Assembly: GCF_001982615.1 (NCBI RefSeq)
Contig: NZ_MLCO01000012.1
Coordinates: forward strand, 1-40,381
Reading direction: 5' to 3'
Length of the DNA stretch: 40,381 nucleotides
Origin: Teichococcus deserti
GTDB lineage: Bacteria; Pseudomonadota; Alphaproteobacteria; Acetobacterales; Acetobacteraceae
Positions within the stretch are counted from its first letter, which is position 1. Every line of letters begins with the position of its first letter. A program made the position numbers and the translations under genes. A model generated the notes under the pieces. That model saw only the letters and a program-made list of their open reading frames with translations, was not told the DNA's origin and did not search any database. Of the stretch, positions 1-40,381 are shown piece by piece.

Positions 1-37
1 CTGACTGGACGTCAAGCCTAGCTCCGGCCGAATAACC
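1..37. repeat. Terminal direct repeat, left copy (circle junction)
   Basis: These 37 bases are identical to positions 40345-40381. An exact end-to-end duplication of this size is what an assembler leaves when it walks around a circular molecule, so the unit is probably a 40,344 bp circle. The right copy contains the stop codon of the last gene (40016-40348), so that gene lies intact across the junction. Confidence 0.85.
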
Positions 38-90
38 CCAAACCTGGCATTGCCATGCGGACATTCAGCCAATGCGCTGATGGTGAGGCG

Positions 91-213
91 TCATCGTGCT
101 TGATCAATAAAGCGCTGGGAGCCTAACCCCGCTCCCTGCGCCTTCCGCACTTCGTTCAGCACTGCCTCATGCGTCGCCAGGATCCGCCGCAGCGTGGGTT
201 TTTCCCTTGTCAC
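91..213 (-). CDS. Possible small protein, 40 aa
   Basis: A short leftward reading frame begins at a GTG that overlaps the TGA of an even shorter 20-codon frame (272 to 210, starting MAEQITMGIEEM). It encodes a basic, helical-looking peptide (TREKPTLRRILATHEAVLNE near its start). The overlap of stop and start looks like a translationally coupled pair, but both frames are so short that chance is possible. No family is recognised. The remainder of the 1-419 interval holds nothing else I can support. Confidence 0.25.
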   Translation of the reverse strand: MTREKPTLRRILATHEAVLNEVRKAQGAGLGSQRFIDQAR

Positions 214-419
214 TTGCCTCGGCGATTGCCCTTGTGCATCTCCTCAATCCCCATCGTTATCTGCTCGGCCATAGCCGTCGCGTATCTTGAGCAGAACGGC
301 GGCTGCTCCTGGTCGGCTGCTTTACGGCGCTAACCGTCGTCAACGACGCAGCTATCCTCGCAGCGGAAACGTTGAGTTCGACGGGCTGAGTGCCTGGCCT
401 TCTCTAGGAGGAGTCTCCC

Positions 420-1211
420 GTGACAGTCATCGTCTCTGTGAAAATCAACGACGGTGTCGTGATGGCGGCCGACAGCGCAGGCACCATGGCCAGTGGGCAG
501 GTCTATGCCCATGCTAACAAGATCACAAACCTCTATGAGGGCCTGCCAATCGGCGCGATGTCTACCGGCGCAGGGGGCATCGGTAGTGAATCTGTGGAGA
601 CACTTCTGAAAGACCTGCGGCGGCGCTTCGCTGGGATGGACCCCGCGCACCCAGACTGGCGTTTAGACCCTACGGCCTACACGCTAGGGGAGGTTGCGCA
701 GCGGCTGCGGGCATTCGTCTTCGAGAAGGTCCTGGCCTGCGGTGAGGACACGCCTCTACAAATACGGGTCTGCGGCTATTCTACCGGGCGTCCGCTGGCT
801 GAGGTGTGGGAGGTCAGCTTTGCCGGAGGAGCCTGCTCGGCACCGCGCTGCATCATGGGCGAGGAGAGCTTCGGCATCTTGTGGGACGGGCAGTACGAGG
901 CCCTGAACCGTCTGATCCTTGGAACCGGCTTTGAGATTAGAGCGGCGCTTACCCGCCACGGGGTTCCCGCGCATCAAGTTCCGACGTTGCAGGAAAACCT
1001 CGTCAAAGACCTCTACGCCACACTCTCAGTTCCAGCGATGCCTATCCAGGACGCGATCGACCTCGCACGCTTCCTCGTCGAAACAACTATCGGCTTTGTG
1101 CGCTTCGCGGTGTTCCTTCCCAAATCCGTCGGCGGCGCAGTGCAGATTGCCGTGATCACCAAGCACGAGGGCTTCCGCTGGGTCCAGCAACGGAATCTTT
1201 ATCATCCATAG
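420..1211 (+). CDS. Proteasome-beta/HslV-like Ntn hydrolase, 263 aa
   Basis: The N-terminus (MTVIVSVKINDGVVMAADSA) has the layout of proteasome beta and HslV subunits. After Met removal, Thr2 would be the N-terminal nucleophile, and Asp18 and Lys34 fall exactly where Asp17 and Lys33 lie relative to Thr1 in proteasomes. A glycine-rich stretch (STGAGGIGSESVE, about residues 48-60) matches the region after the third strand. The start is a GTG preceded by AGGAGGA at good spacing, which places Thr in position 2. At 263 aa it is longer than HslV (about 175 aa), with extra C-terminal sequence I cannot assign. No HslU-type ATPase, Pup-ligase or partner subunit lies nearby. By family knowledge it would be a self-processing threonine hydrolase; the substrate is unknown. 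It stands alone, with a degenerate receiver on the opposite strand downstream. Confidence 0.75.
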   Translation: MTVIVSVKINDGVVMAADSAGTMASGQVYAHANKITNLYEGLPIGAMSTGAGGIGSESVETLLKDLRRRFAGMDPAHPDWRLDPTAYTLGEVAQRLRAFVFEKVLACGEDTPLQIRVCGYSTGRPLAEVWEVSFAGGACSAPRCIMGEESFGILWDGQYEALNRLILGTGFEIRAALTRHGVPAHQVPTLQENLVKDLYATLSVPAMPIQDAIDLARFLVETTIGFVRFAVFLPKSVGGAVQIAVITKHEGFRWVQQRNLYHP

Positions 1212-1355
1212 GAGAGTATTAGAGAATTGGTGAGAAGCTGAGAAGGACGCATATTTGCCGACAATGCGGCAAACGTCGTTCAGCCACCCAGCTGTCGCGT
1301 TTTTCGAGAGTTATCGTGCAGAAGAAGGCAGTTCCTACCGATCAAGAGCCAGCGC

Positions 1356-1703
1356 TTATGCTGGCGGCTGGTCGGTCAAGGAGGGGGCCAGTGACGATCG
1401 CACCGAAGCCTCCAACCAAGTTTCAGAGAAGGGCGAAGGCACCTGCACAACGGGCAGGCCCCAGGTGCGCAGACAGGCCTGCAGACCGCGACCAGGTGCA
1501 TCGAGCTCGGCCTCTTCGGGAAGCAAGACAAGATGCGCTTCCTCTTGCTGGAAGAAGAGAAGCGCAGCTGCAGCATTGGGAACGATGCCTGCAACGGTAG
1601 CGTCGGCGCGACTGACACAGAGCGCGATGACTTCCGCCTCTTGGCTGTCTTCTTCCACGATCAGAACACGGCCGAGCGATGCGGTAGCCGCGTGGTCAGG
1701 CAT
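1356..1703 (-). CDS. Degenerate receiver-domain (pseudo-receiver) protein, 115 aa
   Basis: A single CheY-like fold with no output domain. The first strand and acidic turn are visible (GRVLIVEEDSQEAEVIAL, residues 11-28), followed by the family pattern of an alanine/valine-glycine second strand (DATVAGIVPNAAAALLFF). At the end of the third strand, where the phospho-acceptor Asp should sit, the sequence reads LVLLPEEAEL, with Pro at the Asp position. The conserved switch Lys is not recognisable. It is therefore probably not phosphorylated in the usual way and may act by protein binding. It belongs to the set of seven related proteins on this plasmid (also at 3.2, 7.2, 30.7, 31.2, 31.8 and 32.3 kb). 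The word TTATCGTG lies on both sides of it (1311-1318 and 1811-1818). Confidence 0.7.
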   Translation of the reverse strand: MPDHAATASLGRVLIVEEDSQEAEVIALCVSRADATVAGIVPNAAAALLFFQQEEAHLVLLPEEAELDAPGRGLQACLRTWGLPVVQVPSPFSETWLEASVRSSLAPSLTDQPPA

Positions 1704-1973
1704 TCCATGGCAGCCTCTGAAATTTGGCAGGCTCTATATCGGCAATGAACGTAGGCTCCTACACGAGAAACGTAGTGGCCTGGTCAGGACGGCACAGCCA
1801 TGACCGAGAATTATCGTGTCCATATGCCGAGAGGCGCGAGCTTCAAACCCTGGTTGCAGCCTGGTGCGGCCGATGCGATAGAGACCGCGGGTGCAGTTCC
1901 AAGAACGGGGCGGGCAGGGCGTAGCGTTGGTCGGGCCGCCAGCGTGCATTGCCTATGCCCGGAAAGTGCCCTG

Positions 1974-3162
1974 ATGGCCCAACACATCCACGCCCGCCCC
2001 AGCGCTCTCCGCCGGTTCCTCGAAGCGCAGTCTTCTGCAGGCCTCGTCCTGATGGCCGCCGCAGCCTTGGCATTGGTCATCGCTGATTCGCCTCTGGCTG
2101 GCTATGACGCTCTGCTGCACAGCTATGCCGGCCCTTTGTCGATCAGCCATTGGATCAATGACGGGTTGATGGCGATCTTCTTCCTGCTGGTCGGGCTGGA
2201 GATCAAACGAGAAGCCCTGAATGGGCAACTCGCAACCTGGCCGCGCCGCGCCCTACCGAGCATTGCTGCGGCCGGCGGTATGGCGCTGCCGGCACTGATC
2301 TACCTGGCCTTCAACAACGGACCGACGCTGCATGGCTGGGCTATCCCGGCCGCAACTGACATCGCCTTCGCGCTTGGCGTCATCTCTCTCCTAGGCAAGA
2401 GGGTCCAGCTTCGCTGCGGGTCTTTCTGGCAGCCCTGGCTATTATCGATGATCTTGGAGCTGTCGTCATCATCGCCCTCTTCTACACGGCAGGCTTGTCG
2501 CTGCCGGATCTCGCCGGCGCTTCTGCTGTGGTGGCTGCGCTGATCGGCCTGAACCGAATTGGGGTTCGCCGGCTTCTTCCGTATCTGCTGCTTGGGCTTG
2601 TGCTGTGGTCGCTGGTGCTGCGGTCCGGGATTCATGCCACGCTGGCAGGCGTGATCCTCGCCTTCACGAATCCTCTGCAGAAAACACCAGAGTAGGCCGA
2701 CACTGCGGCGGATTGTCCACTTCATCGGCTAGAGCATACACTGCACCTGCCGGTCGGCTTCTTGATTGTCCCTGTCTCTGTCTTTGTCTTAGCCGACGCG
2801 GGCGTGCCGCTCTTAGGCTTGTCCGCTGAAGTGCTGGCGGCGCCGGTGACCCTCGGCGTCGGGCTGGGACTGCTGTTCGGCAAGGTTGCGGGTGTGTTCG
2901 GCTCTCCATGCTGGCGATCCGCTTGGGGGTGGCGGACATGCCCGCCTATGCAGGACGTCTTCAAATGCTCGGCGTGCCGCTGCTCTGCGGCATCGGCTTC
3001 ACCATGAGCCTCTTCATCACCTTGCTCGCCTTTCCTGGCGATCCTCTCCTGTAGGCCGAAGCAAAGATTGGGATCCTTGCCGGATCGTTCATTTCTGGTC
3101 TGCTCGGCTACGCCTTGCTGCGCATTGCGCCGCAGGACTGGCTTGGCACGCCGTCACGGTAG
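1974..3162 (+). pseudogene. nhaA: Na+/H+ antiporter NhaA, broken by two frameshifts and two stops
   Basis: Translation in pieces gives a nearly full NhaA, an inner-membrane Na+/H+ antiporter of about 390 aa. Frame 1 from ATG 1974 covers the first helices, including [14 protein letters not shown] and [17 protein letters not shown] one-base loss near 2411 moves the frame. The next piece has the functional [12 protein letters not shown] motif with the paired aspartates. An in-frame TAG at 2693 interrupts before the CPLHRLEHTLH segment, a second one-base loss near 2905 shifts the frame, and another TAG lies at 3053 before the last helix, which ends at 3160-3162. Every segment keeps recognisable NhaA sequence, so this is a recently broken gene, not random similarity. 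No single polypeptide could be a complete transporter. Confidence 0.85.
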
Positions 3163-3209
3163 AGCCGACATGAGAACCGCAAATTATCTTCCTTGCAGAA
3201 CTCTCAGGC

Positions 3210-3608
3210 TTAGTGGGCAACCGCGGTACGCACTCCCGTCACCGCCTGATAGACGGCCGCGATAAACGTGAGGTAGGAAAACGGCCAGGCCAGTTGCTCA
3301 CCGGCAATCCGCGTCTTCGGTGAGCCCATAGGGCTCCAGCCAATGACCAGGGCTGGTATGTGCTGCTCCGCCAGAATATCGCCAAGCGCCTCGGCGCCTT
3401 GGCCTCGCTCCAGGCCATCGGCGAAAACAACCGCAGAGATGCATTCGGTGCGAAGGATCAGCAAGGCTGCTTCCACACTTCGGACAGGTCCTGCGACGAC
3501 TGCCCCTGCCTTCTGCAAAGATGCCAGAAGATTGTCGGAGCGGATGTTGTCCTCTTCCACAAGCAGAATGCGGCTCGTTGGCAACTGTTCCATGGGATCG
3601 CTGGGCAT
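3210..3608 (-). CDS. Degenerate receiver-domain (pseudo-receiver) protein, 132 aa
   Basis: Stand-alone receiver-like protein. The strand-1 acidic patch is present (SRILLVEEDN, about residues 12-21) and is followed by the family signature AGAVVAGPVRSVEAALLIL. Strand 3 reads SAVVFADGLE: aligned with its siblings the acceptor position is Ala, with an Asp one residue later, so phosphorylation is doubtful. The usual KP switch motif is replaced by AWPFSY. CACGATAA lies 38 bp upstream of the start (3646-3653). Its closest relatives are the other pseudo-receivers of this plasmid. It sits directly downstream of, and convergent with, the broken nhaA. Confidence 0.7.
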   Translation of the reverse strand: MPSDPMEQLPTSRILLVEEDNIRSDNLLASLQKAGAVVAGPVRSVEAALLILRTECISAVVFADGLERGQGAEALGDILAEQHIPALVIGWSPMGSPKTRIAGEQLAWPFSYLTFIAAVYQAVTGVRTAVAH

Positions 3609-3749
3609 CGACGCAAGCTTTCAATGTGGGTGCTCAGACATGCAACACGATAATTGGAACCGGGTATGGCAGAAATCGGACCCAATTATGAACGGGTATC
3701 ATCCTGCCAAGCTGACCGGTCAGATTGCCGCTAGGACCCCGCGCGTCCC

Positions 3750-3975
3750 ATGAACGCCTATGAATTCAGCAAGGCGCTGCGCGTGATCCGCTGGTCCTTC
3801 ATTGAGGCGGCCGGGCAGCTGAACCTAGCCGACAGCACCATCGGAAGATGGCCAGCGGCCATGCCAAGATGCCCGACGACATCTCCACCTGGCTGCGCGC
3901 CTACGCCTCCGAACTCGACGGCGTGCATGCCCAGCATCCGCCGCCGCGGCGCCCGGAACGGCTCGCCAGGTCATG
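3750..3975 (+). pseudogene. Small HTH-like protein, frameshifted copy
   Basis: Damaged counterpart of the 74-aa gene at 8282-8506. The first 31 codons match it almost perfectly. One C is then missing in the ATC-CGG context near 3842, after which the correct sequence (MASGHAKMPDDISTWLRAYA) continues in another frame. The TGA that ends the intact copy inside ATGA has become TGG here, so the shifted frame also runs past the proper end. Confidence 0.75.
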
Positions 3976-4281
3976 GACGAGCCGCCGGTCGTCACGCTGC
4001 TGCCGGCAGGCGGGTGCGTCGGCGATTGGCGCGGCTGGCGGCTCGATATGCATTGCGGCTGCTGCGTCACCCAATGGTCAATCAATCGCATGATCGAGCA
4101 GCAGCGATTGCCAGCCTGGCAGCTGATCAGCGTCGCCGTCGCCCGGCTGCGCTGCCGGCAATGCGGCGAGCGGGTTCACAGCGCCACCTTTCGTGACCGG
4201 GAAGGCACCGGGGTACATGGCATCGTGCATCACCGCACAGGCATCCTGGTGCCGGTGCTCGAGGACCTGCTGCAGGGCTGA
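3973..4281 (+). CDS. Uncharacterised cysteine-bearing protein, 102 aa (module copy 1)
   Basis: Homolog of the 107-aa protein at 8503-8826 (LPAGGCVGDWRGW here, LPPAGGCIGDWRGW there). The reading frame is uninterrupted although both neighbours are broken. The N-terminus is a few residues shorter. It has scattered Cys (CGCC near residue 32 and CRQCG near residue 61), the second being a possible half zinc ribbon. It may still be translated, but since its two partners are lost it is more likely a relic in passing. No function can be assigned. Confidence 0.45.
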   Translation: MDEPPVVTLLPAGGCVGDWRGWRLDMHCGCCVTQWSINRMIEQQRLPAWQLISVAVARLRCRQCGERVHSATFRDREGTGVHGIVHHRTGILVPVLEDLLQG

Positions 4282-4284
4282 CCC

Positions 4285-4655
4285 ATTGCGCACAACTGGA
4301 GCCAGGAAAAGTTGATGCGCTACCGGCGGGCGGAGCCGGTGGACGACTTCGTCAGCTGGATGCTGGTAGCCGGCTGCGCCCAGCACGGCGCGCGCGCCCA
4401 CCTGGTCTCGACCCTGTTGAAGGCGCCGAACCCACCGGCAACGCTGGGCGCGTTGGCCGGCCGGCTGCAGAGCCACTCTTGCCGCACGCAACCCAAGGGC
4501 GTGCTGCTGCGGAAGCATGACAAGGTACCGGCCAAAGGCAGCATCTAACTGCGCTACCCGGCCAGCGTGAAGCGGGCTGAGCGCGCGCCCTGGGGCATGG
4601 AGCAAACGGAATGGTGGGCGCCTATCTGGGGGCATGCAGGCGGCGGAAGCGGTAG
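4285..4655 (+). pseudogene. Third module gene, copy 1, lost start and premature stop
   Basis: Counterpart of the 125-aa gene at 8831-9208. The start codon is ATT here (4285-4287), although the flanking GCGCACAACTGGAGCCA is kept. A TAA at 4546-4548 replaces the Trp codon of the intact copy, and the CRFC motif has decayed to SHSC. Homology continues beyond the stop (LRYPASVKRAERAPWGMEQ). From about 4655 to 5068 I see no gene. Confidence 0.75.
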
Positions 4656-5068
4656 GGTCTGCTTCCGACTCACCGGTGCGGCGCCCTATGCCTCTAAACC
4701 GCCGAAGCAATGATGAAGGAGCAGAGTCGATCAGAGGCGGAACCGCAGCATATGGACCTCTGCTTACCAAGATGCACAAGCTGGCACCTGTCGAGGGATA
4801 CGGCGAGCACTGCTGATGGCCGACCTGCGCCCTGTGCACGATTTCCGAACGGTGGGCTTCTGGATGTGCTAGATTGTTTTGGTAAGCCGTGAAGCCATCG
4901 AAAACGCTTTGTACGACGGCGATGCTTTTTTGGCACCAAAGTCAGGCGGCAGCCACGCTGCTCTATAGCATCGGCGCCTTCGCTCCCAAACTGCCGAACG
5001 ACGTGCCTTGCGCCCTCCGACCATACAGGATCGGAGGCTTACGACGCGTACGCGTCTCGGAGGCTATT

Positions 5069-5434
5069 ATGCAAAGGCCCTACCCGTTTACAAGCCTGCA
5101 TCCCGGATGGGACGGAAGGCTGATGCTTTTCGATGTCCTGATCGATAGCAAGGCTGTTCCCTGTTCCATCTCCAGGTCGGCCATATTAGAAATTGCCGAG
5201 CATTGCTCCGAGGTGTGCTTCAGCCTTCCGTCGTATTTCAACCGGAATCGTGGGCTGATCGAAAACATCGCCCGCAGAAAGTACGCAGAGCAAACCAGCA
5301 GGCTTCCTGGTCGCCTGCATCTCTGGGCGGACGATGTCGTGGAACCGCCGCCGGGGGGCTCACCCACCACAGCAGCTCAGATCGCTTGTGCCGATGTGCG
5401 TGGCGTCAAAGCTGTGGGAGTTCGCTTCGCCTAA
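5069..5434 (+). CDS. DUF1488-like small protein, 121 aa
   Basis: Soluble protein with the pattern HPGWDGRLMLFDVLIDSKAV followed by PCSISRSAILEIAE. The W-D-G-R/M-L-F then C-x-I-S layout resembles DUF1488 proteins, which are short and of unknown role. The ATG at 5069 is preceded by GGAGGCTATT, a good ribosome binding site; the frame is open further upstream but without one. A paralog of exactly the same length lies on the other strand at 23688-24053 and shares CSISRSA, GRLHxWADD and VEPPPG. A DUF2934 gene follows 33 bp downstream and may be co-transcribed. Confidence 0.65.
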   Translation: MQRPYPFTSLHPGWDGRLMLFDVLIDSKAVPCSISRSAILEIAEHCSEVCFSLPSYFNRNRGLIENIARRKYAEQTSRLPGRLHLWADDVVEPPPGGSPTTAAQIACADVRGVKAVGVRFA

Positions 5435-5467
5435 CCGGCAGGCGCTTCAACTTAGGCTGGCAAGGGC

Positions 5468-5914
5468 GTGAAGGTCATCAATAAGACGCCGATGCGTCCG
5501 CTTCATGACGGCGACCTTCCGGTACCTCCCGCGTCATCGCTTCACTTGATCTTCGAGCAGGGTAGGATCAGTTCAATGCCATCGCACATCACAGCCGCAG
5601 CCTTAGATGCCTCTTCCGAAGAACGAAGTGAGGATGACGGCATGCCGGAACACCCTTTGAAAGCGGCCGATGCCCTGAAGTGGGCGGCTGATCGGGGAAA
5701 AAGAGTTGCCGATGCTGAACCCGGCCCGGGCCTACCCGAGCTGGAAAAAGGCCGGCGCATTACCTGTGAGGAAATCCGCACTGATGCCTATTTCCTGTGG
5801 GAGGCGGACGGCTGCAAAGAAGGTATGGCTGAGACCTACTGGATCCAGGCACGTGACCGTATCAAGGCCGACCGACGCTTTCTGACGATCAGCGAGACCA
5901 GCTTCCCCACCTAG
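5468..5914 (+). CDS. DUF2934-containing protein, 148 aa
   Basis: The C-terminal third (about residues 105-135: EEIRTDAYFLWEADGCKEGM, then AETYWIQARDRI) is a clear DUF2934 motif, with the I-R-x-x-A-Y-x-L-W-E core. Such proteins are common in alphaproteobacteria and have no known activity. The N-terminal two thirds are acidic and probably disordered. The start may lie further in, for example at Met37. The gene ends in TAG exactly where an IS5-family element begins. Joining the flanks without the element would also give TAG, so the insertion did not truncate it. Confidence 0.65.
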   Translation: MKVINKTPMRPLHDGDLPVPPASSLHLIFEQGRISSMPSHITAAALDASSEERSEDDGMPEHPLKAADALKWAADRGKRVADAEPGPGLPELEKGRRITCEEIRTDAYFLWEADGCKEGMAETYWIQARDRIKADRRFLTISETSFPT

Positions 5915-6757
5915 AGGCTGTTATGGACCTCCAGCCAGGTAACGATCAGGCTGGGGGGGATGACTATCCGCAAACCTTATCCATCCAACGTTTCCGACGA
6001 TGAGTGGGCGCTGGTCGCGCCCTATCTGACGCTGATGCCGGAACATAGCGGCCAGCGCGAGCATCAGCTGCGCGAGGTATTCAACGGGCTGCGCTACGTC
6101 ATCAAGACGGGTGCGCCGTGGCGTTGAATGCCGAACGACCTGCCGCCTTGGGCCACGGTGTAGCAGCAGGCGCAGCGCTGGCTGGCGGCGGGTGCTTCGA
6201 GGCCCTGGCCGAGGACCTCCGCCGCGTCCTGCGTGTCGCCGCGGAGCGGAAAGCGCAGCCCAGCGCAGCCATCCTCGACAGCCGAACGCTGCGCTCCTCT
6301 CCAGAAAGCGGCACCCGCGCCGGGTATGACGGGGCCAAGCGGAAGAAGGGCTCGAAGCTGCACATGGCGGTCGACACGCTGGGGCATCTGCTGGCGCTGC
6401 ACGTCACGCCCGCCAGCGCCGACGATCGCACTGGCCAAGGCCGTGCAAGCCTCCACAGGAGAGAGCGTCGACCTCGCCTACGTCGATCAAGGCTTCACTG
6501 GCGCGCGCGCCGCCGCGGCGGCAAAGGCGCCCGGCATCGAGCTTGAGGTGGTGAAGCTCTCCGAAGCCAAGCGTGGCTTCGTGTTGCTGCCACGGCGTTG
6601 GGTGGTCGAGCGATCCTTCGCCTGGCCACCCGCTTCCGCCGCCTGGTCAAAGAATACGAGCGCTATGCCAGTACCCTCGCTGAACTCCACCTGATCGCTT
6701 TCGCCTGCCTCATGCTCAAGCAGGCAGCAGGACTGGCCACCGGTTCATAACAGCCTT
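5914..6757 (+). mobile_element. IS5-family insertion sequence (IS427-like), 844 bp, defective
   Basis: The ends are imperfect inverted repeats: GAGGCTGTTATGGACC at the left, and at the right a sequence whose complement reads AAGGCTGTTATGAACC. Both sides are flanked by TA (5912-5913 and 6758-6759), the short target duplication typical of the IS427/IS1031 branch of IS5. It contains one broken transposase gene, so it cannot move by itself. Confidence 0.8.
5960..6750 (+). pseudogene. IS5-family DDE transposase, multiply frameshifted
   Basis: It starts MTIRKPYPSNVSDDEWALVA and runs in one frame to a TGA after GAPWR at 6124-6126. The following [20 protein letters not shown] segment, with [20 protein letters not shown], carries the DDE catalytic core. 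Frame changes occur near 6430 and again near 6625, after WVVERSFAW. The last codons ([19 protein letters not shown]) end at TAA 6748-6750. At least one stop and two frame breaks make it inactive. It is a different element from the one at 9865-10705. Confidence 0.8.
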
Positions 6758-6760
6758 TAG

Positions 6761-7185
6761 GCTATCAAGTACGATCCGGAGGCGATGCCTCGAAGTGCCG
6801 CCCGCATGGCCTTCGGTCGTGATCATAGCAGCGGTGCGGTAGGGCGAGATGCTGCTGAGAGTTGGTTTATCGAATATTTTATGGATTTCGCCTGTTGGCA
6901 GATCAGTGTGCTTGCCGAAATTTGGCAGGCACTTGAGAGTATCCCTAAGGGGCCTCTCGGTCATGTCTATGCCGACGCCCGCTGTGTGGAAGCCGTTTCC
7001 TGCGGAGGGAGCAGATCAAGTTTAAGATTGGAGCTCGATCTCGCTGACCTTCTTCTGAGACCCTTCAGAAGGGATACCGATCAGCACGACCGTGTGATGG
7101 CCGTTCTTCCCGAACGATAAGCGGGGCTTATCGTGCGGAACAGGATCTTATTTCGTGGCTGATCGGCCTTGGTGCTGCCGCTGGA
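6761..7185. other. Intergenic stretch with a TTATCGTG palindrome
   Basis: No convincing gene. A frame of 111 codons from 6785 follows a GGAGG but looks unlike a protein in composition, and I leave it unsupported. The stretch holds a perfect palindrome, ACGATAAG-CGGGG-CTTATCGT at 7114-7134, 50 bp beyond the stop of the receiver gene at 7186-7551 on that gene's strand. It could end transcription or be a binding site. Confidence 0.4.
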
Positions 7186-7551
7186 TCACGGCATCCGACA
7201 GGGTGGCAATGAGACGGTGGGGTCGAATGGCCACTGAACCACAGAATGGTCGCGGAGCAGCGGGTCTTCATTGTCCGCGGGCGTCAGGCTGAGAACCACC
7301 GACGGCACCATCTGCTGGTCAAGAAGAGCTGCCAGCGGGTCGGCCCGCGTGGATCGGAGAAGGCTGTTGTAGACAGCGCCGTCCAGCGTCATCGAGGTCG
7401 CCAACTCAAGTGCATGCGAAACTGTGGCAACTGGACCAACGACCTGCGCTCCTGCTTCTTCCAAAACGTCAGCCGCATGGATCGCGAGCAAGTAGCTATC
7501 CTCCGCCACCAAGATGCGACGACGGAACAGCGCAGCATGAGTTATTCCCAT
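7186..7551 (-). CDS. Degenerate receiver-domain (pseudo-receiver) protein, 121 aa
   Basis: Receiver-like fold alone. Strand 1 is RRILVAEDSYLLAIHAADVL (about residues 11-30), followed by the family signature EEAGAQVVGPV. The end of strand 3 reads DGAVYNSLLRS, with Asn in place of the phospho-acceptor Asp. Where the switch Lys-Pro belongs the sequence is QWPFDP. The start ATG follows a strong AGGAGG, so it is clearly translated. It is very close in plan to the products at 31250-31606 and 30656-31140, which also have Asn. A palindrome containing TTATCGTG lies just past its stop. Confidence 0.75.
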   Translation of the reverse strand: MGITHAALFRRRILVAEDSYLLAIHAADVLEEAGAQVVGPVATVSHALELATSMTLDGAVYNSLLRSTRADPLAALLDQQMVPSVVLSLTPADNEDPLLRDHSVVQWPFDPTVSLPPCRMP

Positions 7552-7839
7552 GCAGACCTCCTCCGTTAGCTTTGGAACCGGTCATGCCGTTTCCGTGAAT
7601 TATCTAAGCAGGAGCAGGCCTTTGATGCAACACGTTTCGATATAAAAACTAAGATGCCAGCTTGTTGTCGTGGCGCCCTTCGCAGCGCCTCGGCGATCTG
7701 CTTGTCGACATTTGCCCTGCGTCCACTCACTTCAATAGCGGGCATTATCGTTCTGAAGAAGTTGTGCTGAGTGGCATCTTGCTACCTAGGGTTACATATT
7801 TCCTGCCGATGCAACCGGTGTGAAATGAGGAAGCAAGCT

Positions 7840-8133
7840 ATGCCTGGGCCCGAAACACCTCTCCAGAAGGCGCGTCGGCGTGTCAGAGAGGGGGAAGTCC
7901 GCGTGGCAGATCAGGCGGCGATTGTCGCTCACTTGCAAACCAGCCCTTTTCTCGAAATTGCGTCGATCGCGGAGGACCTTCTGCAGCAGTACAACGAGCT
8001 TCTGCAGCAGGCTCAGGACCAGGTTGTCCGGCTGGAACGAGCAGGGAGCGCCCACCTCAGCTACCAAAAGGCGGCCGTTCCAGCCTTCCGCAAAGGCAGA
8101 GCCGCAACAGCCGGTGCGGAAGGGCGTCACTGA
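7840..8133 (+). CDS. Small helical protein, 97 aa, unknown function
   Basis: Mostly charged helices: KARRRVREGEVRVADQAAIV (about residues 9-28) then EDLLQQYNELLQQAQDQVVR (about residues 47-66), the latter with heptad spacing that suggests a coiled coil. It resembles a widespread class of short alphaproteobacterial proteins with an R-x-x-E-G-E-x-R-V-A-x-Q pattern, but I cannot name a family. The ATG at 7840 has GAGG nine bases upstream; an in-frame ATG at 7825 is less well placed. The C-terminus is rich in Ala and Gly. Confidence 0.55.
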   Translation: MPGPETPLQKARRRVREGEVRVADQAAIVAHLQTSPFLEIASIAEDLLQQYNELLQQAQDQVVRLERAGSAHLSYQKAAVPAFRKGRAATAGAEGRH

Positions 8134-8281
8134 GAGGCACGAGCTTGTTCCCCGTCTGCCAGCCGTGTGGGGAGCATAGGCAATGCGGCAACTGGCAGGA
8201 GCTCTCGCCATGAGCGCGCCAGCCGGGAATTATCGTGCAGAGCTGCCCGCGAGGATCGCCGCTGCGGCGCCGGTTCGGCCC

Positions 8282-8506
8282 ATGGACGCCTATGAATTTA
8301 GCAAGGCGCTGCGCGTGATCCGCTGGTCCTTCATCGAAGCGGCCGGGCAGCTGAACCTGGCGGACAGCACCATCCGGAAGATGGCCACTGGCCATAGCAA
8401 GGTGCCAGAGGATATCGCCGTCTGGCTGCGCGCCTATGCCGACGACGTGGCTGCGGCCCGGAATCGGCACCCGCCGCCGCGGCGCCCTGGCCGGCCGCTG
8501 TCATGA
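8282..8506 (+). CDS. Small HTH-like protein, 74 aa, first gene of module
   Basis: YEFSKALRVIRWSFIEAAGQ then LNLADSTIRKMATG looks like a helix-turn-helix resembling phage Cro/XRE-type regulators: two helices, a turn, and a basic recognition helix. The segment ending AVWLRAYADDV is a further helix. A decayed copy is at 3750. Its stop overlaps the next start as ATGA (8503-8506), so translation of the two is coupled. No clear Shine-Dalgarno precedes the ATG. The upstream frame is open to 8183, so the start is uncertain. TTATCGTG lies 45 bp upstream (8230-8237). Regulatory role inferred only from the fold pattern. Confidence 0.5.
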   Translation: MDAYEFSKALRVIRWSFIEAAGQLNLADSTIRKMATGHSKVPEDIAVWLRAYADDVAAARNRHPPPRRPGRPLS

Positions 8507-8826
8507 CCTGGCGCACCCGCCCCGAAGACGAGCCGGTGACGCTGCCACCCGCCGGCGGCTGCATCGGCGATTGGCGGGGGTGGTGGATCCAGGTCACCTG
8601 CGACTGCGGACGGAAGCTGCGCCCCGTTACCGTGGTGGCCGATCAGAAGCGGCTGCCCGACTGGTTCCCACTGCCGGCGGCGGTTCACATGATGCGCTGC
8701 GTCCAATGCTATGGCCGGCCGAAGGCAGCGGAGCTGCAGCGGGGTCGGCTGGTCGGCGGGGGTGCGCCGTATATAGGCCGAAACAGCCTGCGCGTGCCGC
8801 TGCTGGACGAGCTCTTCGGCGACTGA
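8503..8826 (+). CDS. Uncharacterised cysteine-bearing protein, 107 aa, second gene of module
   Basis: Starts in the ATGA overlap with the previous gene. It has paired cysteines at TCDCGRKL (about residues 32-39) and RCVQCYGRP (about residues 64-72), spaced like the two knuckles of a zinc ribbon. A GGCIGDWRGWW stretch near residue 20 is kept in the other copy (3973-4281). No family is recognised. Zinc binding is inferred from the CxC and CxxC pattern only. The next gene starts four bases after its stop. Confidence 0.6.
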   Translation: MTWRTRPEDEPVTLPPAGGCIGDWRGWWIQVTCDCGRKLRPVTVVADQKRLPDWFPLPAAVHMMRCVQCYGRPKAAELQRGRLVGGGAPYIGRNSLRVPLLDELFGD

Positions 8827-8830
8827 CGCC

Positions 8831-9208
8831 ATGGCGCACAACTGGAGCCACAAGAAGGTCATGCGCTACCGGCGGGCCGAGCCGGTGGACGACTTCATTG
8901 GCTGGCTGCTGGTGGCCGGCTGCGCCCAGCACGGCGCGCGCGCCTACCTGCTTTCGACCCTGCTGAAGGTGCCGAACCCGCCGGCGACGCTGGGGGCACT
9001 GGCCGGCCGGCTGCGGTGCCGCTTCTGCCGCACGCAGCCCGAGGGCGTGCTGCTGCGCAAGCACGACAAGGCGCCGGCCGAAGACAGCATCTGGCTGCGC
9101 TACCCGGCCGGCGTGAAGCCGGCTGAGCGCGTGCCCTGCGGCATGGAGCGGTCGGAATGGTGGAGCGCCTATGTCGGCGGCCGTATGCGCCGGAGAGGGA
9201 TCCTATGA
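8831..9208 (+). CDS. Uncharacterised CxxC protein, 125 aa, third gene of module
   Basis: Begins MAHNWSHKKVMRYRRAEPVD. The middle reads LRCRFCRTQPEGVLLRKHD, a CxxC followed by basic residues, which could bind zinc together with Cys31 and Cys107. The C-terminal part is rich in Trp and Arg (ERSEWWSAYVGGR). The second copy (4285 onward) is broken. The stop overlaps the next start as ATGA at 9205-9208. Function unknown; the tight packing suggests the four products act together. Confidence 0.6.
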   Translation: MAHNWSHKKVMRYRRAEPVDDFIGWLLVAGCAQHGARAYLLSTLLKVPNPPATLGALAGRLRCRFCRTQPEGVLLRKHDKAPAEDSIWLRYPAGVKPAERVPCGMERSEWWSAYVGGRMRRRGIL

Positions 9209-9654
9209 GCACCGTCGACTTCTTTGCGCGCTTCGACCAGGCGCTGGCCGATATAGCCGCGCAGCGGCAGCGGGAGCGCGCCGAGCTCGACGCAGCCCTG
9301 CAGCTGGCGGAGGAAGTCCTAAGCGACATCCTGGTGGTGCTGGACGAATATGCGGTCGGTCTGACCGGGCGACTGGACGCGGTCACTGAGCACAGCGCCC
9401 ACACGCGCGAGCTGAGCATCGAGGAGCAGGAGAGCCGCAGCTTCCGGAAGCTGATCTACACGCGCTCGGAGTCCGGGCAGATCGCGGCCTATCAGGTCGG
9501 CATCGCCGGTGACGAGCTGGAGCCGGATCAGCCGATCATGCCGATGAGCGATCCGCGCAGCCTGACCAAGGCCACCGTGCAGCAGCAGGTTGAAGCCTTC
9601 CTGCTGGCGGTGATCGCCGAGCGGCCCGACCTGGTGCTGAAGATAGCGACGTGA
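9205..9654 (+). CDS. Uncharacterised helical protein, 149 aa, fourth gene of module
   Basis: Starts MSTVDFFARFDQALADIAAQ with GAGAGGGA just upstream, in the ATGA overlap with the third gene. Residues about 20-45 (RQRERAELDAALQLAEEVLS) form a long charged helix. The rest is mixed alpha/beta without a recognised motif. It has no copy in the decayed module at 3.7-4.7 kb. I cannot assign a function. It is probably cytosolic, since no signal or membrane segment is visible. Confidence 0.6.
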   Translation: MSTVDFFARFDQALADIAAQRQRERAELDAALQLAEEVLSDILVVLDEYAVGLTGRLDAVTEHSAHTRELSIEEQESRSFRKLIYTRSESGQIAAYQVGIAGDELEPDQPIMPMSDPRSLTKATVQQQVEAFLLAVIAERPDLVLKIAT

Positions 9655-9864
9655 TGATAAGGCAGAAGTCGCTAGAGTCAGCATCTCTCGAGCGGTAGCA
9701 TTTGTCCCAAGCCTCACGACGGACGATCCGAATGCTACGCTTCATCCCGCTTGTTCTTGTCATATCGGCATTGGCAGTCCTCTCTGGACCAGCTCAAGGG
9801 CAGCCTCGACCTGCTGAGCCCATCGCCTGCTCATCAGGCTCCAATGCAGCCAGCTTCGCTTCTA

Positions 9865-10705
9865 AGGGCTGTTAGAGCTTGAGAGCTGTTCCCATATTCC
9901 AGGCATGACGAAGCGCAAGGACGGCCAGCTTCTCACGGATGCGGTCTGGGCGGTGTGGGAGCCGCTGATCGAGGAGGTCAGGCCTCATGGCAAGACACCG
10001 CCGAAGGATCTGCGCCGGACTGTCTCTGCCATTCTCTGGCGGCATCAGAACGGCGCCAAGTGGCGCAGCATTCCAGCCGACCTTGGACCCTGGTGGCTGG
10101 CGGCCCAGCTTTTCATCCGCTGGACCAAGGCCGGTGTTTGGGAGCGCCTGCTGGACTTGGTTCAGAAGCGTGGCGTAGCGCTCGGCATGACCTTTCTGGA
10201 TGGCACCAACGTTCGCGCCCACCACAAAGCGGCAGGCGCAGAAAAAAGGGGGCCCATGGCAGAGAGCGAGATCTCCGCGAAGCGCTTGGCCGTTCTCGCG
10301 GCGGCTATGGCACCAAGGCTTGCGTAATCGCTGATGGGCGCGGACGGGCCATCGCCTTTGCTCTGGCTCCAGGTCAGGCACATGAACTGCCGCTCGCACC
10401 TGGTCTGCTTGACAGTCTCCCGGGTGTGCCGGGCTGGATCATCGGCGACCGCGGATATGCCGCCGATGCTTTTCGCGAGCGGATCTGGGCCATGGGTGCT
10501 CGGCCAGCCATTCCGCCGAAGCGAACGGATGCGCCCGTCGCTTGTCCCAGTTGGATCTACAACAACCGTTCGCGGGTGGAGAACCTCTGGGCACGGCTCA
10601 AGGAATGGCGGGCTGTCGCGACCCGCTACGAGAAGACTGCCCAATCCTTCCTCGGCGTCCTCTGCCTCGCCGCCGCCGCCGATTGGATCAAGCTCTAACA
10701 GACCT
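9865..10705 (+). mobile_element. IS5-family insertion sequence (IS427-like), 841 bp, apparently complete
   Basis: Inverted ends: AGGGCTGTTAGAGCTTGA at the left; the complement of the right end is AGGTCTGTTAGAGCTTGA, one mismatch in 18. A TA duplication flanks it (9863-9864 and 10706-10707). It carries a two-frame transposase gene open from end to end, unlike the defective element at 5914-6757. It interrupts the secreted-protein gene above. Confidence 0.85.
9905..10698 (+). CDS. IS5-family transposase in two overlapping frames
   Basis: The first frame (9905-10327) starts MTKRKDGQLLTDAVWAVWEP and includes the first catalytic Asp in TFLDGTNVRAHHKAAG. The second frame, one base back (-1), supplies GRSRGGYGTKACVIADGRGR, the second Asp in GWIIGDRGYAADAF and the final Glu region RVENLWARLKEWRAVATRYE. 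The frames overlap across AAAAAAGGGGG at 10242-10252, a slippery run, so the full DDE enzyme is probably made by -1 frameshifting. Two-frame transposases are known in the IS427 group. The alternative is a simple one-base mutation in that run. Because the whole second frame stays open, I favour programmed frameshifting. Confidence 0.75.
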
Positions 10706-11006
10706 TAGTGCTGCTAGTATGCTGGCCATCCTGAGATCGAGCTGCCGGCCCGGCGACATCATCAGTTTTCCGCCCACTAATGCTCTCTTTGCCAGCGTCG
10801 CCTGTGACTTCACAAAAACCATTGTGCACGTCGGTTCAGTAATGCTCTGCGTCTACTCTGGTGGACGTGAGCACCGGTGATTGCTTCTCCGCGGGTAGAG
10901 TGATGCCCTCGGCACTCGTAGGATGGAGGCAGAACTTTCGGAGGCGATAGCCCGACATTGGCCACGCTGCGCAGGCAAATGGAGCGGCTTTGCTAAATAG
11001 AAATAG

Positions 11007-11038
11007 CCCGACCGGAAGAACATAAACCCCCGGTCGGG
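11007..11038. terminator. Perfect 9-bp hairpin, possible terminator
   Basis: CCCGACCGG (11007-11015) pairs with CCGGTCGGG (11030-11038) around a 14-base loop. No T-run follows on either strand, so it may be a structured leader of the small frame at 11054 rather than a terminator. Confidence 0.4.
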
Positions 11039-11053
11039 ACGGACTACATCTCC

Positions 11054-11161
11054 ATGACCATTACCATTGCAGCGAAGGCCTGCACGATCACAATCTCCAT
11101 CAATCTTGCTGACTTAGCCGACTTGGCCAGGGCCATTATCTGGTTGATGATGGGCGGATAA
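11054..11161 (+). CDS. Possible 35-aa hydrophobic peptide
   Basis: Starts MTITIAAKACTITISINLAD and ends with an apolar helix (LARAIIWLMMGG). It directly follows the hairpin at 11007-11038. Short apolar peptides behind structured leaders occur in type I toxin systems, but no antisense RNA or repeat was identified here and the ribosome binding site is weak, so that link is speculation. Between 10881 and 11006 I see nothing else. Confidence 0.3.
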   Translation: MTITIAAKACTITISINLADLADLARAIIWLMMGG

Positions 11162-11171
11162 ATGTGAGAGC

Positions 11172-11202
11172 GCCTGGCGCAGCCTACAAGGCTGCGTCAG
11201 GC
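11172..11202 (-). terminator. Strong hairpin after the dam fragment
   Basis: GCCTGGCGCAGCC (11172-11184) and GGCTGCGTCAGGC (11190-11202) pair over 13 positions with one mismatch and a 5-base loop, starting just past the stop of the leftward methylase gene. A GC-rich stem in this position is likely to end that transcript, although the T-run is poor. Confidence 0.55.
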
Positions 11203-11790
11203 TCATCCGCTAATCAGCACCTCGCCCGCGCGCTGCGCCTTGCCGCTGATGGAATAGGTGGTCTCAGCCGTCTCGATATCGAAGCGGCCGAACACCTCGC
11301 GCACGCCGGGCGTGTCGTTCAGCGACAGCAGGAAGCGCCCCTTGATGCCGGCGAGGAGCTCGGCCAGGCGCTCGAAATCGGCGCGGTCGAAGACGCCCGG
11401 CCCATAGTCGCGCTCGCAGCCCCAGTAGGGCGGGTCGAGATAGAACAGGGTGTCGGGCCGGTCATAGCGCGCGATCAACTCGGCATAGGGCAGGCGCTCG
11501 ATGACGACGCCAGCAAGGCGCTCGTGAACTTCATCGAACACGGCTGTAAGCTTGGTCACGTCGAAGCGCGCGGGCGTGGCAGGCGCCACGCTGAATTTGC
11601 GGCCGCTGATCTTGCCGCCGAAGGCGGTGCGCTGCAGGTAGAGGAAGCGCGCGGCGCGCTCAAGGTCGGTGAGGGTGTCCGCATTCGCGGCCAGCAGGCG
11701 CTCGAACTCGGCGCGGCTGGTCAGCTGCCAGCGCAGCATGTCCATCAGCGCGACATAGTGGCGCTGCAGGACGCGAAAGGGGTTAGCCAC
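11203..11790 (-). pseudogene. DNA adenine methylase (D12 class), N-terminally truncated
   Basis: It contains the catalytic motif DTLFYLDPPYWGC (DPPY, about residue 117) and downstream features of Dam-type N6-adenine methyltransferases (FLLSLNDTPGVREVF). The family normally begins with the AdoMet-binding FxGxG region, about 70 residues before the sequence that starts here at NPFRVLQRHY. Upstream of the GTG at 11790 the frame gives GQHINTN, which resembles the end of that region, and then loses similarity. Without the cofactor motif the 195-aa product should be inactive. Such methylases are frequent in phages, which fits the prophage debris that follows. Confidence 0.7.
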
Positions 11791-11878
11791 ATTGGTGTTG
11801 ATGTGTTGACCGCCTCCGCGCGGGCGCGGAAATGCCGGCTCAGAAAGACGCTGCCATGCTAACGGAACGCTCGGTTAG

Positions 11879-12178
11879 TTATATTGGCACCCATGCCGTC
11901 TTCGCGTAGGTGGCATCAGACTCAATCGCAAAGTCGATCACAGCGCCTTCATCGAGGCAGAACGATACGAGCTTATAGCTGGAAGCTATATTTTTACTAT
12001 TAGAGAGATCTTCGAGAAAAGCGAAGAGATCGCGGAGGAAAAAGCAAGGCTGACGATGCCCTTTGGCAGCACGACGAAAATGAGCCTGGGTCAAGTGAAG
12101 GTTTCTTTCCTGAGAGGGCCAGATTGCACCAACAGCTACACCTCTAATAGCAATATCGTTAGTTTAATGGTAGTATGA
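11879..12178 (+). pseudogene. C-terminal fragment of an unrecognised protein
   Basis: An open frame of 99 codons, preceded by a TAG and lacking ATG or GTG at its beginning, reads like real protein: KVDHSAFIEAERYELIAGSY, then IREIFEKSEEIAEEKARLTM. Codon use is more A/T-rich than the surroundings. A 71-codon frame with an ATG lies on the opposite strand (11879-12094) and is the competing explanation. I favour the rightward reading on composition, as a remnant whose 5' part is gone. Confidence 0.3.
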
Positions 12179-12187
12179 GTTGCGACT

Positions 12188-12538
12188 TCAAACAATCGGC
12201 ACGGCGGGCGCGGGTAGCTTGCCGAACTCGCCGGCGATGATGCCGGCCAGCTTGTCGTCGGTGCCGCTGACGCGGCGGACATGTGGCGCGAACTCGTCGC
12301 GGATGGCCTTCACGCCCTCGGCGATGGCGGCGGCCTTCAGCGCCTCGCGCTCGAGGCCGATGGGCAGGTGGCCGAAAGCGTCGTTCATGCGGCCGGCGAC
12401 GCGGCTGGCGGCGCCGACCAGCTTGGCCAGCGAGCTGTCGCGCGCCTCGCGGCGCAGCTTCGCGGCCCACAGGCCGAGGCCGGCGGCGCCCTGGCTCAGC
12501 AGGATGGTGACGGCGAGGTTGATCAGCAGAGCGGACAT
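12188..12538 (-). CDS. Phage-type membrane-anchored protein, 116 aa
   Basis: The N-terminus carries one apolar segment (LLINLAVTILLSQGAAGLGL, about residues 4-23) followed by a charged helical region (EREALKAAAIAEGVKAIRDE). AAAGGA precedes the ATG. It follows a lysozyme gene on the same strand at 12 bp, so it probably belongs to a phage lysis cassette, as a holin or spanin-like accessory. That role is inferred from position and topology; no family is recognised. Confidence 0.5.
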   Translation of the reverse strand: MSALLINLAVTILLSQGAAGLGLWAAKLRREARDSSLAKLVGAASRVAGRMNDAFGHLPIGLEREALKAAAIAEGVKAIRDEFAPHVRRVSGTDDKLAGIIAGEFGKLPAPAVPIV

Positions 12539-12549
12539 GGTCGGTCCTT

Positions 12550-13089
12550 TCAGGACGCCAGGCGCATGGCCTGGAAGGGAAGGGAGGCCAGCCGACGCGC
12601 CCAGCCGAGGCCGAAGGTGGGCCAGGTGGACAGCGCGGCCATCAGGACGATGCGGCGGGCCTGGAACTCGATGGCGACGGCGGTGACCCGGTCGGGGTCT
12701 CCGTCGCCCACAGCGCGGCGCAGGGCAGCCAGCGTGGCCGGCCCGATCAGCCCATCAGCCGGGGTGCCGATGCTGGCCTGCAGCAGCTTCACGGCCGCCG
12801 CGACGCCGTTGTTGACCGCGCTGTCGAAGACCAGCAGGGCGAGGGCCAGCGGCAGCTCGTCACCCTGGACGCGGTCCCAGTAGAGCCGGCGGTAGATGGC
12901 GCGGGCGTCGGCCAGGGTCAGCGCCGCGATATCGAGGGTCGGGAAGCTGGCGGCCGAGATGCCGAACTTGGTGCCACGCAGCAGGCCCTTGTCGGCCTTG
13001 CCGCCGGTCCAGTTGCCCGGATCGGCACGGTTCAGGGTGAAGCCGCCTTCATGGCCGATCAGCAGCTCGAAGGCGCGAAGGAAGAGGTC
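12550..13089 (-). pseudogene. Phage lysozyme, glycoside hydrolase 108 type, broken start
   Basis: Reading back from 12550 gives a GH108 (ZliS-like) muramidase. ELLIGHEGGFTLNRADPGNW contains the catalytic Glu of the HEGG motif, then comes the FDSAVNNGVAAAVKLLQASI region and the C-terminal peptidoglycan-binding-3 part ending in LPFQAMRLAS. The expected start is the GTG at 13089-13091, which overlaps the upstream TGA, but it is in another frame from LRAFELLIGHEGG. One base must have been lost or gained near 13080, and the correct frame has no ATG, GTG or TTG between its stop and the HEGG motif. Without its own start the gene is probably silent. Confidence 0.65.
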
Positions 13090-13260
13090 ACGGCTTGGCC
13101 TTCTTCAGGGCGGGCACCAGGTGCCCGAGGAGGGGCTCGATGGCGTCGGGGCCGATGCGCGCCAGCAGGGCGATGCAGAGGGTGGCGCCGCCGGCGGAGA
13201 GGCCGGCCCACTGCGCCAGCGCGAGTGCCAGATCAGGCCCATGGCGAAGGCGTTAGGCAC
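13088..13260 (-). pseudogene. Holin-like phage fragment, frameshifted
   Basis: From GTG 13260 the frame reads VPNAFAMGLIW. After a one-base loss near 13230 it continues as ALALAQWAGLSAGGATLCIA and ends GHLVPALKKAKP with a TGA overlapping the lysozyme start region. A short apolar helix and a basic tail upstream of a lysozyme suggest a holin. The upstream part of the gene is missing. Confidence 0.4.
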
Positions 13261-13437
13261 CTCCCAGAGTTCAGAAGATCTTTCGCAGTGGCAGGTTCAG
13301 CGGGCCGCGTGCAGCGGCCGGATGGCGCTGCGGGTGTGACAACGGCGGCAACGACCGTTTGCGGTTGAAACAGGCATTGAATGCCCCGCCCCGCCTCAGG
13401 GTGGGCACTGGGGCGGCCTCCTCTCTTCCGCTCTTCG

Positions 13438-13863
13438 TACGCCTACTATTGCGTCTCCACCGATCAGCAGGGCCGCAGCAGCCTCGGGCTCGAGGCTTAG
13501 AAGGCGGCAGTGACCAGTTTCATGGCCAGCCAAGTCGCCGGCCGGCTGATCGCCGAATACGAGGAGGTGGAGAGCGGCAAGAGGAACGACCGGCCCGAGC
13601 TGGCCGCTGCCGCCCGCTCCGGCCGCGCCGCGCCGCGCCGCGCCGCGCAGACAGCGCGCGCGGCCTCCTACGCCAACACCGTGCTGCCCTACATCGAGGC
13701 GGCGCAGCGTGCCGGTGCCTCCAGCATCCGGCTTGTCGCCGAGGCCCTGACCGCCCGCGGCATCCGCCCGCCCTCCGGGGGCGAGGTCTGGCATGCCACC
13801 CAGGTGCGGCGCATTCTCCAGAGTAGGGAAGCCTCCGATGGCACCCCGCAAGCCGGCCGCTGA
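13438..13863 (+). pseudogene. Serine recombinase (resolvase family), internally deleted
   Basis: The first 20 codons read YAYYCVSTDQQGRSSLGLEA, matching the Y-x-R-V-S-T-D start of the resolvase domain with its nucleophilic Ser, but the conserved Arg is Cys. A TAG at 13498 follows, where family members usually have Gln. The frame continues with ESGKRNDRPELAAA and then jumps to a C-terminal recombinase segment (LPYIEAAQRAGASSIRLVAE, ALTARGIRPPSGGEVWHATQ). About 100 residues of the catalytic domain are missing. It was probably the integrase of the phage or plasmid island and is now inactive. Confidence 0.7.
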
Positions 13864-14171
13864 AGCGGCCACCCCGCCGGCCACAAATTACCCGGTCATC
13901 CGCGAAGGCGCTGGTGGCCCTGGCCGAGGAATACGCGACCGGCGCGGCCGAGAAGAACCGGCTGGAGAAGCGGCTGAAGGTGATCAAGCCGGTGCTCGAG
14001 GCGGCCATGGGCGGCGCGCCGATGGCCACGGCCGGCAAGCGCATCCTAACGCAGGGCGAGGTGGCCGCCGTGCCGAGCGTGCCGGCGAAGACCATTACGG
14101 CCAAGATGGTCGGCGACGTCATCCCGGGGAAGAACGGCCGGGCCGGCTACACCACCCTCGAGGCGCGCTGA
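13838..14171 (+). pseudogene. Small phage-type protein, frameshifted
   Basis: Starts MAPRKPAAEAATPPATNYPV inside the end of the recombinase remnant. The frame moves near 13900, after which ALAEEYATGAAEKNRLEKRL and VIKPVLEAAMGGAPMATAGK continue to a TGA at 14169. The helical, Lys-rich central part is intact. I do not recognise the family. Position next to an HNH gene is typical of phage packaging-region genes. Confidence 0.5.
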
Positions 14172-14416
14172 CCATCGGCAAGCTGCGCGACCCCTACTAC
14201 GCCTCGGCGGAGTGGCGGGCGCTGCGCCGGGCGGCGCTGGAGCGTGATGGCCATCGCTGCACCGCTCGGGCCGTGGTGGTCGACCGCATCGTGTCCCGCC
14301 GGCGGGCCGGCGGCGACCGCCTGGCTATCCTCCGGAGCCTCTGCCGACCCCATGACAACCGGGTCAAGGAGGACCGGGGCGGAGCCCGCAGGAACGGCGG
14401 CCTGCTGAGAGCTTGA
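14168..14416 (+). pseudogene. HNH endonuclease relic, 82 codons
   Basis: YYASAEWRALRRAALERDGH followed by RCTARAVVVDRIVSRRRAGG and LRSLCRPHDNRVKED follows the plan of phage HNH nucleases that sit beside the terminase. The first His of the HNH core, normally in VDH, is Arg here (VDRI), and the first zinc knuckle has lost residues (RCTARA). The apparent start is a CTG overlapping the previous TGA, where GTG or ATG would be expected. These changes together make activity unlikely. Confidence 0.6.
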
Positions 14417-14441
14417 ACCTAGGGACCAAGAGGAGGCTCTA

Positions 14442-14660
14442 CTAGCAGCTAACCAGTTCATCCTCGGTGCACCCGTTTGGGCCACACCGCAGAATCAGCT
14501 TTTTGCCATTCTTGCAGGCGGTCTCCATGCAAACGGCCCCTGTCGGTAAGGTTGAGCAATCCGCCAATCCCATGACTCTCCGCGGCACTCCATAAATCTC
14601 CGTTAGCTCGCGAAGATGCGGCTTCTGCTCGAGAAGCTTTTTGAAATCTTCCTTATCCAT
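14442..14660 (-). CDS. Small cysteine-containing protein, 72 aa
   Basis: MDKEDFKKLLEQKPHLRELT opens a charged helical half, followed by a half with five Cys (CSTLPTGAVCMETACKNGKK, then LRCGPNGCTEDELVSC). The spacing is irregular, so disulphides or metal binding are both possible. Base composition is lower in G+C than the phage debris on either side. It begins 22 bp after the stop of the lipoprotein gene 14683-15531 on the same strand, so the two are probably one operon. No family recognised. Confidence 0.55.
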   Translation of the reverse strand: MDKEDFKKLLEQKPHLRELTEIYGVPRRVMGLADCSTLPTGAVCMETACKNGKKLILRCGPNGCTEDELVSC

Positions 14661-14682
14661 TAATGGTTTCCTTTGCTGATCA

Positions 14683-15531
14683 TTATCTTAAGGTGATGTT
14701 CTGCAATGCACGCGCTACTGATTGCCCAATGATCGTGGCATCGTGGAGTGCTACAGCCCTAGGATCTAAAGCAGCAGGTACACCGCGCTCGTCTGAATTG
14801 ACGACCTCCGCAAGCGTCAGAGAGACGTACTGGGTTGAAGTCCTAGCTGCGGCGAGGAGATCACCATTCTGGTTCGCTGATAAGCGAATTAGATCCCAAG
14901 ATGGAGTTGCACTTCCGCCGTAAGTAACAACGAAAGTCGCTTCATAATTGAAGGCGCTGAACGGAAAACGCTCGTCGGACACTGAGCTTCCAGGTATGGT
15001 TCCCGGTACAGCAGCTATCAAAGTCTTACTCAAAATGAATTGGCCAATGTGTAGGTTGCTGTTAATTCCCACACCTCCTTCCGCCACGCAGTTTGTGTTA
15101 ACCGGCTCCTGAAGCAGGTCGCGAAAGCTATAGGAAAACGAAACGAGTTCTTTCCTGGTCGCCTCTGTCTCAAGGTTGACACCCAGGCCAAAGGAGAAAG
15201 CCTCTCTAGGATTAAATGGCGTGATGAAAGTCACGCCTGGCTTGAAAGAGCTCTTTTCATTGACCGTTAGCTCCAGAGTGACTTTTGCTCCCCAGTTCCT
15301 GAGCCAATCGACGCTCTTGCCAGTTGCTCCAGCATCCTTCGAAAAATGATCTAGAGCGTTCCTGACGCCTTCACGGATCTCACACTTGATGTGGTTGATG
15401 ATGCGGTTCTCTTCAATGCCTTGTTCTCTTTCATCGGAAGAGAACATCTGCATTTTGGGTGTGACAACTCCGCAACCAACAAGAGACGCTGGCAGGAAAG
15501 CTGCGAGCATCAATCTCGAGAACTTCGTCAC
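14683..15531 (-). CDS. Predicted lipoprotein, 282 aa, unknown function
   Basis: From the GTG at 15531 the protein starts MTKFSRLMLAAFLPASLVGC, a type II signal peptide with the lipobox L-V-G-C at about residues 17-20, so it should be lipid-anchored in the envelope. GGGAGAAGG lies upstream. The mature part is mainly beta-strand by pattern (VTLELTVNEKSSFKPGVTFI, FSFGLGVNLETEATRKELVS) and includes a conserved-looking PGTIPGSS turn. I do not recognise the family. It is moderately A/T-rich for this molecule, suggesting separate acquisition. A shorter start at ATG 15510 would still keep the lipobox. Confidence 0.65.
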   Translation of the reverse strand: MTKFSRLMLAAFLPASLVGCGVVTPKMQMFSSDEREQGIEENRIINHIKCEIREGVRNALDHFSKDAGATGKSVDWLRNWGAKVTLELTVNEKSSFKPGVTFITPFNPREAFSFGLGVNLETEATRKELVSFSYSFRDLLQEPVNTNCVAEGGVGINSNLHIGQFILSKTLIAAVPGTIPGSSVSDERFPFSAFNYEATFVVTYGGSATPSWDLIRLSANQNGDLLAAARTSTQYVSLTLAEVVNSDERGVPAALDPRAVALHDATIIGQSVARALQNITLR

Positions 15532-15695
15532 CGCCTTCTCCCACTCCCTGCGCGACGAGAATGATAGTTCATAACGTAATGTCAACGTAAACCGCTGAGG
15601 GAAGGCGGTTGATTTGGATAAGTCCTGACTTCTGCAAGACGCTCTTGAAGGCTCGCGCAAGTCAGGCATTACCATCGTCATTATCGGAACCACAG

Positions 15696-16025
15696 ATGCC
15701 CGACATCGCCGCCCGCACCACTCGCTTCTCGGGAAAGGTGCTGGAAGCTTACGCGAGGCACATGCTGCCGGAAGGCCTGACCGTCCGTGCAAGCACGGAC
15801 GCCGCACCGATCGAGGAGATGACGGCCGCCATGGACGGCGAGACCTGGTTCACCAGCAGCGAGGCGAAGGCCGCTGGCCCAGTCGACAGCATCAAGGACG
15901 TGGAGCCTGCCTCCGGCCCCGAGAACAAGGGCGGCGCGGGCCTGAAGGCCGCCGCCGGAGATCGAGCGCCGCCGGCGCCTGGCACGCTGGGCCTCGGCCG
16001 CCTGATCCCGCCCTGCCACCCCTGA
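15696..16025 (+). pseudogene. Phage head maturation protease (ClpP-like), C-terminal fragment
   Basis: MDGETWFTSSEAKAAGPVDS (about residues 46-65) matches the last conserved block of ClpP-type phage prohead proteases (typically E-T-W-F-T-A-x-E-A-x-x-x-G-L-V-D). The preceding block with the catalytic Ser and His is missing. The tail is Pro/Gly-rich. A capsid gene follows, the usual order in HK97-type head modules. Confidence 0.6.
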
Positions 16026-16050
16026 CGCGCGGGGTTCGCCGCGGCACCTC

Positions 16051-16070
16051 AGGCCGCCTCCGGGCGGCCT
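16051..16070 (+). terminator. Hairpin between protease fragment and capsid gene
   Basis: AGGCCGCC and GGCGGCCT form a perfect 8-bp stem with a TCCG loop, followed by TTCTCGTT. It is a plausible intrinsic terminator or mRNA processing hairpin at the head-gene junction. Confidence 0.5.
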
Positions 16071-16091
16071 TTCTCGTTCCTGGAGAGCTAC

Positions 16092-17215
16092 ATGCGGACC
16101 AAAGAGCTGCGCGCGAAGCGGGCCAAGCTGATCACCGACGCCCAGGCTCTGATCGACAAGGAGGGCGAGACCCCCGAGGAGATCATCCGCTTCGACGCCA
16201 TGATGGCCGAGGCGGATGGCCTCAAGGCGCAGATCGATTGCCTCGAGAACGCCCTCCAGCTGCAGGCCGAGCCGGCCGAGCAGACCCTCGAGACGGCTGA
16301 TCGCCAAGGCATCTCGGCCGACCAGGCGGAAGACAACCGCTAGGCGGAGCGGCGCCTGCTGGTCGCCTGGCTGGCCAATGGCGTGGCCGGCCTGGAGGGC
16401 GACGACGCGAAGAAGGTCCGCGCCCGGCTGAGCGCCGTCGAGGGCGTCCGCAACGCGGCCGGCACCGGCAGCGGACCCGCCGGCGGCTACACCATCGCGC
16501 CCGACTTTAAGCGCGAGCTGCTGGTCGCCATGAAGGCGCAGGACGGCATGCGCGAGGCCGCCCGCGTCATCAGCATCCGCACCGGCGTCGAGCTACCCTG
16601 GCCGGACCGACGACACCGCGGCGGTCGCGATCATCATCAGCGAGAACAGCCAGCTGCCGGATGGCGAGGGCATGACCTTCGGCAGCCGTATGCTGAAGAG
16701 CTTCACCTACTCGACGCTGCCGATCCGCATCTCGCTGCAGCTGCTGCAGGACAGTGCCTTCGACTTCGACGCGCTCATCCGCGACGCCTGCGCCGGCTGC
16801 TTCCAGCGCGGCACCGATGCCCATTTCACCAAGGGCAATGGCACGACCCAGCCGGAGGGCCCGATCCTGGGCACACCGGTCGGCCGCACCGCCGCCGGCC
16901 AGACCACCAGCGTGACCTGGGACGACCTGACCGAGCTGGAGCACAGCGCCGATCCGGCCTACCGCATCGGCGCCCGCTACATGTTCCACGACAGCGTCCT
17001 GAATACGCTGAAGAAGCTGAAGGACGGGCAGGGCCGGCCGCTGTGGTCGCCGGGTGTCGCGGTCGGCGCGCCCGACACCATCAACGGCTATGGCTACTCC
17101 ATCAACCAGGACATGCCGGTGATGGCGGCCGGCGCGAAGTCCATCGCCTTCGGCAACTTCAAGAACTACGTCGTCCGCGACGTGCTGAACCTGCAGATGG
17201 TGCGGCTGGGCAGCT
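16092..17215 (+). pseudogene. HK97-type major capsid protein, broken and C-terminally lost
   Basis: The N-terminal helical scaffold (MRTKELRAKRAKLITDAQAL) starts after GAGAG and is stopped by TAG at 16341. The frame goes on with VRARLSAVEGVRNAAGTGSG. A frame change near 16600 leads into ENSQLPDGEGMTFGSRMLKS and SISLQLLQDSAFDFDALIRD-like HK97 capsid sequence, then DTINGYGYSINQDMPVM and IAFGNFKNYVVRDVLNLQMV. After RLGSS the similarity ends, where family members have about 40 more residues. One stop, one shift and a deletion: inactive prophage remnant. Confidence 0.75.
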
Positions 17216-17410
17216 CCCTTTGCACGCGGACCAAAGCAGTGGGGGTTTCACCCTCCCCCCCCATAGGGGGACCGATGACATTCGAGCTGATCGCTGGCCC
17301 CGGGTTCGACATCGAGGAGCCGCATTGGGAGGCCCTGATCCCAGCCCGAACCGCTGGCGAGCACGTCAGGCTGCGCGACATAGCTACAAACTGCTCAGAT
17401 ATCGCTGGAT

Positions 17411-17454
17411 GGGTGTTTCAGACCGTTAAACGGACGTTTGGGTTTGAAACACCC
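17411..17454. repeat. Hairpin 1, perfect 10-bp stem
   Basis: GGGTGTTTCA (17411-17420) pairs with TGAAACACCC (17445-17454). The 24-base loop contains its own palindrome CCGTT-A-AACGG (17423-17433). Confidence 0.7.
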
Positions 17455-17474
17455 CCTCCGGTTAGCAGCTGGTG

Positions 17475-17516
17475 GCCTTTACGTTTCGTCAAACCACCGT
17501 TTGGAAACGTAAAGGC
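17475..17516. repeat. Hairpin 2, perfect 13-bp stem with inner 5-bp stem
   Basis: GCCTTTACGTTTC (17475-17487) pairs with GAAACGTAAAGGC (17504-17516). Inside, CAAAC (17490-17494) pairs with GTTTG (17499-17503) around CACC. Only 20 bases separate it from hairpin 1, and both share GTTTC/GAAAC in their arms. There is no T-run, so they look more like a protein-binding or structured-RNA element than a terminator. Confidence 0.7.
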
Positions 17517-17630
17517 TCACTATCCCATAGTCCCCGGTGAGCATGGCCCACAGACCGCCTCTCAAGGCGCCGGACGGCGCTGGCGTCCCGGAGGGGGGTG
17601 GAGAGGCGGCGACCTAATGTCGAATAGCTT

Positions 17631-17843
17631 TTATTCGGAGCGCGCCATCATTTTGTGCCGACTTTGGGCCACAGCAACTTCCTTTCGCAGCATGCGGCGA
17701 TCTTCTGCGGGCAGGCCGTCAATGGTCCTGTTCAGCAGAGGGAACATGTCGTCGCTTCTCACGCCGCCTGCGGCGACAAGAGCCTCAATCTCTCGAACTA
17801 AATCGTCTATCACGGCTCTCGCAGCGATCGCTGACTTGGCCAT
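17631..17843 (-). CDS. Small acidic helical protein, 70 aa, tandem paralog B
   Basis: From ATG 17843: MAKSAIAARAVIDDLVREIE, then ALVAAGGVRSDDMFPLLNRT and GLPAEDRRMLRKEVAVAQSR. It shares with its upstream neighbour (17884-18126) the pattern V-x-G-x-V-x-x-D-x-x-x-x-L-L-x-x-x-I-x-G-L-P-A, so the two are tandem paralogs. AAGGA lies upstream of this ATG. A GTG at 17882 would add 13 residues. No family or function recognised. Confidence 0.55.
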   Translation of the reverse strand: MAKSAIAARAVIDDLVREIEALVAAGGVRSDDMFPLLNRTIDGLPAEDRRMLRKEVAVAQSRHKMMARSE

Positions 17844-17883
17844 AACGCCATCCTTGATTTTCCTCTGGAGTAAGAAAAACACT

Positions 17884-18126
17884 TTAGGTAGGCGGGTTCC
17901 ACTCCAAATTCTCGGCGCGGCTCATCCACAGCCTATGGGCCTCGAAGCGTATGAGAGGCTGAGCGCCTGCAGGAAGTCCGGCAATAGCATCGTCCAGCAA
18001 TTGCGACGCCGCGTCCGGATGGACGTCACCCTGAAGAATCAGGCTTGTCACGGCATCGACCATGGCATCGGCAACGTCTTGCATCAGGCTTGAATGGCTA
18101 AAGTCGGGCTGGGAGAACACAGACAA
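17884..18126 (-). CDS. Small acidic helical protein, 80 aa, tandem paralog A
   Basis: MSVFSQPDFSHSSLMQDVAD, then DAVTSLILQGDVHPDAASQL and LDDAIAGLPAGAQPLIRFEA. It aligns with the following gene across about 55 residues. Both are short, acidic and helical, with no signal or membrane segment. The two genes are one operon by spacing. Role unknown. Confidence 0.55.
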   Translation of the reverse strand: MSVFSQPDFSHSSLMQDVADAMVDAVTSLILQGDVHPDAASQLLDDAIAGLPAGAQPLIRFEAHRLWMSRAENLEWNPPT

Positions 18127-18642
18127 CTCCGGGCTCGAAAACGGCTAAGGGCGCGCACCTGACACCGTGCGAGGAACCAGGTCTAGACACGCCGTCGCGA
18201 GCGGAACCTTGGCCATCACATGTTAATTGATTGCAGATCCTCTTGGCCTCTGCTGGGGCTTTGTCGTTTCAGGAGTTCTGGTGCTTGGCAATCCCTTCGA
18301 ACAGTCTCCCGCTTAGTGAGCCTACGCACCCAGGTGCTCAAGCCGCGGGTGATCAAAGTCGCCTCCACCATCGTCCCCATTGCCGAGGTCGCAGGCCAAG
18401 GCGCTTGCCCCTGCCCGCCGGTGACCGCGGCTCATCCAGCTGTGGCGGCCTGGCCCCCCACCCCCCCTTTCGGGTCCTTCCTGGAGGGGGTGGGCCCGCG
18501 GGGTATTTCCCACCCTGAACCGACCCTAGCTGAAGGGTGCAAAATCTTGTCCGCAGTGTCCGCACCCTTGTCCGCAGGCATCCCCATCCGGAGGTTTGCC
18601 TTGCCTCAAAAGCTGCGACGGCAGCTGGCCCAGCGCCGTATA

Positions 18643-18663
18643 AGTGTCGAATATCTCGACACT
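18643..18663. promoter_or_regulatory. Palindrome AGTGTCGA-N5-TCGACACT
   Basis: Two perfect 8-bp arms (18643-18650 and 18656-18663) with ATATC between. Its size and spacing suit a dimeric repressor site. It lies between the two groups of TGTCCGCA repeats. Confidence 0.5.
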
Positions 18664-18735
18664 TTGCCGGACGGAACGATGGGCACTGCGCTGGTTCACA
18701 GCGGCTGGCGCAAGACCACTGGCGTGCGGACAAAG

Positions 18736-18785
18736 GTGCGGACAAGGGTGCGGACACACCGCAGTGTCCGCACCCTTGTCCGCAC
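18736..18785. repeat. 22-bp perfect inverted repeat
   Basis: The left arm 18736-18757 and right arm 18764-18785 are exact complements with a 6-base spacer (ACCGCA). Each arm holds two copies of TGCGGACA/TGTCCGCA. It could extrude as a cruciform or act as a high-affinity binding site. Confidence 0.8.
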
Positions 18786-19694
18786 TGCGCGCGCGCCGGT
18801 GTCCGCACCCGCAACGCTCCTCGAAGAGGGGGAGGAGCAGCCGCATGGCGGGACACTGCGGCGCCAGCAGTGCGCAAGAGGGTCCAAGGGGCGGCGATGA
18901 CGAAAGCCGCATCGCGGCAGTGTTCCGGCATGCGGATGGCACCTGCCAGGCACGGGACTGCGGCAGGCGCTCTGCGGCAGCTGCTACTCGACCAAGACGG
19001 CGCGGGAGCGGCGACGATGCCACGCCAGCAGCAGCCCGTAGGAGCCCGCTGGCGGCTCCGGGCTGGCGGCGGCCGTGCCCCCCGCTGCTGCCTTGCCCAC
19101 CCACCTCCTGGCGCCGCCTGACGGCCGCGCGCCGCAGCGGGAGGAGGGGGGGAGTCCGATCCCTGCCGGCGTGGGGGACCTCCCACCGCTGAGGGGGCAC
19201 ATTTGCAGATTAAATCCCCGGCTTTGATTTCCGCCGCTTAAGGTTTTGATTTATTCCTCTGTAAGTTCAGAGAGATAGAGCGCATAGAAAGGTGGAAAAT
19301 CAAAGAGTGAAATCATAGCTCTGGAGGGGCAGAGCGAGCCGCCGTCTCGGCAGCTAGCTGCTCAGCCTTCTACAATCTTTTGAGGGGAAACGTGGCTTCT
19401 GGCTTAGTACAGGACGGCTCAAGGTGCCGCTATGGGAAGGGAAAGGTACTTGCCAAGGTCAGGCCCGGCCCCTTGTATCGCCAACAAGTTCGCTAACCGC
19501 CTAAAGTACGAAGTTCCGGAAAAATAATGTTTGCGCAGAACCAAATTTTAATTTATGTTTTATAAAATATTTCGTTTGGCTCGGCCTGCACTCTTCTGCT
19601 CCTTTATGAGCGCCGAGCCTGGTGTCCGCCTCTCTCGAAGTATGCTCCGTTCAGCACGTCGCTGTACGGTCTTCCGCTATGAGGAGGCACCATT

Positions 19695-19901
19695 ATGTCG
19701 ATCGGCACCGTTAAGTGGTTCAACCCGACCAAGGGCTTCGGCTTCATTCAGCCGGATGACGGATCCAAGGACGTGTTCCTACATATTTCCGACGTCCAGA
19801 ACTCCGCCCTACAAGCGCCGAGGGAAGGCGATAAGCTTTCCTACGATCTCCAACGCGGCCAGCAAGGCAAGATCTCCGCCTGCAACTTGAAGCTTGCCTG
19901 A
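19695..19901 (+). CDS. cspA: Cold-shock domain protein, 68 aa
   Basis: A complete CspA-family protein that binds single-stranded RNA and DNA and melts mRNA structure. MSIGTVKWFNPTKGFGFIQP has the RNP1 motif KGFGFI at residues 13-18, and DVFLHIS at about 26-32 is RNP2. Length is standard (about 67-70 aa). GAGGAGG lies ten bases upstream. The preceding 120-170 bases contain no gene, consistent with the long structured leader typical of cold-shock mRNAs. The symbol denotes the family, not a specific ortholog. Confidence 0.92.
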   Translation: MSIGTVKWFNPTKGFGFIQPDDGSKDVFLHISDVQNSALQAPREGDKLSYDLQRGQQGKISACNLKLA

Positions 19902-20025
19902 GGTGGACCGCAGGGCATTGGCGCTCGTCTCTGCCCTGCCTCTTTTTGCCTGGATACTCCATTCCAACTTGTCAGGCCTGGTGACAGCCCATGCGCAAGG
20001 CACTGGCGTCGCCGTGAAGGATAAT

Positions 20026-20160
20026 ATGACCATCTCTCAAATTAAGCCTCATTCGACGCCTTCTGATGGGCCTCGCCTGCGTCTCAAGTCGGCACCCGCC
20101 AGTCCCTCCGGTCTGACCCTCGAGGAGATCCGCCGGATTATCCTTGATACCATGGGCTAG
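20026..20160 (+). CDS. Small protein, 44 aa
   Basis: The ATG at 20026 has AAGGA six bases upstream. MTISQIKPHSTPSDGPRLRL leads into a C-terminal helix LTLEEIRRIILDTMG. Basic first half, amphipathic second half. It lies 124 bp after cspA on the same strand. The frame also extends upstream to a TTG at 19894, but without comparable signals. No family recognised. Confidence 0.5.
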   Translation: MTISQIKPHSTPSDGPRLRLKSAPASPSGLTLEEIRRIILDTMG

Positions 20161-20246
20161 CTGGAAGCGAGGGCCCACCATCTTCCGGACGAGTACAGAC
20201 CGACGCCCAGCCGCTCACCTCCTTGCACATAGATTTAAGGATGGCC

Positions 20247-20456
20247 ATGAAGCCCCACCGTCACACCGTCGGCCAGAACCTCATGCTGCTTTCAGCAAAG
20301 TCGAAGGGAAAGGCGCTCGAGATCTACACCATAGTCCGTCTGCTTCCGAATGACGGCACAGATCGCGAGTACCGCGTGCGGCACCAGCGCGACGGGCATG
20401 AGCGTGTCGTCCGAGAGAGTGACTTGCGTAGCCCGGAAAGTCCGGCCGTCTTCTGA
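20247..20456 (+). CDS. Small conserved protein of the HERVVRE type, 69 aa
   Basis: KPHRHTVGQNLMLLSAKSKG, then YTIVRLLPNDGTDREYRVRH and DGHERVVRESDL. The V-G-Q-x-V start, V-x-R-L-L-P centre and H-E-R-V-V-R-E end characterise a common group of short alphaproteobacterial proteins of unknown role, probably a small beta-barrel. A paralog is at 21974-22285 and shares LxPNDGTDREYRVRxQxDGH. AAGG precedes the ATG chosen; another ATG six bases earlier is possible. Confidence 0.6.
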   Translation: MKPHRHTVGQNLMLLSAKSKGKALEIYTIVRLLPNDGTDREYRVRHQRDGHERVVRESDLRSPESPAVF

Positions 20457-20590
20457 CACCCACCCATCGCTTAAAGCCAGCGCCTGCGTAGACCATCCCA
20501 TAGACATCCCAGGCCGGCCGACTACCAGCAGCGTCGTCCATTCCTTGTGCCTGATGGCAAGGCGCTTGGCCCCTGCGTATGGTTGGCACG

Positions 20591-21274
20591 TCATAGGCTG
20601 CGCCGGGCGGCTTCCTCGATCACCGAGGTCAGCGCCGTTTCCAGCACTGCCTGCAGATCGGGCTGTTCGGGCATGATCGGCGTCCCGACAACGGCGATGC
20701 ACCGGGCGAAGGGTTTAGGGATAACCATGCGGTCCCAGCTACCGATGCGCCAGGATTGCGCCGTATGTGCAGCACAGGGAACGATGGGCACCTTGGCAGC
20801 CACAGCCATCCGGTGGCAGCCCTGTCCGGCTCGGCGGCGCGGGCCACGCGGGCCGTCGGGAACGATGACGGCAACCGACCCGGTGCGAAGAGCACCAAGC
20901 AGCTTACGCGTTGCCTTAGTGCCACCGGCGGAGGAACTGCCGGAAGCAACGCGCAAGCCAAAGCGGGCAAGCAGCCGAGCAATCATCTGCCCATCCCGGC
21001 TGCGTGAAATCATCACAAGCCCTTCCTTGCGGTGAGCCGGAGGTTGCCCCTGCCAAAAGGCTGACCAGGCCATCGGCATCAACGGCAGACACTCATGCCA
21101 GAAAGCCAACATGAAGCCGTCAGGCCTGGAGGCCAGTTCCCGCATCGCTGTGGCGCCATGAATTTCCCAGCGCGCCGTACGGCGGCAGAGGTCGAGATAA
21201 ACGCCAAGCAGCCGTGCAAGCAAAGCGCTCTGCAGCGAACTGCGCCACGCGCGAGACAGATGCCCCCGCGGCAA
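20591..21274 (-). CDS. Lysophospholipid acyltransferase-like protein (DUF374), 227 aa
   Basis: A DUF374 protein of normal length. GFMLAFWHECLPLMPMAW has the His-containing block in the place of the acyltransferase H-x4-D motif. GLVMISRSRDGQMIARLLAR and GTKATRKLLGALRTGSVAVI are followed by VPDGPRGPRRRAGQG, the most conserved block of the family. Family members are membrane-associated LPLAT-fold enzymes thought to acylate lipid A-like or phospholipid acceptors; the exact acceptor is not known. It stands alone on its strand. The gene is complete and its composition resembles a chromosomal gene carried by the plasmid. Confidence 0.85.
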   Translation of the reverse strand: MPRGHLSRAWRSSLQSALLARLLGVYLDLCRRTARWEIHGATAMRELASRPDGFMLAFWHECLPLMPMAWSAFWQGQPPAHRKEGLVMISRSRDGQMIARLLARFGLRVASGSSSAGGTKATRKLLGALRTGSVAVIVPDGPRGPRRRAGQGCHRMAVAAKVPIVPCAAHTAQSWRIGSWDRMVIPKPFARCIAVVGTPIMPEQPDLQAVLETALTSVIEEAARRSL

Positions 21275-21973
21275 AGGGGCGCTCAGCGTGACGGCCTATC
21301 AGGCAATATCCGGTAGATCGACAGCATGACATCACGTCCTGAAGTTGTGCTGGCCCTACACTGCTTCTCCTCTGACCACCAGAAGAATTGCCGGCTATCC
21401 CGGCTACCCGCCTAGACCGAAGGGCGGGTGCTCAAGAAACTGGCGCAGCTGAGGAGCTGCCGTGTGGCGATAGTAGGTATCGTCGACATCGAAGATCCTG
21501 CCAATTTTGTTCGGTCAATTCATGACGCTTGCTTTGCGGATGCCAAGAGGCCATGTTGATGCGGCTACGCCATCACGCTCGATTCACTTTCTTCTCACGC
21601 AGAAGAGCTGAGCTCGCGCCGGATCTCTCAGGATTTTCGATCTTCCTTGTGTTGTTGCGTCATGGCTCCATGCGAGCCACAGTCATCATGGCGTCCGCAT
21701 TGCTCGCCTGTTCAATGGGACAAGCGGATCTGATCCCATCCAGCAGGGTGGACACGCGATAAGCGCCTTTCTCCACCTCTGCTTCGTCCGGCTCTCCAGC
21801 TCGAACAGGTCGCACGAAGTAGGGTCAGCAGGGTGAGCTTCTTGCATAGCCTGCGTTGAGTGCGAGCTTCTGCGGGGTGGCATTCGCTGCCCCGTTCCCG
21901 TCCTGCCAGCACCTGGCTATGGATCGTCGCCGGTTTGTAGGCTGTCCAGAACAGTGTCCTGCGGAGAATCAGC
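21275..21973. other. 700-bp stretch with no supported gene
   Basis: The one suggestive piece is a leftward frame ending near 21411 that reads IGRIFDVDDTYYRHTAAPQL then RQFLEHPPFGLGG. It has natural composition but a stop 10 codons before and no start, so at most it is a relic. The remainder shows nothing. Confidence 0.35.
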
Positions 21974-22285
21974 ATGCGACCCCACAGCTTCAATGTCGGC
22001 CAGACCGTTCAAATTCACGCAAGCAAGCAGGAACGAAATCTGCCCAGTGGCATGTACACGGTGATGCGCCTTCAGCCAAATGACGGCACTGACCGCGAGT
22101 ATCGCGTCCGCAGCCAGAGCGACGGCCATGAGCGCATCGTTCGTGAAAGCCAGTTCAGCGGCATGAGCGAGGTGTGGCCCTTCTGGCCTTTACCCACATC
22201 CCAAACCGGCACTCGCCCGGAAACCGCCCTGATACGCGAGGGCAGCGTTCGGCAGTTCATCACAACGGTCAGGAAAGAACCATGA
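21974..22285 (+). CDS. Small conserved protein of the HERVVRE type, 103 aa
   Basis: MRPHSFNVGQTVQIHASKQE, then GMYTVMRLQPNDGTDREYRV and SDGHERIVRESQF. Paralog of 20247-20456 with a 35-residue C-terminal extension. GGAGA lies upstream. Its TGA overlaps the next ATG (22282-22285, ATGA), so it is translationally coupled to the transglutaminase-like gene. Function unknown. Confidence 0.65.
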   Translation: MRPHSFNVGQTVQIHASKQERNLPSGMYTVMRLQPNDGTDREYRVRSQSDGHERIVRESQFSGMSEVWPFWPLPTSQTGTRPETALIREGSVRQFITTVRKEP

Positions 22286-23157
22286 GTGTGGAACGGATCA
22301 TCGATCAGCACGAGGGCTTCCGAAGCAGCATCATAATCCGAGCCGGCTTCGAGATCAGCTACGATTGTCCACAACCGACCCCGATGCTGCTGATGCTCAG
22401 CCCGCACTCATCACGCCTGTCTGATATTATGGCGACGCAACGGATAGACTTTTTTCCCACAATGTCGCAGCAGACCTACCACGACAGCTTTGGCAATTTC
22501 TGCACACGGATTGTGGCGCCACAAGGTCCGCTCGTCATAGCAAGCAGTTTCAATCTGCGTGATAGTGGCCAGCCCGACCCACAGTATCCGCAGGCGATGC
22601 AGCATCCTGTCGATCTCCTACCAGATGCGATGCTGCTCTACCTGCTGGGCAGCCGCTACTGTGACACCGACAAGCTCATGGAAATCGCCTGGTCGCGCTT
22701 TGGACATCTGCCGCCTGGCTGGGGCCTGGTGCAGGCCGTCTGCGACTTCACCCATCGCCATATCGTCTTCGGCTACGAACATGCCAGCGCCACGCGCAGC
22801 GCCTCGGAGGCCTATGCTGAGCAGCGCGGCGTTTGCCGCGACTATGCCCATCTCGCCATCACCCTTTGCCGCTGCCTCAACATCCCGGCGCGCTATTGTA
22901 CAGGTTGGCTAGGCGATATCGGCGTGCTTCCTCCACATGGACCTATGGACTTTGCCGCTTGGTTCGAGGTCTGGCTGGGCGATCGCTGGCACAGCTTTGA
23001 TGCGCGCAACAACACGCCAAGGATCGGACGCATTCTGATGGCCCGTGGCCGTGATGCGACGGATGTTGCCCTGGTGACAACCTTCGGCACATGCACCATG
23101 ACAGGGTTCCGCGTCGTAACGGACGAGGTAGAGCCTGGCGAAATTCTGCCGTATTAG
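22282..23157 (+). CDS. Transglutaminase-like cysteine protein, 291 aa
   Basis: Bacterial transglutaminase-like family. The N-terminal half is a beta-rich domain (FEISYDCPQPTPMLLMLSPH). The core has QAVCDFTHRHIVFGYEHASA, then AEQRGVCRDYAHLAITLCRC with catalytic Cys185, and WFEVWLGDRWHSFDARNN with Asp240. Where most family members have His-Ala-Trp, this one reads Ala-Ala-Trp (225-227), so the canonical His is absent at that position; some members of this subgroup share such a change, as I recall. Enzymes of this fold act as peptidases or cross-linkers. It is cytosolic by sequence and complete. Co-translated with the small protein before it. Confidence 0.8.
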   Translation: MSVERIIDQHEGFRSSIIIRAGFEISYDCPQPTPMLLMLSPHSSRLSDIMATQRIDFFPTMSQQTYHDSFGNFCTRIVAPQGPLVIASSFNLRDSGQPDPQYPQAMQHPVDLLPDAMLLYLLGSRYCDTDKLMEIAWSRFGHLPPGWGLVQAVCDFTHRHIVFGYEHASATRSASEAYAEQRGVCRDYAHLAITLCRCLNIPARYCTGWLGDIGVLPPHGPMDFAAWFEVWLGDRWHSFDARNNTPRIGRILMARGRDATDVALVTTFGTCTMTGFRVVTDEVEPGEILPY

Positions 23158-23207
23158 GCAAGGAATCGAGTTTTCTGAAACCGATCCTGGGCTGCGTCCA
23201 ATATTGG

Positions 23208-23564
23208 CTATTGCCTCGCAAGACCCAGTTCGCGCCAAACATGCTCGTATTTGGCAGGATCCAGGCCGCGCGGCTGTGCCGCCAACCATCGGATGGAAGC
23301 AAGTCCTGCCTCGGTAAAATAAGCCCGGTGCCCGCATGTGGCGCCGGGTCGTATCTCGAGCAGGCCACGATCCGCCATGCTTTTCACCGCCGACGGTATC
23401 CTTGGCTGTCCTGCCTTTGGGCCGCTCCGCCAAATGCGCAGAAACATCCCTTCCAACAGCACGGGAGGGCATCCAAAGCGGATGACCATCTCACTACGGA
23501 TGAAGTCACGCTCGGAGGTGTTGAGCCTCATGTCGACGCCGTCAACATCGGAAGGGGATGTCAT
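23208..23564 (-). CDS. Winged-helix-like protein, 118 aa, unknown function
   Basis: SEMVIRFGCPPVLLEGMFLR then SAVKSMADRGLLEIRPGATC and HRAYFTEAGLASIRWLAAQP. The order (helix, helix, then a basic strand-turn-strand with GLL-E-I-R, then aromatic end) suggests a winged helix, as in small transcription regulators. No ribosome binding site clearly supports the ATG at 23564; Met12 at 23531 is an alternative. It is convergent with the transglutaminase-like gene. Confidence 0.55.
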   Translation of the reverse strand: MTSPSDVDGVDMRLNTSERDFIRSEMVIRFGCPPVLLEGMFLRIWRSGPKAGQPRIPSAVKSMADRGLLEIRPGATCGHRAYFTEAGLASIRWLAAQPRGLDPAKYEHVWRELGLARQ

Positions 23565-23687
23565 AGTGGCAAACTAGCACATCCCGTCGCCACATGCGCC
23601 ATCAGATGATGCCTAGTGGCTGGCTTCGGAGGCCCCGCTGGCGAGCGTGCAGCGACGGAGGTTTCGCCGGTCGACTGACGTTGTGCA

Positions 23688-24053
23688 TCACGCTGACCGG
23701 CAGGCAGTATAGTCTACAATCTGATCCAGCGACGGGTCGGTGAGAGCAGCGGCAGTCGGCGCGTTGCCTGGGGGTGGCTCTACGATGTCGTCTGCCCAGA
23801 TGTGCAACCGCCCTGACATCCTTCCACCCCCCGCCGTATGCTTGCTCCTCGCAACACCGTCGATCAGCAGGCGATGCCGGTCGAAGCAGGAGGGAAGATC
23901 CAGGCCCTCACCTGGGAAGCAGGCCGCGACCTCGATCAATGCCGATCGGGAAATTGAGCAGGATATCCATCCCTCCTCTACCATCACTCTGAAGAGCATC
24001 ATCCTGCCATCCCAGTTAGGGCGGAGGACGCGCTGCTGAAATTGGATTTGCAT
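23688..24053 (-). CDS. DUF1488-like small protein, 121 aa (paralog)
   Basis: MQIQFQQRVLRPNWDGRMML then GWISCSISRSALIEVAACFP, with GRLHIWADDIVEPPPG near the end. Same length and same motifs as the product at 5069-5434 on the opposite strand (CSISRSA, GRLHxWADD, VEPPPG), so they are clearly paralogs, at moderate identity. The frame extends upstream to 24116 with a Pro/Arg-rich sequence that does not match the paralog, so I start at 24053. Confidence 0.65.
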   Translation of the reverse strand: MQIQFQQRVLRPNWDGRMMLFRVMVEEGWISCSISRSALIEVAACFPGEGLDLPSCFDRHRLLIDGVARSKHTAGGGRMSGRLHIWADDIVEPPPGNAPTAAALTDPSLDQIVDYTACRSA

Positions 24054-24148
24054 GATTGTTCCATGGTGCCGTGGCGCCGGTCGCCTCGGGCTTGGCGACC
24101 GTTTAGGGAAAGGCAAGCGTGTCGAATGCTGATCAATACAAAGCGGCG

Positions 24149-24529
24149 TCAGAGATACAGGGGCAGTTTTCCGTCGAGCATCTCTCTGGCCACGGTCAGC
24201 AACCTTGTGGGGCCGTAAGGCTTCTGCAGCAGTCTATCGCCAGTTTTGAGGCCCTCTGGCCCGTCCAAGACATCCGGCCGCCCTGTGGTGAAGAGGATGG
24301 GCGTGCCCGGATAGCGCAGACGCATCAAACCTGCGACGGCGATACCATCTAGCTTTCCCGGCATGTGGATGTCGGTGATCAACAGGCTAAACCGCCTGTC
24401 TGCTGCATCGATCAGCGCTGCGGCCTGTTCGCCGCAACACGCTTCACACACCTCGAAGCCCGCGCTACCGAAAACTTCGATGATGACGAAACGGATGAGG
24501 GCCTCATCCTCTACAACCAGAATACACAC
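24149..24529 (-). CDS. Canonical single-domain response regulator, 126 aa
   Basis: A complete CheY-type receiver with all active-site residues: acidic pair in CILVVEDEA (Glu7, Asp8), phospho-acceptor Asp53 in LLITDIHMPG, Thr81/82 in LFTTG and Lys103 in LLQKPYG. There is no output domain, so it would act as a phosphate shuttle or by binding partners. The GTG start at 24529 has GGAG about eight bases upstream. It differs from the degenerate receivers elsewhere on this plasmid. Its sequence is close in type to the C-terminal receiver of the hybrid kinase at 26277-28373, a possible phosphate source 1.7 kb away. Confidence 0.85.
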   Translation of the reverse strand: MCILVVEDEALIRFVIIEVFGSAGFEVCEACCGEQAAALIDAADRRFSLLITDIHMPGKLDGIAVAGLMRLRYPGTPILFTTGRPDVLDGPEGLKTGDRLLQKPYGPTRLLTVAREMLDGKLPLYL

Positions 24530-24646
24530 GGTGGCTCCAGTTTCAGGCTGCCCACCGGGCCCAGTTCGCCACACCTAAACGCCGCCAGCCGGGTTTGGTT
24601 CATCCGCCGCACGATCTTCTGCGAAGGACAATGGTTGGGGCAACGG

Positions 24647-25801
24647 TCAGCGTCGAAGCAACCCCGCCGCCCGCAATGCCCTTGAGATTACCTCAGCAGG
24701 ACCGTTCTCTGCCGCGTGCCAGGCTTGGGCCAATGCGCTCAACGGCGCTCGTGGATCTGCTTGCTCCGGTCTGCCCGGAGGCAGGATTTCCGCCTTCGGC
24801 ATCGCGTCGCCTCCTGTCGGCAGGCCCCAGAAGGCCAGGATACCATGGGTGGCGGAGCAGCCGGCTTCCAGCACATAAGGACCGGCTTCGCCGCACTGCC
24901 CTGCCTTCCTCCCCGCCGCGATCGGCATTCCGTGGCCGAGCCCTACTACCCGGTGCACTGCTACCTGCACGGCGCCACCTTCACCAAACCAGCGTTGCAG
25001 CTTCTCCCCACCATCGCCAATGCCGTGCTGAGGAGAGACCCCGGCCAGGTTATGCACGCCAAGCCATTGCTTGGCGACTTCCTCAGCATTGCCGGGATGC
25101 ACCGTTGTATCAGCCTCGCCATGCCAGACAGCGACCCGTGGCCAAACACCGCAATAGGAACTCGCCGACCGCAATGCCCTGGCGCGGATGGTGGCGGGCA
25201 GGTCGAGCGGCCGCGCCATCGCGCCCAGCGCCTCCTGCACGTTGCTGGCGGCGCCATGGGGCAGGCCCGCAATGACCGCGCCGGCAGCGAAGACCTCCGG
25301 ATAGCAAGCCAGCATGACTGAGGTCATCGCCCCTCCGGCTGAAAGGCCGCTGATGTAGACTTGCCGCGGGTCCAGCGCATGCACCTCCAGCATCTGGTTG
25401 ATCATCTGCCGGATCGAGAGTGCCTCACCACGGTCGCGACCAGTGTCACCAGGCTCAAACCAGTTGAAGCAGAGATGAGCGTTGTTGGCGCGGCGCTGCT
25501 CTGGCATCAGCAGGGCAAATCCCGAGCGCTCCGCCATGTCCGACCAGCCGCAGCCACGGTCGTAGTCTGTGGCCGTCTGAGTACAACCATGCAGCGCCAC
25601 CACCAGCGGTGCTCCAGGAGGCAGCCCTTGTGGCACGTAGGACAGCATGCGCAGCCCACCCGGGTTGGAGCCGAATTCCACATTGTCGACAAGCCGGCTG
25701 CCGGTCTGGGTCCAAGCGCCCTGCATATTGGGCTGACGGCTGATCCGCATCTTTCGGCGCTGGAATTCGACAAGCGCTGAAAGCTTTATCCTGGGAGTCA
25801 T
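24647..25801 (-). CDS. PHB-depolymerase-family esterase, 384 aa
   Basis: Alpha/beta hydrolase of the LpqC/PHB depolymerase group, which cleaves poly-hydroxyalkanoate or aryl esters. VVALHGCTQTATDYDRGCGW is the oxyanion-hole region. The nucleophile is Ser154 in ISGLSAGGAMTS, with Asp231 in HGEADTTVHPGN and His290 in VGLGHGMPIA completing the triad. The DYDRGCGWSDMAERSGFALL block is typical of these intracellular-style esterases. I start at ATG 25801, preceded by GAAGGG; the frame is open to 25933. No signal peptide is seen. The gene is complete, and its last 60 residues contain a Pro-rich linker and a helical tail. Confidence 0.88.
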   Translation of the reverse strand: MTPRIKLSALVEFQRRKMRISRQPNMQGAWTQTGSRLVDNVEFGSNPGGLRMLSYVPQGLPPGAPLVVALHGCTQTATDYDRGCGWSDMAERSGFALLMPEQRRANNAHLCFNWFEPGDTGRDRGEALSIRQMINQMLEVHALDPRQVYISGLSAGGAMTSVMLACYPEVFAAGAVIAGLPHGAASNVQEALGAMARPLDLPATIRARALRSASSYCGVWPRVAVWHGEADTTVHPGNAEEVAKQWLGVHNLAGVSPQHGIGDGGEKLQRWFGEGGAVQVAVHRVVGLGHGMPIAAGRKAGQCGEAGPYVLEAGCSATHGILAFWGLPTGGDAMPKAEILPPGRPEQADPRAPLSALAQAWHAAENGPAEVISRALRAAGLLRR

Positions 25802-26276
25802 GGCAGACCCTTCAGCAATGCGGGCCCGAAGGCCAGGCAGGATGGCCCTCGCGTCATGCTGCATAGCAACATGGTATTGGCGGTGTGCTGCTAACAGTGA
25901 CTGTCGCGTGATGCCCTTCGAAGATTTGACCACCTAGCTACCAGCGAGGGTTTCATATTGTGAGGACTACATTGGCTCCAGGCTCATCCCGGCAGAAGGC
26001 TTACCTTTGAAGCCCTCTGATTTTAATCCGCACGAAACCGGAACTGATTTACCGAATTCCTATCGGGACAGCGTTCTTGGTTGCATAGCCCGGGGCCTGT
26101 CGAGGACGGCACTCCCAAAATCTCCCCCAAGCTCGGCGCGGTCATCGGCTGTGGCCGGCTGCTCGATCAGGCCACAAGCAGGGTCCACGACCCGGTTGCC
26201 CTGGAACAATGCTTGTAATAACGGCCCCCGCAATCGAAGCGCCAGTCGCTCTGGCCCGTTCCTGCAACACGTCCTG
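25802..26276. other. Intergenic, nothing supported
   Basis: About 475 bp between the esterase start and the kinase stop. No frame reads like a protein, and no clear repeat or terminator was seen. Confidence 0.4.
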
Positions 26277-28373
26277 TTAGCTTGGTGACGGGTCGCCCGC
26301 GATCAACGCCTTGATTTTGGCGGCTAGGCCTTCCAGCGCGAAAGGCTTGGTCAGGACGGACATGCCAGAAGTGGGATAAGCTCCCATAACGGCGCTCTCC
26401 GCGTAACCGGTGATGAACAGCACCTTCAGGCCAGGCCTCAGGGCACGCCCGGCATCGGCGAGTTGCCTGCCGTTCATGCCGCCGGGGAGACCAACATCGC
26501 TGACCAGAAGGTCCACGCGTGCCGCCGAGCGGAGGATCTCCAGGCCAGACCGGCCGTCCTCGGCTTCAAGAGCGGCGTAGCCGAGATCGCCCAGCACCTC
26601 GACGACCAGCATACGGACGCTCGGCTCGTCGTCGACCACGAGAACGGTTTCACCTGGCTCCGCTTGGGGTGGCAGGCCTGGGCTGAGCGAAGCCTCCTCT
26701 GGAGCGGCGGCGCTGGTAAGGTGGCGCGGAAGGTAGAGCCGGATCGTCGTACCGCGTCCAACCTCCGAGTGGATCCTGACCTGACCACCGGACTGCCGCG
26801 CGAAGCCATAGATCATTGAGAGCCCCAGCCCGGTTCCCTGGCCGATGGGCTTGGTCGTGAAGAAGGGATCGAAGGCGCGTTCTACGATGTCCGGCGACAT
26901 TCCCGTACCCGTATCGGTCACGCCAAGGGATACATATCCGCCCGGCGACAAACCACGCGGCTCGGCCTGCAGAGGGTTCAAGATGACGTTCTCCACCTCT
27001 ATCCGAATGCGTCCGCCATCCGGCATGGCATCACGCGCATTGATGCAGAGGTTCAGCAGCGCATTCTCAAGCTGATTCGGGTCCACCAATGTCGGCCACA
27101 GGTTCGATGCACTCGTCATCTCGACCGTGATGGAGGGCCCGACCGTGCGGGAGATCAGGTCGCTCAGTCCAGCGGCCAGACGTCCTACGTCGGTCGGTCG
27201 GGGGTCCAGGGTCTGCCTGCGTGAGAAGGCCAGCAGCCGGTGGGTCAGCGCCGCCGCCCGAGTGGCGGCCTCCTGGGCCATGCCGATGAACCGCTCCAGC
27301 TCGGCGGTCCGGCCCTGCCGCACGCGGGCCTGCAGCAACTCCAGGCTACCAGTAATTCCTGCCAGCAGGTTGTTGAAGTCGTGCGCCAGACCGCCCGTAA
27401 GCTGCCCGACCGCCTCCATCTTCTGTGACTGGCGGAGCAGATCCTCCATCCGCTCGCGCTCCGCTGCCTCAACCAGAGCCGCGTCGTGCGCCCGTCTCAG
27501 CTCCGTGGTACGCAGGGCCACGCGCTCCTCCAGCGTTTCGTTGAGCTGGTGGAGCCGATCCTCGGCCGTCTTGCGGTCCGTGATGTCCGATGACACGCCA
27601 ACGAGGCGCGGCCTGGCGCCGTAGCGGTCGCGGACAACGCGTGCGCGGATCTCAGCCCAGTGGGTGCTGCCATCCGGCCAAAGCGTTCGGTACTCGATGG
27701 CATAATCGATGCCGTCGGTGATGCTGGCGCGCACGGCGGCCTGCATCCTGTCCCGGTCCAGCGGGTGGATGCTGGCCAGCAGATCGCTGTAGGTGAACGG
27801 CACGTTCGGCCCGCGGCCGAAAACGGCCTTACAGGTGGCCGAGCTGGTCAGCACACCGGCCTCGATATCGAACTCCCAGGAGCCGAGGCGTCCGGCCAGG
27901 AGGGCCGTCTGCAGGCGTTCCTCGCTCTCGCGCAGCTCCTCGATCCGGGCGCGCGCTTCAAATTGGCGATTGCGGCCTTTCAGGGCCGAGTGGGCGATGC
28001 TGACGAGGGTTGCCGGATGAAAGGGGCGCTCCAGGAAGGTGACGTTGCCCAACGCCTCGGACAAGTGCGCCGCGGCTGGGTTCCGTTCCGGGCCGCCGCC
28101 ACCTCGGGTCAGGACAATGAAGGGCAGGTCGGACCATGTGGGCTGCGCCGCAACCTTTGCCGCGATGCCGCCGAGGTCAGTGCCTCGCAGCGCTTCCTCG
28201 GTCACCAGGACAAAGCAGGCATCCTCACCCAGCGCCAACTCAAGGCTCGCCAGGTCGGGGCAGACACGGCTGGTGGCGCCCGCCTCTCGCAGCAAGGCTT
28301 CTGCGATGGAGGCATCGCGGCCGTACGGCGTGTGGATCAACGCCTGCGGCAACTGATGCGTGGGGAGGCGCAT
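26277..28373 (-). CDS. Hybrid sensor histidine kinase, 698 aa
   Basis: Domains in order: an N-terminal receiver-like domain (about 1-130) whose acceptor region reads FVLVTEEAL and lacks the standard Asp; a PAS domain (about 150-270, GSWEFDIEAGVLTSSATCKA through GVSSDITDRK); a coiled linker; HisKA with phosphorylated His331 in GQLTGGLAHDFNNLL; an ATPase domain with N box NLCINARDAM, DTGTGM and GQGTGLGLSM; and a C-terminal canonical receiver with Asp626 in LLVSDVGLP and Lys676 in LTKPF. It is soluble, so it should sense a cytosolic cue. Its ATG touches the TAG of the upstream KaiC-like gene (TAGATG), so the two are co-translated and very likely work together. The terminal receiver may pass phosphate on or act as a sink. 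Confidence 0.92.
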   Translation of the reverse strand: MRLPTHQLPQALIHTPYGRDASIAEALLREAGATSRVCPDLASLELALGEDACFVLVTEEALRGTDLGGIAAKVAAQPTWSDLPFIVLTRGGGGPERNPAAAHLSEALGNVTFLERPFHPATLVSIAHSALKGRNRQFEARARIEELRESEERLQTALLAGRLGSWEFDIEAGVLTSSATCKAVFGRGPNVPFTYSDLLASIHPLDRDRMQAAVRASITDGIDYAIEYRTLWPDGSTHWAEIRARVVRDRYGARPRLVGVSSDITDRKTAEDRLHQLNETLEERVALRTTELRRAHDAALVEAAERERMEDLLRQSQKMEAVGQLTGGLAHDFNNLLAGITGSLELLQARVRQGRTAELERFIGMAQEAATRAAALTHRLLAFSRRQTLDPRPTDVGRLAAGLSDLISRTVGPSITVEMTSASNLWPTLVDPNQLENALLNLCINARDAMPDGGRIRIEVENVILNPLQAEPRGLSPGGYVSLGVTDTGTGMSPDIVERAFDPFFTTKPIGQGTGLGLSMIYGFARQSGGQVRIHSEVGRGTTIRLYLPRHLTSAAAPEEASLSPGLPPQAEPGETVLVVDDEPSVRMLVVEVLGDLGYAALEAEDGRSGLEILRSAARVDLLVSDVGLPGGMNGRQLADAGRALRPGLKVLFITGYAESAVMGAYPTSGMSVLTKPFALEGLAAKIKALIAGDPSPS

Positions 28374-29876
28374 CTACGGAGCGGCGGGCGTGGTGAGCAG
28401 AGGTACCGCATCGCCAACAAAGGTTGGCACGCCGCGGAGCACGCCCTGGAATTGGGTCAGCGCCGTACCCAGGCTGAGCCCACGCTGCCCGATGCGGTAT
28501 TCTCGGATGGTGTCTTCATGCGTGCCGGTGCGCTTCTTGATAACGGACACGGCGCGCCGGACCTTTCCCAGCGCCTCGAAGTAGCGGAGCAGTATCACCG
28601 TGTCCGCCAGATAGGTGATGTCAACCGGCGACTGCATGTCGCCAACCAGCCCATGCTGCGCAACGGTCAGGAAGGTGGTCGCACCCTGGCGGTTCAGGTA
28701 CTGCAGCAGCTCATGGATATGCAGGACCAGCGCGTTCTCATCCGGCATCGCGGCCTGGTAGCCGTTGAGGCTGTCGATCACGACTGTCTTGGCCTGGGCG
28801 AAATTCACCCGCTCCCGCACCCGATGGGCGAACTCGCCGGGAGACAATTCGGCCGCATCCACCTGCTCAACGTGCAGCATCCCGCCGTTACACATCTCCT
28901 CAAGGTCAAAGCCCATGGCGCGGGTGCGGTTGAACAACAGGCCCAGCTCCTCGTCGAACACGAAGATTGCGGCCTTCTCGCCGCGCCGGACCGCGGCTGC
29001 CACGAATTGCAGCGCAAAGGTGCTCTTGCCCGTGCCCGCAGGGCCTAGCACCAGGGCGCTGGACCCCTGCTCGATTCCGCCGCCGAGCAGCGCGTCCAAC
29101 TCGACGATGTCGCTGGTAATGGCGCGGCGCTCGAAGCCGGTGCGATGCTCGGACGCGACGAGCCGCGGGAACACCTGTACCCCGCCATGCTTAATTGCGA
29201 AGTCGTGGAAGCCACCCCGGAAGGATTGACCGCGGTACTTCGACACGCGCAGCCTGCGCCGCTCGGCACCGTATTCCGGGGCCAGCTCCTCAAGACGGAT
29301 GACGCCGTGCACGACACTGTGGACCGTCTTGTCCAGCGTGTCCGTCGTCAGGTCGTCAAGCAGCAGCACGGTGGCACCGAAGCGGGCGAAGTAGTGCTTC
29401 AGCGCGAGGATCTGCCGTCGGTAGCGTAGTGAGCTCTGCGCCAGAAGCCGGATCTCAGACAGACTGTCTAGGATGACGCGGCTTGGCCGAACGCGCTCGA
29501 AGGTCTCGAAGATCTGCCTGGTCGCCTCGCCGAGTTCCAGGTCGGAGGAGTACAGCAAGCTCTGCTGTTGCGCCGCGTCCAGCAGGCTCTCGGGCGGCAC
29601 CAGCTCGAAGACCTCGATGTTGTCCGGCAAGGTCCAGCCATGCGATCGGGCGCCTTCCCGCAGTTCACGTTCGGTTTCGGATAAGGTGATGTAGAGGCAT
29701 CGCTCGCCCGACCGTGCACCCTCCAGCAGGAAGCTCAGGGCGATGGTGGTCTTGCCGGTACCGGGGCTTCCTTCCAGCAGGAACAGGTGGCCCAGCGTCA
29801 GCCCTCCGGCCAAGATATTGTCGAGGCCGGTGACGCCGGTGCGCGCCTTCTCCACGGTCAGGCAGTCATCGGCCAT
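28374..29876 (-). CDS. KaiC-like double-domain ATPase, 500 aa
   Basis: Two RecA-like halves as in clock protein KaiC. The first half has Walker A GSPGTGKT at 36-43 and a Glu pair near 67-69 (TLSETERE). The second has GPAGTGKS at 278-285, Glu309-Glu310 (FVFDEELG) and Walker B VVIDSL. Where cyanobacterial KaiC has the Ser431-Thr432 phosphorylation pair, the aligned sequence PVDITYLADTVILLRY gives Thr421-Tyr422. Length is near normal (519 aa in cyanobacteria). No kaiA or kaiB is present, so it belongs to the non-cyanobacterial KaiC group often found beside histidine kinases. It overlaps the HigA-like gene upstream by 11 bases and abuts the kinase gene downstream, forming a compact operon. Confidence 0.92.
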   Translation of the reverse strand: MADDCLTVEKARTGVTGLDNILAGGLTLGHLFLLEGSPGTGKTTIALSFLLEGARSGERCLYITLSETERELREGARSHGWTLPDNIEVFELVPPESLLDAAQQQSLLYSSDLELGEATRQIFETFERVRPSRVILDSLSEIRLLAQSSLRYRRQILALKHYFARFGATVLLLDDLTTDTLDKTVHSVVHGVIRLEELAPEYGAERRRLRVSKYRGQSFRGGFHDFAIKHGGVQVFPRLVASEHRTGFERRAITSDIVELDALLGGGIEQGSSALVLGPAGTGKSTFALQFVAAAVRRGEKAAIFVFDEELGLLFNRTRAMGFDLEEMCNGGMLHVEQVDAAELSPGEFAHRVRERVNFAQAKTVVIDSLNGYQAAMPDENALVLHIHELLQYLNRQGATTFLTVAQHGLVGDMQSPVDITYLADTVILLRYFEALGKVRRAVSVIKKRTGTHEDTIREYRIGQRGLSLGTALTQFQGVLRGVPTFVGDAVPLLTTPAAP

Positions 29877-30222
29877 GGGTTGTTCCTATCTGGATCAGGA
29901 CTGCGTCAGGGAGGGAATAATGGGCAATCCTGGACAGCGAGTCCGAGAGCGCCTGCTGGGCTTTCGCCAGATCATAGGCCTGCTGGCGGTCGAGCCAGAA
30001 GGCGGCAGGGACACCACAGAACCGCTCCAGCCGCACCGCCATCGCCGGGCTGATGGCGCTGTGCCCGGCGAGGATACGATGCAGGTTTTGCCGGCTCGTC
30101 ACGAGCTCGGATGCGACTTGGCTTACACTAAGCCCAAGAAAGGGCAGGATCTGCTCGCGCAGTAGCACGCCCGGGTGGTCCGGACAGGTTGGCACATCCG
30201 GGGCAGAGGAGTGGCGTGCCAT
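29866..30222 (-). CDS. higA: HigA/VapI-type XRE regulator, 118 aa
   Basis: HPGVLLREQILPFLGLSVSQ then VASELVTSRQNLHRILAGHS and ISPAMAVRLERFCGVPAAFW is the full HigA antitoxin pattern, including the H-P-G start and the helix-turn-helix. The C-terminal LDRQQAYDLAKAQQ is also typical. No intact HigB toxin gene precedes it, though HigB normally does. Instead it overlaps the KaiC-like gene by 11 bases. It may have been recruited as regulator of the kaiC-kinase operon. The ATG at 30222 is the only start giving the family N-terminus. Confidence 0.85.
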   Translation of the reverse strand: MARHSSAPDVPTCPDHPGVLLREQILPFLGLSVSQVASELVTSRQNLHRILAGHSAISPAMAVRLERFCGVPAAFWLDRQQAYDLAKAQQALSDSLSRIAHYSLPDAVLIQIGTTHGR

Positions 30223-30295
30223 GGAACCGCAAGTGTAAAGCGCCGCTTGACGGAGTGCAATGACCAGAGCGTTACCGTTGGGCCTTGTTGACGGG

Positions 30296-30565
30296 TCATA
30301 TCTGCTTCGCCCAGCCTGCCTCTGAAAGCAAACCTTCCACTCTTGGCCAAACCGGGCGGGCTCCTGCCAGTTGCCGCATTCGTTGACACCCAGCTTGGCA
30401 ATGCGTCGTGTCCGGCTGGATAGCGAGAGGAATTTCATCCCTGATGCCGCTCCATGCAGTCTGCCGACTGTCGTCGTCAGCAGGGCTCTTCTTGGCACCT
30501 TCATCGGTCAGTTGCGGGGCATCATCCCTGGCCTGGTCCTGATCCGGATGCTTCCCCATCATCAT
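30296..30565 (-). CDS. Possible small acidic protein, 89 aa
   Basis: Starts with three Met codons after GGAG at a good distance. MGKHPDQDQARDDAPQLTDE and GAKKSPADDDSRQ are hydrophilic and probably disordered, as in many short alphaproteobacterial proteins. The second half (VWPRVEGLLSEAGWAK) is less convincing. It would be the first gene of the leftward operon, 73 bp before higA. Confidence 0.4.
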   Translation of the reverse strand: MMMGKHPDQDQARDDAPQLTDEGAKKSPADDDSRQTAWSGIRDEIPLAIQPDTTHCQAGCQRMRQLAGARPVWPRVEGLLSEAGWAKQI

Positions 30566-30655
30566 TGCTTGTGATCTCCACACGCTTATCTCTGGTTAAA
30601 CCCAGGTTGTGGAGCCTCCGGCAGTTTTCTGCGTGGTCGCTGCCGCCTCATCGCC

Positions 30656-31140
30656 ATGCTTTTTTGGCGAGGGCGAGATAAGCTCGTGCCTACCAATCAG
30701 GATACCTTCAGAGGGATCTGCATCCTCGTGGTAGAAGCCGACTACATCGCTGCTATGGAGATAGGCGACTTCCTGGAGGAAGCTGGCGCCACGGTAGTCG
30801 GGCTAGTGCCCACCAAAGTTGACGCGCTCAACAATCTGCAGCGTGGTGGATCAACTTGGTCATCTTCAACGCCGTCTTGCGCGATCGACGTGCGGACATG
30901 CCGGGCGAATGCTTGCGCCGCCGCGATATCCCTTCCCTGATGGTCAATGACTGGCATCTGCCTGCTGGCGATCCGCTGTGCAAAGGTCGTCTGCAGGTGC
31001 TGCATCCAGTGGATCGGCGCCCTTTTGGGAAAGCTGTTCGGAAGCGGCTGGGCCTAGAACAGCGCAGCCGCGCGCCCCCTGGAGCCTACCTGCACACAAT
31101 AAATGTCTATCACCATGTCGTGCTCAAATTTATTTTCTGA
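30656..31140 (+). pseudogene. Degenerate receiver-domain protein, frameshifted
   Basis: The first frame gives ICILVVEADYIAAMEIGDFL and EEAGATVVGLVPTKVDALNN. Near 30853 one base is missing, and the rest follows in another frame as NLVIFNAVLRDRRADMPGEC and PSLMVNDWHLPAGDPLCKGR. The restored protein is a close sibling of the 31250-31606 product, also with Asn at the phospho-acceptor position (VIFNAVLRD). It faces away from the higA-kaiC-kinase operon, so the 30.2-30.7 kb interval is a divergent control region. Confidence 0.75.
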
Positions 31141-31249
31141 AGGCGTACCAACCCATGTTGTTTCGCCATTGTCGAAATCATGCATTGTAGAAATCCGCCG
31201 CTGCGTTGATGCGGAGGCAAAAGACCCCCTTATCCTGGATGCCGGCATT

Positions 31250-31606
31250 ATGTTGAGCGGCCGCAGAATTCTCGTGGCTGAGTCGGACTACTATTCGGCG
31301 ATGGAGCTTTGTTTCTCTCTTCATGAAGTCGGTGCGATCATCATTGGCCCTGCCTCGAGCGAGGACGCGGCGCTTGACCTCTTGCTGCCCGGCCAAGTGG
31401 ACCTGGTGGTCTTCAATGCCTGGCTCCGCGATCAGCGGGTCACGTTGCTCGCCGAATGCCTTCGCCGCCTGCGGGTGCCGTCCGTGATGGTGAACGACAG
31501 GCTGCTGTCCAGCAGCGATCCCTTGTGCCAGGGACGCCCGCAAATGCTTCATCCATTGACGCATGACCGCTTCCAACGGGTTGTCGCCAATTTGCTGCCG
31601 GCGTGA
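31250..31606 (+). CDS. Degenerate receiver-domain (pseudo-receiver) protein, 118 aa
   Basis: MLSGRRILVAESDYYSAMEL starts the receiver fold, then LHEVGAIIIGPASSEDAALD. Strand 3 is DLVVFNAWLRDQ, with Asn replacing the acceptor Asp. The later part has PSVMVNDRLLSSSDPLCQGR and MLHPLTHDRF, with His-Pro instead of Lys-Pro at the switch. I start at ATG 31250, which aligns with siblings; the frame is open to 31103. CACGATAA follows 39 bp after the stop (31645-31652) beside a CCGAC/GTCGG hairpin. Confidence 0.75.
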   Translation: MLSGRRILVAESDYYSAMELCFSLHEVGAIIIGPASSEDAALDLLLPGQVDLVVFNAWLRDQRVTLLAECLRRLRVPSVMVNDRLLSSSDPLCQGRPQMLHPLTHDRFQRVVANLLPA

Positions 31607-31783
31607 TCGCAGCTTGCCTGGGCGGCTGCGGGCGCCCAGCTTTACACGATAACGCCGACTTCTCATGTCGGGAGCTCTGCACATCGCAAGCCCCCCTTGC
31701 GGAAAATCATTCCGCTCTCACAATCTAGGCGCTGGGTAACATCCGGCTGTGGCTTGATCTCCCACAGCGAAGGGGGGGGTGAT

Positions 31784-32164
31784 ATGCGTAACAGCTTGCC
31801 TGTCCAAAGCAGACGCATCCTGCTCGTCGAGCCCAGTTATCTCGTGGCCATGGATCTCTGCCAAAAGCTGCGACGAGGCGGAGCCATTGTGTTGGGCCCG
31901 GTTCCGAAGGTGGAGCAGGCTCAGATGATGCTCGCTAGGAAAGATGTCGAAGCGACGCTGTTTAGCGCCTCGCTTCCTGGCGGCGAGGCACTGGCAGCAC
32001 AATTGGCCGTTTGGCGCTCGCCGTCGCTGCTGCTTTCGTATGTCCCGTTGCCTGCCGGGCATCCTATCCGCTCCGGGCGTCCCCAGCTGGTCATTCCTGC
32101 TGAGGACGAAGCTCTGCTTCAGGCAGCGGGTGCACTGTTCCTTCCTCAGGACAGCTCCGCTTAG
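31784..32164 (+). CDS. Degenerate receiver-domain (pseudo-receiver) protein, 126 aa
   Basis: Start after AAGGGGGGGG. SRRILLVEPSYLVAMDLCQK, then RRGGAIVLGPVPKVEQAQMM. The acceptor position is Ser (ATLFSASLPGG), and the first acidic cluster is reduced to one Glu (VEPSY), so metal binding and phosphorylation are both unlikely. The segment SLLLSYVPLPAGHPIRSGRP matches the P-A-G-x-P-L-x-x-G-R-P block of its siblings. The switch Lys is absent (LVIPAED). Co-directional with the receivers on both sides. Confidence 0.72.
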   Translation: MRNSLPVQSRRILLVEPSYLVAMDLCQKLRRGGAIVLGPVPKVEQAQMMLARKDVEATLFSASLPGGEALAAQLAVWRSPSLLLSYVPLPAGHPIRSGRPQLVIPAEDEALLQAAGALFLPQDSSA

Positions 32165-32300
32165 ACCTGGTCCGAATGCCGGCACTGTCGTGCGAGCTCC
32201 GTCAGGAAACACACTTCCCATTTCAGTGAACCCAACCTGGGTGAATGCGACCATTAGGCTTATGGCCTTCTCTGCGGTTTGACGTTGGGAAGCAGGAGAC

Positions 32301-32708
32301 ATGACCGGCAAGTCGCGAAGCTCATTCATCGACGGCCGCGTCTTGATCGTCGAGGAGCAACGCGAGACTGGCGAGGTGATCTGTGAATGCCTCAGGAGTG
32401 CTGGTGCAGAGATTGTCGCTCTGGTGCCAACGTTTGCGGCGGCTCTGCAACTCCTGCTGCGCGAGCCGGTCGATGCCGTGATCTTCGATGCCGACCAGAT
32501 CAGTGACAGCGAAGCCATTTTGCTGGCTGAGGAGCTGGACACCCGGCGCATGCCTTCGCTGATGCTGAATGGCGAGCCGGTGCCGGCGGGATCGCCGCTG
32601 CATGAAGGTCGGGCAGAGATGCTTTGGCCGTTCTCGGAGGTTGCCTTGCAGGAGATGGTGCGCGGCTTGGTGCAGGAAGCCCGGCGCAGGCTGCCACGTC
32701 CCCGTTGA
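32301..32708 (+). CDS. Receiver-like protein keeping the acceptor Asp, 135 aa
   Basis: Starts after AGGAGA. GRVLIVEEQRETGEVICECL, then RSAGAEIVALVPTFAAALQL. Strand 3 reads DAVIFDADQISD, with Asp at the acceptor site, making it the one sibling that might still be phosphorylated. The second acidic residue of the metal site is Gln (EEQ), and the switch region is LWPF, not LKP, so activity would be altered. The PSLMLNGEPVPAGSPLHEGR block places it firmly in the same family. CACGATAA starts 14 bp after its stop within a GATAA/TTATC hairpin. Confidence 0.75.
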   Translation: MTGKSRSSFIDGRVLIVEEQRETGEVICECLRSAGAEIVALVPTFAAALQLLLREPVDAVIFDADQISDSEAILLAEELDTRRMPSLMLNGEPVPAGSPLHEGRAEMLWPFSEVALQEMVRGLVQEARRRLPRPR

Positions 32709-32852
32709 AGCCCAATCAAAGCACGATAACCTTTTATTATCAGGCTGAGCATCGACAGGCTGGGCGTTGCCACGAAGTGACATTGACAGATGCCTGGACG
32801 GGGCCATTTCCAAGCAGTGACGCCGCTATCTGCATAGGTTAAGCAGGCCTCA

Positions 32853-33074
32853 ATGCCGCAATTGATCATTCGATCCGACCACACTATCCGACTGTTCGCT
32901 GCCAGGGCCGCAGGTGAAGGCCTATGGACCCGTAGAGCGGTGCTGACATTGAAGGCCGATGGCCAGATCTTCGAAGCGACCTCGTCTCCGTGCTCTGATC
33001 CTGACGTCGGTATTGAGGACGTACTGTTCCGTGTTCGGCGACTGGCTGGTATTTCCGTCACCTTAACTCGATAG
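32853..33074 (+). CDS. Small protein, 73 aa, unknown
   Basis: MPQLIIRSDHTIRLFAARAA, then GEGLWTRRAVLTLKADGQIF and VLFRVRRLAGISVTLTR. Alternating apolar and charged residues suggest a small beta-sheet protein. Composition is natural for this molecule. There is no strong ribosome binding site. It follows the receiver array, and TTATCGTG lies 8 bp after its stop (33082-33089). No family recognised. Confidence 0.45.
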   Translation: MPQLIIRSDHTIRLFAARAAGEGLWTRRAVLTLKADGQIFEATSSPCSDPDVGIEDVLFRVRRLAGISVTLTR

Positions 33075-33246
33075 GCCCCGCTTATCGTGCTCATGCCAGG
33101 CGCTGCGGCACCTGCCGCAATCCCTCATCATCGGCAACCGCGGGTGGGCCTGCGGCAACATTGTTCTGAAACCCGGCCGTTTCATGTTGCGTTGCAGCAT
33201 CACCCCTAAAGCTTTGGCGGGGCGTAACCGGTGACAGGAACGCTGC

Positions 33247-33507
33247 ATGCCGCGCCTTTCCTTGGTCAGCCAGTCCAACATTCGGCAAAACGCCCACCAT
33301 GAAGCGCAGCTTTGGCGGGATCTGGTGCGCAGCGCCTCGCTCGACTTCGACGCTGCCGCGCAAAAGCTGATGGCGGCGCCAAATGATCAGGCTGCGCTGG
33401 ACGCCTTCAGGGCATGCGCCAATCGGCTGATGCACGCCTTGGGCGGCCGCTACCAGTGCGACGTCGCGCTGAACGCGATCGCGGGGCGTCCGAAGCTCCA
33501 GAGCTGA
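33247..33507 (+). CDS. Small helical protein, 86 aa, unknown
   Basis: MPRLSLVSQSNIRQNAHHEA, then QLWRDLVRSASLDFDAAAQK and DAFRACANRLMHALGGRYQC. Nearly all helical. AGGA lies upstream of the ATG. No motif recognised. It ends 100 bp before a convergent gene. Confidence 0.5.
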   Translation: MPRLSLVSQSNIRQNAHHEAQLWRDLVRSASLDFDAAAQKLMAAPNDQAALDAFRACANRLMHALGGRYQCDVALNAIAGRPKLQS

Positions 33508-33608
33508 ACGCAAACCCCTATTTGTCGTGGGTCGGGAAGCATGACTGCCCAATGCCACAGCGGACGGTTTACGAGAGCCAGAACCTGGCGTGATAGTTTG
33601 CCGGGCCC

Positions 33609-33908
33609 CTAGTCCTTGCGGGCCCTCTGCGCGGCATCGATCATCTTCGTGACCATCTCTGCTGAGCCTTCCACGATGAAACTGTTCTTCTGTTTGACAC
33701 CGAGGCAAACCACTGCCTTCGAGAGATCTTCGTGATGGGGCTTCACTAAAACTATCTTGTCTACATTCAGATAGACCGTGTTTCCCTTCCCGATCTTGAA
33801 GGCAAGCATAGACACGTCCGTTTTTCCTTGCTGATGCTGCTTGTTCAACAAGGCCACAGCTCTTCCGGTTCCATCTGTCTTCTTTTTCCGAGGCTCGGAA
33901 ATCCCCAT
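33609..33908 (-). CDS. Small basic protein, 99 aa, unknown
   Basis: MGISEPRKKKTDGTGRAVAL then FKIGKGNTVYLNVDKIVLVK and SFIVEGSAEMVTKMIDAAQR. A basic tail is followed by a compact alpha/beta domain with strands (NTVYLNVDKIVLV, NSFIVEGSA). It is lower in G+C than its neighbours, which suggests recent arrival. No family recognised. The gene looks intact. Confidence 0.6.
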   Translation of the reverse strand: MGISEPRKKKTDGTGRAVALLNKQHQQGKTDVSMLAFKIGKGNTVYLNVDKIVLVKPHHEDLSKAVVCLGVKQKNSFIVEGSAEMVTKMIDAAQRARKD

Positions 33909-33947
33909 TCACCGTGCCCAGATGCGGCACCAGGCGCAATGCCATGA

Positions 33948-34234
33948 TCAGAGGCCCCGGCCGGCGGCGACCAGCGCCTCGCGGGCTGCCTTCAGTGCCG
34001 CCAACGCATCGCCATGCCGGTTCGCTGCAACGTCGTCGCCGTCAACCTCCTCCATCATCTCGGCCGGGCCTCGATGCCGGCCTGCAGCTCCTCCTGCATC
34101 TCGCTCTGCTTCTTGTGCAGTTCGATGCGGCGATCATCACCGGCGCCAGCCAGCCAGACTTTGACCATGTCCTCGGCCTCGCAGCGCATGCGATCCGGGG
34201 CGGCTGGCTTGGTGGCTAGGTCGTGCAGGCGCAT
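33948..34234 (-). pseudogene. Helical protein with one frameshift
   Basis: From ATG 34234: MRLHDLATKPAAPDRMRCEA, then KVWLAGAGDDRRIELHKKQS and EMQEELQAGIEARP. A base change near 34060 gives TGA, and the neighbouring frame continues as MMEEVDGDDVAANRHGDALA and ALKAAREALVAAGRGL to TGA at 33948. Both parts have the same charged helical character and codon use. The frame is also open upstream (TPVARKPTRSASEPRPKPIK), so the true start may lie near 34330-34380. Function unknown. Confidence 0.45.
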
Positions 34235-34451
34235 GAGGGCAACCTGGGTTTTAATCGGTTTGGGCCGCGGCTCGGAGGCCGAGCGGGTGGGCTTGCGGGC
34301 TACAGGCGTCTCCAGAGCATGCGCGCAGGGGCGCTGCGCTGCACCCTGAAAGGCGAACGAAAGAGAACAAGACGAGCATTGTGACGTCCTTCTCGTGCGC
34401 AGAGCGAACAGCTTGGACTCTACTGGAGAGCCCCTCCCCTGCCCTTCCCTG

Positions 34452-35054
34452 CTATCCGACCGCCGCTGGCGCCTCCTGCAGACCCCAACGCTGCAGCGCT
34501 GCCGCCAACCAAGTCGGGTCTGGCGGTTCGGCCGAGCCAGCGCCTTCCCAGAGCACCGCCTCTTCGCGGTTTTTATCCTCAGATTTTAAGGCTGAGCGGC
34601 TGTCGGTATCGCTTGGCCGGGGCCAAGCCGCCGGCGCTCGGAACAGGTAGACGTTGGTCACCTGCGTCCAGCGGCCGCCGATAACCAGGCCACGCCGCAC
34701 GCGCAGCAGGATGCCTGCGGCCTCAAGCCGGTCGATCGCCGCCTGTACCGTGGAGCGGGCCAGCGCTGTCGCCTGGGCGAGCTGCGCCAGGCCGGGATCG
34801 CAGGCCCCCGCCCTGCCCCATCCCCGATAGAGCAGCGCGTGCAGCACGCGCAGGCCCGTCTGCAGCAGCTCGCCGCCGTGCCGGCCGCTGCCGGGCTGGC
34901 GCGTCTCGCGCTCCCGCCTGCGGGCCGCATCCATCAGCCGCACCCTGTCGGTGTGGCCTAGCCGCTGGCGCTGCCAGGCGGCGACATGCATCGAGCCGCG
35001 GCGCGCAGGCACCATCGCTCGCCGGCCCTGCATGGGGGCCTGGTGGGTCTTCAT
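34452..35054 (-). CDS. Winged-helix DNA-binding protein, plasmid type, 200 aa
   Basis: Residues about 60-135 form a helix-turn-helix with wing: LLQTGLRVLHALLYRGWGRA, then LAQATALARSTVQAAIDRLE and AAGILLRVRRGLVIGGRW, ending QVTNVYLFRAP. This plan (one helix-turn-helix, basic wing, then V-Y-L-F) is common in small plasmid-borne regulators and replication proteins of alphaproteobacteria. The N-terminus is very basic. An 8-bp inverted repeat directly upstream (35062-35082) may be its own operator. Whether it starts replication or regulates it cannot be settled here. Confidence 0.6.
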   Translation of the reverse strand: MKTHQAPMQGRRAMVPARRGSMHVAAWQRQRLGHTDRVRLMDAARRRERETRQPGSGRHGGELLQTGLRVLHALLYRGWGRAGACDPGLAQLAQATALARSTVQAAIDRLEAAGILLRVRRGLVIGGRWTQVTNVYLFRAPAAWPRPSDTDSRSALKSEDKNREEAVLWEGAGSAEPPDPTWLAAALQRWGLQEAPAAVG

Positions 35055-35061
35055 TTCCTGT

Positions 35062-35082
35062 CCTGTCGGTTAGTCCGACAGG
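35062..35082. promoter_or_regulatory. Operator-like palindrome CCTGTCGG-N5-CCGACAGG
   Basis: Two perfect 8-bp arms (35062-35069 and 35075-35082) separated by TTAGT, 8 bp upstream of the start of the leftward winged-helix gene. The position fits autorepression. Confidence 0.6.
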
Positions 35083-35189
35083 CCGCAGACAAGCCACCAG
35101 AGTTCGCAAGTTGGCGCTTGCGCTGGAAGGCTCATCAAGGCAGGATGCGCTTAGAACCTAGTCGCGGTCCTGCCCTGGCAGACTGTCGG

Positions 35190-35224
35190 AAAAGCTCCCC
35201 GGTTGGCGCCGTGGGGGCTTTTTT
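35190..35224 (+). terminator. Intrinsic terminator, usable on both strands
   Basis: AAAAGCTCCCC pairs with GTGGGGGCTTTT (one bulge), closing a G+C-rich loop and followed by TTTTTT on the + strand; the other strand has a shorter T-run. It lies between the divergent winged-helix and parA genes, where no protein gene ends on the + strand, so it may end a short RNA. Confidence 0.65.
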
Positions 35225-35457
35225 CGTTTCTGGATGCTAGTGCGATTCGGCTCCTCTTCACGCCGGCATCATGGCGATCTGCTATCCGTGCCAGTGTTAA
35301 GCACTCGCTGCAAGCCTTTACGAACAAAGACTTATTGTTCATCGCCCCGGATATCCATAGTTCCGGATATCCGGTATTTTATTAACCGGATAACCGGAAT
35401 TAAGGAAGTCCGGGATTTCCGGTTGTCAGGAAACCCGGTTTTCCGGATAGTCGCGGC

Positions 35458-36153
35458 ATGAAAAGCACGCCAATTCTGGCTCTTGCGAGCACCAAGGGCG
35501 GTGTCGGCAAGACCACCCTCACCTTCTGCCTCGCCATTGAAATGGCGCGCCGGTTATCCGGAAATCAGGATAATCGGGATTCCGGAAATCCGGATGAATG
35601 GGTGGTAGAGTGCATCGACGCCGACCCCAACCGGACGCTTTATGAGGCTGTCCGCAAGGGGCGCCCAAAAGGCGTCCATGCCGAGATTGCCACTGCCGAG
35701 ACGCTCTTGCCTGCGGTGGCCGCCGCGACGGCACGGGCCAAGGTGGTCCTGATCGACCTGGAGGGCACCGCCAACCAGGCGATGCTCTATGCCTGCGGCA
35801 AGGCCAGCCTAGTCATCATTCCCGCGCAGCCCAGCCTGTTCGACGTGGTCGAGGCCATGAAAACCAGCGCCGTGGTTGCCCAGGCCGCAGACCTCACGGG
35901 GCGAGACATCGAAGCGAAAGTGATCCTAACCCGGACCCCCGTGCTGCGGCAGCGGGTCGCCGAACACAGCCGCCGTCAGTTCGAAGCTAAGGGCCTACCG
36001 CTCATGCGATGCGAACTGGTGGAGCGTGCTGCCTTCAAGATGATGACCTACACGGGGCAGTCGCCCAGCGAAGATGATCCGGAAGGTGGCGCAGCCTCGA
36101 ATGTGGCGGCGTTAACAGACGAGGTCATGGGCCTACTGGGGATGCCAATCTGA
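35458..36153 (+). CDS. parA: ParA-family partition ATPase, 231 aa
   Basis: Deviant Walker A STKGGVGKTT at about residues 11-20, then VVECIDADPNRTLYEA with the A' Asp and KVVLIDLEGTANQAMLYACG as Walker B. VILTRTPVLRQRVAEH is the typical C-terminal part. At 231 aa it is a short (type Ib-like) ParA without an N-terminal helix-turn-helix. Such proteins move plasmid copies apart on the nucleoid. Residues 31-45 are encoded by the plasmid's own repeat units (LSGNQDNRDSGNPDE), an insertion in a surface loop. The stop overlaps the next start (TGATG). Confidence 0.92.
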   Translation: MKSTPILALASTKGGVGKTTLTFCLAIEMARRLSGNQDNRDSGNPDEWVVECIDADPNRTLYEAVRKGRPKGVHAEIATAETLLPAVAAATARAKVVLIDLEGTANQAMLYACGKASLVIIPAQPSLFDVVEAMKTSAVVAQAADLTGRDIEAKVILTRTPVLRQRVAEHSRRQFEAKGLPLMRCELVERAAFKMMTYTGQSPSEDDPEGGAASNVAALTDEVMGLLGMPI

Positions 36154-36449
36154 TGGGCAAGAGGCCGATGCCCGCGCTGCCCGACATCGCGGACGAAGAA
36201 ATCAAATCCCGCCTGGAGCCTCTTGCGGAGAGGGTGTTGCCGAAGCGACAGGCAGCTCCGCCACCCCGTGCCAAGGTGGTCAACGCCGAATTCCTGATGC
36301 CTGAAACCGTGAAGACCGAGCTGAAGGTTAGGGCGGCGCAGCGAGGCATTTCTGCATCGAAGCTGCTGCTTGAGATCCTCCGAGAGGCGGGACTGCCGGT
36401 GACCGACGCCGATCTGATCGACCATCGTAAGCTTCCCCGGAAGTCCTGA
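36153..36449 (+). CDS. ParB-analogue, ribbon-helix-helix partition protein, 98 aa
   Basis: Starts in the TGATG overlap with parA, as is usual for short par operons. The C-terminal half (NAEFLMPETVKTELKVRAAQ then RGISASKLLLEILREAG) is a ribbon-helix-helix with a beta strand that would read DNA. The N-terminal half is charged and flexible and probably stimulates ParA. It should bind the flanking CCGG-N4-CCGG repeats and repress its own promoter. No HTH-type ParB is present. Confidence 0.75.
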   Translation: MGKRPMPALPDIADEEIKSRLEPLAERVLPKRQAAPPPRAKVVNAEFLMPETVKTELKVRAAQRGISASKLLLEILREAGLPVTDADLIDHRKLPRKS

Positions 36450-36605
36450 TATCCGGTTATCCGGAGTATGTTAAAATCCGGATTTCCGGATAACCAATTT
36501 ATTCGGTTATCCGGAAGTCCGGTTCGCTATGCTGGGCAGGGGGCGCCCACCATATTGGCGGCCACCTGCACTGCGAGCTGCTAGGCGTCGCTGGCCACTT
36601 AAAGT

Positions 36606-37385
36606 TCAATACTCAGGCCGGTAGCTGCCAACCACTAGTGCAGTGATTGCCAGATCGGCCTCTCCAGAGGCGTGGCTGTAGTCTTCCTCTGAGCAGTCGA
36701 TGGTCTGATCGACATCTTCGGCATCGTCCATGGCGACGCTCGGCGCAGGAAGAATGATCGGGTCCTGAAAGGCCGGGTGCGAGCTGCGCGGCCAAAGCAG
36801 ATGCCGCCCACGCTCGTCGACCTGGTACTCCTTCAGGGTGGCTTCAAAGCCAGCAGCGCCCCGGCGCTGCACCACCACGCGTTCGCCTGGCCGCGGCAGT
36901 CGCCCCAGATCGGTGTAACGGATGACCACCACCATGCTGCCGTTCGGGTAGACCTTGTCCATGGAATCACCGCGCACCAGAAGGCCGTATTTCGGGATCC
37001 CCGGATAGCGGGGATCTGCTGGCACGGTGATCGGGAACCATTCTTCTGACTGCCACTCCATGGCCTCACGCCAGACGCCGGCCTGCACATGGCTGCGCAC
37101 CTGCACCGGCTCCATCGTCACGGGCCCGAGGCTGACCTCCGCCGGGGCAGGGCTGTCAGAGACGGCCGCTTCCAGGAAGTAGGCGGGCGGGACACCCAGC
37201 ACGTCTGCCAGCCGCTTCAGGTTCTCGGGCTTGGGCGCGTGCTCCCGCGGCGGCTTCATGTGGCGGATGGTGTTCTCGCCCACGCCCGCCATCAGGCAGG
37301 CCTTCCGCTCGCTGAGCGGGCGGGTGGGCGTGCCCATGGCGCGGAGGCGCTCATCGATCCGGGAAAGAAGCAGCTCGTATTTCAT
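36606..37385 (-). CDS. XRE-S24 peptidase repressor (CI/LexA-like), 259 aa
   Basis: N-terminal helix-turn-helix (RPLSERKACLMAGVGENTIR, then HMKPPREHAPKPENLKRLAD) and C-terminal S24 self-cleavage domain: Ala-Gly cleavage region VQAGVWREA near residue 102, nucleophile Ser141 in LLVRGDSMDKVYPNG and general base Lys185 in EATLKEYQVDERG. It would repress plasmid or prophage genes and be cleaved during the RecA-driven DNA damage response. The start at ATG 37385 gives the family N-terminus. Divergent from the candidate replication genes at 37.6-39.1 kb, which it may control. Confidence 0.88.
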   Translation of the reverse strand: MKYELLLSRIDERLRAMGTPTRPLSERKACLMAGVGENTIRHMKPPREHAPKPENLKRLADVLGVPPAYFLEAAVSDSPAPAEVSLGPVTMEPVQVRSHVQAGVWREAMEWQSEEWFPITVPADPRYPGIPKYGLLVRGDSMDKVYPNGSMVVVIRYTDLGRLPRPGERVVVQRRGAAGFEATLKEYQVDERGRHLLWPRSSHPAFQDPIILPAPSVAMDDAEDVDQTIDCSEEDYSHASGEADLAITALVVGSYRPEY

Positions 37386-37629
37386 GATAGTTGTAAAAAT
37401 CACCTTGCCGGTATTCCGCGCTACTCCTATCGTCGCAAAGAAGGCAAGTCCAGCAGGAGCGGAGCAGCTCCAGCGTTCAAGGCTGGCATCCCTTTATCTC
37501 CCGCGCAGCAGCCTCTGGAGCTCCTCTAACCATGTCCCCTCCCTGCCGCGCCAGAGATTTGTTCTCCATACGTTCGAACGAGGCTGTCCTCCTGGCGCCA
37601 CGTCGGCCGGATGGAGGAGGTTGCCTTCC

Positions 37630-38004
37630 ATGACGCCGCAGCAGCGCTGGCGAACCGAGCCGCGGATGGAGAGCATCGGCCCTCCGAACGATCTCGCCTT
37701 GCTGACCGAACTCGCTCGGGTCGCTGGTTATCTGCTGGTGCCGGTGCACCAGGGCAGGGCAGGGGACCTCCATGCCTGCCTGGCAGCCTGGTCGCAGGAG
37801 ATCGATCAGACCAAGGCTCTGGCCTCAGAGGTGTTCGGCACCGGCAGGATCAGCGCCATGGATGCCGGTCACCTCGAGGCGCAGGTCAGAAGTCTGGCCG
37901 AGAACGGCAGGTCGCTGGCCGCCAGCCTCAGAACCCAGCTGCAGCATGCCGGCTGGCGTGTGCGTCCCCCACGCACCTGCAGTCGGCCTGCCGCCGCGCT
38001 CTGA
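37630..38004 (+). CDS. Uncharacterised helical protein, 124 aa
   Basis: ATG 37630 follows GGAGG at ten bases. MTPQQRWRTEPRMESIGPPN then LALLTELARVAGYLLVPVHQ and LAENGRSLAASLRTQLQHAG. The C-terminal tail is basic and Pro-rich (WRVRPPRTCSRPA). Helical, cytosolic. It lies 47 bp before the Rep-like gene on the same strand and probably shares its transcript. No family recognised. Confidence 0.5.
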   Translation: MTPQQRWRTEPRMESIGPPNDLALLTELARVAGYLLVPVHQGRAGDLHACLAAWSQEIDQTKALASEVFGTGRISAMDAGHLEAQVRSLAENGRSLAASLRTQLQHAGWRVRPPRTCSRPAAAL

Positions 38005-38051
38005 ACCGACCTTCCCCCCCCCCGCTTGCTACCCAGGATCCGCTGAGAGCC

Positions 38052-39056
38052 ATGCCGCGCCGCCCGACAGACCTGATCCAGGTCGCCATGTCCGATCCCC
38101 GCTTCCGTCTGCTCTCCTTTGCCGAGGTCGGCTTCTGGGTGCACCTGATGAACATGCTGCTGTCGGCGCCGGTGCGAGGTCAGCTGCAGTTTTCGGGTAC
38201 GGCTTCGGTTCCCGCTTTGGTTTCCCGTTTGGTTTCCACGGCGGAACCCATGTCGGAAACCGAAGCGGAAACCCAACTGCAAACCTTCTGCGAGCTCGGC
38301 TTGATTGAGCTGGACGAAGCCAGCCGGACCATCTTCCTGGCTGGCGCAAGGGACACGTCACGCCGCGCTGAGGCCGCTCGGATCAACGGCCTGAAGGGCG
38401 GCCGGCCGCGCAAAGGCGAGACGCTCGAGGAGCGGCGGGAACGCCGCCAGGGCTCCTTCATGCTGCCCATCCGGGGAGGGCTGGCGGAGCCTCGGAAAAC
38501 CGAAGCGGAACCCAACGGGGAAAGCTCGCGCGCGGTACTAACTACTACTACTAAACTTACTGGTAGTAGTAACGCGCGCGAGGAAACCGAAGCGGCCGCG
38601 CTGGTGAAGGAACTGACCGGCCTGGCGGGCTTCAGGCCGCGGATGCAGGGCAGGGAGCTGGAGATCGTCGCCGGGTGGCAGGCCGCCGGCGTCTCGGCCG
38701 AGGGCATGCGGGCGGTCGTGCAGGAGGTCGCCAACCGCGCGAGCTACGACCCTGGCGCTGTGAAGACCCTGGGCTACTTTACGCCCGCCATGCACGAGGC
38801 CGCGGGCTTGGGCGCGCAGAGCCGCCAGGCCTCGGCAGCATCCCTGGTCTATAACCCGCCGCGTCCGCCGGCGGCCCAGCGGGACGCGCAGGGCTTTACC
38901 GCCGATGAGCGCAGCCGGATGGATGAGCTTCGGGCGATGGCCCGCGATGGTGTTCCCCGCGACAACCAGCGCCGCATCAACGCCGAGGGCATCATGCGGC
39001 ACCTGTACCCTCACCTCTGGGACATCATGGCGGCGGAACTGGACCTGGCAGCCTGA
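38052..39056 (+). CDS. Candidate replication protein, 334 aa
   Basis: N-terminal part: MPRRPTDLIQVAMSDPRFRL then LSFAEVGFWVHLMNMLLSAP and LGLIELDEASRTIFLAGARD, reminiscent of winged-helix replisome-organiser proteins. A basic R-x-N-G-L-K-G-G-R-P-R-K segment follows, which is common in phage and plasmid replication proteins. The C-terminal half is helical (LVKELTGLAGFRPRMQGREL, IVAGWQAAGVSAEGMRAVVQ). The gene itself contains repeats (GAAACCGAAGCGGAA) and a strong hairpin at 38525-38582, as in plasmids whose origin lies inside rep. Assignment as initiator is inferred, not proven. Confidence 0.5.
   Translation: MPRRPTDLIQVAMSDPRFRLLSFAEVGFWVHLMNMLLSAPVRGQLQFSGTASVPALVSRLVSTAEPMSETEAETQLQTFCELGLIELDEASRTIFLAGARDTSRRAEAARINGLKGGRPRKGETLEERRERRQGSFMLPIRGGLAEPRKTEAEPNGESSRAVLTTTTKLTGSSNAREETEAAALVKELTGLAGFRPRMQGRELEIVAGWQAAGVSAEGMRAVVQEVANRASYDPGAVKTLGYFTPAMHEAAGLGAQSRQASAASLVYNPPRPPAAQRDAQGFTADERSRMDELRAMARDGVPRDNQRRINAEGIMRHLYPHLWDIMAAELDLAA
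38199..38600. repeat. Iteron-like GAAACCGAAGCGGAA repeats inside the Rep-like gene
   Basis: CGGAAACCGAAGCGGAAACC at 38254-38273 recurs with one added base as CGGAAAACCGAAGCGGAACC at 38493-38512, both followed by CAAC, and partly at 38582-38594 (GGAAACCGAAGCG). Reverse-oriented relatives (GGCTTCGGTTCCCGCTTTGG and GGTTTCC) lie at 38201-38237. They code mainly for T/S-E-A-E-T-type residues, so the repetition is at DNA level. Confidence 0.55.
38525..38582. repeat. Long hairpin in the Rep-like gene
   Basis: CTCGCGCGCG (38525-38534) is exactly complementary to CGCGCGCGAG (38573-38582). Inside, the ACTACTACTACT run pairs partly with GTAGTAGTA, with A/T-rich sequence at the tip. The stem codes for RAVLTTTTKLTGSSNAR, an unlikely protein motif, so the structure itself is probably what is kept. 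Confidence 0.65.
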
Positions 39057-39106
39057 CCAACATGCGACCGGAAAAAATCCGGCATTAACCTGCCAACAGC
39101 AAAATT

Positions 39107-39121
39107 GTTCTTTATTTGTTC
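39107..39121 (+). promoter_or_regulatory. LexA (SOS) box GTTC-N7-GTTC
   Basis: GTTCTTTATTTGTTC matches the alphaproteobacterial LexA site exactly. It lies 48 bp upstream of the gene at 39170, in A/T-rich promoter-like sequence, so this gene is probably induced by DNA damage. Confidence 0.65.
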
Positions 39122-39169
39122 CGTAAAGAGGCTAGATCCTGACCCTGATAGCTCACGAGGGGAGGGAGG

Positions 39170-39937
39170 ATGGCCGCGCAAAGGAAAGTCGCTCAGAGGC
39201 GTGCTGGAGGAACTCCCACCCAGGCCCGTGTGGCGGGAGGCCAGCTGGTCCGGCTGACACGGACGCCGGTCTTTCCGCCGGCGGAGATCACGCACCGCCG
39301 GCCAGTCGAACCCGATCCCGCCCCGCCGGATCCAGGGCGCATGGAACGGCTGGAGCAGCGGGCAGGACTGCTGATCCGCCAGGAGATTGCGCGCGACCGC
39401 GCCGAGCGGCAGGCGCAGCAGCTGCAGCGTGCCCAGCAACTCAGCAGGGGGGACCAGGCCGCAGGCATGGGCCGTAGAGCGGCTCAGGAGGGCCTGGAGG
39501 CGGTTCGGGACCGCGGGGCGGAGGGCAGGGCCATGCGGGCGCGTCCTGCGGCCGTAGTGACCCTTCCAGGCGAGGCGGAAGACGTCCGCCGCATGCTCGA
39601 CAGCAATCCGCTAACGGTGCTGGACCTCACGGCCCGGCAGATGGAGGCAGCGCAGGTGCTTGCTAGCACTTATCGCGATGCCCGGCCGGCGATGGAGATG
39701 CCGAGGGGCTATGGCAACGGACATCGTGGTGGGCTGCGGCACCTCAGCCATGACGAGTACCTGGCCGCGCAGCGTGCCTGGCAGGACTACCGCAACTGGC
39801 TCGAGGTCGTCGTGAAGCGGCTCGGGCCGCAGCATGCTGCATCGGTGCGGGATGCTGTGGTACTTCAGGAGCCGGCGCCGGCCTGGCGGGTGCGGCAAGC
39901 GCTGGACACTCTGGCCGCTTATTGGAAACTCCCGTAG
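39170..39937 (+). CDS. Uncharacterised protein, LexA-boxed, 255 aa
   Basis: GAGGGGAGGGAGG just before the ATG is a strong ribosome binding site. The N-terminal part is basic (MAAQRKVAQRRAGGTPTQAR), the middle is a long charged helix (RQEIARDRAERQAQQLQRAQ), and the C-terminal 110 residues form a compact domain: NPLTVLDLTARQMEAAQVLA then HDEYLAAQRAWQDYRNWLEV and AWRVRQALDTLAAYW. That end recalls DUF6456-type helical domains of alphaproteobacteria, but I am not sure. It could be a damage-induced plasmid function. No enzyme motif is visible. Confidence 0.6.
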   Translation: MAAQRKVAQRRAGGTPTQARVAGGQLVRLTRTPVFPPAEITHRRPVEPDPAPPDPGRMERLEQRAGLLIRQEIARDRAERQAQQLQRAQQLSRGDQAAGMGRRAAQEGLEAVRDRGAEGRAMRARPAAVVTLPGEAEDVRRMLDSNPLTVLDLTARQMEAAQVLASTYRDARPAMEMPRGYGNGHRGGLRHLSHDEYLAAQRAWQDYRNWLEVVVKRLGPQHAASVRDAVVLQEPAPAWRVRQALDTLAAYWKLP

Positions 39938-40015
39938 GGAGCAGGCCTGAGACTTCACCGTCAGCTGCGATGCTGGATTGGTCACAGTCGACTTTGATTG
40001 AGGAGCCATCCTTTG

Positions 40016-40348
40016 ATGGAACCCGCACCTCCCCTTGGGAACTCACCTGCCGGCCTGCGTCAAACCGCTGATGAGGAAAAAAGCCCGCACCGGTCGCAGC
40101 CCTGCATGCCAGTCCTCATCGAGGAGCTGATTGCCAGCAGCGGCAAGCCTTACATTTCAGCCCAATTGCTCTCATCGCCTGATCTCTGCGGCCTTCTCGA
40201 GGACATGCAGATCGTGCCGCCGCGGACCCGTGCGCTGAAAGGCGTCTTGGAAGCCATAGGATTCCGCCCGCTAGGTCGTGTCACCGTTGAAGGGACGCCT
40301 CGCCGGTACTGGAGCCGTCAGCCTCATCTTTTTACCCCTGGCATCTGA
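40016..40348 (+). CDS. Small protein with primase-tail-like C-terminus, 110 aa
   Basis: ATG 40016 follows GAGGAG. The last 50 residues (LLEDMQIVPPRTRALKGVLE then AIGFRPLGRVTVEGTPRRYW) resemble the winged-helix tail found at the end of phage/plasmid primase-helicases, where the pattern L-x-x-x-G-F-x-x-x-x-R-x-x-x-x-G-x-x-x-R-x-W recurs. Here it is free-standing. The first half is Pro-rich. Its stop lies within the circle-junction repeat. Function unknown; DNA binding plausible. Confidence 0.5.
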   Translation: MEPAPPLGNSPAGLRQTADEEKSPHRSQPCMPVLIEELIASSGKPYISAQLLSSPDLCGLLEDMQIVPPRTRALKGVLEAIGFRPLGRVTVEGTPRRYWSRQPHLFTPGI

Positions 40349-40381
40349 CTGGACGTCAAGCCTAGCTCCGGCCGAATAACC
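40345..40381. repeat. Terminal direct repeat, right copy (circle junction)
   Basis: Exact copy of positions 1-37. See the left copy. One of the two should be removed when the molecule is treated as a circle. Confidence 0.85.

Follow-up and report, generated by a model that had tools for sequence, protein, structure and literature searches.

Stand-Alone Pseudo-Receivers Linked to Mobile Elements in Roseomonas and Pseudoroseomonas, and Their Neighbourhood to a KaiC–Kinase Operon

Seven related receiver genes (R1–R7, Table 1) were found in the window, i.e. the whole analysed stretch of DNA of 40,381 nucleotides. They belong to a family that forms one clade and comprises at least 21 intact genes. 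With slightly better than even confidence we favour the reading that its members are lineage-specific stand-alone pseudo-receivers that stem from the FATGUY class, travel as cargo of mobile elements and act by docking without phosphate. The receivers and the KaiC–kinase operon of the same window look like unrelated neighbours, and no tie between them could be detected.

Results and Discussion

Table 1. Coordinates of the features discussed (AF2: structure model).
Feature	Position	Strand	Basis or remark
R5, short pseudo-receiver, acceptor Pro	1356..1703	-	ORF, BLASTP; relative G011:C4:39932
R6, pseudo-receiver, acceptor Ala	3210..3608	-	ORF, BLASTP, AF2
Broken HTH-like gene copy, divergent from R6	3732..3961	+	
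R7, pseudo-receiver, acceptor Asn	7186..7551	-	ORF, BLASTP
25-bp element upstream of R7	7574..7598	-	
Small gene between R7 and HTH-like gene, coiled-coil-like (by eye)	7771..8133	+	
Small HTH-like gene, divergent from R7	8183..8506	+	HTH by eye, no Pfam match
Two further small genes accompanying the HTH-like gene	8503..9208	+	receiver contigs only
Hybrid kinase (HK): PAS, HisKA, HATPase, REC	26277..28373	-	Pfam
KaiC-like double ATPase	28374..29876	-	ORF, domain models
HigA-like HTH gene, first of kaiC operon	29866..30222	-	TIGR02607 78.2 bits, cut-off 47.7
R1, broken Asp-less receiver gene, acceptor Asn	30656..31140	+	ORF list, BLASTP
R2, stand-alone pseudo-receiver, Asn as acceptor, His for Lys	31250..31606	+	ORF, BLASTP, AF2
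R3, stand-alone pseudo-receiver, Ser as acceptor, Ile for Lys	31784..32164	+	ORF, BLASTP
R4, stand-alone pseudo-receiver, Asp kept, Trp for Lys, Asn for Thr	32301..32708	+	ORF, BLASTP
Rep/HTH-like plasmid gene	34452..35054	-	3 copies in genome
ParA and small partner gene (plasmid partition)	35458..36449	+	similar trio in Roseomonas p1318-7
CI/LexA-like repressor (Peptidase_S24)	36606..37403	-	domain model

Seven related receivers, one of them frameshifted, had been described in an earlier note on this DNA, and open reading frames together with BLASTP bear out this description. Among the receivers of the window, BLASTP gave 1.7e-17 for R2–R4, 4e-16 for R3–R4, 1.4e-14 for R2–R7, 6e-12 for R3–R6 and 7e-9 for R4–R5. 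The frameshifted gene is R1, which is split over two frames into pieces at 30656–30865 and 30856–31138; these were left apart and matched R2 with 1.8e-20 and 5e-7. As judged by these similarities, R1 to R7 are a single protein family. The start of R2 may lie at 31103, because the in-frame upstream sequence resembles that in contig C8. In the alignment the acceptor residues are, in order of position, the Pro, Ala, Asn, Asn, Asn, Ser and Asp listed in the note, and the switch Lys is indeed lost in all seven, with Ser in R5, Trp in R6, R7 and R4, Ile in R3 and His in R2 and, by eye, in R1. The description of the family as Asp-less is correct for six of the seven but not for R4. Pfam Response_reg matches were obtained for R4 (E 0.002) and R6 (0.043), both below the cut-off, and the scan of R2, R3, R5 and R7 revealed none at E≤1.

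Thirteen intact copies and six subtypes occur in one of the genomes, and the R7 subtype (six genes) is the one present in all three family-bearing genomes. In a tree of 20 family members and 33 other receivers the clade was supported with 99/97, and with 99/94 when the 33 other receivers were partly different ones; L090, which is partial, and G011C4_39430 were excluded from both. All 21 intact members carry Glu as first acidic residue and Pro after the position of the switch Lys, which is kept in none, and the second acidic residue is gone in 10. The acceptor is Asn in 11 members, Asp in the two of the R4 type, which are pseudo-receivers yet not Asp-less, and Ala, Gly, Pro or Ser in the remaining ones. 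Absence of key catalytic residues from the 21 intact members identifies the family as pseudo-receivers. The Asp is kept in 74 of 76 other matches after translation. According to PMC4395418, the common acceptor replacements in Asp-less receivers are, after Glu, those by Asn, Ser, Gly and Ala.

The same source mentions a possible reversion of a receiver's Asn to Asp (PMC4395418), and the 11 Asn-bearing members would fit a timer in which deamidation makes some members phosphorylatable. With no switch Lys left and the second acidic residue lost in about half of the family, however, an efficient switch is unlikely, and the members with Ala, Gly, Pro or Ser do not fit; we consider such a timer barely conceivable. 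The substitution rates bear on a second alternative, namely that the receivers are functionless plasmid copies decaying under relaxed selection. R1 is broken, R5 and its relative are short, and nhaA, a head-protein gene and HTH copies of the window also look broken. Against decay stand dN/dS values of 0.07–0.38 in 15 of 18 pairs (the remaining three have saturated dS, with pN/pS of 0.31–0.47), the 21 intact reading frames and the retention of the acceptor Asn in four R2-type and six R7-type genes. Since the dN/dS values argue for functional receivers under purifying selection, decay appears quite improbable.

The AF2 models of R2 (pLDDT 94) and R6 (pLDDT 82) have the receiver fold, and helix alpha4 is absent in both. 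Foldseek, used with the R2 model only, gave a TM of ~0.8 to receivers with 5ieb (SdrG) as best match, and a profile search of the PDB returned 2lpm/2m98, which we take to be Sma0114, first and 5ieb second. Based on sequence and models we place the receivers as descendants of the FATGUY single-domain receivers represented by SdrG and Sma0114. Similar to Sma0114, SdrG and MrrA, they consist of a single receiver domain of ~120 residues, are alphaproteobacterial and lack alpha4 in the models, a feature that is mentioned for Sma0114 in PMC9981736. In contrast to these regulators, the family has lost the motif and the switch Lys, the acceptor Asp is gone in 19 of 21 members, and the genes are multicopy and plasmid- or prophage-linked. 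The FATGUY motif, located in beta4 and the following loop, is replaced by MVND in R2, LLSY in R3, MLNG in R4, VLSL in R7 and VIGW in R6, and the phosphorylatable Asp and Lys of the class are not found together in any member. Due to these losses the family is regarded as descending from the FATGUY class and not as part of it, and a relay of phosphate is probably impossible for the same reason. The phosphorylation independence proposed in the earlier note is thus well supported by the lost residues, unlike the partnership with KaiC or the kinase that had been proposed along with it (see below).

Aspartate-less receivers such as RitR, FrzS and CmrT also show the receiver fold without phosphotransfer residues. 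Described pseudo-receivers are mostly domains within larger proteins, whereas the present family is stand-alone, and six subtypes and 13 intact copies of it occur in a single genome. Helix alpha1 usually serves as kinase-docking helix. Between subtypes its mean conservation is 0.51, compared to 0.47–0.85 for the segments overall (18 sequences, R5 type and G011C4_39430 excluded), and since it is among the less conserved segments, one kinase target common to all subtypes is unlikely.

The leftward operon of HigA, KaiC and hybrid kinase genes with overlapping or touching ends was correctly recognized in the note: the KaiC gene overlaps that of HigA by 11 bp and abuts the kinase gene with zero gap. 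The HigA-like protein scores above the cut-off of the antitoxin model, and its gene has KaiC and R1 as neighbours in the ORF list. KaiC itself stays below the equivalog cut-off (262.7 bits vs 408; TIGR02655, 171.8 vs 546). KaiB is present in 5 of the 17 genomes of the genus, but no match at E≤0.001 was found in the three receiver-bearing ones (G000, G010 and G011), and a cyanobacterial-type clock was rejected on these grounds. Matches of KaiC and HigA to defence models were weak.

The note's suggestion that the receivers serve the KaiC or the hybrid kinase next to them as partners or decoys would agree with the position of R1–R4 close to the kaiC operon and divergent from a common region. Hybrid kinases (HisKA, HATPase_c, REC) are also found near receivers at G011:C4 and C21, and KaiA and CikA are examples of pseudo-receivers at work in Kai systems. 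The distribution among the 17 genomes speaks against it. Orthologous KaiC (80–88% identity, or the window's own) occurs in seven and the family in three genomes; two have both, five only such a kaiC and one only the family, which corresponds to chance level (Fisher p 0.54, or 0.59 with inclusion of two unrelated Asn receivers, from G002 and G013). The latter genome is that of P. cervicalis (G010), in which a KaiC match at E≤1e-100 is absent. In the draft assembly of G011, contig C71 carries kaiC, and the receivers are spread over contigs C4, C17 and C21. Of the 13 receiver clusters overall, one has kaiC within 10 kb.

Roseomonas relatives also have the KaiC–kinase pair, as do plasmids of Rhizobiaceae and Caballeronia. 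Around kaiC in six relatives and four plasmids (10.5–17 kb each; tblastn with 21 members, E≤0.01) no family match was detected, nor was one around kaiC on the own contigs C240 and C119; we rely on tblastn here because the gene caller misses some receivers. In all four plasmid records KaiC (74.7–78.5% identical to that of the window) is followed by a kinase-type gene, and in one, from Caballeronia, HigA is annotated with the same 11-bp overlap; in contrast to the window, no family receiver adjoins. Over the 17 genomes and ten kaiC contexts, the receivers do not follow the presence and absence of the operon, which is an independent module, widespread without them. This kind of scatter is an outcome the note itself had named as contrary to its proposal. 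The partnership was set aside on co-occurrence and linkage, and we judge it very improbable. A more general linkage to kinases is weak: a HATPase_c domain lies within 5 kb of 4 of 13 clusters compared to 1.4 expected (p 0.044, uncorrected, hand count).

The window is probably a bacterial plasmid. ParA, its small partner and the Rep-like gene form a trio as in Roseomonas ParA/Rep plasmids; a 37-bp terminal repeat suggests a circular molecule. The small Roseomonas plasmids p1318-7 and p546-4 likewise carry ParA, a small neighbour and a Rep-like gene, but contain no family receiver (tblastn, all of p1318-7 and 50 of the 64 kb of p546-4). Each of the three genome copies of the Rep-like gene has a receiver within 7 kb; six genomes that lack the family contain 17 relatives, and in G010, which has a receiver, the Rep-like gene is missing.

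A closer association is seen for the HTH-like gene, as its four loci in the genome all adjoin a receiver at 0.1–0.7 kb, facing away from it, and three receiver subtypes are involved. The HTH copy of G011 is separated from a receiver by 8 kb, and four genomes without the family contain weaker relatives (30–41%). The accompanying two small genes also occur in C8, at 3.99–4.63 kb of the window and as remnants in C114, and two of three other copies of the coiled-coil-like gene adjoin a receiver; both observations refer to receiver contigs only, so that the latter count is biased. The 25-bp element upstream of R7 is 88–96% identical to elements upstream of three other R7-type genes and is a candidate promoter or operator. 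EcfG-type (general stress) promoters upstream of receivers were rejected, as one site compared to 0.8 expected in 24 upstream regions is chance level. The R7-linked 'FNRPDYLRQVL' gene had been taken by eye for a glycosyltransferase, an assignment dropped after Pfam and PDB gave no match.

This arrangement, together with R1 facing HigA likewise, would suit receivers that co-regulate the divergent HTH-like proteins (HigA for R1) and bind or sequester them as part of a plasmid switch. However, at two of the four loci the HTH gene is broken while the R6-type receiver next to it is intact and subject to selection, no HTH copy adjoins the receivers of C588, C594, G011 and G010, and hitchhiking on one element could produce the same linkage. 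Such co-regulation is doubtful.

Defence-system models did not match five receivers and three small genes at E≤0.01, phage records contained no match for R2, the sole member tried, and a scan of genome contigs with R2-type sequences revealed no relatives. In IMG/VR no relative was found with an R7-type query; an R2-type query gave one, on a 33,389-bp contig that has the same length as C8 and is therefore not independent. Among the matches listed for literature on Asp-less receivers in Roseomonas, Acetobacteraceae or prophages, no title names the family.

Conclusion

We favour phosphate-free docking by descendants of the FATGUY class. For FATGUY regulators of other alphaproteobacteria, a role as promiscuous phosphorylation hubs of HWE/HisKA2 kinases is proposed in PMC5964349 and PMC5898713. 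Probably starting from such a single-domain regulator, the family, as cargo on plasmid- and prophage-like elements of Roseomonas/Pseudoroseomonas, has retained the alpha4-less fold, first acidic residue and Pro and lost Lys, motif and mostly Asp. Each subtype may hold a partner formerly phosphorylated or read by the ancestral hub, such as host kinases and phosphotransfer proteins; alternatively, it may dock to the regulator encoded beside the receiver. Depending on expression, docking could dampen or redirect the partner. We infer the docking, the identity of the partners and the effect on them. Rather doubtful is the further idea that the elements carry a varied set of phospho-dead versions of the host hub, whose members are each adjusted to another kinase, phosphotransfer protein or regulator and jointly rewire host stress and surface signalling without phosphotransfer.

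The mechanism of bacterial pseudo-receivers is described as an open question in PMC12632262. With 21 intact stand-alone members of common descent, six subtypes and varied acceptors, the family represents a clean test system for it: its members are not fused to an effector domain, the class of the ancestor is known, selection can be measured, and the same genomes contain canonical relatives. Its link to mobile elements suggests a route by which plasmids or prophages may act on host phosphorelays.

Results and Discussion

The homology of the seven single-domain receivers of the window (R1–R7) to one another, proposed in the earlier note, was confirmed, and its listing of their acceptor and switch residues agrees with ours. 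A profile of six of them gave 34 matches in the Teichococcus deserti genome (G000) at E<=0.01, with canonical receivers among them; by reading of the sequences 13 intact members and the broken R1 were recognized. Six of the intact members lie in the window, two on contig C114, one on C8, three on C588 and one on C594. Together with seven in Roseomonas sp. 18066 (G011) and one in Pseudoroseomonas cervicalis (G010), the intact members number 21. Compared with 33 other receivers the family is one clade (support 99/97), comprising the subtypes R2 (including R1), R3, R4, R5, R6 and R7; G011:C4:39430 belongs to the family but is placed in none of them. Two diverged receivers on C114 and C167 of the own genome, with Cys and Asn, respectively, by eye, are seemingly Asp-less and stand outside the family count.

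The distribution was searched in 58 relatives, 397 genomes of the bacterial family and 385 genomes of the class, with the best ten and the best eleven candidates of each genome scored, respectively. Among these candidates, matches below 1e-30 were limited to G000, G010 and G011. This score cut is not clean: the true members G011:C17:35002, G011:C4:39430 and R5 reach only 1e-14 to 1e-24, so that diverged members elsewhere could escape it. Therefore, 76 further matches (sets of 28, 11, 17 and 20) were translated. The acceptor Asp is kept in 74 of them, and the switch Lys wherever the match extends to its position. The other two, from the same-genus genomes G002 and G013, have Asn, retain Lys and an ATGY motif and resemble FATGUY regulators, a class of alphaproteobacterial single-domain response regulators. 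They cluster with canonical receivers of G003, G005 and G016 (100/99) and fall outside the family (99/94); here Asp was lost independently, in a different lineage of the same genus. The Asn receiver of G002 shares its contig with kaiC at a distance of 28 kb. Of 42 plasmid records, the four matches from other genera are canonical.

The leftward genes for a HigA-like regulator, a KaiC-like ATPase and a hybrid kinase are real, with overlapping or abutting ends as described before. The ATPase is a two-domain KaiC (Pfam, 238.9 bits) whose scores fall short of the NCBIfam clock-protein cut-offs; orthologues occur in seven of 17 genus genomes, its own included, and no KaiB was found in the three receiver-bearing genomes. 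Plasmid relatives are common: 291 records match, 272 spanning at least 80% of the query and 89 at 60–80% identity. In the four examined (Caballeronia, Ensifer, Aureimonas and Agrobacterium fabrum C58), KaiC is followed by a sensor kinase in the first three, with HigA present in Caballeronia, and in C58 by a gene of 2 kb whose sole annotation is response regulator. The own genome has a second KaiC-like gene on C240 (52% identity), and a HATPase_c domain is encoded about 0.9 kb off.

The suggestion that the receivers are partners or decoys of KaiC or the kinase was not supported. No family receiver was detected by tblastn (21 members, E<=0.01) around kaiC of six relatives and four plasmids, the G011 stretch stopping 0.15 kb past the kinase at its contig end, nor around the other KaiC-like genes on the own contigs C240 and C119. 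Only one of 13 receiver clusters counted by hand in three genomes (seven, five and one), namely R1–R4, lies within 10 kb of the window's kaiC. As far as the data go, the link is a positional coincidence.

In the 6.25-Mb draft genome, which belongs to the Pseudoroseomonas/Roseomonas genus, the window makes up the whole of contig C24 (40,381 bp). Because a 37-bp direct repeat is common to both ends, it probably represents an entire plasmid, circular and about 40,344 bp long. This reading is supported by genes for ParA, a small partner, a Rep/HTH-like protein and a CI/LexA-like repressor; the Roseomonas plasmids p546-4 and p1318-7 contain a trio similar to that of the window. Phage remains and further genes are collected in the table.

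Features in the window and at related loci
Feature	Location	Remark
Direct repeat, 37 bp	window 1-37; 40345-40381	both ends
NhaA-type antiporter gene	window 1800-3007	between R5 and R6; seems split into several frames
Three-small-gene cassette (HTH-like, Cys-rich, third)	window 3732-4632	HTH gene broken
Three-small-gene cassette, second copy	window 8183-9208	
Homologous proteins	window 4889-5434; 23688-24116	52% identical over 94 residues; first matches DUF1488
IS5-type transposase genes	window 5909-6760; 9905-10708	flank R7 on both sides
25-bp element	window 7574-7598	upstream of R7
DNA methyltransferase, part	window 11203-11790	phage remain
Endolysin-like piece	window 12550-12792	phage remain
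Major head protein piece	window 16672-18093	phage remain
Genes with FNRPDYLRQVL-like start	L157:14103-15077; L117:5796-6776; L174:17875-18858	near R7-type receiver, three genomes
Pseudo-receiver genes (four), interleaved with genes for hybrid kinases (two) and c-di-GMP enzymes (two)	G011:C4:25185-40372	GGDEF; GGDEF-EAL
Asn receivers	G002:C13:61539-61904; G013:C362:30850-31221	outside the family
Diverged receivers	G000:C114:1676-2023; G000:C167:17835-18194	

Several genes recur near receivers. The Rep-like gene, searched in nine of 17 genus genomes, has three own-genome copies (E<=1e-10; C8, C588 and the window), each less than 7 kb from a receiver. The single G011 copy lies on receiver contig C17, 12 kb from the receiver; G010 has none, and 17 copies occur in six other genomes without a family member. 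A small HTH-like gene is found at four own-genome loci, two of them broken, each pointing away from a receiver 0.1–0.7 kb off, and once in G011, where the receiver is 8 kb distant; weaker relatives exist in four genomes without the family. Chance estimates for the Rep-like and HTH-like linkage, 5e-6 and 2e-10, take positions as independent and thus make the linkage look too strong if a single element carries everything. The three-small-gene cassette recurs on C8, with remnants on C114. The 25-bp element is 88–96% kept upstream of C588:15194, G011:C17:6892 and G011:C21:38232 and is a candidate promoter or operator.

Links to phage genes were also observed. Contig C8 carries a phage tail-tape-measure gene together with ParA-like, Rep-like, UmuD/UmuC-like (the UmuD-like gene among them) and recombinase-like genes, and IMG/VR lists a contig equal in size with a 99% receiver match; C8 is a candidate phage-plasmid. 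At 0.15 kb from its receiver, G010 has a member of a phage gene family without assigned function, with tail genes another 9–18 kb beyond. About 0.1 kb upstream of three of six R7-type genes lies a possible glycosyltransferase gene, so called by eye; these genes share the FNRPDYLRQVL-like start, and the copy tried had no Pfam or PDB match. Two more R7-type genes adjoin a GSCFA or WcbI gene.

In a profile search of PDB sequences, 2lpm (Sma0114) came first and SdrG (5ieb) second; SdrG was also the top Foldseek match of the R2 model. Helix alpha4 is missing from both AlphaFold models (R2, pLDDT 94; R6, pLDDT 82). SdrG and Sma0114 are FATGUY single-domain regulators (PMC9981736, PMC5964349, PMC5898713), and a missing alpha4 is mentioned for Sma0114 (PMC9981736). 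Since these matches and the lack of alpha4 are FATGUY-like, yet the FATGUY motif itself is absent, the family descends from this class and does not belong to it.

Nei-Gojobori counts gave dN/dS of 0.07–0.38 in 15 of 18 within-subtype pairs; in the other three, synonymous sites are saturated (pN/pS 0.31–0.47). With dS >1 for many pairs the ratios are rough, and none is near neutrality. As Lys is lost in all 21 and Asp in 19 of the 21 intact members, a phosphate switch appears implausible from the residues. In a comparison of 18 sequences, conservation between subtypes is higher in the core, at the first Glu, at the Pro that follows the Lys position and in a P-L-x-x-G-R segment of the beta4-beta5 linker, and alpha1 is variable; this pattern would fit distinct partners for distinct subtypes. 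Overall, the receivers form a mobile family of stand-alone pseudo-receivers that is limited to one lineage, occurs in multiple copies and is under selection. The family is a good test object.
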